Positions 1 to 64,000 of a stretch of DNA of 64,000 bases are shown one piece after another. The DNA lies in assembly GCA_018266775.1 (NCBI GenBank), contig JAFDZS010000010.1:307983-371982 (forward strand). Direction: 5' to 3'. The notes beneath the pieces are model-generated. The model saw only the letters and a program-made list of their open reading frames with translations, had not been told where the DNA came from and made no database searches. Every line of letters starts with the position of its first letter. Position 1 is the stretch's first letter. Source of the stretch: Bacteroidota bacterium (GTDB lineage Bacteria > Bacteroidota > Bacteroidia > Chitinophagales > Chitinophagaceae). The position numbers and the translations under genes were made by a program.

Positions 1-1
1 C

Positions 2-844
2 GATAGTACCAATAACCTTACTGAAACATTAATAGCAGAAGAATTCAGTCATCTGCCGCTTCGTTACATAAAGAATAAAGTGTCACTTGGTACACCCGAA
101 AATTGGAATTTCGCTATTTCGCTGGCTAAAGGTGATTGGATAAAACTGATGCATCATGACGACTGGTTTTATGATGAACATTCGCTGCAGGCATTTGCAG
201 AGGCGGCTGCAGGGGCAGAAGCGGACCAAAAATTTATCTATTGCGCCTTTCAAAATGTATACTTAAGTTCAGGCCAAACAGAAAAAGTTGTGAGTAGTAA
301 TTCCAGCCGCTGGCTATTACGAAAATCTCCGCTAGTGTTGTTCCAAAAAAATATAATTGGAAATCCAAGTTGTACCCTGGTGAAAAGAGAAATTGCATCT
401 GCAATATTATTCGATAAAAAATTAAAATGGATTGTAGATTTTGAATGTTATATCAGGATATTTGATGTAGCCCCCAATTGGTTATTTATAAAAAAAGTTT
501 TAGTAAATGTTGGTAATCACGATAAGCAGGTGACCAGTTATGCCCGTTTAAACCCGGTAATTGAAATTCCCGAAGCAGTGTATTTCCTCGAATGCCATGG
601 GGCAAAAACAATGAATAATATTTTTGTGTATGATTATTACTGGCGGCTGATAAGAAATTTAAATATACGGAGTGAAGAACAATTCAACCGTTACCTGAAT
701 GAGCCATGCAATTTTCATGCTCTGAATAACATCATTAAATTTCAGACACGTATTAATATCCGTATGTTGAAGATTGGAGTATTTTCAAAACTATTTATGT
801 GTATATCATTTATAGGAAATTTAGTTACAAAAAAGTCAACCTGA
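2..844 (+). CDS. Glycosyltransferase family 2, 5' end outside window
   Basis: The frame is open from the window edge, so the GTG at 80 is internal and the true start lies upstream. The visible part begins with the end of a GT-A fold: a D-S-T-N-N segment resembling the early part of GT2 enzymes, then N-W-N-F-A and the metal/nucleotide-sugar binding segment HHDDW (about 150-166). The remainder is a typical C-terminal GT2 half with no membrane segment. GT2 enzymes transfer a sugar from a nucleotide donor in the cytoplasm, usually for surface glycans. The sugar cannot be predicted. Two further glycosyltransferases and an epimerase follow on the other strand, which fits a polysaccharide cluster. 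Confidence 0.85.
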   Translation, partial: DSTNNLTETLIAEEFSHLPLRYIKNKVSLGTPENWNFAISLAKGDWIKLMHHDDWFYDEHSLQAFAEAAAGAEADQKFIYCAFQNVYLSSGQTEKVVSSNSSRWLLRKSPLVLFQKNIIGNPSCTLVKREIASAILFDKKLKWIVDFECYIRIFDVAPNWLFIKKVLVNVGNHDKQVTSYARLNPVIEIPEAVYFLECHGAKTMNNIFVYDYYWRLIRNLNIRSEEQFNRYLNEPCNFHALNNIIKFQTRINIRMLKIGVFSKLFMCISFIGNLVTKKST

Positions 845-846
845 CT

Positions 847-877
847 TTTGATTTAGCATAAAAAATTTCTATATTTA
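847..877 (+). promoter_or_regulatory. Putative Bacteroidota-type promoter
   Basis: TTTG at 847-850 is followed after 19 nt by TATATTTA at 870-877. This matches the Bacteroidota -33 / -7 consensus (TTTG, TAnnTTTG) in all but the last base. It would start transcription roughly 10 nt before the lipoprotein ATG at 895. Confidence 0.45.
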
Positions 878-894
878 CTAAAACTAACACTTTT

Positions 895-1848
895 ATGAAA
901 ACGAAATTTAAGATTTTCCTGTTTTTGCCTCTTCTTTTTTCTGTTTTTTGTATTGAAAGCTGCACAAAAGAAATTCAAAATTATATAAATAATAATTTAA
1001 CACCTCCTGCTGTTGATGCCGGAAGCCCAAGAATAATTACTGCGCCTGTTTCATTTGATACTTTAGTTGGTACGGTAATTTCTTATAATGGCCCTATTCG
1101 TGGCTACTTATGGAGTTTGATTTCAGGCCCCGGTATTCCTTCCATTGAAAGTCCGAGCTCGAGAACTACAAGAGTAAGTAATCTTGTACCAGGGGTGTAT
1201 AAATTCCAGTTTGCAGCTATAGATAGTGCAGGATTAACCGGGGTGGATACGACCAGCATCACCGTTAAATCTGATCCCAATCCAATTAAAACATTGATTG
1301 TTCAGCCCACCAACAATACCGATGAAGCTCATGTAATGCTTGTCGGAACAAGTAATTGGACAGACCCTGGCGCACCTGAATTTAATGCTTCTGCATGGAC
1401 TGTATCCGGAAACCTTTCATACAGCAGAGGTTTTTTTAAATTCAATCTCAGTACAATTCCTGCCAATGCAACAATCTTGTCGGCAAAACTTACGCTCTAT
1501 TCAACCCCAACACCATTAAATGGAAATTTGATAGATGCTAATTCAGGCTCTGCAAATGCAATGTTTATTGAGCGTATAACAAGCAACTGGTCTGCTTCTA
1601 CTGTCAATTGGAGTAATCAGCCGGGTACAGATGTGTCAACGCAGATACTGATTCCTCATACCAACCTGTCATTTTTTGATCTTGTAGATGTTGATGTTAA
1701 AAGTTTAGTTGCGCCCATGGTTAGTACAAACAATTATGGGTTTAAAATCCGTTTACAAAATGAAACGGCTTATAATATCCGTAATTTCTGTTCCAGTAAA
1801 TACTCAGATGCTGCCAAACATCCTAAATTGGTCATCACTTATCAATAA
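895..1848 (+). CDS. PKD-like / DNRLRE-domain lipoprotein
   Basis: The N-terminus is a hydrophobic signal ending in I-E-S-C (Cys at about residue 23), which fits a lipoprotein signal, so the protein is probably anchored in the outer membrane. Residues about 35-125 look like a PKD/REJ-type beta-sandwich: a W-S-L-I-S-G-P core and a closing D-S-A-G-L segment before T-S-I-T-V. Residues about 135-317 look like a DNRLRE (CBM96-type) domain, with S-R-G-F-F-K-F-N-L and the late N-W-S...V-N-W motif. Such proteins are surface adhesins or carbohydrate-binding proteins; the ligand here is unknown. It sits alone between a GT2 and a convergent GT operon, with its own candidate promoter and a strong terminator. 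Confidence 0.8.
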   Translation: MKTKFKIFLFLPLLFSVFCIESCTKEIQNYINNNLTPPAVDAGSPRIITAPVSFDTLVGTVISYNGPIRGYLWSLISGPGIPSIESPSSRTTRVSNLVPGVYKFQFAAIDSAGLTGVDTTSITVKSDPNPIKTLIVQPTNNTDEAHVMLVGTSNWTDPGAPEFNASAWTVSGNLSYSRGFFKFNLSTIPANATILSAKLTLYSTPTPLNGNLIDANSGSANAMFIERITSNWSASTVNWSNQPGTDVSTQILIPHTNLSFFDLVDVDVKSLVAPMVSTNNYGFKIRLQNETAYNIRNFCSSKYSDAAKHPKLVITYQ

Positions 1849-1869
1849 AAATATTTGAGATATTGCTTT

Positions 1870-1909
1870 AATGAAATGGGTTCAATAAATAAATTGAACC
1901 CATTTCATT
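1870..1909. terminator. Bidirectional hairpin terminator
   Basis: A perfect 17-bp stem (1870-1886 with 1893-1909) encloses a 6-nt loop and is followed on the plus side by TTTTG. It lies between the convergent lipoprotein and GT4 genes and probably serves both. Confidence 0.8.
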
Positions 1910-1953
1910 TTGTACTACCGTAGTCAGAAAATCTTTGTTGTTAATTGGGTTAC

Positions 1954-3138
1954 CTAATCATTACATGCTAAAATATTCCTGTAAAATTGATTAAAGATGT
2001 TTTCGCTGAAATGTTGCTGCGCATAATGATAGGTATTGAGGCAGATTTGTTTTTTTTGCTCAGGATGGAGGGTCAGCCATTCAACCAGTTGAAATCCTTC
2101 TTCAATTATCCCTTCTTCAGTTATGGCAGTAATCAATAAACCCGTTTGTTCATGGGCAATATAATCCGGTATTGCGTCCACTGCCGTGGAAAGGATAATT
2201 TTACCTCTCGCCATCATATCCATAACTACAAGTGGTAATCCCTCATAAGCAGAGGTAAGTATTAAAACATCAGACTGCTGGTAAATATTTTCCAGTACGG
2301 TTCTGTCTGTCACTTGTCCATACAATGTGCAGAATTGTTTGTTGGTTTCAGTAAAGTGCTGCTCAACATCACCAACAAATGAAAAATGTACAGGTAGTTT
2401 TTTTTGATTCAGCTTCTCTGCTATGGCAATTATAAGCGGAACCCTTTTTTGCGGGGCGCCACGGCCAACGAAAAGAACCTGTAGTACTGTATTGTTAACC
2501 TGTTGCAGTGGCGGAATATCAATTTTATTGTCAACAAAAAATAAGCGGTTGAAATAATCTTCGGGTAAATGATTACTCCGGTAAAGGCTTTCTGCATCCC
2601 GTTTAATTTTTAATGTACTGAATATTCTTGCATCAATCCTGCTCACAAAAGCTTGAGAATAATTAAACCAGGTATTTAAATGGCATAACTCCACAACTTT
2701 TACTTTTGAGGATACATGCGGAACTACTTTATAGAAATACAGCGACTCGCCGCCGAACATAACCGGCTTTTCCGCGGCATTAATCCAGGATGCTAACACC
2801 CCCCTGTAAAAAATATTTATAAAATGATACAGTTTGTGATCAATTTGTTTACTCAAATCAATACAGTCGGCGCCATTAATGGAAGTAAATAAATGTAAAA
2901 ACTTATTATTTTTTGGAATTTTAGAAAAAATAATAAGTGGGCAAACTTCTTTTATACAGTCAGCAATTTCAGCATTTACTTTTATACTTCCTCCAATATC
3001 AGCAGAAGGGAAAAATAAAAAATGGGTATATTTTTTTGGAGCCCGCTTTAACTTGCCGTAGATTTTTCCAAGCATTACTATCGGGAAGATGAAAAAATAT
3101 TCAATCCTGAATTTTAATATGGCCTGTTTGTAGGTCAT
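1954..3138 (-). CDS. Glycosyltransferase family 4
   Basis: This 394-residue GT-B fold enzyme has a Rossmann-like C-terminal half starting at F-V-G-R-G-A-P-Q-K-R (about residue 225). The donor-binding segment is S-A-Y-E-G-L-P-L-V-V-M-D-M-M (about 300). In the usual E-x7-E motif the second Glu is Asp here, a conservative change. Such enzymes transfer sugars from nucleotide donors to growing surface glycans at the inner face of the membrane. Its start overlaps the stop of the upstream epimerase by 4 bases, which indicates translational coupling. The sugar specificity cannot be read. Confidence 0.85.
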   Translation of the reverse strand: MTYKQAILKFRIEYFFIFPIVMLGKIYGKLKRAPKKYTHFLFFPSADIGGSIKVNAEIADCIKEVCPLIIFSKIPKNNKFLHLFTSINGADCIDLSKQIDHKLYHFINIFYRGVLASWINAAEKPVMFGGESLYFYKVVPHVSSKVKVVELCHLNTWFNYSQAFVSRIDARIFSTLKIKRDAESLYRSNHLPEDYFNRLFFVDNKIDIPPLQQVNNTVLQVLFVGRGAPQKRVPLIIAIAEKLNQKKLPVHFSFVGDVEQHFTETNKQFCTLYGQVTDRTVLENIYQQSDVLILTSAYEGLPLVVMDMMARGKIILSTAVDAIPDYIAHEQTGLLITAITEEGIIEEGFQLVEWLTLHPEQKKQICLNTYHYAQQHFSENIFNQFYRNILACND

Positions 3139-3833
3139 GCGTGCCGGGAATAATATTTGTGCAGCAAAATTGATAAATAATTTTCAGGAAATGCAATATT
3201 AAGGCTGTCGAGGATCGTCCGTATGAGGGCAATATCAATTTCAAAATTGCTGCCTGAATCAATAAGTGTATAATTTCCTTTTTTACCACAGAATTGTTCT
3301 ATCTCACTTACAATTCTGCTGACAGCATAATTCACCGGGTTTGCAATATTTACTATTTGATTGATAAAAAGTTTTTGATCCAGTATGGTATGAATAATGC
3401 GGTAGACATCATCAATATCAACCAGGTTCCTGTAAGCATGTTTCCATAAGTTGAAATGAATTTGATTTTCGATACAGTTAAACAGGAAATTCAAAATGGT
3501 GTTTGGATTACCCGTACTTCCTGCAACATTCGATATCCTGAAAATATGATAAGGGGAATGCGAAGAAGCGATTATTTTTTCAACCGCAAGTTTATGCCGG
3601 ATGTACATAGAAGCAGTTTCTCCGGGGTCATATATGCTGCAGGTGCTGAAGTAAACAAGTGCCCGGCCTGGATATTCATTTACGTATTTCGATACCAGTT
3701 GCAGTTCTCTTTCATAATCCTCCTGCCGGGTGCTTTTTGAATTGGATACGCCCGATGCCAGGATAATATAATTATCGTTGCCGTTATACTCAGCCTGAAA
3801 TCTTTTCCCTATTAATCCATTGCCAACTACCAT
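3135..3833 (-). CDS. NAD-dependent epimerase/dehydratase family protein
   Basis: This is an extended-SDR type protein. A glycine-rich NAD-binding turn, G-N-G-L-I-G-K, lies at residues 4-10. A Y-F-S-T-C-S-I-Y segment follows near residue 62, then Y-I-R-H-K, which would provide the catalytic Tyr-x3-Lys. R-N-L-V-D-I-D-D-V lies near residue 138. At 232 residues it is shorter than the usual 300 or more, lacking much of the substrate domain, so it may act on a small or carrier-bound substrate. It sits between two GT4 genes and presumably makes or modifies a sugar used by them. Only 13 nt separate it from the upstream gene. Confidence 0.75.
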   Translation of the reverse strand: MVVGNGLIGKRFQAEYNGNDNYIILASGVSNSKSTRQEDYERELQLVSKYVNEYPGRALVYFSTCSIYDPGETASMYIRHKLAVEKIIASSHSPYHIFRISNVAGSTGNPNTILNFLFNCIENQIHFNLWKHAYRNLVDIDDVYRIIHTILDQKLFINQIVNIANPVNYAVSRIVSEIEQFCGKKGNYTLIDSGSNFEIDIALIRTILDSLNIAFPENYLSILLHKYYSRHA

Positions 3834-3846
3834 TACTGCTTTTAAT

Positions 3847-4974
3847 TCAATTGTTAGTTTTATTTATTGTTTCAGCGGCCTTTGCTGCAATATTGCCCCA
3901 GTAAAAATGAGCGAAAAAATCCTGCGGTATATTTTGAACTGAAACTGAATGTTTTATTTGTTCGGTGAATGTTGCCCAATCACCATCTGCTGTTATTTTT
4001 AATTTGTTGCCTGTAACAGTGGATGGAATTCCTGTTGCACCACTCTTTGAACTTACTACATTGAGGTTATACCCCAATGCCTCAACCAGTTTGGTCTTAA
4101 TACCGCCGCCATCAATGACAGGGTTAATAAAAATATCAGCACCGAGAAAAAAAAGATTGATATCCTCAACAAAACCGGCATAAATGATATTATCTATATC
4201 GCCATTTTGAAGAGCTGTATATGAAGCTGGTAAACCTTTCCCGCAGATAAATATTTTGTATTTAAAGTCCGGGGTATGCTTCAATACCGGGTTGATTTGA
4301 TTGATGATCACATCTACCGCATCAAGGTTGGGTTGATAATTGAGTGTTCCATTGAATAAGAGAATGGTAGTCTTCTCATCAATTTGAAATTGTGCTGATA
4401 GCTTTTGTTTCGCAGCAAGGCGTTCAGTGGGAGAGGGGGACTGGTTAAACGCTATGCCATAAGTGATGGTAAAGCATTTTTTTTCATCAAGTTGATACTG
4501 TTCTATGGCAAATATCCTGTCCTCATCAGTAATAAAGAAATTGATGTCTGCATGGCGATGTGTCCATTTTTCATATTGCCATAAAATTTTCCACCACCAT
4601 TTACCTATGCTTTTGAAACGCACCGCTTCTATATTGTGAGAATGTACGATGAGTTGTACCCTGCAAAACCTTTTTAATAAAATGGCCAGCCAGCCATAAT
4701 AGGGATGTTCTATGATTACATGTTTGATCTGCGCTGAACGCAGTATTCTTCTTGCAGTAAAAAAATAAAACAGGTTAATATACCTGAGTTTGCTTTCGCT
4801 GAGTACATTCAGTACTTTGTAAGTGTGTGCGCAGTTTAAGTCGTTACTCCTGGTGGTGAGGCAGGTAACAGCAGCAATTTTACCCAGGAATGAATAGAAG
4901 AAACCAATACCTTTTTGCCCACCCATTTTGGAGGGAAGAAAATTATAAGATACAATGCTTAACACTTTTAACAT
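3847..4974 (-). CDS. Glycosyltransferase family 4
   Basis: This is a 375-residue GT-B enzyme. The N-terminal acceptor domain carries an H-S-H-N-I-E motif (about residue 113), common in GT4 proteins of this phylum. The C-terminal donor domain shows N-Y-Q-P-N-L-D-A-V near 207 and I-N-P-V-I-D-G-G-G-I-K-T-K near 282, the signature of enzymes that use a small tail loop in place of E-x7-E. It is the first gene of the three-gene minus-strand operon. The donor sugar is unknown. Confidence 0.85.
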   Translation of the reverse strand: MLKVLSIVSYNFLPSKMGGQKGIGFFYSFLGKIAAVTCLTTRSNDLNCAHTYKVLNVLSESKLRYINLFYFFTARRILRSAQIKHVIIEHPYYGWLAILLKRFCRVQLIVHSHNIEAVRFKSIGKWWWKILWQYEKWTHRHADINFFITDEDRIFAIEQYQLDEKKCFTITYGIAFNQSPSPTERLAAKQKLSAQFQIDEKTTILLFNGTLNYQPNLDAVDVIINQINPVLKHTPDFKYKIFICGKGLPASYTALQNGDIDNIIYAGFVEDINLFFLGADIFINPVIDGGGIKTKLVEALGYNLNVVSSKSGATGIPSTVTGNKLKITADGDWATFTEQIKHSVSVQNIPQDFFAHFYWGNIAAKAAETINKTNN

Positions 4975-5054
4975 GAGTGCGTGGTCAGGTTATAGTTAGA
5001 TGTATTCATTAAGTTCATCAATCAGCTTACACATGGTTATCAAATCTTTTAAAC

Positions 5055-5088
5055 GGTACCGGGCATTGTTTTAACAACGCCCGGTACC
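5055..5088 (-). terminator. Hairpin terminator downstream of the YfhO gene
   Basis: A perfect 10-bp GC-rich stem (5055-5064 with 5079-5088) has an A+T-rich loop that can pair further (TTGT/ACAA). It lies 45 nt beyond the YfhO stop. The T-run on the minus strand is weak, so termination efficiency is uncertain. Confidence 0.6.
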
Positions 5089-5133
5089 AGTATGTTTATT
5101 AGTCATGAAACCCTGGTTCACAACAACAGAAAT

Positions 5134-7671
5134 CTATTCTTTGTTCCTGTCTTTTACCAGCAACACTACAGTTAAAACAATTAATAAATACAGGATGATG
5201 GTACTCCACAAAGTAATGGAATTACCAAGGTAATAAGCTTTGGGCTCAAACTTGAACACTATAGTATGCTTACCTGCAGGAATATTTAAACCACGTAACA
5301 GGTAATCAACCTTTGCATAGTCCACTTTTTTATCGTCTATATAAGCATTCCAGCCTCTGTTATAATAAATTTCACTGAAAACTGCATATTGCGGCGTGGT
5401 TGAATTGAATACATAGGTAATCAGATCATTTTGTCTATCGCTGATTTTGATTGATGCTGATGAATCGTATTGAGGGGCCGCAGTAACTGTAGCTTTAAAA
5501 CTTTGATTCAATATGGCAGTATCCCTTAAATTGGTACTATCCAATGCAAGCATCTCTTCATTGGGCGTGGCAACATATTTCAAGCCCTTTACCAGCCAGC
5601 AGGAGCCATAAGCATTGGGATTTTGTTCGGCAACAACACGGCCGGAAGGATCCTGTGCAATAAAGTATTTGGTATTCAGCATATCAAACACATTCATGTT
5701 TCCTTTGCTGATCTGGTACTCAATTAAATCCTGGTACAAACCCAGTTTTGCAGGATGATAACCACCAATTGAATTATGAAAATAAGAGGTCATGGCCTCG
5801 TTAGTAAAATTGGTGGTTTGGTTGAATACCCGGAAATTGGCATGATCCGGATCCTTTAGTATTTGCTGATCAGCAGGACTGGGCGTGAACTCTTCAGCAA
5901 CTTCATCCTTTTCTTTAAACTTGCTATAGTTCAGGTATCTCGCATCCACCATCAATTGATCAATAGTAACTAAAGCAGCAAGAATCATTGTGCCCATTAA
6001 TGGTGTCGTTTTTTTCTTGGCGATTAGTCCAACAATGATAACAGCTGCGCCAATCAATAACAGGGATCTCAACAGGTCGCCTCCGGCCTCGGTTTTCCGG
6101 TCGTCCCGCAATGCCGTCATCAAATCTTTACTTAATTGTTCCGCCTGCTGCATGACTTGTGGGTCAGCCGGTTGGCCTGGTTGGGTTCTGGAGAAACTTG
6201 AGGTGAAATTTTTCCTGATATCCGTGTCACCCTTACCGGTATAATCTGCCATCAACCAGAAAATGGCTACTATGCCTAATACAACTCCCGTTGCCGCTAC
6301 GGCTTTCTTGAATATTTTAAAAGTATTGTCCCAGTCAGTCTCACTGAATAATTGATTCACCGCTAATACTGCAAGAAACGGGAGGCAGAATTGAGGAATC
6401 ACCATAGCCATACTGGGTGCCCTGAATTTATTATACAGCGGTAAATGATCTAAAAGAAATGCATTAAAAGCCATGAAATTACTTCCCCATGCAAGCAATA
6501 CTCCTAAAATACTGGCACCAACTATCCACCATTTATGCCAGCTTTTTACATAGAATAACCCGAAAATAAATAAGAAGCATACTATTGCTCCCATGTACAC
6601 CGGGCCGCTGGTGGTTTCACTCAGGCTGCTCATACTGCCCCAGTAGGAGTATCCGTTAACCGCACCCAATGCACTTTCTTCCGGCACGCCCACTTCAGTA
6701 AATTTCTGAACCATCCTGGAGGAAGTATTGTGTTCGTCTCCTCCATTACTGCCGCCATACAAACCCGGAACCAGGATGGTAAACGTTTCCATTTTGCCGA
6801 TACTCCACCTGAGTGCATAATCTTTATCAAGGCCACCCTTTGTTTTATTATTAGTAATGCTGTCAGTTTTATCGAGTGTAAGCTGAGATGCGCCGCCACG
6901 CATGGTTTCTTTGGAATAATCGTAAGTGGGCAATATCCCTGTAGCACAAACCCCAAGGCCGAGCATGCCCGCCAATAAGGCAAGGGCAGATGCTTTTGCA
7001 AAATGCGCCAGTTGTTTTTCTTTATAAAATTTTACTGCAGCAGCAATGGCTATAGCTCCCGCAATTATGGTGAAGTAATACACAATTTGCATGTGGTTTT
7101 GCCCAATAGTAACCGCAGCAAAAAATGCAGTGATGATAAATCCTGAAAGATATTTCCTGTTATATAATAACAAAATTCCTGCTACAATCATTGGGGCATA
7201 AGCAATGCTGTACATTTTGGTGTTGTGCCCGGCAGTGATAATTACAGGATCGTATGTAGAATAGGCGTAAGCCAATGCACCAAGTATGCCTGCTACAGGG
7301 TTAGCGCCTGCACAAATACATAAAAGATAAAAACATAAACTTGCCAGGAAGAAGAAAGAAATGGGTTCGGGTAACCATAGCCTTAATGCATCCTGTATAT
7401 AGCCAATTCCTGAAGTGATTTTTGTCGTTCCTTCTATCGCAATCTGGTAAGTCGGCATTCCTCCAAACATGCTGTTGGTCCACAAAGGAAAACGGCCTGT
7501 TTTTTCTTTTACATCAAATGATTGTTTGGACATACCTTTCCATCCCTGGATATCATGCTGGTTGAGTACTTTACCTTCCAATGCCGGTTTGCAATAAAGA
7601 ATGGACACAATGGCAAAAATGGCAACTGCTATAATATGCGGGAGTGCTTTTTTAAAGAAAGACGGCTTCAT
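5134..7671 (-). CDS. YfhO family multi-spanning membrane protein
   Basis: This 845-residue protein has one N-terminal membrane helix (about 11-27), the family-typical N-Q-H-D-I-Q-G-W segment, and many further hydrophobic helices to about residue 560. A long extracytoplasmic domain follows, and one last helix ends near the basic C-terminus. YfhO proteins have a GT-C-like fold; in Firmicutes they glycosylate lipoteichoic acid. Their substrate in Bacteroidota is not established, so a role in lipid-linked sugar transfer is inference. It is isolated by terminators on both sides. Confidence 0.85.
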   Translation of the reverse strand: MKPSFFKKALPHIIAVAIFAIVSILYCKPALEGKVLNQHDIQGWKGMSKQSFDVKEKTGRFPLWTNSMFGGMPTYQIAIEGTTKITSGIGYIQDALRLWLPEPISFFFLASLCFYLLCICAGANPVAGILGALAYAYSTYDPVIITAGHNTKMYSIAYAPMIVAGILLLYNRKYLSGFIITAFFAAVTIGQNHMQIVYYFTIIAGAIAIAAAVKFYKEKQLAHFAKASALALLAGMLGLGVCATGILPTYDYSKETMRGGASQLTLDKTDSITNNKTKGGLDKDYALRWSIGKMETFTILVPGLYGGSNGGDEHNTSSRMVQKFTEVGVPEESALGAVNGYSYWGSMSSLSETTSGPVYMGAIVCFLFIFGLFYVKSWHKWWIVGASILGVLLAWGSNFMAFNAFLLDHLPLYNKFRAPSMAMVIPQFCLPFLAVLAVNQLFSETDWDNTFKIFKKAVAATGVVLGIVAIFWLMADYTGKGDTDIRKNFTSSFSRTQPGQPADPQVMQQAEQLSKDLMTALRDDRKTEAGGDLLRSLLLIGAAVIIVGLIAKKKTTPLMGTMILAALVTIDQLMVDARYLNYSKFKEKDEVAEEFTPSPADQQILKDPDHANFRVFNQTTNFTNEAMTSYFHNSIGGYHPAKLGLYQDLIEYQISKGNMNVFDMLNTKYFIAQDPSGRVVAEQNPNAYGSCWLVKGLKYVATPNEEMLALDSTNLRDTAILNQSFKATVTAAPQYDSSASIKISDRQNDLITYVFNSTTPQYAVFSEIYYNRGWNAYIDDKKVDYAKVDYLLRGLNIPAGKHTIVFKFEPKAYYLGNSITLWSTIILYLLIVLTVVLLVKDRNKE

Positions 7672-7673
7672 CA

Positions 7674-7731
7674 GTATAAAAAAATTTAGGGGACGAAGAT
7701 AATTGATTTTATCTTTCCTGTCCCCTAAATT
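7674..7731 (-). terminator. Rho-independent terminator of the beta-barrel receptor gene
   Basis: Read on the minus strand, a 12-bp perfect stem (7720-7731 with 7683-7694), extended inside by AAGATA/TATCTT pairing, is followed directly by a run of seven T (7676-7682). It lies 24 nt past the receptor stop and just before the YfhO start. Confidence 0.85.
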
Positions 7732-7755
7732 GATTGATGCAATTATGGTTGCGTG

Positions 7756-10413
7756 TTAATTCCCCATTCCCTGCTGCGCATTCTGCATACTATCCATCTC
7801 ACCTTTCATGTTCTTGCGCTTAAATAATGAAACATCTAATTTACCAAAACGCCAGTTAAAACTTAAACGCATTAACTGGGGGTCACGGCGGCGTTCAGTA
7901 TCATAAATCAAATAGCTGCTCTCTGCATGCGACGCACTTAAACGGGTGCGGAATACATCGCTCATCTGCAATGTAAGCGATGCAGTGTTATTCTTCATAA
8001 AATCTTTTCTGATGGCAATATCAACACCATAGTTGGGTTTAATATACCCTTGTGCACCGGGCTGCGCCTGGCCAAATCCGCCACCCATCATCCGCCCACC
8101 ACCGCTGCTGCTGGACGGCACCAATGTTTTAGCCTGGTAATCGCCACTCAGCTGTACGGAATAGTTTTTGGGCAATTTAAAGTTGTTATTAACCTTGGCA
8201 AACCAGCTTACCTGCGATTGGTCAGCGCTGCCTGGTATATTACCCGCTTTTAACTGCGTTTGATACAGGTTGAGGTTAGTGGAAAGATCCCACCATTTGA
8301 TAAACTTATCACGCAGCGTCAGCTCCAGCCCATAAGTAAAACTGCTGTTGGCATTGGCATAAGTATTAAAAGTAGCGCTGTCTGAAATGGCAGGGTTGGG
8401 GTTTACATCACGGTATTGATAACGGGTGATGAGATCTGTGGTATTCCTGAAATATAAAGTGGTTAATAAAGAATGTTTATTGGTAAACTGGTTCTGGTAA
8501 GACAGTTCCGCAAGATTGGTAAATTCCGGCACCAGGTTGGGGTTGCCTTTTGAAATATTCAACGGATCAGTTACATCTATAAACGGAATCAACTGGAAGA
8601 AATTTGGCCGGTTGATCTTCCTGGAATAGTTCAACTGCATATCCTGCTTATCAGTCAGCTTGTAAGTGAAGAAAGCGCTGGGAAAAACGCTGAAGGGATA
8701 GCTGTTGCTGAAGGTTTGATTCTTGGTAAGCAAATTACCATCATACTTGCTGCTTTCAACACGTAAGCCCAACTGGTAAGTAAAATTCTTTAACTGCTGT
8801 GAGAATGTGGTGTAAGCAGCATACACTGCATCATTAAATTTATAATCAGTTATTGTATTGCTGCCGTAAAACGACTGACCCTGGCCATCTTTATACACAT
8901 TAATGATGGTATTAAAGCTGGTAAACTGGCGGAAGGCTGCCCTTACACCTGCTTCCACTTTAATTTTATCTGTAATGGGGTTTGCATAATCAGATTGTAC
9001 CGTTGCATATTTGGTTTCGCCACCGCCTGTAGTGTTCTGGAATAAATTCAAACCTTTAGGTGTGTTGCCCGATGTGAATTGCTGCTGCAGGTTGTCTGAT
9101 TCATTATCATTCTTGCTGTAATTGAAATTAAAATCTGCCGTTAGCTCCTTGCCCGATTTAGCGTAGTTATGTTTATAGCTCAGCATGCTGCCATAATTCC
9201 TGAAATTACCAATACTGCTCGATGTTCTTGTTGACAGCTCGCTTGTTTTTAATGAAGAATAAGAAGTGTCGTTCTGGCTTGTCAAAAAGTCGTTGGTTTT
9301 AAAATGCCCCCTTACCGCACTACCGCCAATAGTAAACGTATTCCTGTTATTGAGGAAATAATCCATACCCAGGCGGCCAAAAGCGAAGTAACCATTATTA
9401 ACCGGGTTGTTATTTTGTACGGCATGTGCTGTGTTGGTACTAAAAAAGTCAGTACGTTCTGTTGAAACTTCGCTCTTCGATTTTCTGATGCCGAGCATAC
9501 CTGATGCAAAAAAGTTTACTTTTTGCTGTTTGATGTTGATGTCGCCACCAAATCCCGGCCTGGCTCTGCTGTCGATGCTTGCCCTAAGGTTGCCATTATA
9601 GCCCGCTTTGCGGTTTTTCTTCAGCACGATATTTAAAATGCCGGCGCCGCCACCACTGGCATCATACTTGGCACTGGGGTTGGTGATCAGTTCTACCGAA
9701 GCAATGGCATCGGCAGGAATCTGATCCAGTGTCATCGTGGTTGGCCTTCCATCCACAAAAATTTGTGGGGCTGCATTGCGCATGGTTACATTGCCATCAA
9801 TATCCACATTCACACTTGGAATATTTTTCATCACATCAACAGCTGTACCACCAACACTGTTCAGGTTTCTTTCCACATTAAAAACCTTACGGTCAATGTT
9901 CATGGTCAGCAATGGTTTGCTGGATTCAACAGTAACGTTCTGCAGTTGTACTGCATCCACTTCCAGTTTAATATTGCCCAGGTCTTTATCCACCGCATTA
10001 AGCATACTGCTCATATCGCCATTGCTGTTTTTCATATTGGCAAAATTGATCTGGAAAGAAATTTTGGCTTCGTGCGATTTATAGCCGATAGCTGTGATCT
10101 TGAGTTTATACTGGCCCATGATATTTACATTCTCCAGGCTGAATTCTCCTTTCTTGGTGGTAAGCATGCCGCCAACAACCATGTCCCTTCTTTTTTTGGT
10201 CATGGTATCCAGCCTGTTCTGTATTAATTGAACAGAAGCCGCATCGATCGGCTTACTGGTGGTGGAGTCGATGATCTTGCCATAAAAATGACCCAGGTTC
10301 AGGTTTTGTCCGCCGCCCATTTGGCCGCGGCCCTGTCCGCCGGGCATTTGTGCAAACAAAGTGGTACTGATTACAGTTAGTGTAATGGTTAAACAGCTCT
10401 TAAAAAAATGCAT
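7756..10413 (-). CDS. Outer-membrane beta-barrel / TonB-dependent receptor-like protein
   Basis: The protein has a signal peptide (about 1-21), then a Gly/Met-rich stretch, and a carboxypeptidase-regulatory-like domain (about 42-160, starting H-F-Y-G-K-I-I-D). A TonB plug domain follows, with the family motif I-F-V-D-G-R-P-T near residue 225 and D-A-S-G-G-G-A-G near 250. An approximately 600-residue beta-barrel completes it. This is the Bacteroidota outer membrane beta-barrel family related to SusC-like receptors but without a SusD partner. The substrate is unknown. Gly/Met-rich segments occur at both ends (after the signal peptide and near residue 770). The gene stands alone, with a strong terminator behind it. 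Confidence 0.85.
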   Translation of the reverse strand: MHFFKSCLTITLTVISTTLFAQMPGGQGRGQMGGGQNLNLGHFYGKIIDSTTSKPIDAASVQLIQNRLDTMTKKRRDMVVGGMLTTKKGEFSLENVNIMGQYKLKITAIGYKSHEAKISFQINFANMKNSNGDMSSMLNAVDKDLGNIKLEVDAVQLQNVTVESSKPLLTMNIDRKVFNVERNLNSVGGTAVDVMKNIPSVNVDIDGNVTMRNAAPQIFVDGRPTTMTLDQIPADAIASVELITNPSAKYDASGGGAGILNIVLKKNRKAGYNGNLRASIDSRARPGFGGDINIKQQKVNFFASGMLGIRKSKSEVSTERTDFFSTNTAHAVQNNNPVNNGYFAFGRLGMDYFLNNRNTFTIGGSAVRGHFKTNDFLTSQNDTSYSSLKTSELSTRTSSSIGNFRNYGSMLSYKHNYAKSGKELTADFNFNYSKNDNESDNLQQQFTSGNTPKGLNLFQNTTGGGETKYATVQSDYANPITDKIKVEAGVRAAFRQFTSFNTIINVYKDGQGQSFYGSNTITDYKFNDAVYAAYTTFSQQLKNFTYQLGLRVESSKYDGNLLTKNQTFSNSYPFSVFPSAFFTYKLTDKQDMQLNYSRKINRPNFFQLIPFIDVTDPLNISKGNPNLVPEFTNLAELSYQNQFTNKHSLLTTLYFRNTTDLITRYQYRDVNPNPAISDSATFNTYANANSSFTYGLELTLRDKFIKWWDLSTNLNLYQTQLKAGNIPGSADQSQVSWFAKVNNNFKLPKNYSVQLSGDYQAKTLVPSSSSGGGRMMGGGFGQAQPGAQGYIKPNYGVDIAIRKDFMKNNTASLTLQMSDVFRTRLSASHAESSYLIYDTERRRDPQLMRLSFNWRFGKLDVSLFKRKNMKGEMDSMQNAQQGMGN

Positions 10414-10576
10414 GATAAATTTTGGTATTTGATGTCTTTAGACGGTTTATGGTAAAAAAACTGGCGGTTAAAAAAAGAATGCGCAAAATTGCGGGCAAAA
10501 CTTTGCATAATGGTTTCACAACAGGATGAGTGGTTGTATAACTTGTGGAGTTGCAGTACTTGTTAAAACGGTGTTA

Positions 10577-11209
10577 TCAATTGCTTAAAACCTGGATCAG
10601 TACCTGTACCAGTCCTATTAAAAACCCAAAAACACCACCCACCACTTCCAGGAACTGGAATTCTTTTTTGGTGATCTGCTGCAGAATTTCTTCTAATTTT
10701 TCTGATGAAAAGCCGGCTACTTTTTCGGTCACAATTTTTTCCAGGTCAAGGTCATGTTCCAGTTTATTCATGTAGCTTTTCATCAAAACAGGAAAGAGGC
10801 TTTCCAGTTCAGTTAAAAAGGCAGCTTTTAACTGGTTGATTGTTTTCTCCCCGATAAACATGGAAAGCATGGGAAAAAGGGTGGAGAGTTTTTCCCTTAA
10901 AAAACCATCAATATGTTTTTCAATTTCCGGCCTTAATTTCTCCAGGTTTTCAGGATTGGTAACCTTGGCTTCAATTTCTGCAAACGACAAAAATTCCTTG
11001 CTTACCACTTGCCCCAGCTTTTGCGCAATAGCCTGTTGGTTCTTTGGGAAGATGCCCTGTATGGATAACCCAAAAACTTTAACCGGGTTGCGGGGATGAA
11101 ATAACATCTTAATGGCAACCCACGTAGTAACCCAACCTGTAAAGGTGGATAAAATAACTGGTAAAATATAGTGCAGCCAATGCATAACGGGAGCCAATTT
11201 GGGTTGCAA
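10577..11209 (-). CDS. DUF445 family membrane protein
   Basis: This is a 210-residue protein with a membrane helix at about 12-32 and a second one at the C-terminus (about 188-208). Between them is a helical region with the family-typical K-M-L-F-H-P-R-N-P and I-F-P-K-N-Q segments. DUF445 (YheB/YjiN-like) proteins have no settled function. A second Met at residue 9 would give an alternative start just before the first helix. Confidence 0.8.
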   Translation of the reverse strand: MQPKLAPVMHWLHYILPVILSTFTGWVTTWVAIKMLFHPRNPVKVFGLSIQGIFPKNQQAIAQKLGQVVSKEFLSFAEIEAKVTNPENLEKLRPEIEKHIDGFLREKLSTLFPMLSMFIGEKTINQLKAAFLTELESLFPVLMKSYMNKLEHDLDLEKIVTEKVAGFSSEKLEEILQQITKKEFQFLEVVGGVFGFLIGLVQVLIQVLSN

Positions 11210-11245
11210 AATAAAATCATTTATGCCACTTGCTCAAAATGTAAT

Positions 11246-11276
11246 TTTGAAGAAGAAATGTTTTTTACTAATTTTG
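11246..11276 (+). promoter_or_regulatory. tRNA-His promoter, Bacteroidota consensus
   Basis: TTTG at 11246-11249, a 19-nt spacer, and TAATTTTG at 11269-11276 match the Bacteroidota sigma-A consensus perfectly. It ends 18 nt before the tRNA. Confidence 0.75.
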
Positions 11277-11294
11277 CCGTCCAATCCAAAAAAC

Positions 11295-11369
11295 GGTAGC
11301 CATAGCTCAGTTGGTTAGAGTATCAGATTGTGATTCTGAGGGTCGTGGGTTCGAGCCCCATTGGCTACC
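11295..11369 (+). tRNA. tRNA-His (GTG)
   Basis: The sequence folds as a cloverleaf. G-1 is at 11295, the acceptor stem 11296-11302 pairs with 11362-11368, and C73 is at 11369. The anticodon stem TCAGA/TCTGA encloses the loop TTGTGAT with anticodon GTG at 11330-11332. The T-arm contains GGTTCGAGCCC. The G-1:C73 pair is the histidine identity mark. CCA is not encoded in register: the next bases are CCCCA. The 3' end overlaps the stop codon of the convergent serine recombinase, making this gene the probable integration site of the neighbouring element. Confidence 0.95.
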
Positions 11370-12873
11370 CCCAAGAGGACAAAGCAGAAAATTCCTGTTT
11401 TTGTCCTCTTTTATTTTGGCTGAAAGCCATGCCCATATTGTATATTAGCTTGACAGCTTCGTTCACTCTGGTGGTTCGAAAGTGTTCTCCGTCAAATTCC
11501 AATTTTTCAGGAAACATCGAACCAACTATATTTCTTTTAACCTCTGCATTGCCGGAAGTATATAATGAATCAATAGTCTCCAGAACAACCAGTGATTTCT
11601 CTATAAGCGGTTGAATATTAGTGAAGGTATTCATATCAGCTATTTGTTGTTCGGCCTTAATTATTCCTTGTTCACATTCCTTTTTAATGGTTCGAAAATC
11701 GTCCGCTTCGATGCTGTCGCTCAACATTAATTCTCGGGCCTTAGATTCCCTGGAGTTGAGGCGGTTTATTTCTTCTTTGAGGGAATTGATGGTCTTATTT
11801 CTGTCATTGCCGGCCTGGTCATATACATCTTTCAATGTCAATTTGTACAATTCCTTTACAGCCGGATCCGGTTTATATTTTTGTAATTCTTTTATCATGG
11901 CATTATTGACAATTTCTGCCTTAAAACGAACACCGCAGGCACTGCTACAATGATAATAATCGTAATATTGTTTTCTTCCACGACTACTGCTTGCTGTTAG
12001 CAGCCGGCCGTCTTTAGAGCATATAATGCTTCCTCTAAGCGGGAATTTTTCAGGGGCTCCGATAGATACTACCTGGTACCTGCGACGACCATCTAAAAAC
12101 GCCTGGACATCATAAAACAACGCCTCGCTGATGATTGCGGTATGAAGTCCTTGCACCATTTGAGCCGCTTCAGTTTTATAAGCCTTTACTATTATTTTCC
12201 CCATATAAATGGGGTTTCTTAAAAGAGTCCAAAACCCATTTTTCTGGAGATTAAAACCACGCTCTTGCGCCTTTTTTAAAATACTTTCAGATGTATATTT
12301 TCCGGTCGCCAGTTGTTCAAAGATCCATTTGGCCATTGGCGCATCTTTATTCGGCGCAATATATCTTCTGCCGTCAGGAGTTGTCAGATTATCATAACCA
12401 AACGGGGCCTTACCCATACAACGGCCTTCTTTTTGTGCACGGCGTTGCCCCGCAATTACATTCAAAGCACGGCGGTCATTTTCCACCTCAGGTGAAGCGA
12501 GATAAAATGCAAGCATTATTTTGTTTTCCGGAATTTCAAGATCAAGTGGCTGTTCTACTGCCTGCGGCTCAGCACCAAGATTATTGAGTAGTTTTATCAT
12601 CTGATATGCATCAGCAGCATTCCTGCTGAATCTATCCCATTTTGTAAAAAGAATCAGGTTAGCTGAATGCTTAAACTTCCTCAACTGAAGCAACATTTTA
12701 TTGAACTGTGGTCGTTCAAAAGTTTTAGCACTGGCATCTTCAATATAGGTGGCAAGAACATGGTAGTTGTTAATGCTGCAATAGCGTAGTAAGGTTTCTT
12801 CCTGGCTACGCTGGCTATATCCTTTTGTTTGCTCCTCTGTGCTTACCCGTACATAGAGAATTGCTTTTTTCAT
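11365..12873 (-). CDS. Large serine recombinase (integrase of the element)
   Basis: The resolvase domain occupies about residues 1-150, with catalytic Ser in Y-V-R-V-S-T (Ser11), the usual K-W-D-R-F-S-R segment near 95 and A-S-P-E-V-E-N-D-R-R near 130. A recombinase domain (about 165-270) follows, then a zinc-ribbon (C-S-K-D-G at about 290 and H-C-S-S-A-C near 314) and a coiled coil (about 355-430). At 502 residues it is a normal length for this class, which performs site-specific integration and excision through a Ser-DNA intermediate. Its TAG stop and last codons lie in the tRNA-His acceptor end and terminator. A small gene overlaps its start, probably co-transcribed. Confidence 0.92.
   Translation of the reverse strand: MKKAILYVRVSTEEQTKGYSQRSQEETLLRYCSINNYHVLATYIEDASAKTFERPQFNKMLLQLRKFKHSANLILFTKWDRFSRNAADAYQMIKLLNNLGAEPQAVEQPLDLEIPENKIMLAFYLASPEVENDRRALNVIAGQRRAQKEGRCMGKAPFGYDNLTTPDGRRYIAPNKDAPMAKWIFEQLATGKYTSESILKKAQERGFNLQKNGFWTLLRNPIYMGKIIVKAYKTEAAQMVQGLHTAIISEALFYDVQAFLDGRRRYQVVSIGAPEKFPLRGSIICSKDGRLLTASSSRGRKQYYDYYHCSSACGVRFKAEIVNNAMIKELQKYKPDPAVKELYKLTLKDVYDQAGNDRNKTINSLKEEINRLNSRESKARELMLSDSIEADDFRTIKKECEQGIIKAEQQIADMNTFTNIQPLIEKSLVVLETIDSLYTSGNAEVKRNIVGSMFPEKLEFDGEHFRTTRVNEAVKLIYNMGMAFSQNKRGQKQEFSALSSWG
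11373..11416 (+). terminator. tRNA-His terminator inside the recombinase 3' end
   Basis: AAGAGGACAAA (11373-11383) pairs perfectly with TTTGTCCTCTT (11400-11410) across a 16-nt loop, followed by TTATTTT. It fits a rho-independent terminator for the tRNA. The same bases encode the last codons of the recombinase, and the dyad could alternatively form the arms of a serine-integrase attachment site. Confidence 0.65.
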
Positions 12874-13021
12874 AAAAAACCGTTTTCGTTAGGTATGCTA
12901 AATTATACAAAAAATCGAGCATAATTTTCGCCTCATTTTCATTAACAAATAATCCGTTGTCTGCCAAAACTTTGCGGGCTTGTGAAGGTGATATTTTTTG
13001 TATAATTGGAGAGTGGAACAT
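12815..13021 (-). CDS. Small element protein upstream of the recombinase
   Basis: This is a 68-residue protein whose centre (residues about 9-45) reads S-P-S-Q-A-R-K-V-L-A-D-N-G...E-A-K-I-M-L-D-F-L-Y. I recognise this pattern from small conserved proteins that sit beside recombinases in Bacteroidota mobile elements. No catalytic motif is visible; a helical DNA-binding or accessory role is only a guess. It overlaps the recombinase start by 59 bases in another frame, which supports coupled expression. The last third, inside the recombinase overlap, is less conserved-looking. Confidence 0.6.
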   Translation of the reverse strand: MFHSPIIQKISPSQARKVLADNGLFVNENEAKIMLDFLYNLAYLTKTVFYEKSNSLCTGKHRGANKRI

Positions 13022-13044
13022 CGATTTAAATGAAATTACATTTA

Positions 13045-13332
13045 CTACAGGCCTTTTAAATAGACTTTACTATTGTCAAAACAATTATGCGATGGATAAT
13101 AATAAATGTAGCCAAATTCATGTAAATTATTCATACACTTGTTATAAGTATAACGGGCATTTATTTTGGCAAACTTCATTATACTTCTTCTTAAAATAAT
13201 TACAGGATTGACACCTCCATTTAAATTCCATTGTTGCAACAAAGCCATGTATAGACTGATATGCGTGGTCCCGATCCTTACATCATCTTCAATAGCTTCA
13301 TAAAATTTAGTCATTGCAGGGAAAAGTTCCAT
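13045..13332 (-). CDS. Small winged-helix-like element protein
   Basis: This is a 95-residue protein with the pattern T-H-I-S-L-Y-M-A-L-L-Q-Q-W-N near residue 23. A later T-Y-N-K-C-M-N-N-L-H-E-F-G-Y-I segment is typical of small helix-turn-helix proteins found beside recombinases in Bacteroidota conjugative elements. It is probably a DNA-binding regulator or recombination accessory factor; this rests on pattern and context only. It is 16 nt downstream of the 252-residue gene. Confidence 0.65.
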   Translation of the reverse strand: MELFPAMTKFYEAIEDDVRIGTTHISLYMALLQQWNLNGGVNPVIILRRSIMKFAKINARYTYNKCMNNLHEFGYIYYYPSHNCFDNSKVYLKGL

Positions 13333-13348
13333 TACTTAAACATTATTT

Positions 13349-14107
13349 TTAAACTGAAATACTGCGTTTAGAATATTTTGAATTCCCGCCACGTTTCTTC
13401 TTAAGTAGTCCTTTGTTCCCTGGTCCCTGGGAATCATTTTCTGTTTCTTCAGTTTCCTGGTTATTCGTTTGTTTCTTTTTTAAATGAATTTGCTTTTCTA
13501 ACAAACGATTTTTTAAAAACCGATAAGCCTCGTCCACAGATATGCCAACCTGCCCCTCAAAGAGATAAAAACGCTGACTTATATCAAATTTGCTTTTTAC
13601 AGGATTGATGCTACCAAATAATTCCTGGTAAGGAGCGCCTTGCCAATATTTTAGTTTAAGGCCTGCAGCAATTGCGAAACCTTCTTCAGTTATTTCCAGT
13701 CTGGATATATTTTCCATAACTGCTTCCAATTGCAGTTCTTTTTCCCAACTTGCCTTGTCATTCCAGTTCAATTGCTTTTTGGAAGAAAAGTCAAATGCGT
13801 TTTTCCAATCAATTTTTTTCATCAAATTTTCAAGATTGACGATGTCAATGTCGTTAATAATCGAATTAGCTGTAATCAATTCTGTTTGAAGGGTTGCATC
13901 ATAATACCTTAGTAAATAAGCATCATGTTTTATGTCCTTTTCAATGAAAAATTGAAAAACTAACTGCTCATTGCCTTTCTCAATTTTTTGCGGCAGAAAA
14001 AAATGACCAGGATTAAAGCAAATTCTTTTTAATAAAAAATTTCCGGTGTTTTCAAAACCCAGAGAGTGCAATTGTTTCTCTAATGAAATGATATTTTCGA
14101 TGTTCAT
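13349..14107 (-). CDS. Hypothetical ICE accessory protein with basic C-tail
   Basis: I do not recognise a named domain. The protein is 252 residues, soluble and mixed alpha/beta, with no signal peptide. Residues about 170-200 (the F-D-I-S-Q-R-F-Y-L-F-E-G-Q-V-G segment, then S-V-D-E-A-Y-R-F-L-K-N-R) look well ordered. From about 205 on it is low-complexity and charged, ending in a strongly basic tail that contains G-L-L-K-K-K-R. That tail resembles the C-termini of two other proteins of this element (the 408- and 1833-residue proteins). It lies 37 nt downstream of the 408-residue gene and is probably co-transcribed. Confidence 0.7.
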   Translation of the reverse strand: MNIENIISLEKQLHSLGFENTGNFLLKRICFNPGHFFLPQKIEKGNEQLVFQFFIEKDIKHDAYLLRYYDATLQTELITANSIINDIDIVNLENLMKKIDWKNAFDFSSKKQLNWNDKASWEKELQLEAVMENISRLEITEEGFAIAAGLKLKYWQGAPYQELFGSINPVKSKFDISQRFYLFEGQVGISVDEAYRFLKNRLLEKQIHLKKKQTNNQETEETENDSQGPGNKGLLKKKRGGNSKYSKRSISV

Positions 14108-14144
14108 GATAATGCTTTTTAGTAAAAGGAGTGAGGAGTATTTT

Positions 14145-15371
14145 TTAAGATACTCCTAAACCTTTTTTATGGCTTTCTCTTTTTTTGGGCAATAGCGTGT
14201 TGTCTTTTTGTTTGCCTAATAGTTCTTTACCCGGCTTCACTTCCTTGCTCAGCTCTTTTTTTTTATCATTGCCCATATCTTCCTTTACAGCTTTGCCGGC
14301 TTCTGTTTTACCAACGGATTGATATTTCTCTACTGATTCCTTTGCAACCATTTTCATGTTGGAATCATACAGGTTAACCTTTTTAAACTGGGGATCAGCT
14401 TCAATAAACATTTTGTGACTGCTGCCATCCTTTTCAATGGTTACAGATTGCACGTTTCCTTTCTGTAATGATTGCATTAATGCTTTTTCTTTTTCGGGAT
14501 CCTTTAAATCTGCGATGGCAAATTTCCCAACCGCTGTTTTCAAATTAAAACCATAGTTTTCATGGTACTGCTTTACTTCAAAGTTGTTTTTGTTGTCCTT
14601 ATTGCCTAAGTCCAGTTGCAACCAGGCTTTATAAGGCTGGTTTTCCTTAGTTACAAGGTCTTTGTGCACGGCACGGCCATCCAGTAAATTGAAGGCCTCC
14701 TTTGAGGTAATGCCTTTGCCCTTATTGATGTAAAAGGTTTGTTCCATTTTTTCACCATTTTTTTTTTGCAGGGAGGCATTATAACTGTTGAAAAAATACA
14801 TGTCTGTTTGATCAGACTTTTTAAAATTCAATGTGGCTTCAAATGGTTTTTTGTTGATCTCCGCATTGTACTTCAATTGAAATTCAGGCTTGCCTTCAAC
14901 CAAGTTTTTTTCAAGGGCATCTTTAAGATTTTCACCAAAGCCCATGTATTTGATATTATCTGTCAAATACTTTAAATTCTCGTTGTTCATAATACTTGTT
15001 TTTATTTGTGAATTAATATTTGATGATTGTTGGTCTATATGGTCAATTAATGCATCAGTAAACGGGTTGCCTTCATAATTGTATAAACCATTTGCGTCAG
15101 GATTATTTGAAAGCCCGGTAGTACTTGTGCCGTAAGGAATTTTATTAAATACATCCCAAAGGGAATTAAAGTGAATGACAGCGTAATTATCGTAATCACT
15201 ATGGTTGTTAAATGCAAATTCCTTGGCCTCAGTTTGAGATTTGAAAAATTGTATAGCATCTTTTTCAATGAAATACAGGGATCCATTATAAGCCATCCAG
15301 TTTTCGCCTCTTATTAATGCATCATTGCATAGTTCCAGCACCTCATCTGATATAACATGTTCATTATTCAT
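14145..15371 (-). CDS. Conserved ICE protein (TraN-distal accessory)
   Basis: This is a 408-residue soluble protein. From about residue 128 it contains a module beginning M-N-N-E-N-L-K-Y-L-T-D-N-I-K-Y-M-G-F-G-E. F-N-S-Y-N-A-S-L and Y-I-N-K-G-K-G-I-T-S-K-E-A-F-N-L-L-D-G-R-A-V segments follow. I recognise this module from conserved hypothetical proteins of Bacteroidota conjugative transposons. The N-terminal 125 residues appear to be an added domain. The tail is lysine-rich and ends T-L-L-P-K-K-R...G-L-G-V-S, resembling two other element proteins. Function is unknown; a role in DNA processing or as a transferred protein is speculative. Confidence 0.75.
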   Translation of the reverse strand: MNNEHVISDEVLELCNDALIRGENWMAYNGSLYFIEKDAIQFFKSQTEAKEFAFNNHSDYDNYAVIHFNSLWDVFNKIPYGTSTTGLSNNPDANGLYNYEGNPFTDALIDHIDQQSSNINSQIKTSIMNNENLKYLTDNIKYMGFGENLKDALEKNLVEGKPEFQLKYNAEINKKPFEATLNFKKSDQTDMYFFNSYNASLQKKNGEKMEQTFYINKGKGITSKEAFNLLDGRAVHKDLVTKENQPYKAWLQLDLGNKDNKNNFEVKQYHENYGFNLKTAVGKFAIADLKDPEKEKALMQSLQKGNVQSVTIEKDGSSHKMFIEADPQFKKVNLYDSNMKMVAKESVEKYQSVGKTEAGKAVKEDMGNDKKKELSKEVKPGKELLGKQKDNTLLPKKRESHKKGLGVS

Positions 15372-16129
15372 TGTAAATCCGGAAGTGTAATGGCCTTAAT
15401 AATTTTATTATTATGCACCCTTAGCAGTAGATGCCTGCCGCCATTTTTTTCATTGATTTCAATGGCCAGGTATTTCGCATCAGGAATAGTGAATTTTTCC
15501 AACGCAACCACTATGCTGTTTTTGCTATTTGCTTTAACCTGTTTGATATTGCCTGCAATGAACAGCGACTGCAATTCATTTTCCTGGGTGGCTGTTCTTT
15601 TGCTTTTATGTTTGTCCCTGATATAAAAGCGCAGAAAATCGATGTCATAATCCAGCGGACTGTTATTCGTTATCCATAGTTGATAGTAAATAGTATTTTC
15701 TTTGATGTAAATTCCCGCAACCTGTCCTTCCACATCCCAGCTATGGCTGCGGATGCCACGAAGCGTTAAAGGATTATCTGCAATACCTCTGGCATATTCC
15801 GATAGGGGAACCTGCTGTTGTACCGGAACCTGGTAAATCCAAATGGCCGGTGTTTCGGCATATTGAACAGGGAAGGCATATACGCTGCCATCAGTAGTAA
15901 CTACACTTAAATTGGTAAACTGGAAATCCTTGGTGGCTGCTTTTACCAGTAGAATATTGTCTGCATCTTTTACAGGTTGTATTAATATATCCTTCGTGCC
16001 CCGGTCCACATGACGGATGGCGAATGGAAATACAAGGGTGGTGGTCTTATCAGTGCTGATTTGTACCGTTTGTGCATTGCCCAATAATTGTAACAGGCAA
16101 CTGGTGAGAATGATGATTAAATATTTCAT
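15368..16129 (-). CDS. traN: Conjugative transposon protein TraN (DUF4138)
   Basis: The protein has a signal peptide (about 1-19, ending L-L-G-N-A-Q) and a beta-rich periplasmic domain with V-F-P-F-A-I-R-H-V-D-R-G (about 32-43), the landmark of TraN. In CTnDOT-type systems TraN is an outer part of the type IV secretion channel. Its start is 25 nt after the TraM stop, and its stop overlaps the next gene by 4 bases. Confidence 0.88.
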   Translation of the reverse strand: MKYLIIILTSCLLQLLGNAQTVQISTDKTTTLVFPFAIRHVDRGTKDILIQPVKDADNILLVKAATKDFQFTNLSVVTTDGSVYAFPVQYAETPAIWIYQVPVQQQVPLSEYARGIADNPLTLRGIRSHSWDVEGQVAGIYIKENTIYYQLWITNNSPLDYDIDFLRFYIRDKHKSKRTATQENELQSLFIAGNIKQVKANSKNSIVVALEKFTIPDAKYLAIEINEKNGGRHLLLRVHNNKIIKAITLPDLQ

Positions 16130-16154
16130 GATGATGATTTTTAATTTTCAAAAA

Positions 16155-17429
16155 TTATTGTTGTTTATCTTTTAATAAGATCCGATAACCTGCTTTCACC
16201 TGCACCTTAACCAGTTTAACTTTTTTACTTAACAGGTTTTTTGCGGTTTCAATTCCTGCGCTTGCAGCCTGCGCTCCAATTGAGGGATCGAGACTTCCCA
16301 GTGCCACAGACTGCAGGGCATTATCAGTTGATTGTTTGGCCACATCACGGCTGATAGCACCAGGTATATAAATACCCGCCAATCCATCCATATCATATAC
16401 TTCCATCTTAACCGGGAAAAGAGAATTGCCTTCTCTTATGGAATTGATATTGATTTCCAAACGCTCATTATTTAGTGTTACGGTGCCGAATACAAAATTC
16501 CCTTTTGGAATACAATGCTCACTGATATATACCGGCGAACATAGCCTGAGTTTGATCACAGCTCCTGATACCAATGTTTGGGTTTCATGCACGACAGCTT
16601 CGATCGCATTCTGTGTAGTATTTTCGTTGGCTTCTGTAGTTCCAAAGAAGCTTTCAGCGGGAGAGGGGAGTTGCTGAGTGACTGGAGTATCCAATAAACT
16701 GAAAGTAGATTTGTATACTTCTTTATTTACTGAGAAAATGGTTTCTTTATTTACCGGCGCATTCACTTTTAATTTTTCAGTTACTCTTTCCGGGTGTTGA
16801 ATGTCCAGTATCTTTTCCAGCATGCCACTCAACTGTTTCATTTCCGGATCTTCGGATTTATTGCCGGTCGCAGATTGCAGCATTTGTTCCAGCCTGTCAA
16901 CATCGATTGACCCTGCTCCCGTTTGATTGTACAGATTTGTATTGTCTGTTTGACTTGCAGTAGTGTTGCCATTTGATTTTAGTGCTGCATTTAATTGTGC
17001 CAGTTTTTGATATACCTTGGTTTCATTGGGGTCTGTATATGGGCTATTGGTATAGCCATTACTGTATCCCTGATTTGAATTTCTGTTAGCAGTGACAGAA
17101 GGATTTCTTTCAGAAAAAGCCGCCAGAATACTGTCCGCTGCCACAGGAGGTTTAACAAAATAAGGATCATCCTTCATTTGTTGCATGATCTTTTCTGAAT
17201 CAGACTGTGCCTTGTCGTAATACGCCAGTTTGTCCATCGTCCGGTCATCCTTAAGTGCCGCTCCAGGTAATTCCAGGTTTAATCCTGAGGTGGTTTTGAC
17301 GGATTCGTTCGGGCTTCCTTTACCGCCACCTAGCGCCCAGAATGCCATCGTAATAAATGGGATAACTAATGCTGGTAATACCAGCAACATTTTTCTTTGG
17401 CGCAACATTTTTGTTGTTAGCTGTTTCAT
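16155..17429 (-). CDS. traM: Conjugative transposon protein TraM
   Basis: The protein has a basic N-terminus followed by one membrane helix (about 14-33). A long low-complexity Asn/Ser/Thr-rich linker follows to about residue 220, then a C-terminal beta domain (about 270-424) with V-I-K-L-R-L-C-S-P-V-Y-I and P-K-G-N-F-V-F-G. This layout is typical of TraM, a VirB10-like scaffold of the transfer channel. The start lies 3 nt after the preceding stop, indicating tight coupling. Confidence 0.88.
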   Translation of the reverse strand: MKQLTTKMLRQRKMLLVLPALVIPFITMAFWALGGGKGSPNESVKTTSGLNLELPGAALKDDRTMDKLAYYDKAQSDSEKIMQQMKDDPYFVKPPVAADSILAAFSERNPSVTANRNSNQGYSNGYTNSPYTDPNETKVYQKLAQLNAALKSNGNTTASQTDNTNLYNQTGAGSIDVDRLEQMLQSATGNKSEDPEMKQLSGMLEKILDIQHPERVTEKLKVNAPVNKETIFSVNKEVYKSTFSLLDTPVTQQLPSPAESFFGTTEANENTTQNAIEAVVHETQTLVSGAVIKLRLCSPVYISEHCIPKGNFVFGTVTLNNERLEININSIREGNSLFPVKMEVYDMDGLAGIYIPGAISRDVAKQSTDNALQSVALGSLDPSIGAQAASAGIETAKNLLSKKVKLVKVQVKAGYRILLKDKQQ

Positions 17430-17432
17430 GAT

Positions 17433-17930
17433 TTATTCTTTTAGTGATTGTTGTAATTCGTATAATTTTTTTAGTTGAAATGTACTGTCCATTAATCCCG
17501 GTCTTTTTAGCAGGATGCTGTCAGCGATTCTCTTTCCTTTTGTGGTTTGATTAAGGCTATCTATATATTGATGGAAGCGGATTATTTTATAGTATTCCTT
17601 TTCGGGTATGAGACTATTACTTAGCGTTTTTTCCTCTCCAGTTTTTGTGGTGTATTTCGGGACATGAATTTTTGAAATGGAGTATCCTTTTTTAGGCTTT
17701 TGTATAATACTTGATGCAATGATGTACAAGCTGTACAATGAGGCCAACAATACAATAATTATGGTGAAATATTTTTTAGTACGCAATGAAAAGCGTTCGG
17801 AGTTTCTTTGCATAAAGTAAGCCCATCTGAATTGGAAAGCGGTAACCTTTCCAACAATACCATTAACCAGTTTATCCTGTAATGGACTGGTTTCCGGAGT
17901 TTTCTTTTTCCTTTTAAATAAATTAAACAT
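17433..17930 (-). CDS. Small inner-membrane protein in TraL position
   Basis: This is a 165-residue protein with a basic cytoplasmic N-terminus, one membrane helix at about 55-75, and a charged alpha-helical region outside. It occupies the slot between TraK and TraM where CTnDOT carries TraL, but I cannot see enough similarity to name it TraL. Gaps of 2-3 nt to both neighbours indicate it is an integral part of the transfer operon. Confidence 0.75.
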   Translation of the reverse strand: MFNLFKRKKKTPETSPLQDKLVNGIVGKVTAFQFRWAYFMQRNSERFSLRTKKYFTIIIVLLASLYSLYIIASSIIQKPKKGYSISKIHVPKYTTKTGEEKTLSNSLIPEKEYYKIIRFHQYIDSLNQTTKGKRIADSILLKRPGLMDSTFQLKKLYELQQSLKE

Positions 17931-17932
17931 GA

Positions 17933-18550
17933 TTACCTGTTTTGAACTTTAATGTCTTTATTTAAAATAGTAGCCCAGCGTTCGATTAAAAATCCATGCG
18001 GATTATTATCAGAACGTGAAATATTACGCAGGTACCCCTCTGTGATTAAACTTCTGGTTACGGTACTGGTAGTACGAACAATGGATTGCGTTCCGTAACA
18101 CCGGAAATAATAGGGTGTTTGGTTGAGGTCCACCATCACACTGTCGATGCTGATGGTCTGGCTGATATTGCCTGAAATGATATTGGTGAAATATCCGCTT
18201 TCTTTTAAATTATCATACTGGCGCTTTGCTGAAATGTCTGCCAGGTACAATGCTTTGGTGATATTGGTCTGGATTAGTTTTTCATCCGGGTCAAGGGTGA
18301 AAAAATACTGGTGAAAGGTTTTAATATGGTCTTTGGCTTCTACAGGAATATTATCCTTTCTTTCACCGATACTGGCTTCCAGAGCTTTGCCGTTGGATAA
18401 GATGTAAATCTTTGATTGGATATGGCTGACCAGCTGAAAACTTTTGTACATGGAGAAACAACAGATTCCCACACAGGCAATGATCAGCAGCATACTGAAT
18501 GTTCTTACATATTTAAAAGCACTGTCAATATTTTTCATTTGTTTAAACAT
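17933..18550 (-). CDS. traK: Conjugative transposon protein TraK
   Basis: This is a 205-residue protein with an N-terminal membrane anchor (about 17-37) and a periplasmic VirB8-like domain. Family landmarks include N-I-D-S-A-F-K-Y-V-R near residue 7, D-H-I-K-T-F-H-Q-Y-F-F-T-L near 69-81, and the C-terminal G-F-L-I-E-R-W segment. TraK is an assembly factor of the Bacteroidota type IV secretion system. Confidence 0.9.
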   Translation of the reverse strand: MFKQMKNIDSAFKYVRTFSMLLIIACVGICCFSMYKSFQLVSHIQSKIYILSNGKALEASIGERKDNIPVEAKDHIKTFHQYFFTLDPDEKLIQTNITKALYLADISAKRQYDNLKESGYFTNIISGNISQTISIDSVMVDLNQTPYYFRCYGTQSIVRTTSTVTRSLITEGYLRNISRSDNNPHGFLIERWATILNKDIKVQNR

Positions 18551-18574
18551 CTTCGTTTCTTTTTATCTATTAAC

Positions 18575-19726
18575 TTATTTGCCTGATAACCTGTTTTTCA
18601 TGTACTCACTGGTGCCATTACCATTGCCAGAGGAGAAGCTATTAGAAACACTATTCATTATTGCACCACCTGCAGAAATCGTGTTATTCGTTACACTTCT
18701 TGTAGTGGCATTAAAACCGGAAGTGACTTTATGCAGAAAACTGTTTTGACCGCCTGCTTGTATGATATAATTGGCTACACTGGGAATGGTAAAATATCCG
18801 CAGATGCCAATGATCATAAAGACCAGGTAGGCCATATCAGTGGAAGAAAAAAAAGTATCGCCCTGTGATTCGATTTGGGAAATATCTAGTTTGAGCATAT
18901 TCTCCTGGATCTTACCCATGATCGCACCGAATATATTGGCTACCGGTAGCCAGAGGAAAAAGTTTAGATAACGGGCAAGCCAGGAACTGAGGGTATGCTG
19001 AAATCCATCAAAGACTGCAATACCAAAAACCAATGGACCCAGAATCGCCAGTACCACCAGATTAAAAGTTCGGATAGTGTTAATGCAGAGAGCTGCTGCT
19101 TCATAGAATACTTTTAGGATTTCAGACAACCATTCTTTAATGGAGTTCTTGAAATTGTAATAGAATTTGCTCATGGCAAATTGTACAGAATTGCCCACAC
19201 CAGCAATCCATCCTTCTTCAGAAGGATCTTCATTGTAAGTATATTGGTACCATTTATCCCGGTCACCTTCTCCTGATGCACCAACATACATCTGCCAGTA
19301 AATGGTTTTCTTGATGGCTTCTTCCTTTGCTTTTAATAGGGTTGCGATAGCTTTATCAGAATTTTCTACCATGCCTTCTGTAGCCGTAACAGTGGGTTTC
19401 ATTACCCCATTGATCATAGCGATTACCGAAGGAAAGATGAGCACGGCAAAACCCAAAACAAATGGCCGGAACAAAGGATAAAAATCAATGGGTTCTGCAT
19501 TGCTGATATGCCGCCAAACCCTTGTAGCAATATACCAGGTAGCTGCAAATCCTGCAATGCCACGTCCCACACCAATCAATTGGCTGCACATTGGCATCAT
19601 ATCATCGTATAATGCATCCAACACAGAATGCAGGCTATGAATTTCTGTGGCGACCTGCGCCTGTAATAAATATGGAACCATCATTCCCACTGTTGCCATA
19701 AAAGCAACCCTTACGCACTTTCCCAT
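18575..19726 (-). CDS. traJ: Conjugative transposon protein TraJ
   Basis: This is a 383-residue polytopic membrane protein with an N-terminal signal-like helix, hydrophobic segments at about 50-68 and 88-105, and a cluster at about 215-320. A Ser/Asn/Gly-rich C-terminus follows. It corresponds to the VirB6-like TraJ of CTnDOT, part of the inner-membrane channel. The D-P-S-E-E-G-W and F-L-W-L-P-V-A-N-I-F segments are typical. It follows the TerB-like gene by 14 nt. Confidence 0.9.
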   Translation of the reverse strand: MGKCVRVAFMATVGMMVPYLLQAQVATEIHSLHSVLDALYDDMMPMCSQLIGVGRGIAGFAATWYIATRVWRHISNAEPIDFYPLFRPFVLGFAVLIFPSVIAMINGVMKPTVTATEGMVENSDKAIATLLKAKEEAIKKTIYWQMYVGASGEGDRDKWYQYTYNEDPSEEGWIAGVGNSVQFAMSKFYYNFKNSIKEWLSEILKVFYEAAALCINTIRTFNLVVLAILGPLVFGIAVFDGFQHTLSSWLARYLNFFLWLPVANIFGAIMGKIQENMLKLDISQIESQGDTFFSSTDMAYLVFMIIGICGYFTIPSVANYIIQAGGQNSFLHKVTSGFNATTRSVTNNTISAGGAIMNSVSNSFSSGNGNGTSEYMKNRLSGK

Positions 19727-19740
19727 AAAATTGGTTTTAC

Positions 19741-20364
19741 TTATTTCACATCATGTAATTTTTGTATTATGTCCACGTCGGATTTTTCTTTGGAACGCTG
19801 GATACTCAGTATGGATGTATTGGAGTTAAAATGCCGAAGAAAAACCATCTTGTCCTGCATACCGGAATAAATTTGATCAATACGTTTCAGCCGCTCATCA
19901 TCTGTCATCCGCAATTGATTGGCGGTTAAAACTGTTGCCAGGTCATCCAAGTGTTGCAGGCTTTGTTTAAACAGGTTGCTGTAAACCCGTGCGATATAAT
20001 CAATCTCCTCCTGCCTGAACCAGTTATTGTTTTTAAACCGGGTAAAAGCTGCTTTGTACTCTTTTACTAATTGCAACTGCAGGCTGATAATATCCGCTAC
20101 CTTTTTATATTTCTGCACAGCGGGACTAACTTTTAATAAGCCATCCAGGAAGGTTTGATGTAAACTGAAATTTCCTTCGGAAATATTTTTAATAGTGGTA
20201 TACCCACCGTATAAGATTTCATAGGCTTTTTTCAGGTCACTTAATATTTGTTTAAACTGGGCGAGCTTTTCAATATTCAATGCCAGCTGCTGCAATTCTT
20301 CTGCCTGGGCACTCGCTTTTGCAGTGCTTACAGCTAAGAAGAGTATGATGATTATCTTTTTCAT
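19741..20364 (-). CDS. TraI/TerB-like secreted protein, paralogue 3
   Basis: This is a 207-residue protein with a signal peptide (about 1-20) and an all-helical body. It shares with its two upstream neighbours the layout F-S-L-H near residue 67, K-K-V-A-D-I-I near 86 and the Q-x-M-T-D-D-E-R-L-K-R-I-D motif near 152-164. Databases often label this family TerB-like tellurite resistance, but here it is clearly a transfer-operon component and nothing suggests tellurite. A periplasmic VirB5-like role is an inference from position. Confidence 0.82.
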   Translation of the reverse strand: MKKIIIILFLAVSTAKASAQAEELQQLALNIEKLAQFKQILSDLKKAYEILYGGYTTIKNISEGNFSLHQTFLDGLLKVSPAVQKYKKVADIISLQLQLVKEYKAAFTRFKNNNWFRQEEIDYIARVYSNLFKQSLQHLDDLATVLTANQLRMTDDERLKRIDQIYSGMQDKMVFLRHFNSNTSILSIQRSKEKSDVDIIQKLHDVK

Positions 20365-20394
20365 GGTGCGCTCTTTTGATTTTAAAAAATAGCA

Positions 20395-21012
20395 TTATTT
20401 AATTCCATACCAATCCCTGCTTTGTTTTAATTCATTGCTTTCTTTCATTCGCTGCATAGCCATGACCAGCGTTTCCTTGCTGAAATGTTGAGTAAATACA
20501 TAATTGCTTTGCATTTGAATATACAGGTCATCAATACGTTTTATCCTCTCGTCGTCTGTCATTTGGTATTGTGCTGCAGCTAATACTTTATACAATTCTT
20601 CCAGGTTATTGCCTGTGTCATCAAGCAGTTTGCTGAATACAGAATAGATATAGTTGATTTCAGTATTGCTGAATTGTTTACTTGCCTTAATCTGTTTATA
20701 ACTGCTTTGATAGTTTTTAATGATTTGTACCTGAAGGGTTATAATATCTGCTACTTTCTTCAGGTTTTTTATTTTAGGATTAACGGCTTTAAGTTTATCA
20801 AAGAAAATGCGGTGAAGGCTAAACTCACCATTCTTAATATCCGCAATAGTAGTGAGTCCGAATTTTGCAATTGCCATTGCTTTTTTCAGGTAGTTGATCA
20901 GCACTTCGTTTAATCCAATTTGTTTCAGGTATAATTTTACCTGTTTGGATTGTCCATAAGATGACAAGAGAGAAGCGAATACAATGGTGACTGTAATGAG
21001 TAGCTTTTTCAT
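20395..21012 (-). CDS. TraI/TerB-like secreted protein, paralogue 2
   Basis: This is a 205-residue signal-peptide protein (cleavage near residue 20) that is clearly homologous to the next gene. F-S-L-H-R-I-F-F-D near 67, K-K-V-A-D-I-I-T-L near 86 and Q-M-T-D-D-E-R-I-K-R-I-D-D near 151 are all at the same positions. It is probably the product of a local duplication. The function is presumed to be a periplasmic transfer component. Confidence 0.82.
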   Translation of the reverse strand: MKKLLITVTIVFASLLSSYGQSKQVKLYLKQIGLNEVLINYLKKAMAIAKFGLTTIADIKNGEFSLHRIFFDKLKAVNPKIKNLKKVADIITLQVQIIKNYQSSYKQIKASKQFSNTEINYIYSVFSKLLDDTGNNLEELYKVLAAAQYQMTDDERIKRIDDLYIQMQSNYVFTQHFSKETLVMAMQRMKESNELKQSRDWYGIK

Positions 21013-21018
21013 AACTTT

Positions 21019-21687
21019 TTATTTAATGCCATACAATGCCCTTACCACATCAATATCCTGCTGATCCTTTGCCCGGTGCAGGCTCAGTAATTTATTTTGT
21101 GTATTAAATTGTACCAGATCCGCATAGTTTTTATCTACCTGTTCTGCGGCACCGTCGATAATTTCTAACCGCTTGGCATCTGACATCTGAGTACTGAATG
21201 AATTGATCACTATAAAAATCTGGTCAATATTTTTGGCACTTTGTTCCAGAATGCCTGAATACACTTTTTCCATATAAGCAATTTCTGCTGAGGTAAAATG
21301 TTGGTCCTGCTTAAATAATGCGAATGCTTTTTTATAAGCATCGACCAGCAATATGTTTTTCTGTGTCAGGTCTTTGATGCGCTGGTAATAGGCAATAATG
21401 TTTTTTACTTTCTGTAACTCTTCGAAATAATCCTTGTACAGTGTTCGCTGTTTTTCCACCCAGCCTGAAATTTCGTCGAGCTTTAATTTAGACATGGTGT
21501 TTTCCAATGCCTTTTGCGCATTCTGCAGCCAAATAGTTTTATTCTGCACTTTCTGCACAGCCAGGTCAATTGCTTTAATGATTTTTATTAATATTTCTTT
21601 GATGATGCCAATCTGCGCATGGCTTTGCTGTACAGGTGCCATACTTAATCCAACGCACAATATCAGCAAGATTATAATCTTCTTCAT
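21019..21687 (-). CDS. traI: Conjugal transfer protein TraI (secreted), paralogue 1
   Basis: This is a 222-residue protein with a signal peptide (about 1-24) and a helical body. The N-terminal I-K-I-I-K-A-I-D-L-A-V-Q-K-V-Q-N-K-T segment is the landmark of Bacteroidota TraI, not to be confused with F-plasmid relaxase TraI. Its C-terminal half (F-T-S-A-E-I-A-Y-M-E-K-V-Y, Q-M-S-D-A-K-R-L-E-I-I-D) aligns with the two downstream paralogues. It lies 6 nt upstream of paralogue 2, in the same operon. Confidence 0.85.
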   Translation of the reverse strand: MKKIIILLILCVGLSMAPVQQSHAQIGIIKEILIKIIKAIDLAVQKVQNKTIWLQNAQKALENTMSKLKLDEISGWVEKQRTLYKDYFEELQKVKNIIAYYQRIKDLTQKNILLVDAYKKAFALFKQDQHFTSAEIAYMEKVYSGILEQSAKNIDQIFIVINSFSTQMSDAKRLEIIDGAAEQVDKNYADLVQFNTQNKLLSLHRAKDQQDIDVVRALYGIK

Positions 21688-21761
21688 AGTTGTAAGTTTT
21701 AATAATTCAAAAGGGTTTCATTTTTATTTAAATTATTTTCTTCATTCGTCAAAATTTGTAA

Positions 21762-22148
21762 TTATAGTTTCTTGTACATCGTTGTTCCCATCCACATAAT
21801 TTCTTTTTTCGGATCAAATGATAATACTCTCCCATTATTATTAATGAATATCGTTTTGGTCTTAACGTCATATGTTCCGGTCCATTTTGCAATTTTATAT
21901 TCAGGTGCTTTGTCTTTTGCTGCATTTATAAACTCAATATGGGAACGCCTGGTGATTCGGAAAGTTTCGCTGCCATTTTCTGTTAATGGCTCCAGCAATA
22001 AAGTGTCTTTTGTTTGATTAAACTCAGTTGACCAGTCTGCGCTATAAGTGCCCGGAATGAAAACTTTTACCGTATCAGCTTGAATCAGGTTGTTACAGCT
22101 CAGTATCACTACAACTAAACCAGCCAGTAAAAATGCACTCATCTTCAT
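21762..22148 (-). CDS. Small lipoprotein in the tra operon
   Basis: This is a 128-residue protein with a lipoprotein signal (V-I-L-S-C, Cys at about residue 18) followed by a small beta-rich domain. That domain has G-T-Y-S-A-D-W-S near 33 and K-W-T-G-T-Y-D-V near 88, a repeated G-T-Y motif like a lipocalin-type or META-type beta sheet. I do not recognise a named family. Its place 17 nt after TraG suggests a channel or entry-exclusion lipoprotein; this is inference. Confidence 0.72.
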   Translation of the reverse strand: MKMSAFLLAGLVVVILSCNNLIQADTVKVFIPGTYSADWSTEFNQTKDTLLLEPLTENGSETFRITRRSHIEFINAAKDKAPEYKIAKWTGTYDVKTKTIFINNNGRVLSFDPKKEIMWMGTTMYKKL

Positions 22149-22165
22149 AAAGATTATTTTTTGTG

Positions 22166-24601
22166 TTAACCCATTCGCATATCTGCAGCCATGGCTGCAA
22201 TTCCTTTTTGAATACTGCCATATTTTTTTGCATAAGCCTGCATCTTAACTTTCTCAGTTTCTTCTGTGGTATAGGCCAGGTATTCTTCCAGTGAAACTTC
22301 TGTTCTGTACACACGGGAAAGAATACCACCAAGTGAAATAAAAACCTCCTTATATTTTTTTGTGGGGTCATTCGCTTTATTGACAGACAGAACTAAAGCC
22401 TTTTCTTTCTCAGTTAAACCGAGTAATTCCTGTATTTGATCAAACTTATTCTGGTACTTACTTTGGTCCAGTAATATTTTGCAATCACTGTTATTAATGA
22501 TAGCCTGCTTAACCACAGGGGAGGAGATAATATCTTCAACCTCTTGTGTCACCACAATGGCTTCTCCAAAAAATTTGCGTACCGTTTTAAAAAGGTATTT
22601 GATGTATTCCGCCATTCCTTCTTTGGCAATGGCTTTCCAGGCCTCTTCAATCAATATCATTTTACGGATGCCTTTCAGCTTCCGCATTTTAGAAATAAAC
22701 ACTTCCATAATGATAATGGTGACAACAGGAAATAAAATCGGATGATCTTTAATGTTATCCAGTTCAAAAACAATGAAGGGTTGTTGTAATAAATCCAGGT
22801 TTTCCTTGGCATTAAGCAAATAATCAAATTCACCGCCATTATAATATGGGCGTAGTACATACAGGAAATTGCTCACATCAAAATCCTTATCCTTAACATT
22901 ATCTCCCAAGAGCACAGTTACAAATTCATCTTTCAGGAATTCATAAAAACTGTCAAAACAGGGAAATAGATCGGGCTGTTTTTCCAGTTTATCAAAATAG
23001 AGTTGCAATGCATTGGACAAGGCAACATATTCACTTCGGTTGTACGTTTCATTGTCTTTTTTCCATAAAGCCAGCAACAATGTTTTAATACTTTCTTTTT
23101 TTTCTGTATCCAGTACATCACCATATCCGATGTAGAATGGATTAAACCGAATGGGATCCTTTTCTGAATAAGTGAAATAATAGCCATGCACCATATCGCA
23201 TAAGCCCTTGTAGGAATGTCCTACATCCACCAGTACCACATGGGTACCTTGCTCATAATAAGAGCGTACCATATGATTGGTGAAAAATGATTTACCACTG
23301 CCGGAGGGACCTAAAATGAATTTATTGCGGTTGGTGCAGATGCCTTTATTCATAGGCTCGTCTGATATATCTACATGCACCGGCCTTCCTGTCAAACGGT
23401 CGCCTAATCTTATACCAATGGGAGATAGGGAGGACCTGTAATTGGTTTCCATATTAAAAAAGCAACAGGCCTGTGGTGAGAATGTATCGAAAGTATCATT
23501 CATTGGAAAATCTGCAGCATTGCCTGGTATACCAGCCCAGAATATTTGTGGCGCACCTTCGGTTTCAATTTTCGGAGTGGCATCCATCTGTGTGAGCGCA
23601 GAAGAGCAGAGATTACGAATTATTTTAAGTTCATCTCTGTTAGATGTCCATGCAAGAATATTAAAATGTGCTTTTACTGGTAAGCGTTGTTCAGCAATGG
23701 CTTCATTTAAAAACTGGTCAGTGGCTTCCTTGGCAATAGTGTTTTCCCTGCTGTATGCTGATAATGATTGTAAACGCAGGCGTTTACTTTCGAGTTTCTG
23801 TAAAGTTTTGGGACTGTCTTCAATAAAAACAAATTGATTATAAATATGATTGCAGGAAAGCAGTTGCCCAACAGGTGATGCAAACCCCACACTGAATTTG
23901 GTCTTGTCCGTGGAGTATTTATCATAATTGATTCTTGAGCCGCATAGCGCCGGTACAAACTGTGCATCTGCCATAGTATATAGCTGGCAATGATTTTCCC
24001 CGATCATCCAGTCGGGATGAAATACAATATCCCTTAAAGTCTCATCATCAGACTGCAGGTTAATATACTGGCTGACTATATTGATCAGTTGATCATTGTT
24101 TAATTTTTGTAAAGCCATAAATCCACTGTCTGATAGTATCTTTTCAAACTGCCCGACATGGTTCATAAAATCCTGAAAGTGTTTGGGCTGAATCGTTTCT
24201 TCAGGAACCATACTCCTTTTTAACAGGCTGGAGAATACTGAACTGGATACTTTGCGGTTGGCAGGTTTCTTGGTCAGGAAAATATAAGCCTGGTGATCGA
24301 GGAAAGGTCTTTCATTAAAAAATCTATCACTGCTGCGGCTGAGAAAACTATTGTCATCTTTAATGAACTGTGGTTTAAAACTGGTTTCTGTGAACCAATC
24401 CTGTTTATGTAGAATGGAATGTGGTGGTAATACTTTAATAGCTTTAATCCACGCATGATGCAACGCTTCATATTCTTCATTGCTTAAGGTAAACAGCTCC
24501 GGTAACTCGACTTTAAATGCAACTGTAATGTCTCCCATTTTGGAAAGCAATGCATCATGTTCTGCACCATATATCGGTAATAGATCAAAAAGATTTTTCA
24601 T
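22166..24601 (-). CDS. traG: TraG family conjugation ATPase (VirB4-type)
   Basis: This is an 811-residue ATPase. Walker A (G-P-S-G-S-G-K-S) lies near residue 437 and the Walker B-like M-I-L-I-E-E-A-W-K near 654. A VirB4-type N-terminal half precedes them, and Q-E-V-E-D-I-I-S-S near 680 is the usual glutamine motif. It powers assembly of the transfer channel at the inner membrane. Its first 17 bases overlap the end of TraF, as in other CTnDOT-like clusters. Confidence 0.95.
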   Translation of the reverse strand: MKNLFDLLPIYGAEHDALLSKMGDITVAFKVELPELFTLSNEEYEALHHAWIKAIKVLPPHSILHKQDWFTETSFKPQFIKDDNSFLSRSSDRFFNERPFLDHQAYIFLTKKPANRKVSSSVFSSLLKRSMVPEETIQPKHFQDFMNHVGQFEKILSDSGFMALQKLNNDQLINIVSQYINLQSDDETLRDIVFHPDWMIGENHCQLYTMADAQFVPALCGSRINYDKYSTDKTKFSVGFASPVGQLLSCNHIYNQFVFIEDSPKTLQKLESKRLRLQSLSAYSRENTIAKEATDQFLNEAIAEQRLPVKAHFNILAWTSNRDELKIIRNLCSSALTQMDATPKIETEGAPQIFWAGIPGNAADFPMNDTFDTFSPQACCFFNMETNYRSSLSPIGIRLGDRLTGRPVHVDISDEPMNKGICTNRNKFILGPSGSGKSFFTNHMVRSYYEQGTHVVLVDVGHSYKGLCDMVHGYYFTYSEKDPIRFNPFYIGYGDVLDTEKKESIKTLLLALWKKDNETYNRSEYVALSNALQLYFDKLEKQPDLFPCFDSFYEFLKDEFVTVLLGDNVKDKDFDVSNFLYVLRPYYNGGEFDYLLNAKENLDLLQQPFIVFELDNIKDHPILFPVVTIIIMEVFISKMRKLKGIRKMILIEEAWKAIAKEGMAEYIKYLFKTVRKFFGEAIVVTQEVEDIISSPVVKQAIINNSDCKILLDQSKYQNKFDQIQELLGLTEKEKALVLSVNKANDPTKKYKEVFISLGGILSRVYRTEVSLEEYLAYTTEETEKVKMQAYAKKYGSIQKGIAAMAADMRMG

Positions 24602-24920
24602 GGTGCAATGATTTTTTTAATAATTGGATGGAGTAACTCTTAATGACTTTGGGCACCGCTTTACGGGCAATTTTTTTCATTAATCCAAATTCTCCATAGC
24701 GGTGACTAAGCCGGTACACATAAAGGAACAATGCTGTACCCAGGGAGACGATTACAAACAGGCAGAAAAAGATATTTATCCCACAGATGTACATGATGGC
24801 AAAAATGATCAGCAGCGTAACCAGTCCTCCACCCAGATACCAGATATACTGAGCTTTCAGTCCCCGGAATTCAACCGGTTTGTTGATACCTTTATTGATA
24901 TTATATACACTGTTACTCAT
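24585..24920 (-). CDS. traF: TraF (DUF4133, VirB3-like)
   Basis: This is a 111-residue protein with the DUF4133 start Y-N-I-N-K-G-I-N-K-P-V-E-F-R-G and two adjacent membrane helices (about 29-69). A basic cytoplasmic C-terminus containing R-Y-G-E-F-G follows. In CTnDOT this small membrane protein precedes TraG, as here. It starts 2 nt after the stop of the giant methyltransferase-helicase, so the two are probably coupled. Confidence 0.9.
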   Translation of the reverse strand: MSNSVYNINKGINKPVEFRGLKAQYIWYLGGGLVTLLIIFAIMYICGINIFFCLFVIVSLGTALFLYVYRLSHRYGEFGLMKKIARKAVPKVIKSYSIQLLKKSLHHEKSF

Positions 24921-24922
24921 TG

Positions 24923-27900
24923 TTATACTCTTAAGCTTTGTTTCTTTTTTTTCTCCGGCTCTTTCCTTACCAATAGCCCTTTTCCTTTTTTCTTTTCAGT
25001 ACCTTCCATTTTAATGACCGGTGTTTCTTTGTGCTCAGTATTATTGCCATTGGCTTGTTTCATTTGGTTCTCCTGGATCTTTATGGTAATTTCCCTTTCC
25101 AGTGCTGAAACAGATTTTTTTAATTCCGCCAGCTCTGTTTCCTTTTCAAATGGTTTGGCAATTAAATTTTTTAGCATAGGTATATTCTGTTCCAGTTCAG
25201 CAAGGTTCTTCTGATATTTTTCTTTCAGTCCTTCCACACGGTCAATTGCATTTAAGAAATATCTGGCTGCAATCTTCGGGTTATCGGTGTTGATATGTCC
25301 CTGGTTCCATGAGTATTTAACTTGGGTCTTTGGACTCTCAGCATAAAATGTGTTGTAATATCGATACATCAATCTGCCATTATCTTCAAGTGCTTCTGAT
25401 TGTCTTCGGATCATCAGGTTAAAACCATATAGGCTGCCAATCATCTCATCATCTTTGATCGGTGTTTCCGGTTTCCAAGCTGCATTGAGTTGAATAAGCC
25501 TTATGCCTATAGCTTCAGCATCTGCTAACTGATGTCCCTGAAGTTTAATCGGATTTGATTTGCTGCCATCAGGTTCAAATGACTGCTGTTTCTTATAGCT
25601 ATTTTCATCATGGATAAGTTTATCAAGAAAGTCCTTTGTTGAAGCCGCTTCCTTTTGTAAATGCTCTAATTGGAAACCTGCTCTTACTGATTCTTTATGA
25701 TGTGCACTGCGCAAAGATTCCAATACTGCAATTTTCTTTTCCATTTTAGATTTTTCCAGTAGGGAAGTGTCGCCGGAAAGAATGGCGATATATTCTGAAA
25801 AATTCATGCCGCTCTTTTCATCAATGGAACCTTCATCAATTGTCCGCACATTAAGCGAACAGTTTTTCATTTGTGAAATAAAGGTTTGCTTATTCTTCAA
25901 CAAGTTGAACTTATAATTATCCAGCGATTGCTCAACAGCGTAGATATAATTTTTAACCTTATTATCATAGAATTCTTTAGCAATGAAATTTCCCTGCCTG
26001 CCACCACGACCGCTTCTTTGTACCAGTTCCGATGGCTTCCATGGAATATCCAGGTGATGCATCCCAACAATACGTTGTTGTACATTCAAACCGGTACCTG
26101 CTTTTTCTGTACTGCCAAATAAAAACCTGATTTCCCCTGCATTCATTTTTCGGAACAGTTCAGGCTTCTGCCGGTCTGTCCAGTCATGAATAAAACTGAT
26201 CTGGCTTGCAGGTATATTATATTGGTTAATTAAATTTTCTTTAAGCGCATCGTAAATATTGAACTCATCAGGTTTGGGGGTACCAATATCACTGAATACG
26301 ATTTGCGTGCCTTTATGTGCTGTACTCTGATGATATAACTCCACCAGCTTTGCTGCGCAGACATTTACTTTACTGTTGGGATGATCTTTATATTTAAAGG
26401 GATCAATAAGCCGCATATCCGCGGCCATTTTCTTGGCGTAGTTGGTAGCGATCAGCATTCTGCCCTTGTCTTCTTCGGGAGTTAATTTTGACCGGCCAAT
26501 CAATTCCGCATCTCCTGTTTTTGCAAAAGCCATCAGGTTTTTAATAAAGGCCTGCTGATCGGGGGTAGGTTTAATATTGATTAAATGTTCATCCAGTTCT
26601 GGTTTATCCAGATTGATGTGTTGCGCCGTTTTATAATCAGTGATCTCATTATAGAATAAAGCGAGTTCAGGTACTTTAATAAAATGACGAAACCTTTCCT
26701 TGGCAATAATTTCGTTCGTAACAGAAAATTCAAAGTCCACGGTTTTTTTAGCAAACACTGCAGCCCATGCATCAAAGTTTTCAATTTGCTGGCGCTTCAT
26801 TTCTTTTGGCCGCAAATATTTAAACAGTAAATACATTTCTGTAAGGCTGTTGGAGATAGGTGTGCCCGATAAAAATGTAACACAAAGATCTGCATCAAAT
26901 TTTGTTTGCAGTTCCCGGACAGCGAACAGCATATTGAGTGCCTTCTGACTGCCTGCTAAATTTCCCAGGCCGGCCACCCTTTCATGGCGGGTGGTAAAAG
27001 TCAGGTTCTTGTATTTATGAGATTCATCCACAAACAAATGATCCACTCCCAACGATCTGAAATTGATGTCTTCATCTTTTTTAGATTCGATATCTTTTGC
27101 AAGGCTCAGCAATTTGATCGCCAGATTTGATTTACGTATTTCCAAGCCCTTTAACATCCTTCGGGAAACTTCCCCACCCAGGGACTTAACAGTGTGCAGA
27201 TCCCGTTCTACATTATCCAGTTCCGTTTCGAAAATTTGTTTTTGTATATCCGGGCTTTGAGGGATTTTTCCAAACTGGTCATGGGTCAGAATAATACAGT
27301 CCCAATTATTGTTTTTTATTTCATGGAATAGCCGCACTCTCTTGGCAGGTGTAAAGTCATTTTCACCCGGAGCCAATATTCTAGCCTTAGGGTAGGCTTT
27401 TTGGTAAGTCTCTTTAATCTGGTCTACATTGGCTTTTAGCGCTAGTATCATGGGCTTGTTAACTATCTGGAGCCTTTTCATTTCATGAGCGGCAACAATC
27501 ATGGTAAGTGTTTTGCCCAAGCCCACTTCATGATCTATTAAGGCACCACGGTTTTGAACCACCCGCCAGACAGAGCTTTTTTGGGAACTGTATAAATCTT
27601 CAATGCCTAATCGTTGTTTATCCAGTCCGGGGAATTGTAAATGGTTACCATTGTATTCCCTTAATACATAACAATTGAAAGTGTCGTTATAAAGTGCTTC
27701 GATTGTTTTTTTATCATCAGAAGGTAATTGATTCAGCCATTCTGTAAAATGGTTCCTGATGGATTCTATTTTCCCATGTGCCAGCTGAATGGCTTCATTA
27801 TCTGCTACCCGTATTTTTTTTCCACCCATATCCACTTCATAAGTATAAAATGGTGTAGTGTTTTCAAGTGCATGTTCCAAAATAACAGGTCCGTAGGTAG

Positions 27901-30424
27901 TACTTCCGCTCTTGGTGGTTACTGCATATTCCTGGTTGGTCTTTGCATTGCCACTGTCTGCTTTTACTTTAAAAGTATCCAGCGAAGAAAAATAATTAAC
28001 GGTGGTATTAGTTTCAAAAAGCGCTGTTGCAAATTGATTATAATACTCTGCCGGTATCCACCTTTCCCCTAAATTGAAATCAAGTAATTCAAAAGGTATT
28101 CTTTCCGGCTGAATTTTTTCCAGGGCTGATAGACTGCGTTGCAATTGAAGATTATCGGGATGCTGTAACAGAGCGTCCTGGGTAAGCCTTAATTTGTTTA
28201 CGACATTTCCACTGAGAAACAGGTCAGCGGTTTCCCATTTTGTATTAATGGGATTGATGAAAATATGATCGCCCAATTGGACGATGGCCTCCTCTTTTGT
28301 ACTTCCAATTGCCGCTGCAATAAAGTCCAGGTCAACAGTTCCTTTATCATTAAGGCTTTTAGCTAATGCTTCTGTTGGATTTTCGGTATGAAAAGCAATT
28401 TTCTTTTCAATCAGTGATTGGGTAAGAATATCCGATTTTAAATATTGATTTCCTTCCTTTCTTTCCAGTGAAGCCAGAACAAGAAAACCAAAAGCTTCAT
28501 CCTTTAAAATCCGCTGGCGGTTAGTAGAAGCATTCAACATACCAAAACCTTTTACCATGGCATCATAGGATTCATTGAGATCTTTTCTCAGTGCAGGGTA
28601 TTCTGTATTTTCGGTAGCTTCTTTATCTGCTAGTAATAAATAGCTATCCCTTAGCGCAGTATACTGTTGATAGAAACCAATGTCTTTCCTGTCATTTAGG
28701 CTCGGCAGAAATACCGGTCTATCATTGTCAGATGCAGAATAAGATACAAAGCCTACTCTTTGGTCATGAACAATCAATGTTCCTTCTTTATAATAAGGAT
28801 TCACGTTGCTCAATTGCGGCAACTTCGTATCAAGGGTAATCATAAATTTTCCTTCACCTTCTGCGAAAAAACTGTGTTCGTATTGTTGCAGATGTTTGGG
28901 TAGTGCTCTAAGTTGGTGTTGCAATCCTGCAGCGCTCATCCAGTTGGCAGGAAATTGAATTTCTTCCAGATTGGAATATAGCTTGTAGGCAAATCCTTTA
29001 AAATCCTGTGCCTTTGCTGCAATCAGCACAATGCTTTCATGATCGAGGTTGTCTTCAGTTCTGACGATGGCTAAAAGCCTTGCTGTTCTTTTATCTATAA
29101 CTGTTGCATCTGCAGCATGGATATAGGCAATCGCCCTGTTTATATTTTCTGCGGGACCCGTATCAAATAAACCTAGTTGGTGCACGCTGCCATCTGCTTT
29201 GTTTTCAGGCATGGGCAGATAGGTAAGCAATTTGCGGGCATCATTATTCAATTGTAGGGCAGAGGTGTTAAATAATTCCCGGTTGAACCGATGCACAATA
29301 CCTCTTGTTATTTCAGTCTCTATTTTTTCGCCAATACCATTGATGTCTCCATGTTGCCAAATGGTTTGTGCAGCCTTACCATATTGATTTTGTCCTGCTT
29401 TGATTTCATCTCCTGCAATAATTTCCGGGTGTTGGTCGATGTATTGATTCAGGGAATATTTCCCAAACTCATTTTCTTTTTCTGTTGTTCTTGTCAGTAA
29501 AATTTCCTCTGCTGATAAATTATTTTTGTTGCTGTTTTTTTGAACGACCAGTAAATGACTGGGTGCTTCTGTGTTTCCGGTGTCTTTCATCAGGTTATCC
29601 GGCAATACATTCAGGGCTACAAAATCAGCATTTGCAAATAGGTATTCCCTGATGGTTTGATTGGAAGGTGTGTTTAAAAAACTATCAGTAGTGACATAAG
29701 CCAGTAAACCGCCTTCTTTGATTTTATCAAGGCCTTTTGAGAAAAAATAATTATGTATTTTATCAGTACCTTCTTTAAAGGCCAGCGTTGGATCAAATAC
29801 CTGGAAATTACCAAAAGGGATATTACTTACAATGCAATCAAATTTTCCATTCTCATTATTAGAAGTTTCTTCAAAAGCTTTTACCTGCACAGCAATTGGA
29901 ACTGGTATCGAACTGCCAAGGGCAGTCAATACCCGTCCCGATAGAATATCTTTTTCTACTGCTGTAATATTTTCAAGTGCAGGAAATGCTGTTGCAGCTT
30001 CGCTTACAAAAACACCTGCGCCACTGCTGGGTTCGTATATGTTTTTAGGTTTAATACCCTGATGTTTTAAAGTGTCGAATAAAGTCCGGGGAATTATTTC
30101 GGGTGTATAGAAAGCAGTGAGTATGCTATTCTTTAAAGTGTCTATTGTTTGTTTATATTCTGCTTCGTTCAAATGTTGTTGCAGTAACTCATGCAATGCT
30201 ATGATTTGCGGATGGAGTTTAAGGTCTTCTTTAGATGCATTGAGTTTGATCCATTCTTCCTTTTTTGCATTGGGAAATAAAATGGCCTTTATCCCGCCAA
30301 AACCGGAATAGGCTTTTAATACCTTCACCTGTTCAGGTGAAAGTATATCGCCGGACTTCCATGTTAATGCAATTTTAAGTGCATCAATATTTTGGCGTAA
30401 ATGCTGGTGACTGTTGTAACTCAT
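24923..30424 (-). CDS. Giant methyltransferase-like / SF2 helicase protein
   Basis: This 1833-residue protein begins with a methyltransferase-like region: S-A-M-binding-type E-P-S-S-G-A-G-V-F at about 132 and a catalytic-type S-N-I-P-F-G-N-F at about 210. A long middle region follows, then an SF2 helicase with D-H-E-V-G-L-G-K-T (Walker A, about 962), V-D-E-S-H-K-Y (box II, about 1130) and a motif V/VI region ending Q-R-S-G-R-G-G-R-Q (about 1470). The C-terminus has coiled coils and a lysine-rich tail with G-L-L-V-R-K. The architecture recalls phage P1 DarB and related anti-restriction proteins, so it may protect incoming DNA; this is inference. It is embedded between TraE and TraF. Confidence 0.88.
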   Translation of the reverse strand: MSYNSHQHLRQNIDALKIALTWKSGDILSPEQVKVLKAYSGFGGIKAILFPNAKKEEWIKLNASKEDLKLHPQIIALHELLQQHLNEAEYKQTIDTLKNSILTAFYTPEIIPRTLFDTLKHQGIKPKNIYEPSSGAGVFVSEAATAFPALENITAVEKDILSGRVLTALGSSIPVPIAVQVKAFEETSNNENGKFDCIVSNIPFGNFQVFDPTLAFKEGTDKIHNYFFSKGLDKIKEGGLLAYVTTDSFLNTPSNQTIREYLFANADFVALNVLPDNLMKDTGNTEAPSHLLVVQKNSNKNNLSAEEILLTRTTEKENEFGKYSLNQYIDQHPEIIAGDEIKAGQNQYGKAAQTIWQHGDINGIGEKIETEITRGIVHRFNRELFNTSALQLNNDARKLLTYLPMPENKADGSVHQLGLFDTGPAENINRAIAYIHAADATVIDKRTARLLAIVRTEDNLDHESIVLIAAKAQDFKGFAYKLYSNLEEIQFPANWMSAAGLQHQLRALPKHLQQYEHSFFAEGEGKFMITLDTKLPQLSNVNPYYKEGTLIVHDQRVGFVSYSASDNDRPVFLPSLNDRKDIGFYQQYTALRDSYLLLADKEATENTEYPALRKDLNESYDAMVKGFGMLNASTNRQRILKDEAFGFLVLASLERKEGNQYLKSDILTQSLIEKKIAFHTENPTEALAKSLNDKGTVDLDFIAAAIGSTKEEAIVQLGDHIFINPINTKWETADLFLSGNVVNKLRLTQDALLQHPDNLQLQRSLSALEKIQPERIPFELLDFNLGERWIPAEYYNQFATALFETNTTVNYFSSLDTFKVKADSGNAKTNQEYAVTTKSGSTTYGPVILEHALENTTPFYTYEVDMGGKKIRVADNEAIQLAHGKIESIRNHFTEWLNQLPSDDKKTIEALYNDTFNCYVLREYNGNHLQFPGLDKQRLGIEDLYSSQKSSVWRVVQNRGALIDHEVGLGKTLTMIVAAHEMKRLQIVNKPMILALKANVDQIKETYQKAYPKARILAPGENDFTPAKRVRLFHEIKNNNWDCIILTHDQFGKIPQSPDIQKQIFETELDNVERDLHTVKSLGGEVSRRMLKGLEIRKSNLAIKLLSLAKDIESKKDEDINFRSLGVDHLFVDESHKYKNLTFTTRHERVAGLGNLAGSQKALNMLFAVRELQTKFDADLCVTFLSGTPISNSLTEMYLLFKYLRPKEMKRQQIENFDAWAAVFAKKTVDFEFSVTNEIIAKERFRHFIKVPELALFYNEITDYKTAQHINLDKPELDEHLINIKPTPDQQAFIKNLMAFAKTGDAELIGRSKLTPEEDKGRMLIATNYAKKMAADMRLIDPFKYKDHPNSKVNVCAAKLVELYHQSTAHKGTQIVFSDIGTPKPDEFNIYDALKENLINQYNIPASQISFIHDWTDRQKPELFRKMNAGEIRFLFGSTEKAGTGLNVQQRIVGMHHLDIPWKPSELVQRSGRGGRQGNFIAKEFYDNKVKNYIYAVEQSLDNYKFNLLKNKQTFISQMKNCSLNVRTIDEGSIDEKSGMNFSEYIAILSGDTSLLEKSKMEKKIAVLESLRSAHHKESVRAGFQLEHLQKEAASTKDFLDKLIHDENSYKKQQSFEPDGSKSNPIKLQGHQLADAEAIGIRLIQLNAAWKPETPIKDDEMIGSLYGFNLMIRRQSEALEDNGRLMYRYYNTFYAESPKTQVKYSWNQGHINTDNPKIAARYFLNAIDRVEGLKEKYQKNLAELEQNIPMLKNLIAKPFEKETELAELKKSVSALEREITIKIQENQMKQANGNNTEHKETPVIKMEGTEKKKGKGLLVRKEPEKKKKQSLRV

Positions 30425-30875
30425 TATCCACGTTTTCTTTTACACTGTTACTTTCCAAATACTCACTTACCGCACCCATGATATTATACCTCAAAAAGAG
30501 ATCGTCTTCGTTTGCCTGCGTAAAACCTATTTCATCGAATACCTGCTTGCAATACCCGATAATGTTAATGATTTCAGTTTGCAACAGGGGAGTGTCACAG
30601 AGTAACTGAAATTCCTTTTCAAATTCTTCTTCCAATATTCCCCGGATATAATTATACCTGGATGGTTTCAGGTCCTGTGTTAAAATATCCAGGCAGGTTT
30701 CTTCAATAATATAATCAGGCTGGCTCTTTCCACGCTGAGACATCAATGCTTTTACTGTATTTACTTTTTCAGTTAAATACGTAGTCAACTGCCTTTCCTG
30801 TTCCAACTCGAACAATAGTTCAGGATTGTTTAGACTGATGTAGCGTTGTAATTTTTGAAGCAAAATTTCTTGCAT
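30384..30875 (-). CDS. Hypothetical acidic element protein
   Basis: This is a 163-residue, probably all-helical protein, rich in Glu and Leu, with no signal peptide. The segment E-T-C-L-D-I-L-T-Q-D-L-K-P-S-R-Y-N-Y-I (about 58-76) is reminiscent of DUF1896-type proteins of Bacteroidota elements, but I am not certain. It overlaps the start of the methyltransferase-helicase by 41 bases and follows TraE by 9 nt, so it is a true operon member, perhaps a partner of the giant protein. Confidence 0.7.
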   Translation of the reverse strand: MQEILLQKLQRYISLNNPELLFELEQERQLTTYLTEKVNTVKALMSQRGKSQPDYIIEETCLDILTQDLKPSRYNYIRGILEEEFEKEFQLLCDTPLLQTEIINIIGYCKQVFDEIGFTQANEDDLFLRYNIMGAVSEYLESNSVKENVDNELQQSPAFTPKY

Positions 30876-30884
30876 GATATTAGT

Positions 30885-31229
30885 TTAGATTCCAAAGAAG
30901 CTTTTGATCACTGTTGCAACCACTACCAGGAAAACACAACTGCCAAACCAGGCCGCTGCAACCTTGCCGGTATCATGATCACCACTGTTCCATTTCTGGT
31001 ATACTTTAACAGCACCAATTAATCCCACTACTGCACCCACCGCATACATCAGGTTGGTACCTGCTGCGAAATAGCCACGCACTTTAGTGTTGGCTTCATT
31101 TATACCAGCATTACCATCCTGGGCTTTTACTACTATGTTTAACATCAGCAACAGCAGTCCGGTTGAAAATACTTTTGCTTTTTTACAAATCACTTTGAAT
31201 ACACTTCTCGTCTTTTTCATTTTACACAA
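30885..31229 (-). CDS. traE: TraE (DUF4134, VirB2-like pilin)
   Basis: This is a 114-residue protein with a long signal sequence ending V-V-K-A-Q (about residue 37). Two hydrophobic helices follow (about 55-75 and 90-110), separated by the family motif K-V-Y-Q-K-W-N-S-G-D near 77. DUF4134/TraE is the pilin-like small membrane protein at the head of Bacteroidota transfer operons. Confidence 0.92.
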   Translation of the reverse strand: MCKMKKTRSVFKVICKKAKVFSTGLLLLMLNIVVKAQDGNAGINEANTKVRGYFAAGTNLMYAVGAVVGLIGAVKVYQKWNSGDHDTGKVAAAWFGSCVFLVVVATVIKSFFGI

Positions 31230-31318
31230 TTTTTAATGATAAATAATGTAGAAAGCTCCATCCCTATATCATACTCACTAACCCATCTTTATTCACAGGG
31301 ATGGAGCAACATAAACCC

Positions 31319-31735
31319 TCAACCATTCCACAACATGCCTGCCTCTTCATCACTTAATACGATAGAACAATTATTTTCGCAAGCACTAATAATTGTTTTA
31401 GTTATCTCTGGTTGTAATATGGAATCTTTTAATACAGCATATTTTTTTAAAAGCAATTGCAGCCCATATTGCAGCTCTGTTTTGTTATAGTCAGCACCAG
31501 CTGATGCCGCGTAGGCTATTATCTCATCCTCCAGGTTTGCGCCCAGTGTGTTGATATCGCCGGATGCTTGTTCTTGTTTTGTAAAAGATCCGGTTTGATT
31601 TTTGAATGAGACTTGCTGGCGAAATAGCATGGCCATATTCTGTCTGTAGTAAAGCAATAAAATTGCAACGTAATAGATAGCCAGTAACACTGCACTTACA
31701 GTAAAATAAGTTTGCCAGGAAATTGATTGCAACAT
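31319..31735 (-). CDS. Small membrane protein upstream of TraE
   Basis: The reading frame is open to 31837, but the Met at 31735 immediately precedes the membrane helix (about residues 9-29 of the 138-residue product). The extra 34 upstream residues are basic and lack the look of a coding N-terminus, so I choose 31735. The rest is a soluble helical domain with I-A-Y-A-A-S-A-G-A-D-Y. I do not recognise a family. It stands between the RteC-like gene and TraE and is likely part of the same transcript. Confidence 0.65.
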   Translation of the reverse strand: MLQSISWQTYFTVSAVLLAIYYVAILLLYYRQNMAMLFRQQVSFKNQTGSFTKQEQASGDINTLGANLEDEIIAYAASAGADYNKTELQYGLQLLLKKYAVLKDSILQPEITKTIISACENNCSIVLSDEEAGMLWNG

Positions 31736-31868
31736 AAAAAATATTTTAGTGATTAATTTCTTAAAGCAAAAATAATATCTCAAATTCCTCTTTTCACTCC
31801 CAACCCTCCATATAGCCCATTTAACTAACTGATACATATAGGAGATAAATTTTAAAAAAATATTTTTC

Positions 31869-33023
31869 TTATCCGATCTTTCTGCTCAGGTGCAATAACT
31901 TCATCAAAATATCGTACACGGTACGTTTGGTGTTAGCTTCAATTTTGTAATATTTACCGTGCAGATGTCCATAAGAAAAATTTTCTTTGTGCATCGTAGT
32001 AAAATTATTAGCTACTACTTTTAATAATTCAGACTGATTGGTATTGGTGATGAGTTGTTCTTCTTTAAGCAGGCGGAATAGCAGGGCCAGTTGAGGTACT
32101 GAAAGAGCAGTATGTATCTTGGTTTCCGTTCCAGTTACAACCGGACTTGATGAAATAATAGTTTGTTCCATTTCATGAAAATAAATTTCTTCATTGAGCC
32201 AGTTGACGATTTGTTCCTTCAGTCCCGGCAGTTCAGGATATAAAATATGATCAGGTTTGACCGTTACCTGGTTGGCTTCCTTTAATTGGTATTTTAGTAT
32301 CCTTAATTTTCCATGTACTGATTCTTCTTCAGCAACCAATAAGTCCAATTCATTGACATAATACAGGCTGATATCAGGATGATTATAATCCAGGCTCACC
32401 AGTATTTTTTTTAGTGTTACTGCAATATCTTCCTGTGCGGCTGTAACATCAAAGGCTAAAAATTCATTCGTCGCTGTTTTGATATATTGCGCTTGTTCGT
32501 AAGAAACGATGTCACCGCTTACAAAATTTTCCAGCGGTTGAAGTATTAATTTTATCAGTTTATCATTAATGACGGTGCGTTTTAATGCTGCTGCAATCGT
32601 TTCAATTTTAGGTAGTATTTCTTTGCATGTATGCTCTATTTTGATACAAGGCATTTTTTGTTTTATGTTAAAATACCTGGCATAATGCACCTGCAAAAAG
32701 CAAAGCAGTTCATTAAGGTGATCAAAAAGGTATTTGGAAAGTTCCCAATATTCATCCTGTTTTTTTATTCCTTTCCGGTACACATGCAACTGATCCATCA
32801 GGCGGATAAAGACTGACTGGTATTTATCAATTAATAATTGTAATACCTTTTCTTCGCTGGCATTAAATACTTCTTCCATAATGTGCAGCCTGATCTTTTC
32901 TTTTTCCTCATTACATTCCAGGATGATGCTGCCTATATCATCCCGCTTTATCGTATTGTTCAGCTTATTGCAGGAAGAAATAGAGGTAATGATCTGGTCA
33001 AATTTTTCTATGGTATAATTCAT
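31869..33023 (-). CDS. RteC-like regulatory protein
   Basis: This is a 384-residue soluble helical protein. Its C-terminal 90 residues (L-S-V-P-Q-L-A-L-L-F-R-L-L near 305, then N-T-K-R-T-V-Y-D-I-L near 367) resemble the C-terminus of RteC, the CTnDOT activator of excision. The N-terminal part with C-K-E-I-L and long helices is also in keeping. No helix-turn-helix is obvious by eye. It is the first gene of the minus-strand block and is preceded by an 11-bp-period repeat that may be its operator. Confidence 0.55.
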   Translation of the reverse strand: MNYTIEKFDQIITSISSCNKLNNTIKRDDIGSIILECNEEKEKIRLHIMEEVFNASEEKVLQLLIDKYQSVFIRLMDQLHVYRKGIKKQDEYWELSKYLFDHLNELLCFLQVHYARYFNIKQKMPCIKIEHTCKEILPKIETIAAALKRTVINDKLIKLILQPLENFVSGDIVSYEQAQYIKTATNEFLAFDVTAAQEDIAVTLKKILVSLDYNHPDISLYYVNELDLLVAEEESVHGKLRILKYQLKEANQVTVKPDHILYPELPGLKEQIVNWLNEEIYFHEMEQTIISSSPVVTGTETKIHTALSVPQLALLFRLLKEEQLITNTNQSELLKVVANNFTTMHKENFSYGHLHGKYYKIEANTKRTVYDILMKLLHLSRKIG

Positions 33024-33146
33024 AAACTCTTTTTATATGTGCTATAATTGCCTTTGATTGGTGAGCCGGTTTACTGCAGTAGGAAGAGTTGACCACAAAT
33101 TATCAGATGTAACCTTTTTTTAGTTTATCAAACGGGAGTTTATTTT

Positions 33147-33293
33147 GCCGAAATCAAGCCGAAATATCACAAACTATTAATTTCGTGTGTTTTTTAGCTA
33201 ATTCCTATTGAAACTCACAGCCACATTGCATTTACTGCTAATAACCATGAAGAAATCAAGTCGAAATCAAGGTGGAAAACAAGCCGAAATAAA
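33147..33293. repeat. Iteron-like 11-bp direct repeats
   Basis: The 333-nt gap between the divergent RteC-like and AlbA_2 genes contains repeated GAAATCAAG-type units. One pair lies at 33147-33165 (GCCGAAATCAAGCCGAAAT). A run at 33252-33290 reads GAAATCAAGTC, GAAATCAAGGT, a variant GGAAAACAAGCC, and GAAAT. The spacing is 11-12 bp, close to one helical turn, which suits binding of a repeated protein. Nothing else is recognisable in the gap apart from the -7 box at 33345. Confidence 0.55.
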
Positions 33294-33344
33294 GGCATGG
33301 ATAGTATTTAATAACTTGATACTTTCATTAATTTTCAAATTCAG

Positions 33345-33352
33345 TATTTTTG
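33345..33352 (+). promoter_or_regulatory. -7 element of the AlbA_2 gene
   Basis: TATTTTTG matches the Bacteroidota -7 consensus TAnnTTTG exactly and ends 4 nt before the ATG at 33357. A weak TTTC lies 18 nt upstream. Transcription from it would begin at or next to the start codon, giving a leaderless message. Confidence 0.45.
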
Positions 33353-33356
33353 AACT

Positions 33357-35081
33357 ATGGAATTAAAGTATTTACTGGCACTCAAAGAATCTGAAAATAA
33401 GGTTGAATTCAAAGCTGCCCGTAATAACTTTAAATACGCCGGAGGCGATAATAAAGAGCCAAAGGATCGCCGTCATTGTGTATTAGGGTATGTGATTGCC
33501 TTTTGTAATGAAGGCGGTGGTATGCTGGTTTTAGGAGTAGATGATAAACATCCCCATACTGTTGTAGGTTCTAACTTTGCAGAAGGATTAGAAGGTAATC
33601 TTTGCGATCAGATTTATTCAGACATTGGTATAAGGGTGGAAACTGAAGTTTTACAACAGGATGGGAAAAGAGTTTTAATAATAAAAATACCCAGCCGTCC
33701 GATTGGGAAGTTGATGAAATTTGAAGGGGTTCCGTTAATGAGGATTGGAGAAAGTTTACGGGAGATGTCTGATCAGGAAATGCTCAAAATTCTTTCTGAA
33801 CAGGAGCCTGATTTTTCTGCTACAATTTGCGAAGGGTTAACAATTGGAGATTTGGATGAATTCTCGTTGCATGCAATGGCAGAAAGATATGCGGCTAAAC
33901 AAAATAACAATGATTTCCTTTCTTTACCTCTTGAGCAAAGCCTTTCAGATTTAGATTTGTCAAAGAATGGGAAACTCACTTATGCAGCACTTATATTAGT
34001 TGGTAAAGATGAAGCATTGAAAAAATTTCTACCTCAAAGTGCTATTAACCTTGAATACCGTGTAAACAAAGATTCTATTCATTATGATGACCGGCTAATT
34101 GCTAGCCATTCGGTGTTTAAAAATATTGATATCGTATGGGATCATATCAATTTACGTAACGGAAAATTTCCCATTCAGCAAGGGCCATATATTCTTGACA
34201 TTCCCTTTTTAAATGAAGAGGTAGTTCGGGAATCTGTAAACAATGCAATTGTTCACAGAGATTATCACCTGCAGTCGGAGATTGTTATCAAACAATCTAA
34301 TAACAGCCTTGATGTAATTAGCCCCGGAGGATTTCCTTTAGGTGTTTCTGCTGAAAATATTTTAACGGTTAATAGTACCCCAAGAAACAGGTTATTAGCT
34401 GATATACTTTTAAAAACGGGAGTGGTTGAACGCTCAGGGCAGGGCGTTGATAAACTTTTTAAAAACACTATCCAGGAAGCTAAAGGCAGCCCTGATTATT
34501 TAAGATCAGATAGTTTTCAGGTGCATTTACATATTCCAACTATCGTACAGGATAAAGCATTTGTTTTATTTATCGAATACATACAAAAGGAAATTAAGGT
34601 CGATTTGTCTTTGATGGAAGTTTTGACATTGGAAAAAATCCGGCAAAAAGTTGATAAGTCTGAACTTGATCATAACACAGTAAAAACCTTGCATGACAAA
34701 AATTTAATCGAACTCATTGGTCGTACTCATGCAAAAGGGTACATGTTGTCTAAAATGTATTTTTCTTTCACTAATCAACCAGCGGCATATACAAAACAAA
34801 AAGATCCTGACATCAGTAATATATGGCTGCAAGTCTTCAACCACATGTCGAAATTTAAGAAAGCAAAAATACTTGACTTTGAATCCTTATTTGAAGGAAT
34901 ACTTACCCGTGAGCAAGTGAAATATTATATCTATCTTTTTGTAGATGCTGGTATTTTAAACCGAAAAGGCGTTAGCCGGGGAACCTATTATGAACTCTCG
35001 GCAGAACTTTTAAAACATGATAATCCTCTTCAGTTAGGATTAGAAAAATTGAAGGATATACCGGATAGCACATCGTCATAA
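33357..35081 (+). CDS. AlbA_2 (Schlafen-type) / RecG-like ATPase-domain protein
   Basis: The N-terminal AlbA_2 domain (about 10-130) has E-F-K-A-A near residue 17 and I-A-F-C-N-E-G-G-G-M-L-V-L-G-V near 49-63. The region about 285-400 matches the HATPase-like domain of this family: N-N-A-I-V-H-R-D-Y near 297 and V-E-R-S-G-Q-G-V near 358. The C-terminus looks like winged helices. Members bind nucleic acid and are often labelled ATP-binding or RecG-like; many sit in defence islands, but the biochemical role is unknown. It reads on the opposite strand to the tra block and is probably cargo. Confidence 0.85.
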   Translation: MELKYLLALKESENKVEFKAARNNFKYAGGDNKEPKDRRHCVLGYVIAFCNEGGGMLVLGVDDKHPHTVVGSNFAEGLEGNLCDQIYSDIGIRVETEVLQQDGKRVLIIKIPSRPIGKLMKFEGVPLMRIGESLREMSDQEMLKILSEQEPDFSATICEGLTIGDLDEFSLHAMAERYAAKQNNNDFLSLPLEQSLSDLDLSKNGKLTYAALILVGKDEALKKFLPQSAINLEYRVNKDSIHYDDRLIASHSVFKNIDIVWDHINLRNGKFPIQQGPYILDIPFLNEEVVRESVNNAIVHRDYHLQSEIVIKQSNNSLDVISPGGFPLGVSAENILTVNSTPRNRLLADILLKTGVVERSGQGVDKLFKNTIQEAKGSPDYLRSDSFQVHLHIPTIVQDKAFVLFIEYIQKEIKVDLSLMEVLTLEKIRQKVDKSELDHNTVKTLHDKNLIELIGRTHAKGYMLSKMYFSFTNQPAAYTKQKDPDISNIWLQVFNHMSKFKKAKILDFESLFEGILTREQVKYYIYLFVDAGILNRKGVSRGTYYELSAELLKHDNPLQLGLEKLKDIPDSTSS

Positions 35082-35204
35082 TTGACGATGATGCCACATA
35101 AATCCCACACAATTGCGATATCGCAACCATTGTTTATAAATTACTTGTAATTATAAATAATTGACAATCAATTAATATTTTAATAATTCAGTATTATTTT
35201 AGTT

Positions 35205-35268
35205 CCCACAAATAGCCACATAAACCGCACTAAACACCATCAAACCTTAACAAACCGCCATAAAACCG
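35205..35268. repeat. Phased CCNNNNNAAA tract upstream of the QueC-like operon
   Basis: The 481-nt gap after the AlbA_2 gene contains a C-rich/A-tract run. CCACATAAA, CCGCACTAAA, CACCATCAAA, CCTTAACAAA and CCGCCATAAAA follow one another at about 10-11 bp. A copy of CCACATAAA also occurs at 35094-35102. In-phase A-tracts usually bend DNA. An AT-rich stretch (about 35140-35200) precedes it. The IR at 35467 is described separately; nothing else was recognised in the gap. Confidence 0.5.
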
Positions 35269-35466
35269 TGAGTAACTATAGGGCTAATACCCTCTTTTTT
35301 GATATAATTAATTGATAATTAATAATTTATGATATTTGGTGGTTTTTCTTGATTTTGCTAGAAATCACCTGAAATCCTTATTGGGTAAGGGTTTTAGGGG
35401 GGGTAGGAGAGTTTTACTTGTTTACAATAACGTTCATTTGATATGACACCAAAAACCTATTACTTA

Positions 35467-35489
35467 AAATTGTAAGGAGCTTACAATTT
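35467..35489. promoter_or_regulatory. Perfect inverted repeat, candidate operator
   Basis: AAATTGTAAG and CTTACAATTT are separated by GAG: a perfect 10-bp dyad, 74 nt before the ATG of the Met-Gly-His protein. There is no T-run beyond it, so an operator is more likely than a terminator. The nearby XRE repressor-like gene is a possible ligand. Confidence 0.55.
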
Positions 35490-35562
35490 ACGGGGTATAA
35501 AACCAAAATTATTATTATATTTATAGAACTATAAACCCTTATAAAACCTTTACTAATCTGCT

Positions 35563-36348
35563 ATGGGACATGAAAGAGTTGGTTTTTTACCAAAATCAAA
35601 ATCATGGAATAAAGTTGTAGAGTCAATACATGGCTATTCTGAAGCAACGCCTGATGTTTCTATAATTGCAGAACAGGCCTTAAAAAATATTCGCCAAAAA
35701 TTTCTTGCCTTAAATACAGATTTAAGTTTTCTTGCTTCTTTTAAATGTCTTGTTGTACTTTCTTATGCGAATAAAGCTGAAAATCCAATTGGGTTTTTGA
35801 GCGAAAATGGGATTGGGGTTAATGAAAATGGAAGTCTATTTCAACTTACATCTGCCACCCAAAAATGGATGGAAAAGCAAAGCGGTTCAAAAGAGTATAA
35901 TACTTTAGCTACCAAAGCGCTTGTTGATACCATTAATAACTGGGTTAAAACTAATCAGCCTGGCGCAAGTTTGTTTGGAAAAAATGAAAGCATCCTTGCA
36001 TCATGGGAAAAAGCTACAAATGGAGCAGGGTTTTGTGAAGTAAGCCGTGATTATTTTTCACGTTTCACTACTAACTATTTATCTTATTTTTTAGACAGAG
36101 CCGCTTCAGCTCAAATTGATTCTATTACTGAACGGAATCAGTTTTCCGATTCCATAAAGAACCATATCTCAGAAATATCTACACATGCTTTTGAGACCTC
36201 CAAAATTGCACAGTCTTTTGCAGCTGGCTGGTTTAACAGCAATGCCAAAACTGAGTTTCCTTCAGACAAAAAAATTAAAGGCTTTCTGGGTATAGTAACC
36301 AAGAAGTTTCACGATGAATTTTCAAGGGAGGGGCGTGGCAAAAAGTAA
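35563..36348 (+). CDS. QatB-like partner protein with Met-Gly-His N-terminus
   Basis: This is a 261-residue soluble protein, mostly helical by appearance, starting M-G-H-E-R-V-G-F-L-P-K. The start is well marked: in-frame stop context upstream and a compact conserved-looking N-terminus. No catalytic motif is visible. It is followed with a 14-base overlap by a QueC-like enzyme. In the Qat system the QueC-like QatC has a small partner QatB that begins Met-Gly, and QueC-like defence enzymes have been reported to attach a deazaguanine to a partner N-terminus. By analogy, Gly2 here, exposed after Met removal, is the candidate acceptor. The QatB relationship is by context and N-terminus, not by recognisable fold. 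Confidence 0.6.
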   Translation: MGHERVGFLPKSKSWNKVVESIHGYSEATPDVSIIAEQALKNIRQKFLALNTDLSFLASFKCLVVLSYANKAENPIGFLSENGIGVNENGSLFQLTSATQKWMEKQSGSKEYNTLATKALVDTINNWVKTNQPGASLFGKNESILASWEKATNGAGFCEVSRDYFSRFTTNYLSYFLDRAASAQIDSITERNQFSDSIKNHISEISTHAFETSKIAQSFAAGWFNSNAKTEFPSDKKIKGFLGIVTKKFHDEFSREGRGKK

Positions 36349-38209
36349 TTTTAAACATATAGCCCTATGCAATGGCGCTACTTTACCTAAGGGTTTAAAG
36401 GTAAAGGGCGATAAAGTCTGGCATTTAACTGATGACGCAGGGAAAGCTGTCTTTGGTACAATTCTCTTGGAGAAATTTGTAAACCAGGTAAGCCATATAC
36501 CGGATAGAGTTAAAGATCTTTTAGAGATAGCTGGGAATCTTTTTATTATAGATCGGAAAGTTGGAAGAGGTACATCGAATTCTATTGAATTTGATGGCTG
36601 GTCCCGAACGATTCATTTTATAATGAAAGTCAGGGATGGTAAATTCTGGATGCAGGAAACAACAAGAAATTTGTTATCAGAAGCGGTAACCTTCATGACC
36701 GGGGATTATGAATATCAATTTCTTTTCCAGGACGGTTATCCAAGTACTGCATTTAATTTATTTGACCAGTCTGGTATTTCAGTTGGATTAGACGACGGGA
36801 AAAAGCATATTGCACTTTTTTCAGGCGGACTGGACTCCTTTACCGGTGCAGTTGATTTTTTGGAAAATAATCCGAATAGTAAATTATTTCTTATAAGCCA
36901 TACCTCCGGTAATCCAAGCACTAAAGCTACACAACAACGTATTTACAAATTACTTGAGGAGCTTTATCCACAGAGAACTACCTGGTACAAATTTAAATGC
37001 CACATGACAGGCGTAAGAGCGGTGGAAGAAAGCCAAAGAACTAGAAGTATACTTTACTCGTCGGTTGCCTATGCACTTAGTAGTATTTTTAAGGAAGATT
37101 CATTTACCTTTTTTGAAAATGGTGTTACGTCTTTAAATTTCCCCAAAAGGGCAGACATGATCAATGCCAGATCAAGCAGGACTACACATCCAAGAACTAT
37201 TTGGCATCTTAAAAATTTCTTGACTCATTTGCATGGAAAGCCATTTGAAATCAAACATCCTTATTTGCTTTTAACTAAAACAGATGTTATTGCAAAGCTT
37301 AAAACGTTTGATAAAAATCAGTATATAAATAATACGGTTTCTTGCTCTGTTGCCTTAAAAAAGGATGGCAACTTTACTCATTGTGGCACCTGCTCACAAT
37401 GCGTAGATAGAAGATTTGCAATGCATGCCAGCCAGTTGGAAGAAGACGATGGGCAAGGTATTTACACTAAGAATTTCATTCTTGATAAAATAGATGATAA
37501 TGCAGACAGGTTAACTATTCTAGATCATGTCAGACAGGCAATGAAATTTAAGGACACTACTGAGGATGGATTTTATATTGACATGGCTGCTGAACTAGGC
37601 AATTTGCTCGAGTATATGAATACTGATGAAGAGGCAGCTTTTAACTTGCTATATGATTTATGTAAAAGGCACGGACAACAGATACATGCAGCTATATTGA
37701 GGATGAGAAATGTTTATGATGATCCTTTTACTCAAATTACTAAAGGTTCATTCCTTGATATTATAAATGAGAAAGAATATCTGAAACCTGAAGCAAAACT
37801 ACTTTGCGAAAAGATAAAAAAGAAACTGGATGAAGCTTTACCAATAATGTTCCGAAAAAATCTTCCTAAAGATGAAAATGATTTAAATGATAAGATTAAT
37901 GGTATTATAAATGGAGAAGCAGAACAATATGGCAGAGAGTTTCCATCCATACAATTTTCCTCTATACGCACAGTTGTTGATCATAGTTTTGCTTCAAATA
38001 ATCTCTTAATAGAAAGTAAATATCTTAGAGGGAATACAGGAGAGCGGGTTGCTACAGACGGTATAAGTGCAGACCTAATCAAATATCCTTCAGAATCTCA
38101 TTTGTTGTTTTTATTGTATGATCCAGAAAGAAAAATTTCAAGTGATAATTTATTGATCCAAACTTATGAACAAAAGCGGAATAATGTTACAGTATATATA
38201 TTCCGTTAA
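36335..38209 (+). CDS. QueC-like PP-loop enzyme with C-terminal PD-(D/E)xK-like domain
   Basis: I choose the GTG at 36335 because AAGGGAGGGG lies directly before it; an ATG at 36314 in frame lacks that. The product is 624 residues. Residues about 65-150 match the N-terminal region of QatC-like enzymes (D-R-K-V-G-R-G, G-W-S-R, F-M-T-G-D). The PP-loop S-G-G-L-D-S is at 163-168, and a QueC-type zinc site is formed by C337, C350, C353 and C356. QueC converts carboxydeazaguanine to preQ0 with ATP; defence relatives modify proteins instead. The last 120 residues carry D549-x10-E560-S-K562, a PD-(D/E)xK nuclease signature. No other queuosine genes are near, so a defence role is favoured. Confidence 0.8.
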   Translation: MAKSNFKHIALCNGATLPKGLKVKGDKVWHLTDDAGKAVFGTILLEKFVNQVSHIPDRVKDLLEIAGNLFIIDRKVGRGTSNSIEFDGWSRTIHFIMKVRDGKFWMQETTRNLLSEAVTFMTGDYEYQFLFQDGYPSTAFNLFDQSGISVGLDDGKKHIALFSGGLDSFTGAVDFLENNPNSKLFLISHTSGNPSTKATQQRIYKLLEELYPQRTTWYKFKCHMTGVRAVEESQRTRSILYSSVAYALSSIFKEDSFTFFENGVTSLNFPKRADMINARSSRTTHPRTIWHLKNFLTHLHGKPFEIKHPYLLLTKTDVIAKLKTFDKNQYINNTVSCSVALKKDGNFTHCGTCSQCVDRRFAMHASQLEEDDGQGIYTKNFILDKIDDNADRLTILDHVRQAMKFKDTTEDGFYIDMAAELGNLLEYMNTDEEAAFNLLYDLCKRHGQQIHAAILRMRNVYDDPFTQITKGSFLDIINEKEYLKPEAKLLCEKIKKKLDEALPIMFRKNLPKDENDLNDKINGIINGEAEQYGREFPSIQFSSIRTVVDHSFASNNLLIESKYLRGNTGERVATDGISADLIKYPSESHLLFLLYDPERKISSDNLLIQTYEQKRNNVTVYIFR

Positions 38210-38275
38210 AGCAACCTAACAGTTTACATTCAAGACCTCAAAAATTATTAAGGGGATTAAAAAATTTGGAGTTAC

Positions 38276-38512
38276 TTATTCTTCAATTTCAAAATCTAAT
38301 AGCTTCTTTGGGTGAATTTCTAATCCTTTTGATAATTCTAAGATAGTTAAGAGTGTTATATTAAACTCTCCTTTTTCAATTTTGCCTATATTACTGTGAT
38401 CAACATTACAGGAAGCTGCAAGTTCACGCAGGCTTACTCCTTTTTTCTCTCTAATTTTTTTTAAATTTTTTCCGAAACTCTTTAAAAAATCATTAGAATT
38501 TATCTCGTCCAT
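38276..38512 (-). CDS. XRE-family helix-turn-helix regulator
   Basis: This is a 78-residue single-domain protein. Helix-turn-helix residues about 12-66 include I-R-E-K-K-G-V-S-L-R-E-L-A, the recognition region N-V-D-H-S-N-I-G-K-I-E-K-G and L-L-T-I-L-E-L-S-K-G-L. It is a typical lambda-Cro-like repressor with a short acidic tail. It converges on the QueC-like gene, 66 nt from its stop. An inverted repeat 51-70 nt upstream of its own start is the natural autoregulatory site, and it may also control the neighbouring operon. Confidence 0.88.
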   Translation of the reverse strand: MDEINSNDFLKSFGKNLKKIREKKGVSLRELAASCNVDHSNIGKIEKGEFNITLLTILELSKGLEIHPKKLLDFEIEE

Positions 38513-38562
38513 TTCAAATCTATTTAAAGAAACGAAAAGGTCATTGATATGCGTAAATTAAG

Positions 38563-38582
38563 TGTGGGTAAGTATACCCACA
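38563..38582. promoter_or_regulatory. Inverted repeat upstream of the XRE gene
   Basis: TGTGGGTA and TACCCACA are separated by 4 nt, a perfect 8-bp dyad located 51-70 nt before the XRE start on the minus strand. Position and size fit an operator bound by a Cro-like dimer. Confidence 0.55.
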
Positions 38583-38625
38583 AATTAAAATATTTCGTAT
38601 ATTAGCTGAAATTTTTAATGAATTG

Positions 38626-38866
38626 ACTAAGTAAACTTAGTAATGCATAAATTAGCGATTTAGGAAATCGAATTAATGCATTCTCTTAGGGTCTCGTACT
38701 GAAACGTCGGAAATTTCAATACACACGAGGCGATAAGTAGAATGCCCACGTCTTTGGCGTGGGCTCTCTTATTCGTGTGTAAGGCCTCCGACGGCCTCAG
38801 TACGGTAAGTTGGGTCTACGCCATTTTTGTTTAGCCAACTGGCTACACTGAACAGCAGGACTCCTG
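38626..38866. other. Palindrome-rich non-coding region with a rod-like hairpin
   Basis: The 505-nt gap between the XRE gene and the TlpA locus is built of dyads. P1 is ACTAAGT-AA-ACTTAGT (38626-38641). P2 (38642-38682) pairs AATGCAT/ATGCATT, AATT/AATT and CGATTT/AAATCG. P3 (38695-38804) nests an 8-bp stem (38695-38702 with 38797-38804), 7 bp (38705-38711 with 38787-38793), 8 bp (38721-38728 with 38773-38780), 5 bp (38733-38737 with 38768-38772) and 7 bp (38744-38750 with 38758-38764). P4 (38832-38845) and P5 (38856-38866) are short dyads. No convincing open frame covers it. It may be a structured RNA, a mobile palindromic element or an element-end structure. Nothing further was recognised from 38867 to 39017. 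Confidence 0.6.
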
Positions 38867-39017
38867 GTAAATCAGAAGCATCATTCGAACACATCCCACC
38901 AGATAACTTCAGACTCCTTTTAGTTTATTGACTTGTACCGCTTTATTGCTGTTATATCCTTTGAAATCTCATCCTTGTAATAACACTATTCCAATTGAAT
39001 AGGCTTAAACAAACTTT

Positions 39018-39281
39018 ATGCAAATGGTTAGTAAGGAAAATACTGCTGCCTGGTTATACTATCATCCGCTGCTGGTGCGCTATGCCAGGAGAATTGTTAA
39101 TGATCAGGAAACTGCTGCAGTGCTGGTAAAAAAGGTATTGGCAGATCAGTTTGTACTGGATGGTTTGCAGGAAACTGAACGGTTGCGCCAGTTATTAAAA
39201 ACAGATACGCTTCACAGTTGCTGCTGCTATACACAAGTCCAGATATTTGATCGTTCACCGGTAAAATTGCCGCTCAGATAA
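39018..39281 (+). CDS. Small sigma-region-2-like protein
   Basis: This 87-residue protein contains Y-Y-H-P-L-L-V-R-Y-A-R-R-I-V-N-D (about 13-28), which looks like region 2 of an ECF sigma factor (the L-Y-R-Y-A-x-R-I-L-x-D type). It lacks region 4 and so cannot be a complete sigma factor. The tail I-F-D-R-S-P-V-K-L-P is reminiscent of small Chitinophagaceae proteins encoded in front of SusC/D loci. Function is unknown; a remnant or a regulator of the locus behind it is possible. Confidence 0.55.
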   Translation: MQMVSKENTAAWLYYHPLLVRYARRIVNDQETAAVLVKKVLADQFVLDGLQETERLRQLLKTDTLHSCCCYTQVQIFDRSPVKLPLR

Positions 39282-39420
39282 TTATTCCTATGAGAAATGT
39301 ATACTATAACCCTTTTATTAGTTGGCTCAAAACCCTATATGAGCGCAAACCCAAGAACCCCACCTGATATAGCCCTGACCATAGTATTTTAATTTATTAA
39401 CTCAAGTAAAAACGATTGCA

Positions 39421-40698
39421 ATGAAATGCTTCTATTGCTTAATACTATTGTTATGCCCATTCGGCAGCTTTGCTGCAAATCCCCCCTTTAAAGCTTTAAA
39501 GGTTGGCGATAAAGTACCGGATATTTATTTTGAAAATATTATACATAGTACTGCTCATAAAGCCAATTTATACAGTTTTAAAAAGAAACTGATGATTCTT
39601 AATTTCTGGGCCACTACCTGCGGCACCTGCATTCATAAATTGCCCCTGCTGGATTCGATGCAGGCGCAGTATCCGGTAGACCTTTCGGTTTTGCTAATTA
39701 ATTCTTCTGTATCGGATACAAAGGAAAAAGTAGAAAAATTATTTAAGCGCATCACCAATGGGGATGCAAGAGGTTTCGGGTTGCCTGTGATAATAGGGGA
39801 CACGATTGCTAACCAACTCTTCCGGCATAAATATGTACCTCATTATGCATGGCTAAATGCCGACTTCACCATTGCGGCCATAACTGGTTCCGAAGACTTG
39901 GTGGCTGAAAAAATCCAGTCCTTTATTGAGGGCAAAAAAGTGACTTTTTTCAATAAAGAGGATATGGAAGATTTTAAACCCGGCAATCCATTATTCATTG
40001 CAGGAAATGGAGGTAATGGAAGTCAGGTGATGGCACGTACCACATGGAGCAATTTTATCAGTGGGCTTCCTACTGGTACCTATGTTGGTAAGGATAAGGA
40101 CAGCAAAATTAACAAGCTGCTCTTTACTAATTATCCACTATTGAATTTGATCCTTTATGCTTATGATATAAAATCCGGTGGATTTAATATTCAGATGGAA
40201 CCAGATGTCAGCAGGAATTTATCATTGGAAGGGCAACCAGATGACTGGATAGCAGCGCACAGTTTTACCTATGAACTGATCACGCCGCCAGTGTCACTGC
40301 ACACTGCAAAACAATGGATGCAGCAGGACCTGCTGCGCCAATTTGGTTACAGCGTCAGCTGCAAAATTGTTCCGGTTAATTGCTGGGTGATTCAAACTGA
40401 TACTTTGCTGTTAAAAGCCTACAAATCAAAGGGTGGTAACAAAACAAATAATCTGGCAGATTCTGACAGGCCTTTTTTGCACAACCGTCCCGTGAGTGAT
40501 ATCATGGAGTTCTTTCAACGGCAAGTTTCCATACCAGTGGTGAATGAAGCAGCACCGCTACTGATAGATATTGAACTGCCTGCCTACAACTCATTTAATG
40601 TAAAAACATTTGCTGCTCTTCTTGCACGCTTTGGTATTTACCTGAGGGAAGAACGGCGCAATCTTACTCAGTATTTTATTTTTCATCAACCAAACTAA
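39421..40698 (+). CDS. TlpA-type thioredoxin-fold protein with extra C-terminal domain
   Basis: The protein has a signal peptide (about 1-19) and a thioredoxin-like domain (about 25-180) with W-A-T-T-C-G-T-C (Cys67 and Cys70), the redox CxxC. Residues about 205-425 form an additional domain. Its L-L-N-L-I-L-Y-A-Y-D segment and the later W-M-Q-Q-D-L-L-R-Q-F-G-Y recall DUF3738-type proteins. It is probably a periplasmic disulfide reductase or thiol sensor. The SusC start overlaps its stop by one base (TAATG), so the three genes form one operon. Confidence 0.85.
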   Translation: MKCFYCLILLLCPFGSFAANPPFKALKVGDKVPDIYFENIIHSTAHKANLYSFKKKLMILNFWATTCGTCIHKLPLLDSMQAQYPVDLSVLLINSSVSDTKEKVEKLFKRITNGDARGFGLPVIIGDTIANQLFRHKYVPHYAWLNADFTIAAITGSEDLVAEKIQSFIEGKKVTFFNKEDMEDFKPGNPLFIAGNGGNGSQVMARTTWSNFISGLPTGTYVGKDKDSKINKLLFTNYPLLNLILYAYDIKSGGFNIQMEPDVSRNLSLEGQPDDWIAAHSFTYELITPPVSLHTAKQWMQQDLLRQFGYSVSCKIVPVNCWVIQTDTLLLKAYKSKGGNKTNNLADSDRPFLHNRPVSDIMEFFQRQVSIPVVNEAAPLLIDIELPAYNSFNVKTFAALLARFGIYLREERRNLTQYFIFHQPN

Positions 40699-43600
40699 TG
40701 CACATGAATAAATTATTTTTAAGCAGCTTCCTGTTTTTTTGCTGCAACCTGCTGTTTGCACAAGATGCAATCATTCAGGGCAAAGTGCTTGCCTACGGCA
40801 ACGGTGAGCCATTGGGAAATATCGTGATAAAATTAAAAAATAGTAAACGGGTAATGGTGACTAATCCGTCCGGCGCTTTTAGTTTCCGGCTTTCCGGCCT
40901 TGACACCATGGAAATCGATAATATGAATTACCAGCGTTTTCGCATAACTGTTAGTAGCAGTACTCAGGTGCCGCTAATTATCCGGTTGATACCTATGGAG
41001 AAAATGATGGATGAGGTAGTAGTGAATACCGGCTACCAATCTGTTCCAAAAGAGCGGGCAACCGGGTCCTTTGTTGCCATCAATAAAGATTTATTTAATC
41101 AGCAATCTGGAACTACAGTTTTAGACCGTCTGGAAAACATCAGCAACGGATTGTATGTAGATCGAAAAACAAATGGGAATAGCAAAATTGTGATCAGGGG
41201 CTTAAGTACTATCCAGGGGCCAAGGGCACCACTGATTGTACTGGATGATTTTCCTTACGAAGGTGACCTGCAGAATATTAAACCGGAAGATGTAGAGAGT
41301 ATCAGCATTTTAAAAGATGCCGCTGCCGCCTCCATTTGGGGTACCAGGGCAGGTAATGGTGTAATTGTAATCACTACAAAGAAGGGTAAATACAATCAGC
41401 CTATCCGGGTTGAACTGAGTAGTAATGTTCTGATTACTGATGCACCTGATTTGTCGACCCAGCAAACTATTCGTCCAGCTGACTTTGCTTCAGTGGAACA
41501 ATTTCTCTATGCAAAAGGATTTTATAACAGCCAGTTAAATTCGACACCATGGCTGGCGGTATCACCTGTAGTGGAATTATTAAGGCAAAGAGATAAAGGC
41601 ATTATTACGTCTGCACAGGCAGATGCTGCGATTAATATACTCGCTTCCCATGACCTTAAGGACGATTTTAATAAGTACGTGTATCAACGGGGGATTAATT
41701 TTCAGCAGGCAATTACTGTAAAGGGAGGAACGAAGAATATGAACTGGAATCTTTCTGGTGGCTGGGACAAAAATTCAGGAGTACTAGATAATCAATACAA
41801 CAGAATAAACCTACGCAGCAGTCAATCATTCCGGCTGACCGATCGACTGGAGTTAACTACCGGAATAGATTATACGCAGAGTACTACGCAAAGCGGACGT
41901 TTGGGCTTTGGACAGTTACGTCCTTTTAATGGTTTACTTCCCGCTTATACCAGCCTCGCCGATGCCAACGGAAATGCGGTGCCTGTAATGTACCAGTACC
42001 GTAAAACCTATACTGATACGGTGGGTGGCGGAGTCCTACCAGACTGGAACTGGTATCCCCTCACAGATTATGCCAATACCAGGAGTACTGGTAAACTCCA
42101 GGCAATGATGGCTAATACAGGGCTTTCCTATAAGATGAGCAAAACATTTTCACTGAATCTGAAATATCAATATGGCCGGCAACAAAATACAGATGCTGTG
42201 TTATATAGCCCGGACAGTTATTTTGCCCGGAATTTTGTGAACAGCTATACTGTGATCAACCGAGCCAACGGCAAACTCACCTATAATGTACCGCAGGGAG
42301 GTATACTGGACCAGGGTAATGGAACACTGGAAACACAAAATGTAAGAGGGATGCTGAACTATAGTAAAAGTTCGGCTAAGAACGATATTACAGCCATTGC
42401 CGGGGCTGAATACAGGCAGGTAAAAAACAACTACAGCAGTTACAGGTTTTACGGCTATGATCCTGATCTGCTCACCTATGGTACGGTGGATTATAAAACG
42501 GCATTTCCCAATTTGCTTACCCGCAGCAGTAGTCAAATACCCGCAAACATGAGCGTATCACAAACACTAAACCGGTACATTTCATTTTTCGCCAACGGGG
42601 TTTATACGTTTAAAAAAAAGTATACGGTTTCAGCAAGTGCAAGGCGTGATGCTTCTAATCTTTTTGGTGTTTCAGCCAATAACCGTTGGTCACCCTTATG
42701 GTCAACTGGTGCATCGTGGGACATAGGAAAGGAGACATTTTTCAGGGTGCCTGTAAGCAACTCATTAAAGCTACGGGTAAGCTATGGGGTGAGTGGTAAT
42801 GCTGACCCTTCTAAATCTGCTGTTACTACGTTATTGGTAACAGGAAATTCTGCATATACCCAAACGCAGGAGGCGAGGATCACACAGTTCAAAAATGCTG
42901 AACTGGGCTGGGAAAAGGTAAAAATGCTCAACCTGGGTATTGATTTCGGCCTTTGGAATAACCGTCTTCGTGGAACGGTGGAATATTATTATAAAAAAGG
43001 CCTTGACCTGTTTGGAACGCAACCCATCGATTATACGGGACTGGCATTTGACAGGGTAACAAAAAATGTAGCTGCGATTTCGGGGCATGGATGGGATATT
43101 AGTTTGAACAGTCAGAATATTAAAGGTGTATTGTCATGGAACACCATGCTCAACCTGAACTTTAATAAAGACCGGGTAGTCAAAAACTACCTGGTCAACC
43201 AACAAGGCAGTAACTATACTTTGGGGGGTGCTATATCTGCCGTAGAAGGCCATCCTGTATTTGCACTGTACGATTATAAATGGGCAGGGCTCGACCCTGC
43301 TACCGGCGACCCGATGGGTGTATACCAGGGCGCATCCAGTAAAAATTACACGGCTATTACAGGGAGCGGTACACTAATTGCAGATATGCAGTATATCGGC
43401 CCTAGTTTACCCACTGCCGTTATTTCACTGGGCAATACTTTTATTTGGAAAAACTTTTCATTGAATGTTAATATCACCGGAAAGTTTGGTGCCTGGTTCC
43501 AGCGCAGCTCTGTTAACTATGGCAATCTTTTTAATAACAGGGATGGCCATACAGATTATTCATTAAGATGGCAACAGCCGGGAGATGAGTTGCACACGAC

Positions 43601-43889
43601 CATTCCTTCCATGATTTATCCATTCAATCTGCGGCGTGATAATTTTTATACTTACTCCTCCGTTCTTGCCACCAGGGGAGATTTTATCAGGTTACAGTAT
43701 ATCACCCTGGGGTATGACCTCAAAAGAAAACAGGGAAATAAGTCTCCTTTTGAAAGCATACAATTCTACATGAATGCCAATAACCTGGGCTTGCTTTGGA
43801 GGGCTAATCAATTTAATATAGATCCTGAATACAGCAACACCATTCCTCCTTCGATGAATCTGGCGATTGGTGTAAGGGCTGCTTTTTAA
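40698..43889 (+). CDS. SusC/RagA family TonB-linked outer-membrane receptor
   Basis: This is a 1063-residue protein with a signal peptide (about 1-21) and a carboxypeptidase-regulatory-like domain (about 25-100). The TonB plug has V-I-R-G-L-S-T-I near residue 167 and the typical I-S-I-L-K-D-A-A-A-A-S-I-W-G near 202. A 22-strand type beta-barrel extends to the C-terminal Phe. It imports a bulky nutrient together with the SusD lipoprotein behind it. No glycoside hydrolase or sulfatase is nearby, so the substrate is unknown; peptides are plausible with a TlpA partner. A second Met at 40704 is an alternative start. Confidence 0.93.
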   Translation: MHMNKLFLSSFLFFCCNLLFAQDAIIQGKVLAYGNGEPLGNIVIKLKNSKRVMVTNPSGAFSFRLSGLDTMEIDNMNYQRFRITVSSSTQVPLIIRLIPMEKMMDEVVVNTGYQSVPKERATGSFVAINKDLFNQQSGTTVLDRLENISNGLYVDRKTNGNSKIVIRGLSTIQGPRAPLIVLDDFPYEGDLQNIKPEDVESISILKDAAAASIWGTRAGNGVIVITTKKGKYNQPIRVELSSNVLITDAPDLSTQQTIRPADFASVEQFLYAKGFYNSQLNSTPWLAVSPVVELLRQRDKGIITSAQADAAINILASHDLKDDFNKYVYQRGINFQQAITVKGGTKNMNWNLSGGWDKNSGVLDNQYNRINLRSSQSFRLTDRLELTTGIDYTQSTTQSGRLGFGQLRPFNGLLPAYTSLADANGNAVPVMYQYRKTYTDTVGGGVLPDWNWYPLTDYANTRSTGKLQAMMANTGLSYKMSKTFSLNLKYQYGRQQNTDAVLYSPDSYFARNFVNSYTVINRANGKLTYNVPQGGILDQGNGTLETQNVRGMLNYSKSSAKNDITAIAGAEYRQVKNNYSSYRFYGYDPDLLTYGTVDYKTAFPNLLTRSSSQIPANMSVSQTLNRYISFFANGVYTFKKKYTVSASARRDASNLFGVSANNRWSPLWSTGASWDIGKETFFRVPVSNSLKLRVSYGVSGNADPSKSAVTTLLVTGNSAYTQTQEARITQFKNAELGWEKVKMLNLGIDFGLWNNRLRGTVEYYYKKGLDLFGTQPIDYTGLAFDRVTKNVAAISGHGWDISLNSQNIKGVLSWNTMLNLNFNKDRVVKNYLVNQQGSNYTLGGAISAVEGHPVFALYDYKWAGLDPATGDPMGVYQGASSKNYTAITGSGTLIADMQYIGPSLPTAVISLGNTFIWKNFSLNVNITGKFGAWFQRSSVNYGNLFNNRDGHTDYSLRWQQPGDELHTTIPSMIYPFNLRRDNFYTYSSVLATRGDFIRLQYITLGYDLKRKQGNKSPFESIQFYMNANNLGLLWRANQFNIDPEYSNTIPPSMNLAIGVRAAF

Positions 43890-43906
43890 CCATTAAAAAT
43901 TTTATT

Positions 43907-45262
43907 ATGCACTTTTATAAAATAAAAATTATAGGAATGTTTTTGCTGATATCGTTGCTAATATTATCCTGCAAAAAACAACTGGAGGTAAAGCCGGATG
44001 CCAAATTGGTAACACCGCAAAAATTATCTGATCTGCAAGCCTTGCTCGACTATGATCCATACATGGTGCAGGATATGGGCATGGATGAATCCAGTGCGGA
44101 TAACTATTACCTTACTGATGATGATTATGATGGTATGAATGAAACCGACCAGCGGATTTATAGCTGGCAAAAAGATAATTTATTCTCAGGCCCAAATTGT
44201 GATTGGGGCAGGGGCTACCGGAGGGTCTATTATGCTAATACGGTGCTGGATTTTCTTCCACAAATAACTCAAACGGCTGCAAATACAACTAGCTGGAATG
44301 ATGTAAAAGGACAGGCATTATTTGTGAGAGGTACTTCATTTTTCAAATTGGTCAACGGCTGGTCGCCTGCATATGATGTAACAGACGAAGGTACTGGCCT
44401 AGGAATTCCATTACGGCTCACTGCGGATTTTAATGAAAAATCTGTTCGGTCCACTGTTCATCAGTGCTATGACCGAATATTGGCAGACCTTAAAGGTGCT
44501 GCTGGTTTGTTGCCTGTGCAAAATATATTGAAAACAAGGCCCTCAAAAGCTTCAGCCTGGGCTTATTTGTCAAGGGTGTTTATTGCTATGCACCAGTACG
44601 AGAATGCTTTAAAATATGCGGATTCTGCTATTTTAATATCTGGCGCCCTCATGGATTTCAATAGCCTGAATGTTGCCGATAATTTTCCCATCCCCAGGTT
44701 TAATGTAGAAACTATCTTTTATAATTTTTCTGGAGCGGCATTAATTGATCCTTACTATGTAAAGATCGATTCAGTACTGTACAATTCCTACGACAACAAC
44801 GACCTGAGAAAGCAGGTATATTTTACTTCATTGCCAAATAATCGTATAGGGTTTAAAGGAAGCTACAGTAATTATGAAGGCGAGTTTTCGGGTATTGCAA
44901 CAGACGAAGTATACCTGAACAGGGCAGAATGTTATGCGAGAGCCGGTAATATGACTGGTGCACTGAATGATCTGAATACCTTACTTGCCAAAAGATATAA
45001 GACGGGCACTTTTGTGCCATTGACGGCTTCAACAACGTCTGCTGTATTATCGCTGGTTCTACAGGAAAGGAGAAAGGAACTGGTAATGCGTTTTACAAGA
45101 TGGATGGATATTAAAAGACTGAATAAAGAAGGCGCCTCAATAACGATCAGGCGTTTGGTACATGGGCAACAGTACAACCTTTTTCCGAATGATTTGCGTT
45201 ATTCCTTACCCATTCCGGAAGATGTAATTGCGTTGTCAGGAATGCAACAGAATCCCCGTTAA
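43907..45262 (+). CDS. SusD/RagB family outer-membrane lipoprotein
   Basis: The lipoprotein signal ends I-L-S-C (Cys at about residue 22). The body is the all-helical TPR-like SusD fold: R-R-V-Y-Y-A-N-T-V-L near 105, G-Q-A-L-F-V-R-G near 134 and the C-terminal E-R-R-K-E-L-V-M-R-F-T-R-W near 385. At 451 residues the length is usual. It caps the SusC barrel and binds substrate at the cell surface. It follows SusC by 17 nt. Confidence 0.93.
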   Translation: MHFYKIKIIGMFLLISLLILSCKKQLEVKPDAKLVTPQKLSDLQALLDYDPYMVQDMGMDESSADNYYLTDDDYDGMNETDQRIYSWQKDNLFSGPNCDWGRGYRRVYYANTVLDFLPQITQTAANTTSWNDVKGQALFVRGTSFFKLVNGWSPAYDVTDEGTGLGIPLRLTADFNEKSVRSTVHQCYDRILADLKGAAGLLPVQNILKTRPSKASAWAYLSRVFIAMHQYENALKYADSAILISGALMDFNSLNVADNFPIPRFNVETIFYNFSGAALIDPYYVKIDSVLYNSYDNNDLRKQVYFTSLPNNRIGFKGSYSNYEGEFSGIATDEVYLNRAECYARAGNMTGALNDLNTLLAKRYKTGTFVPLTASTTSAVLSLVLQERRKELVMRFTRWMDIKRLNKEGASITIRRLVHGQQYNLFPNDLRYSLPIPEDVIALSGMQQNPR

Positions 45263-45286
45263 TTTTCAGACCACTGAACCACCGTA

Positions 45287-45314
45287 ATAAAGGCTGCCCA
45301 TGGGCAGCCTTTAT
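45287..45314. terminator. Bidirectional terminator, 28-bp perfect palindrome
   Basis: Two perfectly complementary 14-nt halves (45287-45300 and 45301-45314) form a GC-rich stem flanked by A and T tracts. It lies between the convergent SusD and DUF6520 genes and would stop transcription from both sides. Confidence 0.85.
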
Positions 45315-45328
45315 ACAATTAGACAGTG

Positions 45329-45634
45329 TCAATTTCTCAATGTGGCACTTTCACTAACAACAGTGGGGATGTCAGGAAATGCTGCAACATGTGTATCAAA
45401 CTCTGCCCGGGTGCCAACCCAGTTAATAGTGCATGGTTTGTTAGCCCCTGAACAGGCCGTGCCGCTGTTCAACCAGTTGTTGGGATCCTGCATCTGTGCC
45501 AGGGTATTGTTTCCAACATAATAATAAGTGGCATCGAAGTTTTTCGGTGCCACTGTTTTTACATTAGCAGCCATGGCGCCAAAGATGGCAATACCCATCG
45601 CCAGCAGTAAAACAGGAAATTTAAAACGTTTCAT
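45329..45634 (-). CDS. DUF6520 family small secreted protein
   Basis: This is a 101-residue protein with a signal peptide (M-K-R-F-K-F-P-V-L-L-L-A-M, cleavage near A-M-A-A). The short mature part contains two Cys and the family-typical Y-Y-Y-V-G and W-L-N-S-G-T-A-C segments. DUF6520 proteins are small exported proteins often adjacent to MauE-like membrane proteins, as here; their role is unknown. Confidence 0.82.
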   Translation of the reverse strand: MKRFKFPVLLLAMGIAIFGAMAANVKTVAPKNFDATYYYVGNNTLAQMQDPNNWLNSGTACSGANKPCTINWVGTRAEFDTHVAAFPDIPTVVSESATLRN

Positions 45635-45731
45635 AATGATAAATTTTTGTGATGAAAAAATGTTGCCCGTGCTGTCCTGGGACAGTTTTTACGGTTGATA
45701 ATATTGCTTACTCTTTTGATAGGTTTTCAGC

Positions 45732-46175
45732 TTACTCCCTTTTTTCGGATACCCGTATTTTTATTGTAAACCATGCCAGCACCATAAAGAAAATATTGAA
45801 ATACAGATGTTGCTTCCAGCTCATCGTTTTGATTACACCTCCACAACTGCAGGGTAGTTTTGTGCTGTCTGATAATAACATCAGTGCAACATAAAACGTA
45901 AATAAAGTCATTAGTATAGCAGCAGCATACAGACCATATTTTTGAATCGGCTTGAATATGATCGTTAATCCTGTGGTTAATTCTAAAATCGGCAGTAGTA
46001 TGGATAAGGGTTGAGAAAAAGCTTTTAAATAACTGATCTGGCTAAGCTGCTCCCGGAACAACTGGTATCCTATCAACTTACTGGTGCCCGTATACATAAA
46101 TAATAATACCAGAAGGAAACAGCCTAATTCTCTTACCCATTTATAATTACTTATTTGCATATTGTAAAGCTCCAA
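45732..46175 (-). CDS. MauE/DoxX-like membrane protein
   Basis: This is a 147-residue protein with four membrane helices (about 13-30, 50-72, 78-100 and 118-138). Conserved-looking G-T-S-K-L and L-E-L-T-T-G-L lie in the first half, and C-S-C-G-G near 109-113 provides two cysteines on the outer side. MauE-like proteins are thought to pass reducing equivalents to exported proteins; the adjacent Cys-containing DUF6520 protein would be a possible client. That pairing is inference. Confidence 0.8.
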   Translation of the reverse strand: MELYNMQISNYKWVRELGCFLLVLLFMYTGTSKLIGYQLFREQLSQISYLKAFSQPLSILLPILELTTGLTIIFKPIQKYGLYAAAILMTLFTFYVALMLLSDSTKLPCSCGGVIKTMSWKQHLYFNIFFMVLAWFTIKIRVSEKRE

Positions 46176-46219
46176 TACAAAAATTATTATGCTGGTCGCA
46201 ATGATTATGCAAATGGGTT

Positions 46220-46564
46220 TTATTTTTTATCATTAGTTTGCCGGTAGAGAGCAGGGGAGATATGATGAAAAGAAGTAAAAGCTGTTGTAAAATTGCTCGC
46301 ATATTGGAAACCGGTAGCCTTTGCAATTTGCTTGATGGTCTTATTGGTATCAGTTAACAGGCTGGCTGCATATTGCATCCGTTGCCTGCGCAGATAAACA
46401 AAGACAGGATAACCGAATTGTTCCTTAAATCCTCGTTTTAATTTGGTGCACCCAATGCCCGATGCGGCGGCTATTTCGGCGATGGGAAGATGACGACTCA
46501 GGTCTTTTTCAATCAAGACTTTTGCTTTTTGCAGGCATTCCATATCATAGGTTGATAACGCCAT
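46220..46564 (-). CDS. AraC-type DNA-binding protein (HTH only)
   Basis: This is a 114-residue protein consisting only of an AraC double helix-turn-helix. I-A-E-I-A-A-A-S-G-I-G is in the first HTH, and T-I-K-Q-I-A-K-A-T-G-F-Q near 75 in the second. No effector domain is present. It follows a second, related protein by 18 nt in the same direction, so the two probably act together or are duplicates. Confidence 0.85.
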   Translation of the reverse strand: MALSTYDMECLQKAKVLIEKDLSRHLPIAEIAAASGIGCTKLKRGFKEQFGYPVFVYLRRQRMQYAASLLTDTNKTIKQIAKATGFQYASNFTTAFTSFHHISPALYRQTNDKK

Positions 46565-46582
46565 ACAAGATGGATTAAATAA

Positions 46583-46972
46583 TCAATTGCATGTATTATT
46601 CAGATGAAATTTTCTTAATTCCCCGGGTGGCTTGCCGAAATGTTTTCGAAAGGCTGTTACAAAACCTGCCAAGGTTTCATAACCACATTCGGCCGCAATG
46701 TCTTTTTGTTTGAGAGAGGGGTTGTGTAACAACTCGTATGCTTTTTTCATTCTGCATTGCAACAGGTACTGGTAAATTGAAGTATTGAATAACTCCCTGA
46801 ATCCCTTTTTCAGCAGGCATTCATTAGTGCCGGATTGTTTGGCTAATTGCTTTACAACGATATGGTTGCTGATATCTGCATTGATAATATGATAAGCTGT
46901 ATACACAGGCCTGGTAAGAGCAGTGGGATGTGTTTGTACTTCTTGTATTGATTCGCTTGATTCCATACGCAA
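46583..46972 (-). CDS. AraC-type DNA-binding protein (HTH only)
   Basis: This is a 129-residue protein. An unassigned N-terminal stretch of about 28 residues precedes an AraC double helix-turn-helix: V-K-Q-L-A-K-Q-S-G-T-N near 39 and K-Q-K-D-I-A-A-E-C-G-Y-E near 87. It is first of a tandem pair. With MauE-like and DUF6520 genes behind, the four minus-strand genes may form one regulated unit. Confidence 0.85.
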   Translation of the reverse strand: MRMESSESIQEVQTHPTALTRPVYTAYHIINADISNHIVVKQLAKQSGTNECLLKKGFRELFNTSIYQYLLQCRMKKAYELLHNPSLKQKDIAAECGYETLAGFVTAFRKHFGKPPGELRKFHLNNTCN

Positions 46973-47040
46973 ACTTGCGGATTAGTATTGTTGAATTAAT
47001 CCTGTTTTAAACTGATTTTATTTTTAGTTAGCATGTTTTT

Positions 47041-49509
47041 CTAACTAAGTATTTTAACGGGTAATTTGGTGGTATTATCAAGTATCGAATAGGCATTCAA
47101 TTCTTCTATGTTAAAGCTGTCTGTGGTATGCATATATGCATATGTTTTTATAGCTACTGCGCCCAATTTTTGTTTTTCTATTCCTGCAGAAAATCCGAGT
47201 AAGATTTTCTGTTTGCCTGTTTTTCTGGCTCTCAATACAATCTGGTAAAGTGCCTGGCGGTATATGCCAAATTCATGGTTATGGGTATAATCTATGCCTA
47301 TGATCATCGGAACATAAGTGCTGGCCGATTTATAACTGAATACTACACAGCAGGGTTTCTTTTCATTGCTACTGTTTTGGTCTCGGAGTGTTAATTGTAA
47401 GGTTTCCCAGTTTTCATCTAAGGCCAGTTGCCGGAATAATTTAAAAGGCAGGGAAAAAGTATTTAACTCAAGGCTCTTTTCTTTTACACTTTGATATAAA
47501 TCATACCAGTATTCTATTTCCTCCTGCCAGCTGGACACATTGATTACTTCTACTTCAAATACCTGACTGTGCCGTAACACTTTTTTGCGTAAATGATTGC
47601 GGTTATTTAGTGAGAGTGATTCATACAAATCTTGTGGAGTATTCCAGTTCAGTGATGGGATTAAAAATGAGTCTGGCATCTGTATTCTGAAAAATCCATT
47701 GTCTACCATAAGGCTATCCAGCTCTTCGTGTATACCATGAAAATCCCTGAGAACTATATGTTCAGCTTTGTAATAATCCTGTAAATTGTAAATTCTTTTA
47801 AGTACCAGTTGCATTCCTTTTTCCCATAGCGGGGATTTATAATTGATAAACAAATGTTCTCCTTCTGTAAGTAACGAACCGCTGCAAAGCACTTTACTGG
47901 TTAAATAATACGGATTGTCTTTTCTTCGGTTTTCTATTTGTGCGGAGATGCCGGCTGCAGATAACATATCATCTTTCCATAAACCGGAGGTAAGAAATGT
48001 TGCAACTACTGGATTGTTCTCGTGATCTTTTACAATTAAATAATCAAAATTCCAGTTGTCTTCCGGCAACGCATTGTTTTTAAAAACGTCTTCTAATATT
48101 TTTATGCCCTCCCAGTCAAAACTTCCTTTCCCTTCAAATAATACATCCCATTCTTTCTTTTCAATATTTTTTATACTGGCATAATGCTCCAGTTTCAATG
48201 AAGGAATTAGTGTTTTTTCTTTTTCAATGGAAGTTGTCATTAAGCTTTGTTCAGGCACAGTTAACTTAAATGCTTTATAGATATCTGTTAGTGTAATGCC
48301 TTCTTCATTCATGGCTGTCGGGAGTATTACTGCAAGGCTGGCAATCATTTGTTGGATTTCTTCTTTTGTATGCAGCCTGGTAATAGTAAATCGTATGCCG
48401 GTTTGTTTCATGGGAACGGTAGGGAATACTCCAAGATTTACATAAAAACCTTTATCAAGCATTTGTTGCACTATTTTATGTCCTAATTTGGGGAGACTAA
48501 CAGCTATAAAGAAAATAGCTGCACCGGTCTCGGAAACCACAGGAAGTTTATATTGGTCTAACAGTAGTTTGGTATAACGGATATTCTCCTGCAATGCAGC
48601 CTGCATTTCGGTTATTTCATTACTGAGATGGATCTTTGAAACAGCGATTGCAGCGCCCAGCCCTGAAGGCTGTATGGGTCCTGAACTTAATAATGGGCCA
48701 CCCACTGTACCTACTTTTCTGGCCAGTTCTGGATCTCCAAAAATCAGCGCACCGCCACCTGATGCAAAGGCTTTATTTAATGAGGTCACCAACGCCATTT
48801 TTGGATGAATGCTATGCTTACTTAAAACAAAACCTCTTCCGTTAGGTCCATGGATACTCATGCCGTGCGCATCATCAACATAGTAGTGTAGCTCTGGGTA
48901 TTGATCCATCATTTCAAAAATTCTGTCTACCGGGCTGCAATCTCCAAACATAGAATAAATGCCATCCGCCATGTACCATATTTTCTTGTATTTATGCCGC
49001 AATACTTTTATTCTTTCTTCCAGCAAGTCCATTCTGTTATGTCTTACAATCTCAACATGCACGCCTGAGGTTTTAACCAGGTTAACGGCTGTTTGAACGG
49101 AATTATGCACCTGTTGATCCATAATTACAGCATGGTCATCCTCTACCAAAACCGGGATATTGGCCATATGTCCAAGCGTAGTAGTAGGTACTATAACTAC
49201 TTTGGCTTTAAATATTTCTTCCAATAGATGTTCCAGCTCCCTGTACAATCCTAAGGATATATAAGCCCTGGAAGCAGAAAACTGGGTGCCATATTCGTTA
49301 ATCGCTTCGCAGGCTGCTGCTTTAACCCTTGGATCAAATTCAAGACCCAGGTAACTGCAACTGCCAAAATTGATGATAGGTTTGTTGTTGACTATGATTG
49401 CTGTACCATCAAAGCTTTTGCTGCCCGTATACAGGTGTAGAATGCCTTTATCAATACCATAAGTTACAATTTGATCAACTGTGTCGTGGAAGGAATGGTG
49501 CTTGTTCAT
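47041..49509 (-). CDS. Alpha-oxoamine synthase / GNAT-type acyltransferase fusion
   Basis: The N-terminal ~400 residues are a PLP enzyme of the KBL/AONS/serine-palmitoyltransferase class. It has D-D-A-H-G-M near 217, the PLP lysine in S-L-N-K-A-F-A-S-G-G-G near 245, and F-T-I-T-R-L-H near 375. Such enzymes condense an amino acid with an acyl-CoA and release CO2. Residues about 430-820 resemble GNAT/FemAB-like acyltransferases (N-N-R-N-H-L-R-K-K near 630). The product of the pair is unknown; lipid-type products such as sphingoid or sulfonolipid bases are a possibility. It is divergent from the histidine-kinase operon. Confidence 0.85.
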   Translation of the reverse strand: MNKHHSFHDTVDQIVTYGIDKGILHLYTGSKSFDGTAIIVNNKPIINFGSCSYLGLEFDPRVKAAACEAINEYGTQFSASRAYISLGLYRELEHLLEEIFKAKVVIVPTTTLGHMANIPVLVEDDHAVIMDQQVHNSVQTAVNLVKTSGVHVEIVRHNRMDLLEERIKVLRHKYKKIWYMADGIYSMFGDCSPVDRIFEMMDQYPELHYYVDDAHGMSIHGPNGRGFVLSKHSIHPKMALVTSLNKAFASGGGALIFGDPELARKVGTVGGPLLSSGPIQPSGLGAAIAVSKIHLSNEITEMQAALQENIRYTKLLLDQYKLPVVSETGAAIFFIAVSLPKLGHKIVQQMLDKGFYVNLGVFPTVPMKQTGIRFTITRLHTKEEIQQMIASLAVILPTAMNEEGITLTDIYKAFKLTVPEQSLMTTSIEKEKTLIPSLKLEHYASIKNIEKKEWDVLFEGKGSFDWEGIKILEDVFKNNALPEDNWNFDYLIVKDHENNPVVATFLTSGLWKDDMLSAAGISAQIENRRKDNPYYLTSKVLCSGSLLTEGEHLFINYKSPLWEKGMQLVLKRIYNLQDYYKAEHIVLRDFHGIHEELDSLMVDNGFFRIQMPDSFLIPSLNWNTPQDLYESLSLNNRNHLRKKVLRHSQVFEVEVINVSSWQEEIEYWYDLYQSVKEKSLELNTFSLPFKLFRQLALDENWETLQLTLRDQNSSNEKKPCCVVFSYKSASTYVPMIIGIDYTHNHEFGIYRQALYQIVLRARKTGKQKILLGFSAGIEKQKLGAVAIKTYAYMHTTDSFNIEELNAYSILDNTTKLPVKILS

Positions 49510-49666
49510 ATCGTTTCTGTTGAGGGTTAAAAATTTTTCTCAAACTTGAAAAATTTAATAACGGGGTTCCTGCGGTTTAAAACTGGTTTTGTAGTAAAAA
49601 TTCTAAAATTATTTTCTACGTATAAAGACGTATTATTTTTTCAAAATATATGGGTAATTTTATACC

Positions 49667-50041
49667 ATGGAGCTGGATACACCATATGTTCATCTCTGTA
49701 TAAAAAATAAAATTTTAGTAGGCACTTATAAGAAGAACCTTCGAATTGATCTGGAAGTTGCCAAAGAGATAGTTAGTGCCCGCCAAACTTTTACAGGGAC
49801 AGAAAAATTTGCCACGCTGATCATTAGTCAGGGAGTTATCAGTATAAACAGGGAGGCAAGGGAATACCTTGCTTCGCCGGAAGCAACAGTTGGATTATCT
49901 GCCTCGGCAATTGTAGTAAACACGCTGTTCTCCAGTTTTCTGGGTAATTTTTTTCTTGCCGTAAATCAAGCTACAATACCAGTGAAAATATTTGCAAACA
50001 CTATTGATGCCGAAAAATGGCTACAACAGTTTATTACATAA
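49667..50041 (+). CDS. SpoIIAA/STAS-like small protein
   Basis: This is a 124-residue alpha/beta protein without signal peptide. The alternation of strands and helices (I-L-V-G-T-Y, A-K-E-I-V-S-A-R, F-A-T-L-I-I-S, and a C-terminal F-A-N-T-I-D-A-E-K-W-L-Q) resembles SpoIIAA/STAS-like proteins found beside sensor kinases in this phylum. It ends 16 nt before the kinase start, so it may be a regulatory partner of the kinase. The family assignment is by look only. Confidence 0.65.
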   Translation: MELDTPYVHLCIKNKILVGTYKKNLRIDLEVAKEIVSARQTFTGTEKFATLIISQGVISINREAREYLASPEATVGLSASAIVVNTLFSSFLGNFFLAVNQATIPVKIFANTIDAEKWLQQFIT

Positions 50042-50057
50042 AAGAAATGCTTATTTT

Positions 50058-51200
50058 ATGGATAAGCGATTAAATGAGATTAATTACCGTTTGAGTGAAT
50101 ATTCAAAAGGACATTTTGATGGAGGGCTGGCGATATCTGAAAAATTAGATGAGGTGGATGCCATCATCAATGGTATCAATATGCTTGGCGAAGACCTCAA
50201 GGCCATTACCATCTCCCGTGATTATTTTAATAAAATATTTCATGCAGTTTCTGATATGGTTTTAATTATCACGCCAGCGGGTCTGATCCGTGACCTTAAT
50301 CAGGCAGCAGAACAGCAACTGGGTTATGAAAGAGGTGCTTTGTACGGTCAATCTGTATCCATATTGATGAAAGGTAGCATGGCCTGCTTCAGGAATATTT
50401 CCAGACAGTTAAAACAAACGGATGAACCTGTTTCCAGTGATAGTATACTGTTTACCAAAAAAAGGGCAGCCATTCACGTTAGAATCAATGTTTCCAATTT
50501 TAAGGATGAAAATAGAAAGCCACTGATTTTATTAACTGCAAGTGACATTACTTTCAGGGTGAAGACGGAGAACCTGATAATCCGGGCAATTATCGATACA
50601 CAGGAAAAGGAGCGGCACCGTCTTGCCCAGGATTTGCATGACAGTCTTAGCCAGCAATTGTCAGCGATCAAGTTTTATGTAAGTTCCACCGCAGAGGTTA
50701 CAAAGAATAAAGCGAATAAGGATATTTTGAATCAATCAAGTAAAGCCATGGGTGCAGTAATAGCAGATATGAGGAATGTTTGCTTTAACCTGATGCCGGG
50801 AACATTGGCTGAATTTGGGTTAGTCAAAGCTGTAAAGGAATTTTGTCATTACTCACTGTTCTGTAAAAAAATAAATTTTGTTATCAGGCAAAATACCTTG
50901 TTGCCGGAAATGTCTGCTGAATTAAAAATTGATTTGTACAGGGTGGTACAGGAATTTATTACCAATGCCATTAAACATGGAAAAGCCAGCAGGATTCAGA
51001 TTGCATTTGCCTATAATAGGCACCAGCTTAATTTGCAACTGGCAGACAATGGCTGTGGTTTTGATCCGCTGCATGCCGGTAAAGGTATGGGCTTACAGAA
51101 TGTGCACTCGAGGGTAAAATCACACGACGGTAAATTAAAGATCAGTAGTGTGATCAGTAAGGGTACACGTTATAAAATTGCGATTCCTGTCACAAACTGA
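50058..51200 (+). CDS. Soluble PAS histidine kinase (HisKA_3 / NarL-type)
   Basis: The start at 50058 (M-D-K-R-L-N-E-I) is chosen over an in-frame ATG at 49992 because the latter lies inside the upstream gene. The 380-residue product has no membrane helix. A PAS domain (about 58-165) precedes HisKA_3 with the phospho-acceptor His194 in Q-D-L-H-D-S-L-S-Q-Q-L. An HATPase domain follows with N-A-I-K-H-G near 300, D-N-G-C-G-F near 332 and G-M-G-L-Q-N near 345. It senses an intracellular or redox-type signal and phosphorylates the response regulator encoded 6 nt downstream. Confidence 0.9.
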   Translation: MDKRLNEINYRLSEYSKGHFDGGLAISEKLDEVDAIINGINMLGEDLKAITISRDYFNKIFHAVSDMVLIITPAGLIRDLNQAAEQQLGYERGALYGQSVSILMKGSMACFRNISRQLKQTDEPVSSDSILFTKKRAAIHVRINVSNFKDENRKPLILLTASDITFRVKTENLIIRAIIDTQEKERHRLAQDLHDSLSQQLSAIKFYVSSTAEVTKNKANKDILNQSSKAMGAVIADMRNVCFNLMPGTLAEFGLVKAVKEFCHYSLFCKKINFVIRQNTLLPEMSAELKIDLYRVVQEFITNAIKHGKASRIQIAFAYNRHQLNLQLADNGCGFDPLHAGKGMGLQNVHSRVKSHDGKLKISSVISKGTRYKIAIPVTN

Positions 51201-51205
51201 TAGCT

Positions 51206-51883
51206 ATGAAAAAAATAAATTTAAGAGAAGCTGCTTTTGTAAATGTATTGGTTATTGATGACCATAAAATGGTAAGGGATGGACTTAAACTTATGCTGCA
51301 GTCATTAAATAGATGGATGCCCTTCAAAGTTGTTGATGCTGAAACCGCCGAATCCGCTTTGGTTAAGATTAGTAAGACAAATTTTGAACTGATCATAATA
51401 GATTATCGTTTGCCTGGACTTTCGGGAGCAGAAGTGGTATACCGCATTTTGAGATTTAAACCTATGGCTAAAATACTCGTATTAAGCAGCTACGATGAAC
51501 TGGCCTATATCCAGAGTATGATTGATGCGGGTGCAAAAGGATATGTATTAAAAAGTATTGAACCTGCTGAAATGCTTAAAGCAATTAAAACAATACTTTC
51601 CGGTAAAGTTTATTACTGCAGCGAAGTAGCCGTAAAATTGATTGATGCTGCAGGTGACAGTACGATAAAAATTGATAAAGCAAAACAATTATTGACACGC
51701 AGGGAAATTGAAGTGCTCCGGATGATTGCTATGGAAATGACCAATGAAGAGATTGCGAAAAAACTTTTTGTAGCCAAAAGAACGATCGATTCACACCGGC
51801 AAAACCTGATCCATAAATTGCAGGTTAAAAATACGGTAGGGCTTGTAAAAGCTGCTTATCAGTTAGACTTAATATCCGGATAA
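51206..51883 (+). CDS. NarL/LuxR-family response regulator
   Basis: This is a 225-residue protein with a receiver domain (about 12-130), the phospho-acceptor Asp66 in I-I-I-D-Y-R-L-P-G, and acidic D-D near 18-19. A LuxR-type HTH (about 157-222) has L-T-R-R-E-I-E-V-L and E-E-I-A-K-K-L-F-V-A-K-R-T-I. It is the partner of the adjacent kinase. Target genes are not evident; the copper region that follows could be one, but nothing in the sequence proves it. Confidence 0.93.
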   Translation: MKKINLREAAFVNVLVIDDHKMVRDGLKLMLQSLNRWMPFKVVDAETAESALVKISKTNFELIIIDYRLPGLSGAEVVYRILRFKPMAKILVLSSYDELAYIQSMIDAGAKGYVLKSIEPAEMLKAIKTILSGKVYYCSEVAVKLIDAAGDSTIKIDKAKQLLTRREIEVLRMIAMEMTNEEIAKKLFVAKRTIDSHRQNLIHKLQVKNTVGLVKAAYQLDLISG

Positions 51884-52008
51884 AAATCTGTCATGAATGG
51901 ATTGGATAATAATCCCTGCTTTAAAATGTTAATTATGACCAAAATCATCTAAATACCTAATCTGGGATTGTAAAAAACAGTTACTGAAATACGATCTTTG
52001 GTATTGCA

Positions 52009-52395
52009 ATGAAAAAAATTACGCTCATATTCCTCATTACTATTTACAGCCTCTCTGTAGTAGGGCTTGGGGTACGTCAATTTTATTGTTGCGGTAAATT
52101 AAAATCTACCACTGTTACTTTTGTACAGGAGGTAAAGGAGAAATGCAGCAGTTCTAATGCAATGAAAGATTGCTGCAAAACAAAATACCAAAGCCTTAAA
52201 GTAAAAGACAGTCATTTTGGTACTGATGGTATTACTGGATTTGTAAAACATTTTACCATCCTGCATTCAACTGTGCCTTTTTTTCAGGAGACTGAATTAA
52301 TCAGCCAGCCGGTTACCATTGTATACAAAGATCATGCACCTCCCCCTCAGAATGGTGTGGCAGTTTACATTCGTAACTGCGTTTTCCTTATTTAG
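52009..52395 (+). CDS. HYC_CC_PP family protein, copy 1
   Basis: This is a 128-residue exported protein with a signal peptide (about 1-20), then Q-F-Y-C-C-G (H of the usual H-Y-C replaced by F), a C-C pair near 56-57, P-P-P near 109 and the C-terminal tail A-V-Y-I-R-N-C-V-F-L-I. The Cys-rich pattern suggests metal binding in the periplasm. It is paralogous to the gene at 54623, with an identical 13-residue C-terminus. A heavy-metal-binding-type gene follows, as in copy 2. Confidence 0.8.
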   Translation: MKKITLIFLITIYSLSVVGLGVRQFYCCGKLKSTTVTFVQEVKEKCSSSNAMKDCCKTKYQSLKVKDSHFGTDGITGFVKHFTILHSTVPFFQETELISQPVTIVYKDHAPPPQNGVAVYIRNCVFLI

Positions 52396-52494
52396 AATTA
52401 TATTTTTTTACACCAGGCAATATATTGCCCGGCTATTGGCATTATAATATGCCCTATCAATACATTCAAATTCTTACAATTAAAAAATACTACA

Positions 52495-52935
52495 ATGAAA
52501 TCTCTTAGAATACTGATGATGGCAGTTTTTTCCATCCTGACAATTTCCGCTATTGCTCAAAACCAATCTAAAAAAGAACAAATGAAAATGGAAGTGATGA
52601 AAATACAATCGTCTTCTAAAGTTTTTGTAAGTACGGGCGCATTTTTAAAAGCAGGGCTTTTGACCAGCCTGTCCGCAAAAGAGCAAATGAAAAGTAATGT
52701 AACAAAAACAAATAATACAGTTTCTGATTATTATGCAGGTGCTGTTAAATCACCACTCTGTCCTGACTGTCTTGTATATTCAACAGCTTCTCCTAAAGAA
52801 CAAATGAAACTTCGGGTAATGAACCTGGATAAATGTTCGATGAGCCCTGTAAAAGGTATAGCCGAAGCTGGCAAATGTTCCATCTGTGGTATGGGTATTT
52901 TACAGGTAAAAAGTAAAGTGCGCAATAGCAGGTAA
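52495..52935 (+). CDS. Degenerate heavy-metal-binding-domain repeat protein
   Basis: This is a 146-residue exported protein with a signal peptide (about 1-21). Three modules each begin K-E-Q-M-K (near 25, 62 and 101). Only the last retains a recognisable heavy-metal-binding domain (K-C-S-M-S-P...G-K-C-S-I-C-G-M-G-I-L), and there the His of C-P-M-H is lost. The first module has no Cys pair at all. It is a diverged paralogue of the three-domain protein at 55122 and probably binds metal weakly, if at all. Confidence 0.75.
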   Translation: MKSLRILMMAVFSILTISAIAQNQSKKEQMKMEVMKIQSSSKVFVSTGAFLKAGLLTSLSAKEQMKSNVTKTNNTVSDYYAGAVKSPLCPDCLVYSTASPKEQMKLRVMNLDKCSMSPVKGIAEAGKCSICGMGILQVKSKVRNSR

Positions 52936-52950
52936 TTTTGCTTTATCAGG

Positions 52951-52978
52951 CGGGCAGGCGATCTTCAATTCCTGCCTG
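52951..52978 (+). terminator. Possible hairpin terminator
   Basis: CGGGCAGG (52951-52958) pairs with CCTGCCTG (52971-52978), with one G-T pair, across a 12-nt loop, 16 nt after the preceding stop. No T-run follows, so this is tentative. Confidence 0.35.
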
Positions 52979-53171
52979 CTGAGCGTTGATTTAAAAAAGC
53001 CTTTTCGTTTATGCTTATTTTGGGTATCTTGAATAGGTGTTGGTTGATCATCCGCTTTAAAAATGAGTATCTTAAAAACCATTGGACAATTTTTCTGGCA
53101 GTTGCTTAAAATGATTTTTATAAGAAAAAAAAGTTGCTGCAAGCAACGTGTATTGTCTTTATTACAGGTAT

Positions 53172-54419
53172 ATGAACAAAGATTTAAACCAAGTCATCCG
53201 GCAGTACAAAGAAGATAACCAGTCTGTTTTCAATACCTGGTTTATCAATAATGAAGAACGGCTCAAAGCTTTTCGTTCTATTCGCCGGGGAGTGATGCAG
53301 GTAATAGAAGATATTAAAACGAAGCAGTTTCCCAATGATTTTAAAGGATCTTCGTTAGAGTTTGTGTTAACTTGTATAACAGAACAAAAGCAGGTGTTTG
53401 AAGGTGCAGCTCATCCTTTTTATTGGAAGCCCAAATTGCGAATACCTGATATTTATGAGAATGAAGCCAATAAACAGTCATTCGGACAATTTTTAGAGAA
53501 TTGCCTGAACGCAAAATCAGAAGAACCAATACTAAAAGAGATCATCAGGCTGGACAGTTTAAAAATTAAAGGACTTGGGCCATCAGTGGCAAGCATTTTG
53601 TATTTTCTGCACCCTACTATTATTCCGCCTTTTAATACGGCTATCATCAACGGGTTCAATTTCCTGTTTAAAGACAAAAAGAAATTAGGTAACTGGAGTG
53701 AATATTTGAAGCTGAGAGAAGTGATGGTGGATACAAATAATCAGCATCGGTCTGAATTATCCTCTGATTTAGGAGCCATTGCAGGATTGCTGTTTGAAAT
53801 TGGAACACAAAAACTGATATTGGGCACTGATGAATATTTATCTGAACCTGAGCGTAAAAAACTGGAAAAGTTAATAGAGAAACGGCAGCATGATGTAAAT
53901 GAAGAAAACGAAGAGGAAAACCTGCATACAGAAATGCAATATCATCTTTTGAAAATTGGCAACGCCCTGGGATACGATGTTATTGCTGCTTCTAACGACC
54001 GGTCCCGGTCTCATTGCGGTAATAGTTTTTCATTTATGAGTTTGCAGCAATTTCCCTCAATTAATTTAGACAGGGAAACTTTGAACACAGTAAAGCTGAT
54101 TGATGTCTTGTGGTTTCAAAAAGGAACCAGTAATGTAATTGCTGCTTTTGAAGTAGAAAAAAGTACCAGTATATATTCAGGGATTTTAAGGTTAACTGAT
54201 TTAAGTTATTCCATTGCTGATGGAGATGAAGTGTTTTATTTAATTGTGCCTGATAAAAGGGAGAAAGATGTGTGTATGCAATTATGCCGTCCGGCCATAA
54301 AGCAAAATAATGTGGTTATCAAATACATCCTGTTTTCTGAACTGCGTAATCATTGTGATGCTTTATGTAAGTTCGGGGAAAATCACCTGGTAATGGAAAA
54401 GATTGCAAAAAGGGTATGA
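53172..54419 (+). CDS. Putative PD-(D/E)xK nuclease with helix-hairpin-helix
   Basis: I choose the ATG at 53172 (M-N-K-D-L-N); a further Met at 53148 adds only eight atypical residues. The 415-residue product has an HhH-like segment [12 protein letters not shown] near 130. A C-terminal domain carries D311 and F-E327-V-E329-K-S-T-S-I-Y-S-G, a pattern I associate with restriction-endonuclease-like proteins. No methyltransferase is adjacent. It is inserted between the two copies of the duplicated metal cassette, in an otherwise metal-resistance region. A solo restriction or defence nuclease is the best guess. Confidence 0.65.
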
Positions 54420-54435
54420 GCAAAACTGTTTCGGT

Positions 54436-54461
54436 ATTTGTGCAAGCCTGCTTGCACAAAT
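54436..54461 (+). terminator. Inverted repeat downstream of the nuclease gene
   Basis: ATTTGTGCAAGC and GCTTGCACAAAT are separated by CT, a perfect 12-bp dyad 17 nt after the nuclease stop. It probably terminates that transcript, although the T-run is lacking. Confidence 0.5.
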
Positions 54462-54622
54462 GATATATAATTGTTAGTTTAGCTTTAAGAAAATCCAATA
54501 GTCTAATTTCAGCATCCCAACTTGGGTGATTGTTGTGATAAATGTCATTAATAAAACAAACCTGAGTCATATTTTTAAGGATATTATAATGCTAATTTTA
54601 TGCGTCATATAGTAATTAAAAA

Positions 54623-55021
54623 GTGAAAAAAATCGCAGTAACCATATTAGCTTTGGTGTATCTCATCACTTCCACCGGTGTTGTTTTACAAATGCACTAC
54701 TGTATGGGCGAACTTGCCGGTTGGGGACTGGGAACTAATAAATCCCAGATCTGTAGTAATTGCGGCATGAAGGAAAGTAATGAGAAAGAGAAAGGTTGCT
54801 GCAAGGATAAGCATTTGCTTGTTAAAAATACTGCTGATCAAAAATTTACTGAGACGGGGTCATTTATTACTCCTATTTTTTCATTTGCCTTACCCGTTAA
54901 TTCTATTCAGGTTCCTTCTGACAACTTTTCCTGTGATACAGACGAAAAACCTGAAAATAGTGTCCCACTCCGAAGTAGCGGCGTTGCGGTATACATCCGC
55001 AATTGTGTTTTCCTGATTTAA
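54623..55021 (+). CDS. HYC_CC_PP family protein, copy 2
   Basis: This is a 132-residue exported protein starting at a GTG. A signal peptide (about 1-22) is followed by the full family pattern: M-H-Y-C-M-G near 24-29, C-S-N-C-G-M near 44, C-C near 58-59, and the tail G-V-A-V-Y-I-R-N-C-V-F-L-I. Unlike copy 1 it keeps the His of H-Y-C and adds a second Cys pair, so it is likely the functional copy. It is followed by a three-domain metal-binding protein and a metal efflux pump, which suggests copper or silver handling in the periplasm. Confidence 0.85.
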   Translation: MKKIAVTILALVYLITSTGVVLQMHYCMGELAGWGLGTNKSQICSNCGMKESNEKEKGCCKDKHLLVKNTADQKFTETGSFITPIFSFALPVNSIQVPSDNFSCDTDEKPENSVPLRSSGVAVYIRNCVFLI

Positions 55022-55121
55022 ACAATCATATTTTTTATGCCGGGCAATTTATTGTCAGGTTAGTGGCATTAATGGATGCCTATAAAATACGTTAATTCAC
55101 TTTACACAAAATTTTACAAAA

Positions 55122-55571
55122 ATGAAATCAATTAAAATGCTGCTGATGGCAGCTTTAACCATCATGTCAGTAAGTCTGTTCGCTCAAAACAAAGCGGGTA
55201 AAAAGGATGTAACAGTCCACAAAGTCTTTTATACCTGTCCTATGCATGATACTGTTGCAATGACCAAGCCGGGCAATTGTCCGATATGTGGCATGAAACT
55301 GCAGCTTTCAAAAAAAGAAGAAATGAAAATGGGTTCAAAAAAGAATTATTCCTGTCCCATACACGTAACAGTAGTAAGTGATAAGCCGGGAAAATGTTCT
55401 GAATGCGGCAAAGACCTTGTATTAACTCCAAAAGAAAAAATGAAAATGCAGGTAATGAAATTATATAACTGCCCAATGCACCCGGATGTGACCAGCGATA
55501 AGTCAGGTAAATGTCCGAAATGCGGGATGGATTTAACTGAGGTTAAAAAGAAAACCAATAAGAAAGACTAA
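55122..55571 (+). CDS. Exported protein with three heavy-metal-binding domains
   Basis: This is a 149-residue protein with a signal peptide (about 1-22) and three heavy-metal-binding domains, each of the Y-x-C-P-x-H ... C-x-x-C-G form, at about 37-60, 73-96 and 113-136. K-E-E-M-K and K-E-K-M-K spacers separate them. The second domain has C-G-K in place of C-G-M. It is probably a periplasmic copper or silver chaperone or sponge feeding the efflux pump that begins 44 nt downstream. Confidence 0.85.
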   Translation: MKSIKMLLMAALTIMSVSLFAQNKAGKKDVTVHKVFYTCPMHDTVAMTKPGNCPICGMKLQLSKKEEMKMGSKKNYSCPIHVTVVSDKPGKCSECGKDLVLTPKEKMKMQVMKLYNCPMHPDVTSDKSGKCPKCGMDLTEVKKKTNKKD

Positions 55572-55615
55572 GAGGGATTTTATAAGTAGAAATTAATCAA
55601 GAGAAAATCTGGACT

Positions 55616-56905
55616 ATGGTTGAAAAATTAATTGCTCTGGCTTTGCGCAACAGGTTCGTTGTTTTACTCATCGCCGGAGGACTGTTTGCGTATGGTATTT
55701 ATTCCATCAAACAAAATCCCATTGATGCTATTCCTGATTTAAGTGAGAACCAGGTGATTGTTTTTACAGAGTGGATGGGCCGCAGTCCGCAGGTTATTGA
55801 AGACCAGGTTACCTATCCGTTAGTAAGTAATCTTCAGGGCATTCCGAAGATCAAGAACATCAGAGGAACTTCTATGTTCGGAATGAGTTTTGTCTATGTA
55901 ATCTTTGAAGATAATGTAGATATCTATTGGGCAAGAACAAGAGTATTGGAACGGTTAAACTATGCACAACGATTGTTACCACAAGGTATCACGCCTACAT
56001 TGGGACCAGATGGCACTGGCGTGGGGCACATCTTTTGGTATCACCTCGATGCACCCAAAATGGATTTAGGAGAACAAAGGGCTTTACAGGACTGGTATGT
56101 AAAGTTTGCTTTGCAAACTGTTCCCGGAGTAGCAGAAGTAGCATCGTTTGGTGGTTTTGAAAAACAGTATCAACTGATAGTAGATCCGGTAAAATTGCAG
56201 TATTACAATATCTCCCTGATGGATGTAATGAATAAGGTAAAAGCCAATAATAATGATGTTGGAGGAAGAAAATTTGAAATGGCAGATATGGCCTATATCA
56301 TTCGGGGGTTAGGCTATATCAAAAATAAAGAAGATGTGGAGAGTATTGCTTTGGGGAATTATAATGGTATTCCTGTAAGGGTAAAAGACATAGGTTCAGT
56401 ACAAATGGGCGGTGATCTGCGTTTGGGCATATTTGATATGGATGGCAAAGGCGAAGTGGTCGGAGGTATTGTGGTAATGCGCTATGGAGAGAATGCGAAC
56501 AAAGTGATTGAAGCCGTAAAAGCAAAAATGACTGAAGTGCAAAAGGGTTTGCCGGAAGGAGTAACGTTTAAAACCTCCTACGACAGAAGTACATTAATAC
56601 AGGAGGCAATTGCTTCAGTAAAAGGAACATTAATTGAGGAGATCATTACTGTCTCCATTGTAGTACTCCTTTTTTTGTTTCACTGGCGCAGTGCGGTAAT
56701 CATACTCATTCAATTACCTATTTCAGTAGCAGCAGGTTTCATATTCCTTCAAATGTTTGGCATATCCTCTAACATCATGTCTTTAACAGGTATTGCATTG
56801 GCCATCGGTGTGGTGGTGGATGATGGTATCGTAATGGTGGAAAACGCCTACCGGCACATCAGCGAAGCCCAAACACTAAAAACTCAGTCATCTAATAAAG
56901 TATAA
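55616..56905 (+). CDS. CusA/CzcA-type RND efflux pump, N-terminal part
   Basis: This 429-residue product matches the first 40 percent of a CusA-type pump. TM1 lies at about 14-30 and the porter subdomains follow (W-M-G-R-S-P-Q-V-I-E near 51, G-P-D-G-T-G-V-G-H near 129). TM2-TM4 (about 340-420) include the proton-relay Asp pair in V-V-V-D-D-G-I-V-M-V-E-N. It stops at TAA just inside the cytoplasmic loop after TM4. The rest is encoded in another frame 2 nt downstream. Either a frameshift broke a normal ~1050-residue gene or the pump is made from two chains. Confidence 0.88.
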   Translation: MVEKLIALALRNRFVVLLIAGGLFAYGIYSIKQNPIDAIPDLSENQVIVFTEWMGRSPQVIEDQVTYPLVSNLQGIPKIKNIRGTSMFGMSFVYVIFEDNVDIYWARTRVLERLNYAQRLLPQGITPTLGPDGTGVGHIFWYHLDAPKMDLGEQRALQDWYVKFALQTVPGVAEVASFGGFEKQYQLIVDPVKLQYYNISLMDVMNKVKANNNDVGGRKFEMADMAYIIRGLGYIKNKEDVESIALGNYNGIPVRVKDIGSVQMGGDLRLGIFDMDGKGEVVGGIVVMRYGENANKVIEAVKAKMTEVQKGLPEGVTFKTSYDRSTLIQEAIASVKGTLIEEIITVSIVVLLFLFHWRSAVIILIQLPISVAAGFIFLQMFGISSNIMSLTGIALAIGVVVDDGIVMVENAYRHISEAQTLKTQSSNKV

Positions 56906-56907
56906 AC

Positions 56908-58833
56908 ATGGCAAAATGGTTTAAACGAAATAAGGATCCGTTGACATCTGAAGAAAGGGATGTGATTATAGAAAAGGCCTCCCAACAGGTTGGACCAGGG
57001 GTTTTCTATTCAACTATCATAGTGGTTACGTCTTTTCTTCCGGTATTCCTTTTAACTGGTATGGAAGGGAAACTTTTCCAACCCCTTGCCTGGACAAAAA
57101 CGTTTATCCTGTTGATAGATGCTTTTTTGGCAATTACATTAACACCCGTACTAATCTCCTTTTTTCTGAAAGGAAAATTAAAGCCCGAAAGTGCCAACCC
57201 CATTACAAGAACATTAGAAAGAATTTATACCCCCATTTTAAAATGGTGCTTGAGCTGGCGTAAAACAACAATAGGTATTAATCTTATTGCATTAACAGTG
57301 GGAATAATCATGATGACAAGATTAGGTTCTGAATTCATGCCGCCGTTGGATGAGGGCTCTCTATTATTTATGCCGGTTACTTTACCTGATGTTTCTAATT
57401 CAGAAGCTAAGAGATTATTGCAGGTACAGGATAAAATAATCAGTACTGTGCCCGAAGTTTCTCATGTATTGGGTAAAGCTGGCAGGGCAAATACTGCAAC
57501 AGACAATTCCCCTGTCAGTATGATTGAGACTATCATTTTGCTGAAACCCAAAAATGAATGGCGTAAAGGCATGACAAAAGATGACATTATCAATGAACTG
57601 AATGCTAAGTTGCAAATCCCCGGCATAACTAACGGTTGGACACAACCGATCATTAATCGGATTAATATGCTTTCTACGGGTATCCGAACTGATGTCGGGT
57701 TGAAAGTGTATGGACAAAACCTTGATACTATTTATGCATTTGCACAAACTATCAAAAAGCAATTAGAAGGAATTGACGGTGTAAAAGATCTGTATGTGGA
57801 ACCTATAACTGGGGGCAAATACATTGACATCGTTATCAAAAGGGATGAAATTGGAAGGTATGGGTTAAGCGTGGATGATGTGAATTTGGTTATTGAAAGC
57901 GCATTGGGCGGAATGAAACTCACCACTACCATTGAAGGCCGTCAGCGTTTTTCTGTCAATGCCAGGTATGGCCAGGATTTTCGTAACAACCTTGAATCAT
58001 TGAAAAGATTACAGGTGCAAACAATGAGTTTTGGACCCATACCATTGGAAGCGGTGGCAGATATAAAAATAACTGACGGGCCGCCTATGATCAATTCAGA
58101 AAATGCCATGCTCCGGGGAACAGTGTTATTTAATGTACGGGAAAGAGATTTGGGAAGCACAGTAGAGGATGCCCAAAAGAAACTCAACCAAATGATAACA
58201 AAGCTACCTAAAGGATATTTTTTAGAATGGAGCGGCCAGTGGGAAAACCAGATAAGGGCTAATAAAACATTGACCATGATTATGCCAATAGTTTTTGTCA
58301 TCATCTTCATGGTTTTGTATTTCACTTATCATTCTTTTAAAGAATCGCTGGTCACCATGATCACCGTTCCCTTTGCATTAATTGGCGGAGTGTTCATGGT
58401 GTATTTCTACGGCGTGAATTTGTCAGTGGCTGTAGCTGTTGGTTTTATTGCATTGTTTGGTATGGCGATAGAAACAGCCATGCTCATGACAATATACCTG
58501 AATGAAGCAATGCAGAATATGGTTGCAAAGTATGGTAACTCGAAAGAAACAGTAACACCTGCTATCATCAGGGAATATGTAATTGAGGGCGCTGCAAAAA
58601 GATTGCGGCCAAAACTAATGACGGTTTCTGTTGGACTGTTTGGTTTGATTCCCATTCTGTGGGCTACCGGCGTGGGAAGTGATATCATGCGTCCCATTAC
58701 TATACCATTAATTGGGGGAACTATTACTTCCACCATTTATGTCTTACTCATCACCCCCGTAATTTTTGAAATGATAAAAGAACGGGAATTAAAAAGAAAA
58801 GGTAAAATTGAATTAATAGATGTTAAAGAATAA
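56908..58833 (+). CDS. CusA/CzcA-type RND efflux pump, C-terminal part
   Basis: This 641-residue product begins in the cytoplasmic loop (L-T-S-E-E-R-D-V-I-I-E) and continues with TM5-TM7, the second porter domain (E-F-M-P-P-L-D-E-G-S near 141) and TM8-TM12 (about 480-625). Together the two parts reach the normal length and keep all usual segments. The ATG at 56908 is the first base after a 2-nt gap, and an in-frame stop at 56896 rules out a longer form. Metal-transporting sites cannot be checked by eye; neighbours suggest Cu/Ag. Confidence 0.88.
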   Translation: MAKWFKRNKDPLTSEERDVIIEKASQQVGPGVFYSTIIVVTSFLPVFLLTGMEGKLFQPLAWTKTFILLIDAFLAITLTPVLISFFLKGKLKPESANPITRTLERIYTPILKWCLSWRKTTIGINLIALTVGIIMMTRLGSEFMPPLDEGSLLFMPVTLPDVSNSEAKRLLQVQDKIISTVPEVSHVLGKAGRANTATDNSPVSMIETIILLKPKNEWRKGMTKDDIINELNAKLQIPGITNGWTQPIINRINMLSTGIRTDVGLKVYGQNLDTIYAFAQTIKKQLEGIDGVKDLYVEPITGGKYIDIVIKRDEIGRYGLSVDDVNLVIESALGGMKLTTTIEGRQRFSVNARYGQDFRNNLESLKRLQVQTMSFGPIPLEAVADIKITDGPPMINSENAMLRGTVLFNVRERDLGSTVEDAQKKLNQMITKLPKGYFLEWSGQWENQIRANKTLTMIMPIVFVIIFMVLYFTYHSFKESLVTMITVPFALIGGVFMVYFYGVNLSVAVAVGFIALFGMAIETAMLMTIYLNEAMQNMVAKYGNSKETVTPAIIREYVIEGAAKRLRPKLMTVSVGLFGLIPILWATGVGSDIMRPITIPLIGGTITSTIYVLLITPVIFEMIKERELKRKGKIELIDVKE

Positions 58834-60076
58834 AATACTTACGGTACTACTGGTTTTAGCTGGAGCTTTTAACAGTACGGCTCAAACGTTAAAACTTAAT
58901 GCTATCATTGACAGCATTAAAGTTTCGCATCCTGTTGTAAAAATGTACAACAATGAAATCCGCTCAATGGACGAAGCTGCAAAAGGTGCAAAAAGCTGGA
59001 TGCCCCCTGAGTTTAGCTCTGGCCTATGGATGGTTCCCTATAACACAGGTCTGTGGAAGAAAAATGACATGGGCGGAACCGGCATGGGGCAATATATGGT
59101 TGGGGGACAGCAGATGATTCCTAACCGTAAGAAACAAAATGCTGATGCTGCTTACATGGAAGCCATGTCCTCTGTTGAAAAGGAGAAAAAGAATGTATCA
59201 CTTAATGAACTGGTTAGTGATGCTAAGCAATATTATTATGAATGGCTTATACTCAAAAAAAAGCTTGCCATTCTTGATCAGAATGAAAAGTTGCTGGATT
59301 TTATGATTAAGAATGCGGAGATACGCTATAAGAATGGCTTGGAAAAAATTAGTGCTTATTATAAGGCAAAGGCAGCATTAGGAAATGTACAGAATATGCG
59401 GCTGATGTTTGAAAGCGATATTAAAGAAAAACGTATCCGCATCAATACGTTGATGGGAAGAAATACGGCAGTGCCTTTTGATATTGATACTACTTATCAG
59501 TTGAAAGACTATTCTGCAATTATATTTGATAGCACACTTTTTTATACCAACCGTAGCGATTTAAAAGCTATCGATAAAGACATCAATATTACCTGGCTGA
59601 AACAAGAAACGGAGCGGCAAAGCCTGAAGCCACAGTTTGGGATCCGGTATGAACACATGTTTGGATTTGGAGGCTTCCCCATGCAATACACACTCATGGG
59701 AATGATGAAATTGCCACTTACAAAATGGTCTTCTAAAATGAATAAAGCTACTATTGAAAGCCTGAAATGGAAAGTGGAGGCTTTGAAATCTCAGAAGGAA
59801 ATGATCGTGAATGAATACAGTGGCATGGCTTACAGTATGCGGAATGAGTTGGAATTAAAAACAAAGCAAATCAGGTTATATGATGAAAATATCATTCCTG
59901 CATTAAAGAATAATTATAAAACAATGCAATTGGGTTACGAGCAAAATACAGAGGAATTATTTATGCTTTATGATGCATGGGAAACCTTGTATATGACCCA
60001 ATTGGAATATACGGAATTACTGAATCAGGTATTAAAAATACAGGTTGAGCTGGAAAGAATAATGGAAACGAAATAG
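58820..60076 (+). CDS. TolC family outer-membrane efflux protein
   Basis: This is a 418-residue protein with a signal peptide (about 1-22), the usual long helices (about 150-230 and 330-415) and intervening strands. Met-rich stretches (M-G-G-T-G-M-G-Q-Y-M near 83) could contact Cu or Ag. It forms the outer-membrane duct of the tripartite pump. Its start overlaps the pump stop by 14 bases. Confidence 0.88.
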   Translation: MLKNKILTVLLVLAGAFNSTAQTLKLNAIIDSIKVSHPVVKMYNNEIRSMDEAAKGAKSWMPPEFSSGLWMVPYNTGLWKKNDMGGTGMGQYMVGGQQMIPNRKKQNADAAYMEAMSSVEKEKKNVSLNELVSDAKQYYYEWLILKKKLAILDQNEKLLDFMIKNAEIRYKNGLEKISAYYKAKAALGNVQNMRLMFESDIKEKRIRINTLMGRNTAVPFDIDTTYQLKDYSAIIFDSTLFYTNRSDLKAIDKDINITWLKQETERQSLKPQFGIRYEHMFGFGGFPMQYTLMGMMKLPLTKWSSKMNKATIESLKWKVEALKSQKEMIVNEYSGMAYSMRNELELKTKQIRLYDENIIPALKNNYKTMQLGYEQNTEELFMLYDAWETLYMTQLEYTELLNQVLKIQVELERIMETK

Positions 60077-60243
60077 TGCTTAAACGTTATGTGTGGTTTA
60101 AAAAACAGTCTTGGCATGATAAACTGCAAGTTCAGTGTGTTTCATTAAAGAATAGTGCTGGCTGGCCTGTAAATTGATAGATAAAACGATTCTTTTACAA
60201 ATGAAATAATCATTTTATCTACTTCTTTATTAAAAATATAAAT

Positions 60244-61734
60244 ATGAAACGTAAAGAATTTTTGAAGCTATCTGGTGCAGGAGTTGGCGCAATATTAATT
60301 CCCGCAGCAGTTATAAACGTAATTTCTTCAGGCTGTAATAAGAATAGTGGTATGGGTAATATGGGAGGTATGTCGGGGAGTTCGGTGAATATAAATGAGG
60401 GTGATTTTCTGCAGGCGTTACTAATACCTGCAACCGTTGGGGCAAATGGAGCATTAACTCCACAGGCAACCACAGCTTCGTTAAAAGGAAGCCAGGCGTA
60501 CAATGTATTCGGTTATCAGCCAGGTTCGGTCTTAGGCCCAACTTTTCGTATTAGTAAAGGAGCGGATGTAAATATTAATGTGCTTAATAATTTAGGGGAA
60601 TCTTCTAATGTTCATTGGCACGGGTTACATATTCCGGCATCAATGGATGGGTATCCAACTAACTTGATTAATGGCGGGGCATCATTCAATTATAATTTCA
60701 CTATCCGGCAAAGAGCGGGCCTCAACTGGTATCATCCGCATTCACATATGGCAACAGCCAGGCAGGTATATAAAGGATTGGCCGGTTTGTTTATCGTAAA
60801 TGATACCGAAGAAGCTGCATTAAATTTACCCGCAGGCGAATATGAAATACCGCTGGTAATTCAGGATAAGCGTTTGGCTGATACAAGCCTTTCGTACAAT
60901 CCAACTATGATGGAAGTAATGAGTGGTTACTTAGGCGACTCAATTTTAGTAAACGGAAAAACTTCGCCATTTCATGAAATAAAATCGCAGATGTACCGGT
61001 TAAGAATTTTAAATGGGTCAAACGCAAGAATTTATAATCTGGCTTTTAGCAACAATCAATCTTTTACCATTATCGGCAATGATGGGGGACTTTTAAAAAA
61101 ACCTGTTTCTGTAAATGATATTTTAATTGCTCCGGGTGAACGCCTCGATATATTGGCTGATTTCTCTGCATTTATCGCCGGAGATGAAATCTTTTTAAAT
61201 AGTAAATTATTTAGTGGAGCTGGCAATGCACAGGGAAAGCAAGGGTTCAAAATTCTTAAGTTTAAGATTACCCAAAAAACAAATACGGCATTTAATATTC
61301 CTTCAGTATTATCCTCCTTTGTTTCCCTTACCGCAGCACAGGCAAGTCGTACAAGAAATTTTGACATTTCAAATGCAGGGGCGATGATGCAAAGCGGCAT
61401 GCACCGTATAAATAATAAAGTATTTGATACAAACAGGATAGATGAATCTGTTGCTGCCAATGCAATAGAAATATGGCAATTTGACAATTCGCTGGGAGAA
61501 GAACCACATCCTATGCATATACATAGTATCGGTTTTCAGGTATTGCAAAGAACAGGAGGAAGAAACAGGCTGACAGCTTCAGAAAACGGATGGAAGGATA
61601 CCGTATTGGTTATGCCTGGTGAAATAGTGAAAGTAATAATCCCTTTTGAAAATAATACCGGCAAGTTTGTTTTCCATTGTCATAACCTTGAACACGAAGA
61701 TGATGGCATGATGTTACAATATCAATTGAGTTAA
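60244..61734 (+). CDS. Multicopper oxidase
   Basis: This is a 496-residue protein with all four copper motifs: H-W-H-G-L-H near 122, W-Y-H-P-H-S-H near 161, H-P-M-H-I-H near 424 and [14 protein letters not shown] near 477. The N-terminus M-K-R-K-E-F-L-K followed by a hydrophobic stretch is a Tat-like signal, and a Cys near residue 30 after S-S-G could be lipidated. A Met/Gly segment (G-M-G-N-M-G-G-M) follows. It is probably a periplasmic Cu(I) oxidase of the CueO/CopA type. It belongs to the copper region between TolC and the adaptor genes. Confidence 0.92.
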
Positions 61735-61745
61735 TCAGTATTAAA

Positions 61746-62993
61746 ATGACAAAATTTTATTCCCTTACAGCTTTTCTTTTTATAATAGCTATTGTTGCTT
61801 GCAACAGGCAGAAAACCCCTCATGCAGAACACAATGCAGAGATAATCCGGGAAATCTATACCTGTTCAATGCATCCGCAGGTATTGAAAGATAAGCCTGG
61901 AAATTGCCCTATTTGCGGGATGACATTAGTAAAGAAACAAGTGGACGGAATGAAATCTGATGACATTGAATTAGAATCCTTATTACAGCCTACCAATGAA
62001 TTTGTAATTTCCAAAATTCCTATTGTAACCATTCAGAAAAAAGAAGAACAAATTGAAATTGAAGCGTTGGGTAATATCGCTTATGATACAAGAGAAGTGG
62101 GCAGCATTTCATCAAGGATTGCAGGAAGAATTGAAAAGCTATATGTACGTTTTCGTTATCAGAAAATAAGTAAAGGCCAGCATATACTTGATATCTACAG
62201 TCCGGAATTAATGACGGCGCAGCAAAACCTCTTATTTCTTTTAAAAAATGACGCAGGCAATACAGCATTCATTCAAGCTGCAAAAGAAAAATTATTGCTG
62301 TTAGGAATGAGCAATCAGCAATTGCAGCAGGTGATACTATCTGGTAAGCCATCATTAACAGTTGCTGTGTATAGTAATTACAGCGGGCATATTCATGAGG
62401 CCGCCAATGGTACCGGCATGAATAAAGAACCGGGAATTATGAAAGATATATCCTTAATTACTGAAGAACTTTCACTGAAAGAGGGTATGTATTTGCAAAA
62501 GGGGCAGTCCATTTTTACTGTGTACAATCCTGAAAGGGCATGGGCTATTCTACATATTTATGGAGAAAATCAGGGCTTGATTAAAACAGGTAATTCTGTA
62601 AGAATAGTTCCTGAAACTGCACCAGAAAAAGATTTTATGGCTAAGATAGATTTCGTTGAACCGTTCTATAATAAAGAAAGCAAAACTTTGTCGGTAAGGG
62701 TTTACTTTAATAACAGTATACTGAAAATTCCAATTGGCAGCCAGATCCGGGCCACCATCTATGGTAACACAAAGGATGCTTTCTGGTTACCTAAAGATGC
62801 AGTTGTTTCTTTAGGATTGGATAAAGTAGTATTTGAGAAAACCGGCAGAGGATTTAAAGCCCACATGATTAATACCGGCATTACACATCAAAATCATATC
62901 CAGGTTTTAAATGGTATTGCTGAAACAGATTCTGTGGCTGCCAATGCACAGTATTTAATGGACAGTGAAAGTTTTATCAAGATTAAAAATTAA
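61746..62993 (+). CDS. RND adaptor lipoprotein with heavy-metal-binding domain, 1
   Basis: This is a 415-residue CusB-type adaptor. The lipoprotein signal ends I-V-A-C (Cys at about residue 19). A heavy-metal-binding domain follows (Y-T-C-S-M-H-P-Q-V...C-P-I-C-G-M-T-L, about 38-60), then the barrel-sandwich and hairpin regions (A-G-R-I-E-K-L-Y-V near 123) and a membrane-proximal domain. It links the inner-membrane pump to TolC. It starts 12 nt after the oxidase. Confidence 0.9.
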
Positions 62994-62996
62994 AAA

Positions 62997-64000
62997 ATGC
63001 GGCACTTATTATTCTTCTCCACCTTTTTTTTATTTCTTCTTTCCTGTAAAAGCAAAAAAGAAATACCAAAAGATACTGATACCTATTACACCTGCTCTAT
63101 GCACCCACAGGTAAGAGAGAGTAAACCTGGTAAATGCCCTATTTGTCATATGGAATTGACATTAGTAAAAAAAAATAACGAAGTAAAACAAGATGAATTG
63201 CAATTAAATGAACAGCAAATACAATTAGGTAATATACAAACTGATACCATCCGTAGCGGTACCATTGGCGATCAGTTGGTATTGACTGCAACTTTGAATT
63301 TTGATCAGATGAAATCTTCGTCTGTTAGTTCAAGGGTTATGGGCAGGGTTGAAAAATTGTATTATAAAAACCTTGGCGATTATGTAAAGCAAGGAACTCC
63401 ATTGTATGATTTATACAGCGAAGAATTAAATAATGCAAAACAGGAGTACCTCCTGGTAATTGATAAGAAGAAAGCATTCTCGCATGAACAGACAATTGAT
63501 TTTGATCAGCTTTTATTAAGTGCAAAAAACAAATTGCTTTTATGGGGTTTATCAGAAACACAAATAAAGGAACTTGAAATAAATAAGAAGACAAACCCAA
63601 CTACCACCTTTTACAGTACTTCTTCGGGCTACATAACACAAATGGATACACGGGAAGGAGATTATAGCATGGAGGGTGGAACAATAGTTAAGTTAGCAGA
63701 TTTATCAAGTCTTTGGGCGGAAGCGCAGGTGTATACTTCGCAAATGGCTCAGATTGACAGAAACAGCATCGCAACTGTACAGCTGCCTGACTTTGATGGT
63801 AAAGAAATAAAAGGCAGGATTGAATTTGTAAATCCTGAAATAAACCCCGACACAAGAATTAATTTAATTCGTGTATCAATCGCTAATCCGGGAAATGTAC
63901 TAAAGCCGGGCATGCCAGCCTACGTTATACTTAAAAGTCCGCAACGTAATTCATTAACATTACCTATTGATGCAGTTTTGAGAAATGGGAATGGTGCCAC
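62997..64000 (+). CDS. RND adaptor lipoprotein with heavy-metal-binding domain, 2 (3' end outside)
   Basis: The ATG at 62997 follows the previous stop by 3 nt. The frame stays open to the window end (334 codons seen). The lipoprotein signal ends L-L-S-C near residue 17. The heavy-metal-binding domain reads Y-T-C-S-M-H-P-Q-V...C-P-I-C-H-M-E-L, with His in place of the usual Gly. The CusB-like region follows: G-R-V-E-K-L-Y near 117, then K-L-A-D-L-S-S-L-W near 231 and K-P-G-M-P-A near 302. It is a second adaptor for the same pump or the start of a further pump operon. Confidence 0.88.
   Translation, partial: MRHLLFFSTFFLFLLSCKSKKEIPKDTDTYYTCSMHPQVRESKPGKCPICHMELTLVKKNNEVKQDELQLNEQQIQLGNIQTDTIRSGTIGDQLVLTATLNFDQMKSSSVSSRVMGRVEKLYYKNLGDYVKQGTPLYDLYSEELNNAKQEYLLVIDKKKAFSHEQTIDFDQLLLSAKNKLLLWGLSETQIKELEINKKTNPTTTFYSTSSGYITQMDTREGDYSMEGGTIVKLADLSSLWAEAQVYTSQMAQIDRNSIATVQLPDFDGKEIKGRIEFVNPEINPDTRINLIRVSIANPGNVLKPGMPAYVILKSPQRNSLTLPIDAVLRNGNGA

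What the first reader, a model, noticed from the sequence alone, without database searches (positions are those of the whole stretch)
35563..38209. Two-gene QueC-like unit resembling QatB-QatC, with a nuclease-type domain fused on
A Met-Gly-His protein is overlapped by a QueC-like PP-loop enzyme that keeps the S-G-G-L-D-S loop and four zinc Cys. The enzyme has the N-terminal region I associate with QatC and a C-terminal D-x10-E-x-K domain. Known Qat systems use four genes (ATPase, QatB, QatC, TatD-type QatD). Here there is no KAP ATPase and no TatD gene, and the nuclease function may be carried by the QueC-like protein. The unit lies in cargo behind a reduced ICE with its own XRE regulator, as expected for a compact anti-phage module. 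Seen: motifs, overlap, context. Known: QueC chemistry and Qat. Inferred: defence role.
Basis: partly seen in the sequence, partly recalled or inferred. Interest (0 to 1): 0.9.

Follow-up and report, generated by a model that had tools for sequence, protein, structure and literature searches.

The report
QatB–QatC pair with fused nuclease
Two overlapping bacterial genes look like a stripped-down relative of the Qat anti-phage system in which the QueC-like enzyme carries its own nuclease, and relatives of the pair carry other domains, such as TIR, in the nuclease's place.

Summary

The pair belongs to a widespread clade. Of 80 relatives fetched (15 named phyla), 76 have the small gene beside QatC; all 82 full-length small proteins counted (67 clusters at 90% identity) start Met-Gly-His and most share a P...W tail. 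The clade splits from 14 other QatC rows with support 91. Eight of eight scanned fall below NCBI's QatC cut-off. The C-terminal domain varies: nuclease (D/E/K kept in 27 of 27), TIR nested among nuclease forms, winged-helix, or unassigned. Seven carrier genomes show no QueC, QueD or QueE, which argues against host-made 7-deazaguanine as substrate there.

Best reading: an undescribed effector-swapping variant of the QatBC core, in which QatC probably modifies the small protein's N-terminal glycine and the fused nuclease is the effector. Defence role and chemistry are inferred.

The parts
35563..36348 (+). QatB-like protein, 261 aa, 'MGH' family
   Evidence: ORF; predicted fold best matches QatB
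35563..35607 (+). codons of the conserved tail MGHERVGFLPKSKSW (G2, H3, P10, W15)
   Evidence: M1, G2, H3, W15 invariant and P10 at least 90% in 71 aligned proteins
36314..38209 (+). QatC-nuclease fusion, 631 aa from the ATG; GTG at 36335 is the likelier start
36350..36787 (+). QatC N-terminal extension, residues 13-158
   Evidence: aligned to QatC 9y02_B
36788..37450 (+). QueC-like PP-loop domain, about residues 159-379
   Evidence: PF06508, QueC and Cap9 alignments
36821..36838 (+). ATP loop SGGLDS, residues 170-175
   Evidence: 84 of 84 rows with letters there
37175..37192 (+). SRTTHP, residues 288-293; S288 and T290 stand at QatC T278 and T280
   Evidence: alignment; counts
37343..37402 (+). 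zinc site, Cys 344, 357, 360, 363
   Evidence: 87 of 87 rows
37451..37777 (+). QatC C-terminal helical extension, about residues 380-488
   Evidence: aligned to QatC 9y02_B up to residue 488
37790..38206 (+). DpnII/MboI-type PD-(D/E)XK domain, about residues 493-631; D556, E567, K569, D587
   Evidence: PF18742 at 553-629; 27 of 27
38276..38512 (-). XRE-type regulator, shared with few relatives
   Evidence: HTH_3; relatives beside L002/L020 and L018 pairs
11365..24601 (-). conjugative-element genes upstream (serine recombinase, TraM, TraJ, TraG); context only
   Evidence: Pfam

Best explanation
The unit is a two-gene immune module built on the QatB-QatC core. Supported here: the small protein has the QatB fold with a short conserved Met-Gly-His...Pro...Trp tail; the large one is QatC with intact ATP loop, zinc site and QatB-contact loop, plus a C-terminal PD-(D/E)XK domain that keeps its catalytic residues; in related pairs that domain is replaced by TIR, winged-helix or unassigned domains. 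Inferred: after Met removal the Gly2 tail enters the QatC active site; QatC spends ATP to attach an activated carboxylate to it, or otherwise modifies it; this arms the complex or reports infection; and the fused domain is the effector (DNA cleavage here, probably NAD+ cleavage in the TIR form). QatA and QatD are not needed because the effector is built in.
For: QatC identity. QatB fold. MGH start in 82 of 82 counted. QatB-like ORF in 76 of 80 loci; genes overlap in 80 of 82 pairs when the earliest QatC start is used. Nuclease residues in 27 of 27; PF18742 above cut-off in 7 of 8 nuclease-type proteins scanned. TIR in L025 and L026, inside a set of nuclease forms on the tree. T280 equivalent 87 of 87. 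Published for qatABCD: QatB and QatC alone defend against lambda, and QatB Gly2 and the QatC active site are required (PMC13279940, parts 1-3 read). Single neighbours match Pycsar, AbiEi and restriction genes.
Confidence: 0.6

Rival explanations
1. The C-terminal domain is a DNA- or target-binding module, not an effector; the QatBC core itself stops the phage, as QatB and QatC alone do against lambda, and the domain only steers it.
For: Published QatBC defends without QatA or QatD. Relatives carry a winged-helix domain (L077) or domains that look HTH-like by eye.
Against: The nuclease form keeps all catalytic residues in 27 of 27, and a TIR domain, a known enzyme-effector type (recalled), stands at the same place in L025 and L026.
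Confidence: 0.2
2. The pair serves the mobile element and is not anti-phage: for example a maintenance or toxin-antitoxin-like function of ICEs and prophages.
For: Located beside an ICE, on a plasmid and in viral contigs; an XRE regulator lies beside three Bacteroidota pairs.
Against: Core relationship to a proven defence unit; TIR and nuclease alternation; some neighbours are defence genes.
Confidence: 0.12
3. The QueC-like domain makes a modified base for nucleic acid and the nuclease cuts unmodified DNA, like a restriction-modification system.
For: QueC fold plus a restriction-type nuclease domain in one protein.
Against: QueC motifs YPDC, VPxRN and YxQxHxxE are absent; no QueD/E/F match in the fetched loci; the conserved partner is QatB-like; seven carriers show no QueC, QueD or QueE.
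Confidence: 0.05
4. It is an ordinary qatABCD system whose QatA and QatD act from elsewhere in the genome.
For: The host genome has one KAP NTPase elsewhere.
Against: That gene has no Qat or TatD neighbour; 4 of 10 carrier genomes searched show no KAP match; the tail is MGH, not MGTS.
Confidence: 0.03

Closest known systems
qatABCD anti-phage system (QatB-QatC core; PDB 9y01/9y02, 9zee, 9vlk)
   Same: QatC fold over residues 13-488, ATP loop, zinc cysteines, QatB-contact loop with the T280 equivalent, QatB fold, overlapping qatB-qatC order, N-terminal glycine and a P..W tail element
   Different: No QatA or QatD found beside it; tail MGHxR...P....W, about 14 aa, against MGTS and 30-90 aa; T278 equivalent is Ser in about half of the rows; extra C-terminal domain; below NCBI's QatC cut-off
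Type IV CBASS Cap9 with its CD-NTase CdnD
   Same: QueC-family enzyme beside a partner that starts Met-Gly (MGGS in CdnD, PMC13279940)
   Different: Nucleobase-contact Tyr/Asp replaced by Ser/Thr and Thr; large extensions; fused domain; no CD-NTase noticed beside the pair, though not searched for in every locus
[quoted passage not shown]
   Different: QueC signature motifs absent; large extensions; no QueD/E/F match beside it
DpnII/MboI-type PD-(D/E)XK nuclease domain (PF18742)
   Same: Profile match above cut-off and catalytic D...ExK pattern
   Different: Fused to QatC; no partner methylase in the unit

Membership tests
qatABCD | QatC: QueC core with N- and C-terminal extensions | tested here: met
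qatABCD | QatB fold | tested here: met
qatABCD | QatB N-terminal MGTS motif | tested here: not met
   MGH in 82 of 82; QatBs of L003-L010 and of L103, L105, L106 start MGTS or MGTT
qatABCD | N-terminal glycine after Met, and a Pro-Trp element in the tail | tested here: met
   G2 and W15 invariant, P10 at least 90%, of 71
qatABCD | QatA (KAP NTPase) in the operon | tested here: not met
   QatA profile hits in L003-L007 only; none in extended or viral MGH loci; L008-L010 have flanks too short to show it
qatABCD | QatD (TatD nuclease) in the operon | tested here: not met
   QatD profile hits in L003-L010 only; none in extended or viral MGH loci
qatABCD | NCBIfam QatC equivalog cut-off, 280 bits | tested here: not met
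   182.9 in the window; 171.4-217.2 in 7 of 7 relatives scanned
Type IV CBASS (Cap9) | CD-NTase encoded beside the QueC-like gene | tested here: inconclusive
   None recurs beside the pair in neighbour clustering and none is annotated at the Leptospira locus, but no CD-NTase profile was run on every locus
Type IV CBASS (Cap9) | Tyr/Asp nucleobase-contact residues | tested here: not met
   The positions are S or T, and T, in 87 of 87 rows, mapped through the QatC alignment
QueC (preQ0 synthase) | YxQxHxxE, VPxRN and YPDC motifs | tested here: not met
   No match in the protein
QueC (preQ0 synthase) | queD/queE neighbourhood | tested here: not met
   phmmer with one QueD, two QueE and one QueF found none in the fetched loci; one QueC-like neighbour in L035
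PD-(D/E)XK nuclease, DpnII/MboI type | Profile match with catalytic D...ExK | tested here: met
   29.6 bits against a cut-off of 27; D556/E567/K569 in 27 of 27, two of them the same locus
PD-(D/E)XK nuclease, DpnII/MboI type | DNA cleavage | not testable with these tools
   needs biochemistry

The most novel reading that the evidence does not exclude
The Met-Gly-His QatBC pair is a general immune chassis: modification of an N-terminal glycine controls interchangeable effectors fused to the modifying enzyme itself (nuclease, TIR, DNA-binding domains) across many phyla. It can run without host 7-deazaguanine synthesis, so the group attached is not host-made CDG but another carboxylate, or one supplied by the phage.
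Probability: 0.35. Interest if true: 0.92.

Novelty: new variant of a known kind. Interest (0 to 1): 0.78.

Why it matters
QatBC was recently shown to be the minimal defence unit of qatABCD, but what QatC does to QatB and how that stops phage are stated open questions (PMC13279940). This clade gives a handle on both: the presumed effector is fused in cis and differs among relatives, so the core and the effector can be tested apart; and carriers with no detectable QueC, QueD or QueE argue against host-made CDG as an obligatory substrate. The small protein has no match in the four protein libraries tried, and the eight QatC members scanned fall below NCBI's QatC cut-off, so surveys that rely on these models probably overlook the family.

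Tried and rejected
Canonical queuosine enzyme: rejected. Qat operon with QatA/QatD: no profile hits in MGH loci. A third conserved gene: clustering of neighbours over 83 loci (clusters in 3 or more loci, the first 40 printed) showed none beside the pair across the family. What recurs is serine recombinases (21 loci, at varied distance), an integrase next to one alphaproteobacterial group (9 loci) and phage-like genes near the L042 group. XRE as a core part: only the window, L002/L020 and L018 have it close by; its palindrome has no second copy within 3 mismatches in the window. PDB sequence search with the small protein: nothing. Sequence profile against canonical QatB: probability 15. Plasmids: 1 of 72,556 records with the small protein. 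Phage records: none with the L042-type small protein; two distant partial matches to the QatC core with the window QatC. Viral contigs: none with the window QatC. The fold search of the large model listed no DpnII-like structure; the QatC part fills that list, so this says nothing. Promoter and terminator scans were no better than shuffles.

Limits. One search kept the best 80 of 139 relatives and used patterns from three nuclease-type proteins, so counts of C-terminal types are biased. Near-duplicates are in the counts: the 82 small proteins fall into 67 clusters at 90% identity, L002 and L020 are the same locus, and many loci are metagenome bins. For the 82, rows under 200 aa (L037, L041, L100-L102) and the duplicate L094 were dropped, and starts were moved to a Met-Gly codon by a pattern that allowed H, E, K, N, Q, S or T next. 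Domain labels beyond Pfam hits (W, X, B, U) are my grouping by similarity and eye; in the W group only L077 has a Pfam winged-helix hit, and U is a mixed bin, so the number of domain changes on the tree depends on these labels. Of the 14 non-MGH QatC rows, 12 have Qat partners or annotation; L011 and L012 have an MGTS-type neighbour but no QatD. In one search I listed 120 neighbours (90-900 aa) of 25 loci and gave 81, leaving out shorter ones and those of L013. In one search the two TIR proteins were drawn into the nuclease set through the shared flank; they were taken out. The 15 genomes were chosen, and include the 7 that already lacked QueC and QueE.

Full report
What is there. Two overlapping ORFs lie at 35563-36348 and 36314-38209 on the + strand. 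The first encodes 261 aa beginning MGHERVGFLPKSKSW. The second encodes 631 aa with SGGLDS, four zinc cysteines and a C-terminal D-x10-E-x-K. The likelier start of the second is GTG 36335: it follows an AGGGAGG-like stretch, and relatives align from there.

A widespread clade. A genome-collection scan gave 139 relatives, of which the best 80 were kept. A QatB-like ORF was found in 76 of 80 loci, two of them broken (L037, L041). Of the four without, L027 and L030 lack the N-terminal part of QatC, and L054 and L084 gave no tblastn hit with five queries. All 82 full-length small proteins counted, the window included, start MGH; they fall into 67 clusters at 90% identity. In 71 aligned proteins M1, G2, H3 and W15 are invariant and P10 is at least 90%. 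The genes overlap in 80 of 82 pairs if the earliest QatC start is taken. The 80 loci fall in 15 named phyla plus 5 unassigned records; the 24 nuclease-type loci among them in 10 named phyla. One Leptospira noguchii plasmid carries the nuclease form, annotated as hypothetical proteins. In the window's family, 12 of 244 genomes have a QatC-like match; two of these, the host and G006, are full-length fusions. In a sample of its phylum, 9 of 395 genomes (the host included) match the small protein, 3 of them only by short weak stretches. The L042-type pair is complete in 25 of 27 viral contigs found with it.

QatC residues. SGGxDS is kept in 84 of 84 rows with letters there, the four cysteines in 87 of 87, the T280 equivalent in 87 of 87; the T278 equivalent is Ser in 44 and Thr in 43 (near-duplicates included). 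In published QatC mutating both threonines abolished defence, and they replace the Tyr/Asp that hold the nucleobase in QueC and Cap9 (PMC13279940).

Interchangeable C-terminal domain. The nuclease type keeps D556, E567, K569, R572 and D587 in 27 of 27 (L002 and L020 are the same locus). PF18742 was above its cut-off in 7 of 8 nuclease-type proteins scanned; L093 fell below. L025 and L026 have TIR instead (1.9e-14 and 1.9e-15). L077 has a winged-helix domain (5.9e-8). The rest are unassigned by Pfam: a group with about 250 aa (L042 type), an alphaproteobacterial group that looks winged-helix by eye, a small HTH-like group, L086, and L116, which looks nuclease-like by eye. On a quick tree of 88 QatC cores, 74 MGH-type rows stand on one side and 14 other QatC on the other (SH-aLRT 91, below the tool's star). 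The domain label needs 11 changes where 6 is the least possible; the TIR pair (99) lies in a five-row set otherwise of nuclease forms (97). The count depends on labels partly set by eye, and L093 is a long branch of unsure place.

QatA and QatD. Profiles from four annotated operons hit only non-MGH loci (QatA in L003-L007, QatD in L003-L010) and none of the extended or viral MGH loci. KAP domains occur in 6 of 10 carrier genomes searched; the one in the host matches QatA (1e-21) but has no Qat or TatD neighbour.

Queuosine genes. PF06508 was searched in 36 genomes, two of which are the same (G006 and G629), so 35. A canonical QueC match (E at most 1e-48) was present in 17 of 35; G633 has a weaker two-piece match. 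The QueE model had some match in 28 of 35, but over its cut-off in only 2, so weak matches may include other radical-SAM proteins. QueD was searched in 15 chosen genomes and found in 8. Seven genomes showed none of the three: those of L034, L043, L050, L058, L071, L087 and L090. Six are isolates of the alphaproteobacterial group (the L043 QatC is shortened); L034 is a metagenome bin of the nuclease type. Two sister genomes of the same group (L064, L076) have all three. The host genome has two QueD-like genes, a QueE-like gene (65 bits, under the cut-off) and, by eye, FolE, but no canonical QueC; its second PF06508 hit is, by eye, argininosuccinate synthase. So in the window's own host CDG may well be made. 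Draft assemblies and salvage are caveats.

Context. Serine recombinase, TraM, TraJ and TraG lie at 11365-24601. The gene at 33357-35081 has AlbA_2 and HATPase_c_4 domains. Of 81 neighbour proteins scanned, single members match Pycsar cyclase and TIR, AbiEi, type II methylases and PADLOC candidates; 178 families matched and 25 were shown. Without a control, enrichment is not claimed; many neighbours are ordinary genes.

Literature. I read parts 1-3 of 6 and the reference list of PMC13279940, parts 1-2 of 5 and passages of PMC13329287, and passages of PMC10952713 and PMC10853773; PMC11996544 was seen in listings only. PMC13279940 reports that QatB and QatC suffice against lambda, that Gly2 and a tail segment with P16 and W18 are needed, and that the QatC reaction is unresolved. 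PMC13329287 reports qatA or qatD beside about 34% of its QatC cluster. In seven searches I saw no listing that describes a nuclease or TIR fusion of QatC or the MGH form. Subscription papers and the two other QatBC reports cited there could not be read, so earlier description is not excluded.

Mechanism. By analogy with QatBC, the small protein docks on the QatC extensions and its Gly2 tail reaches the PP-loop site; ATP-driven modification of Gly2 is the likely reaction, and the fused domain the likely effector. Anatomy, conservation and relationships are shown here; reaction, trigger and outcome are inferred.

Noticed in passing
L156:7602-8707: A viral-contig copy whose QatB-like protein starts MRH instead of MGH, beside a 110-aa QatC remnant: Gly2 is lost where the enzyme is reduced (one case).
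   Followed up: partly
L011:858-3341, L012:617-3080: Another QatB-QatC arrangement: a 185-186-aa MGTS...NW protein, a QatC without fusion, and a 208-209-aa downstream protein that is not matched by the QatD profile.
   Followed up: no
L128-L152: L042-type pairs in 25 IMG/VR viral contigs, so the system is also carried by prophages or phage-like elements.
   Followed up: partly
L116:8967-10937: QatC of 656 aa whose C-terminal end holds an ELK motif and looks nuclease-like by eye, without a Pfam match there.
   Followed up: no
L100-L102, L117, L118: Short, apparently decayed copies of the MGH protein in three genomes of one genus.
   Followed up: no
window genome (L119, L120, L125): Host with QueD-like, QueE-like and (by eye) FolE genes but no canonical QueC.
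   Followed up: partly
window 38563-38582: Palindrome TGTGGGTAAGTATACCCACA upstream of the XRE gene, perhaps its own operator; no second copy in the window.
   Followed up: yes
window 33357-35081: Protein with Schlafen AlbA_2 and HATPase_c_4 domains just upstream of the pair, with a weaker PADLOC match to Argonaute-associated proteins.
   Followed up: no
L035:11429-12091: QueC-like gene about 1.4 kb downstream of the pair in a Planctomycetota bin, the only such neighbour found.
   Followed up: no
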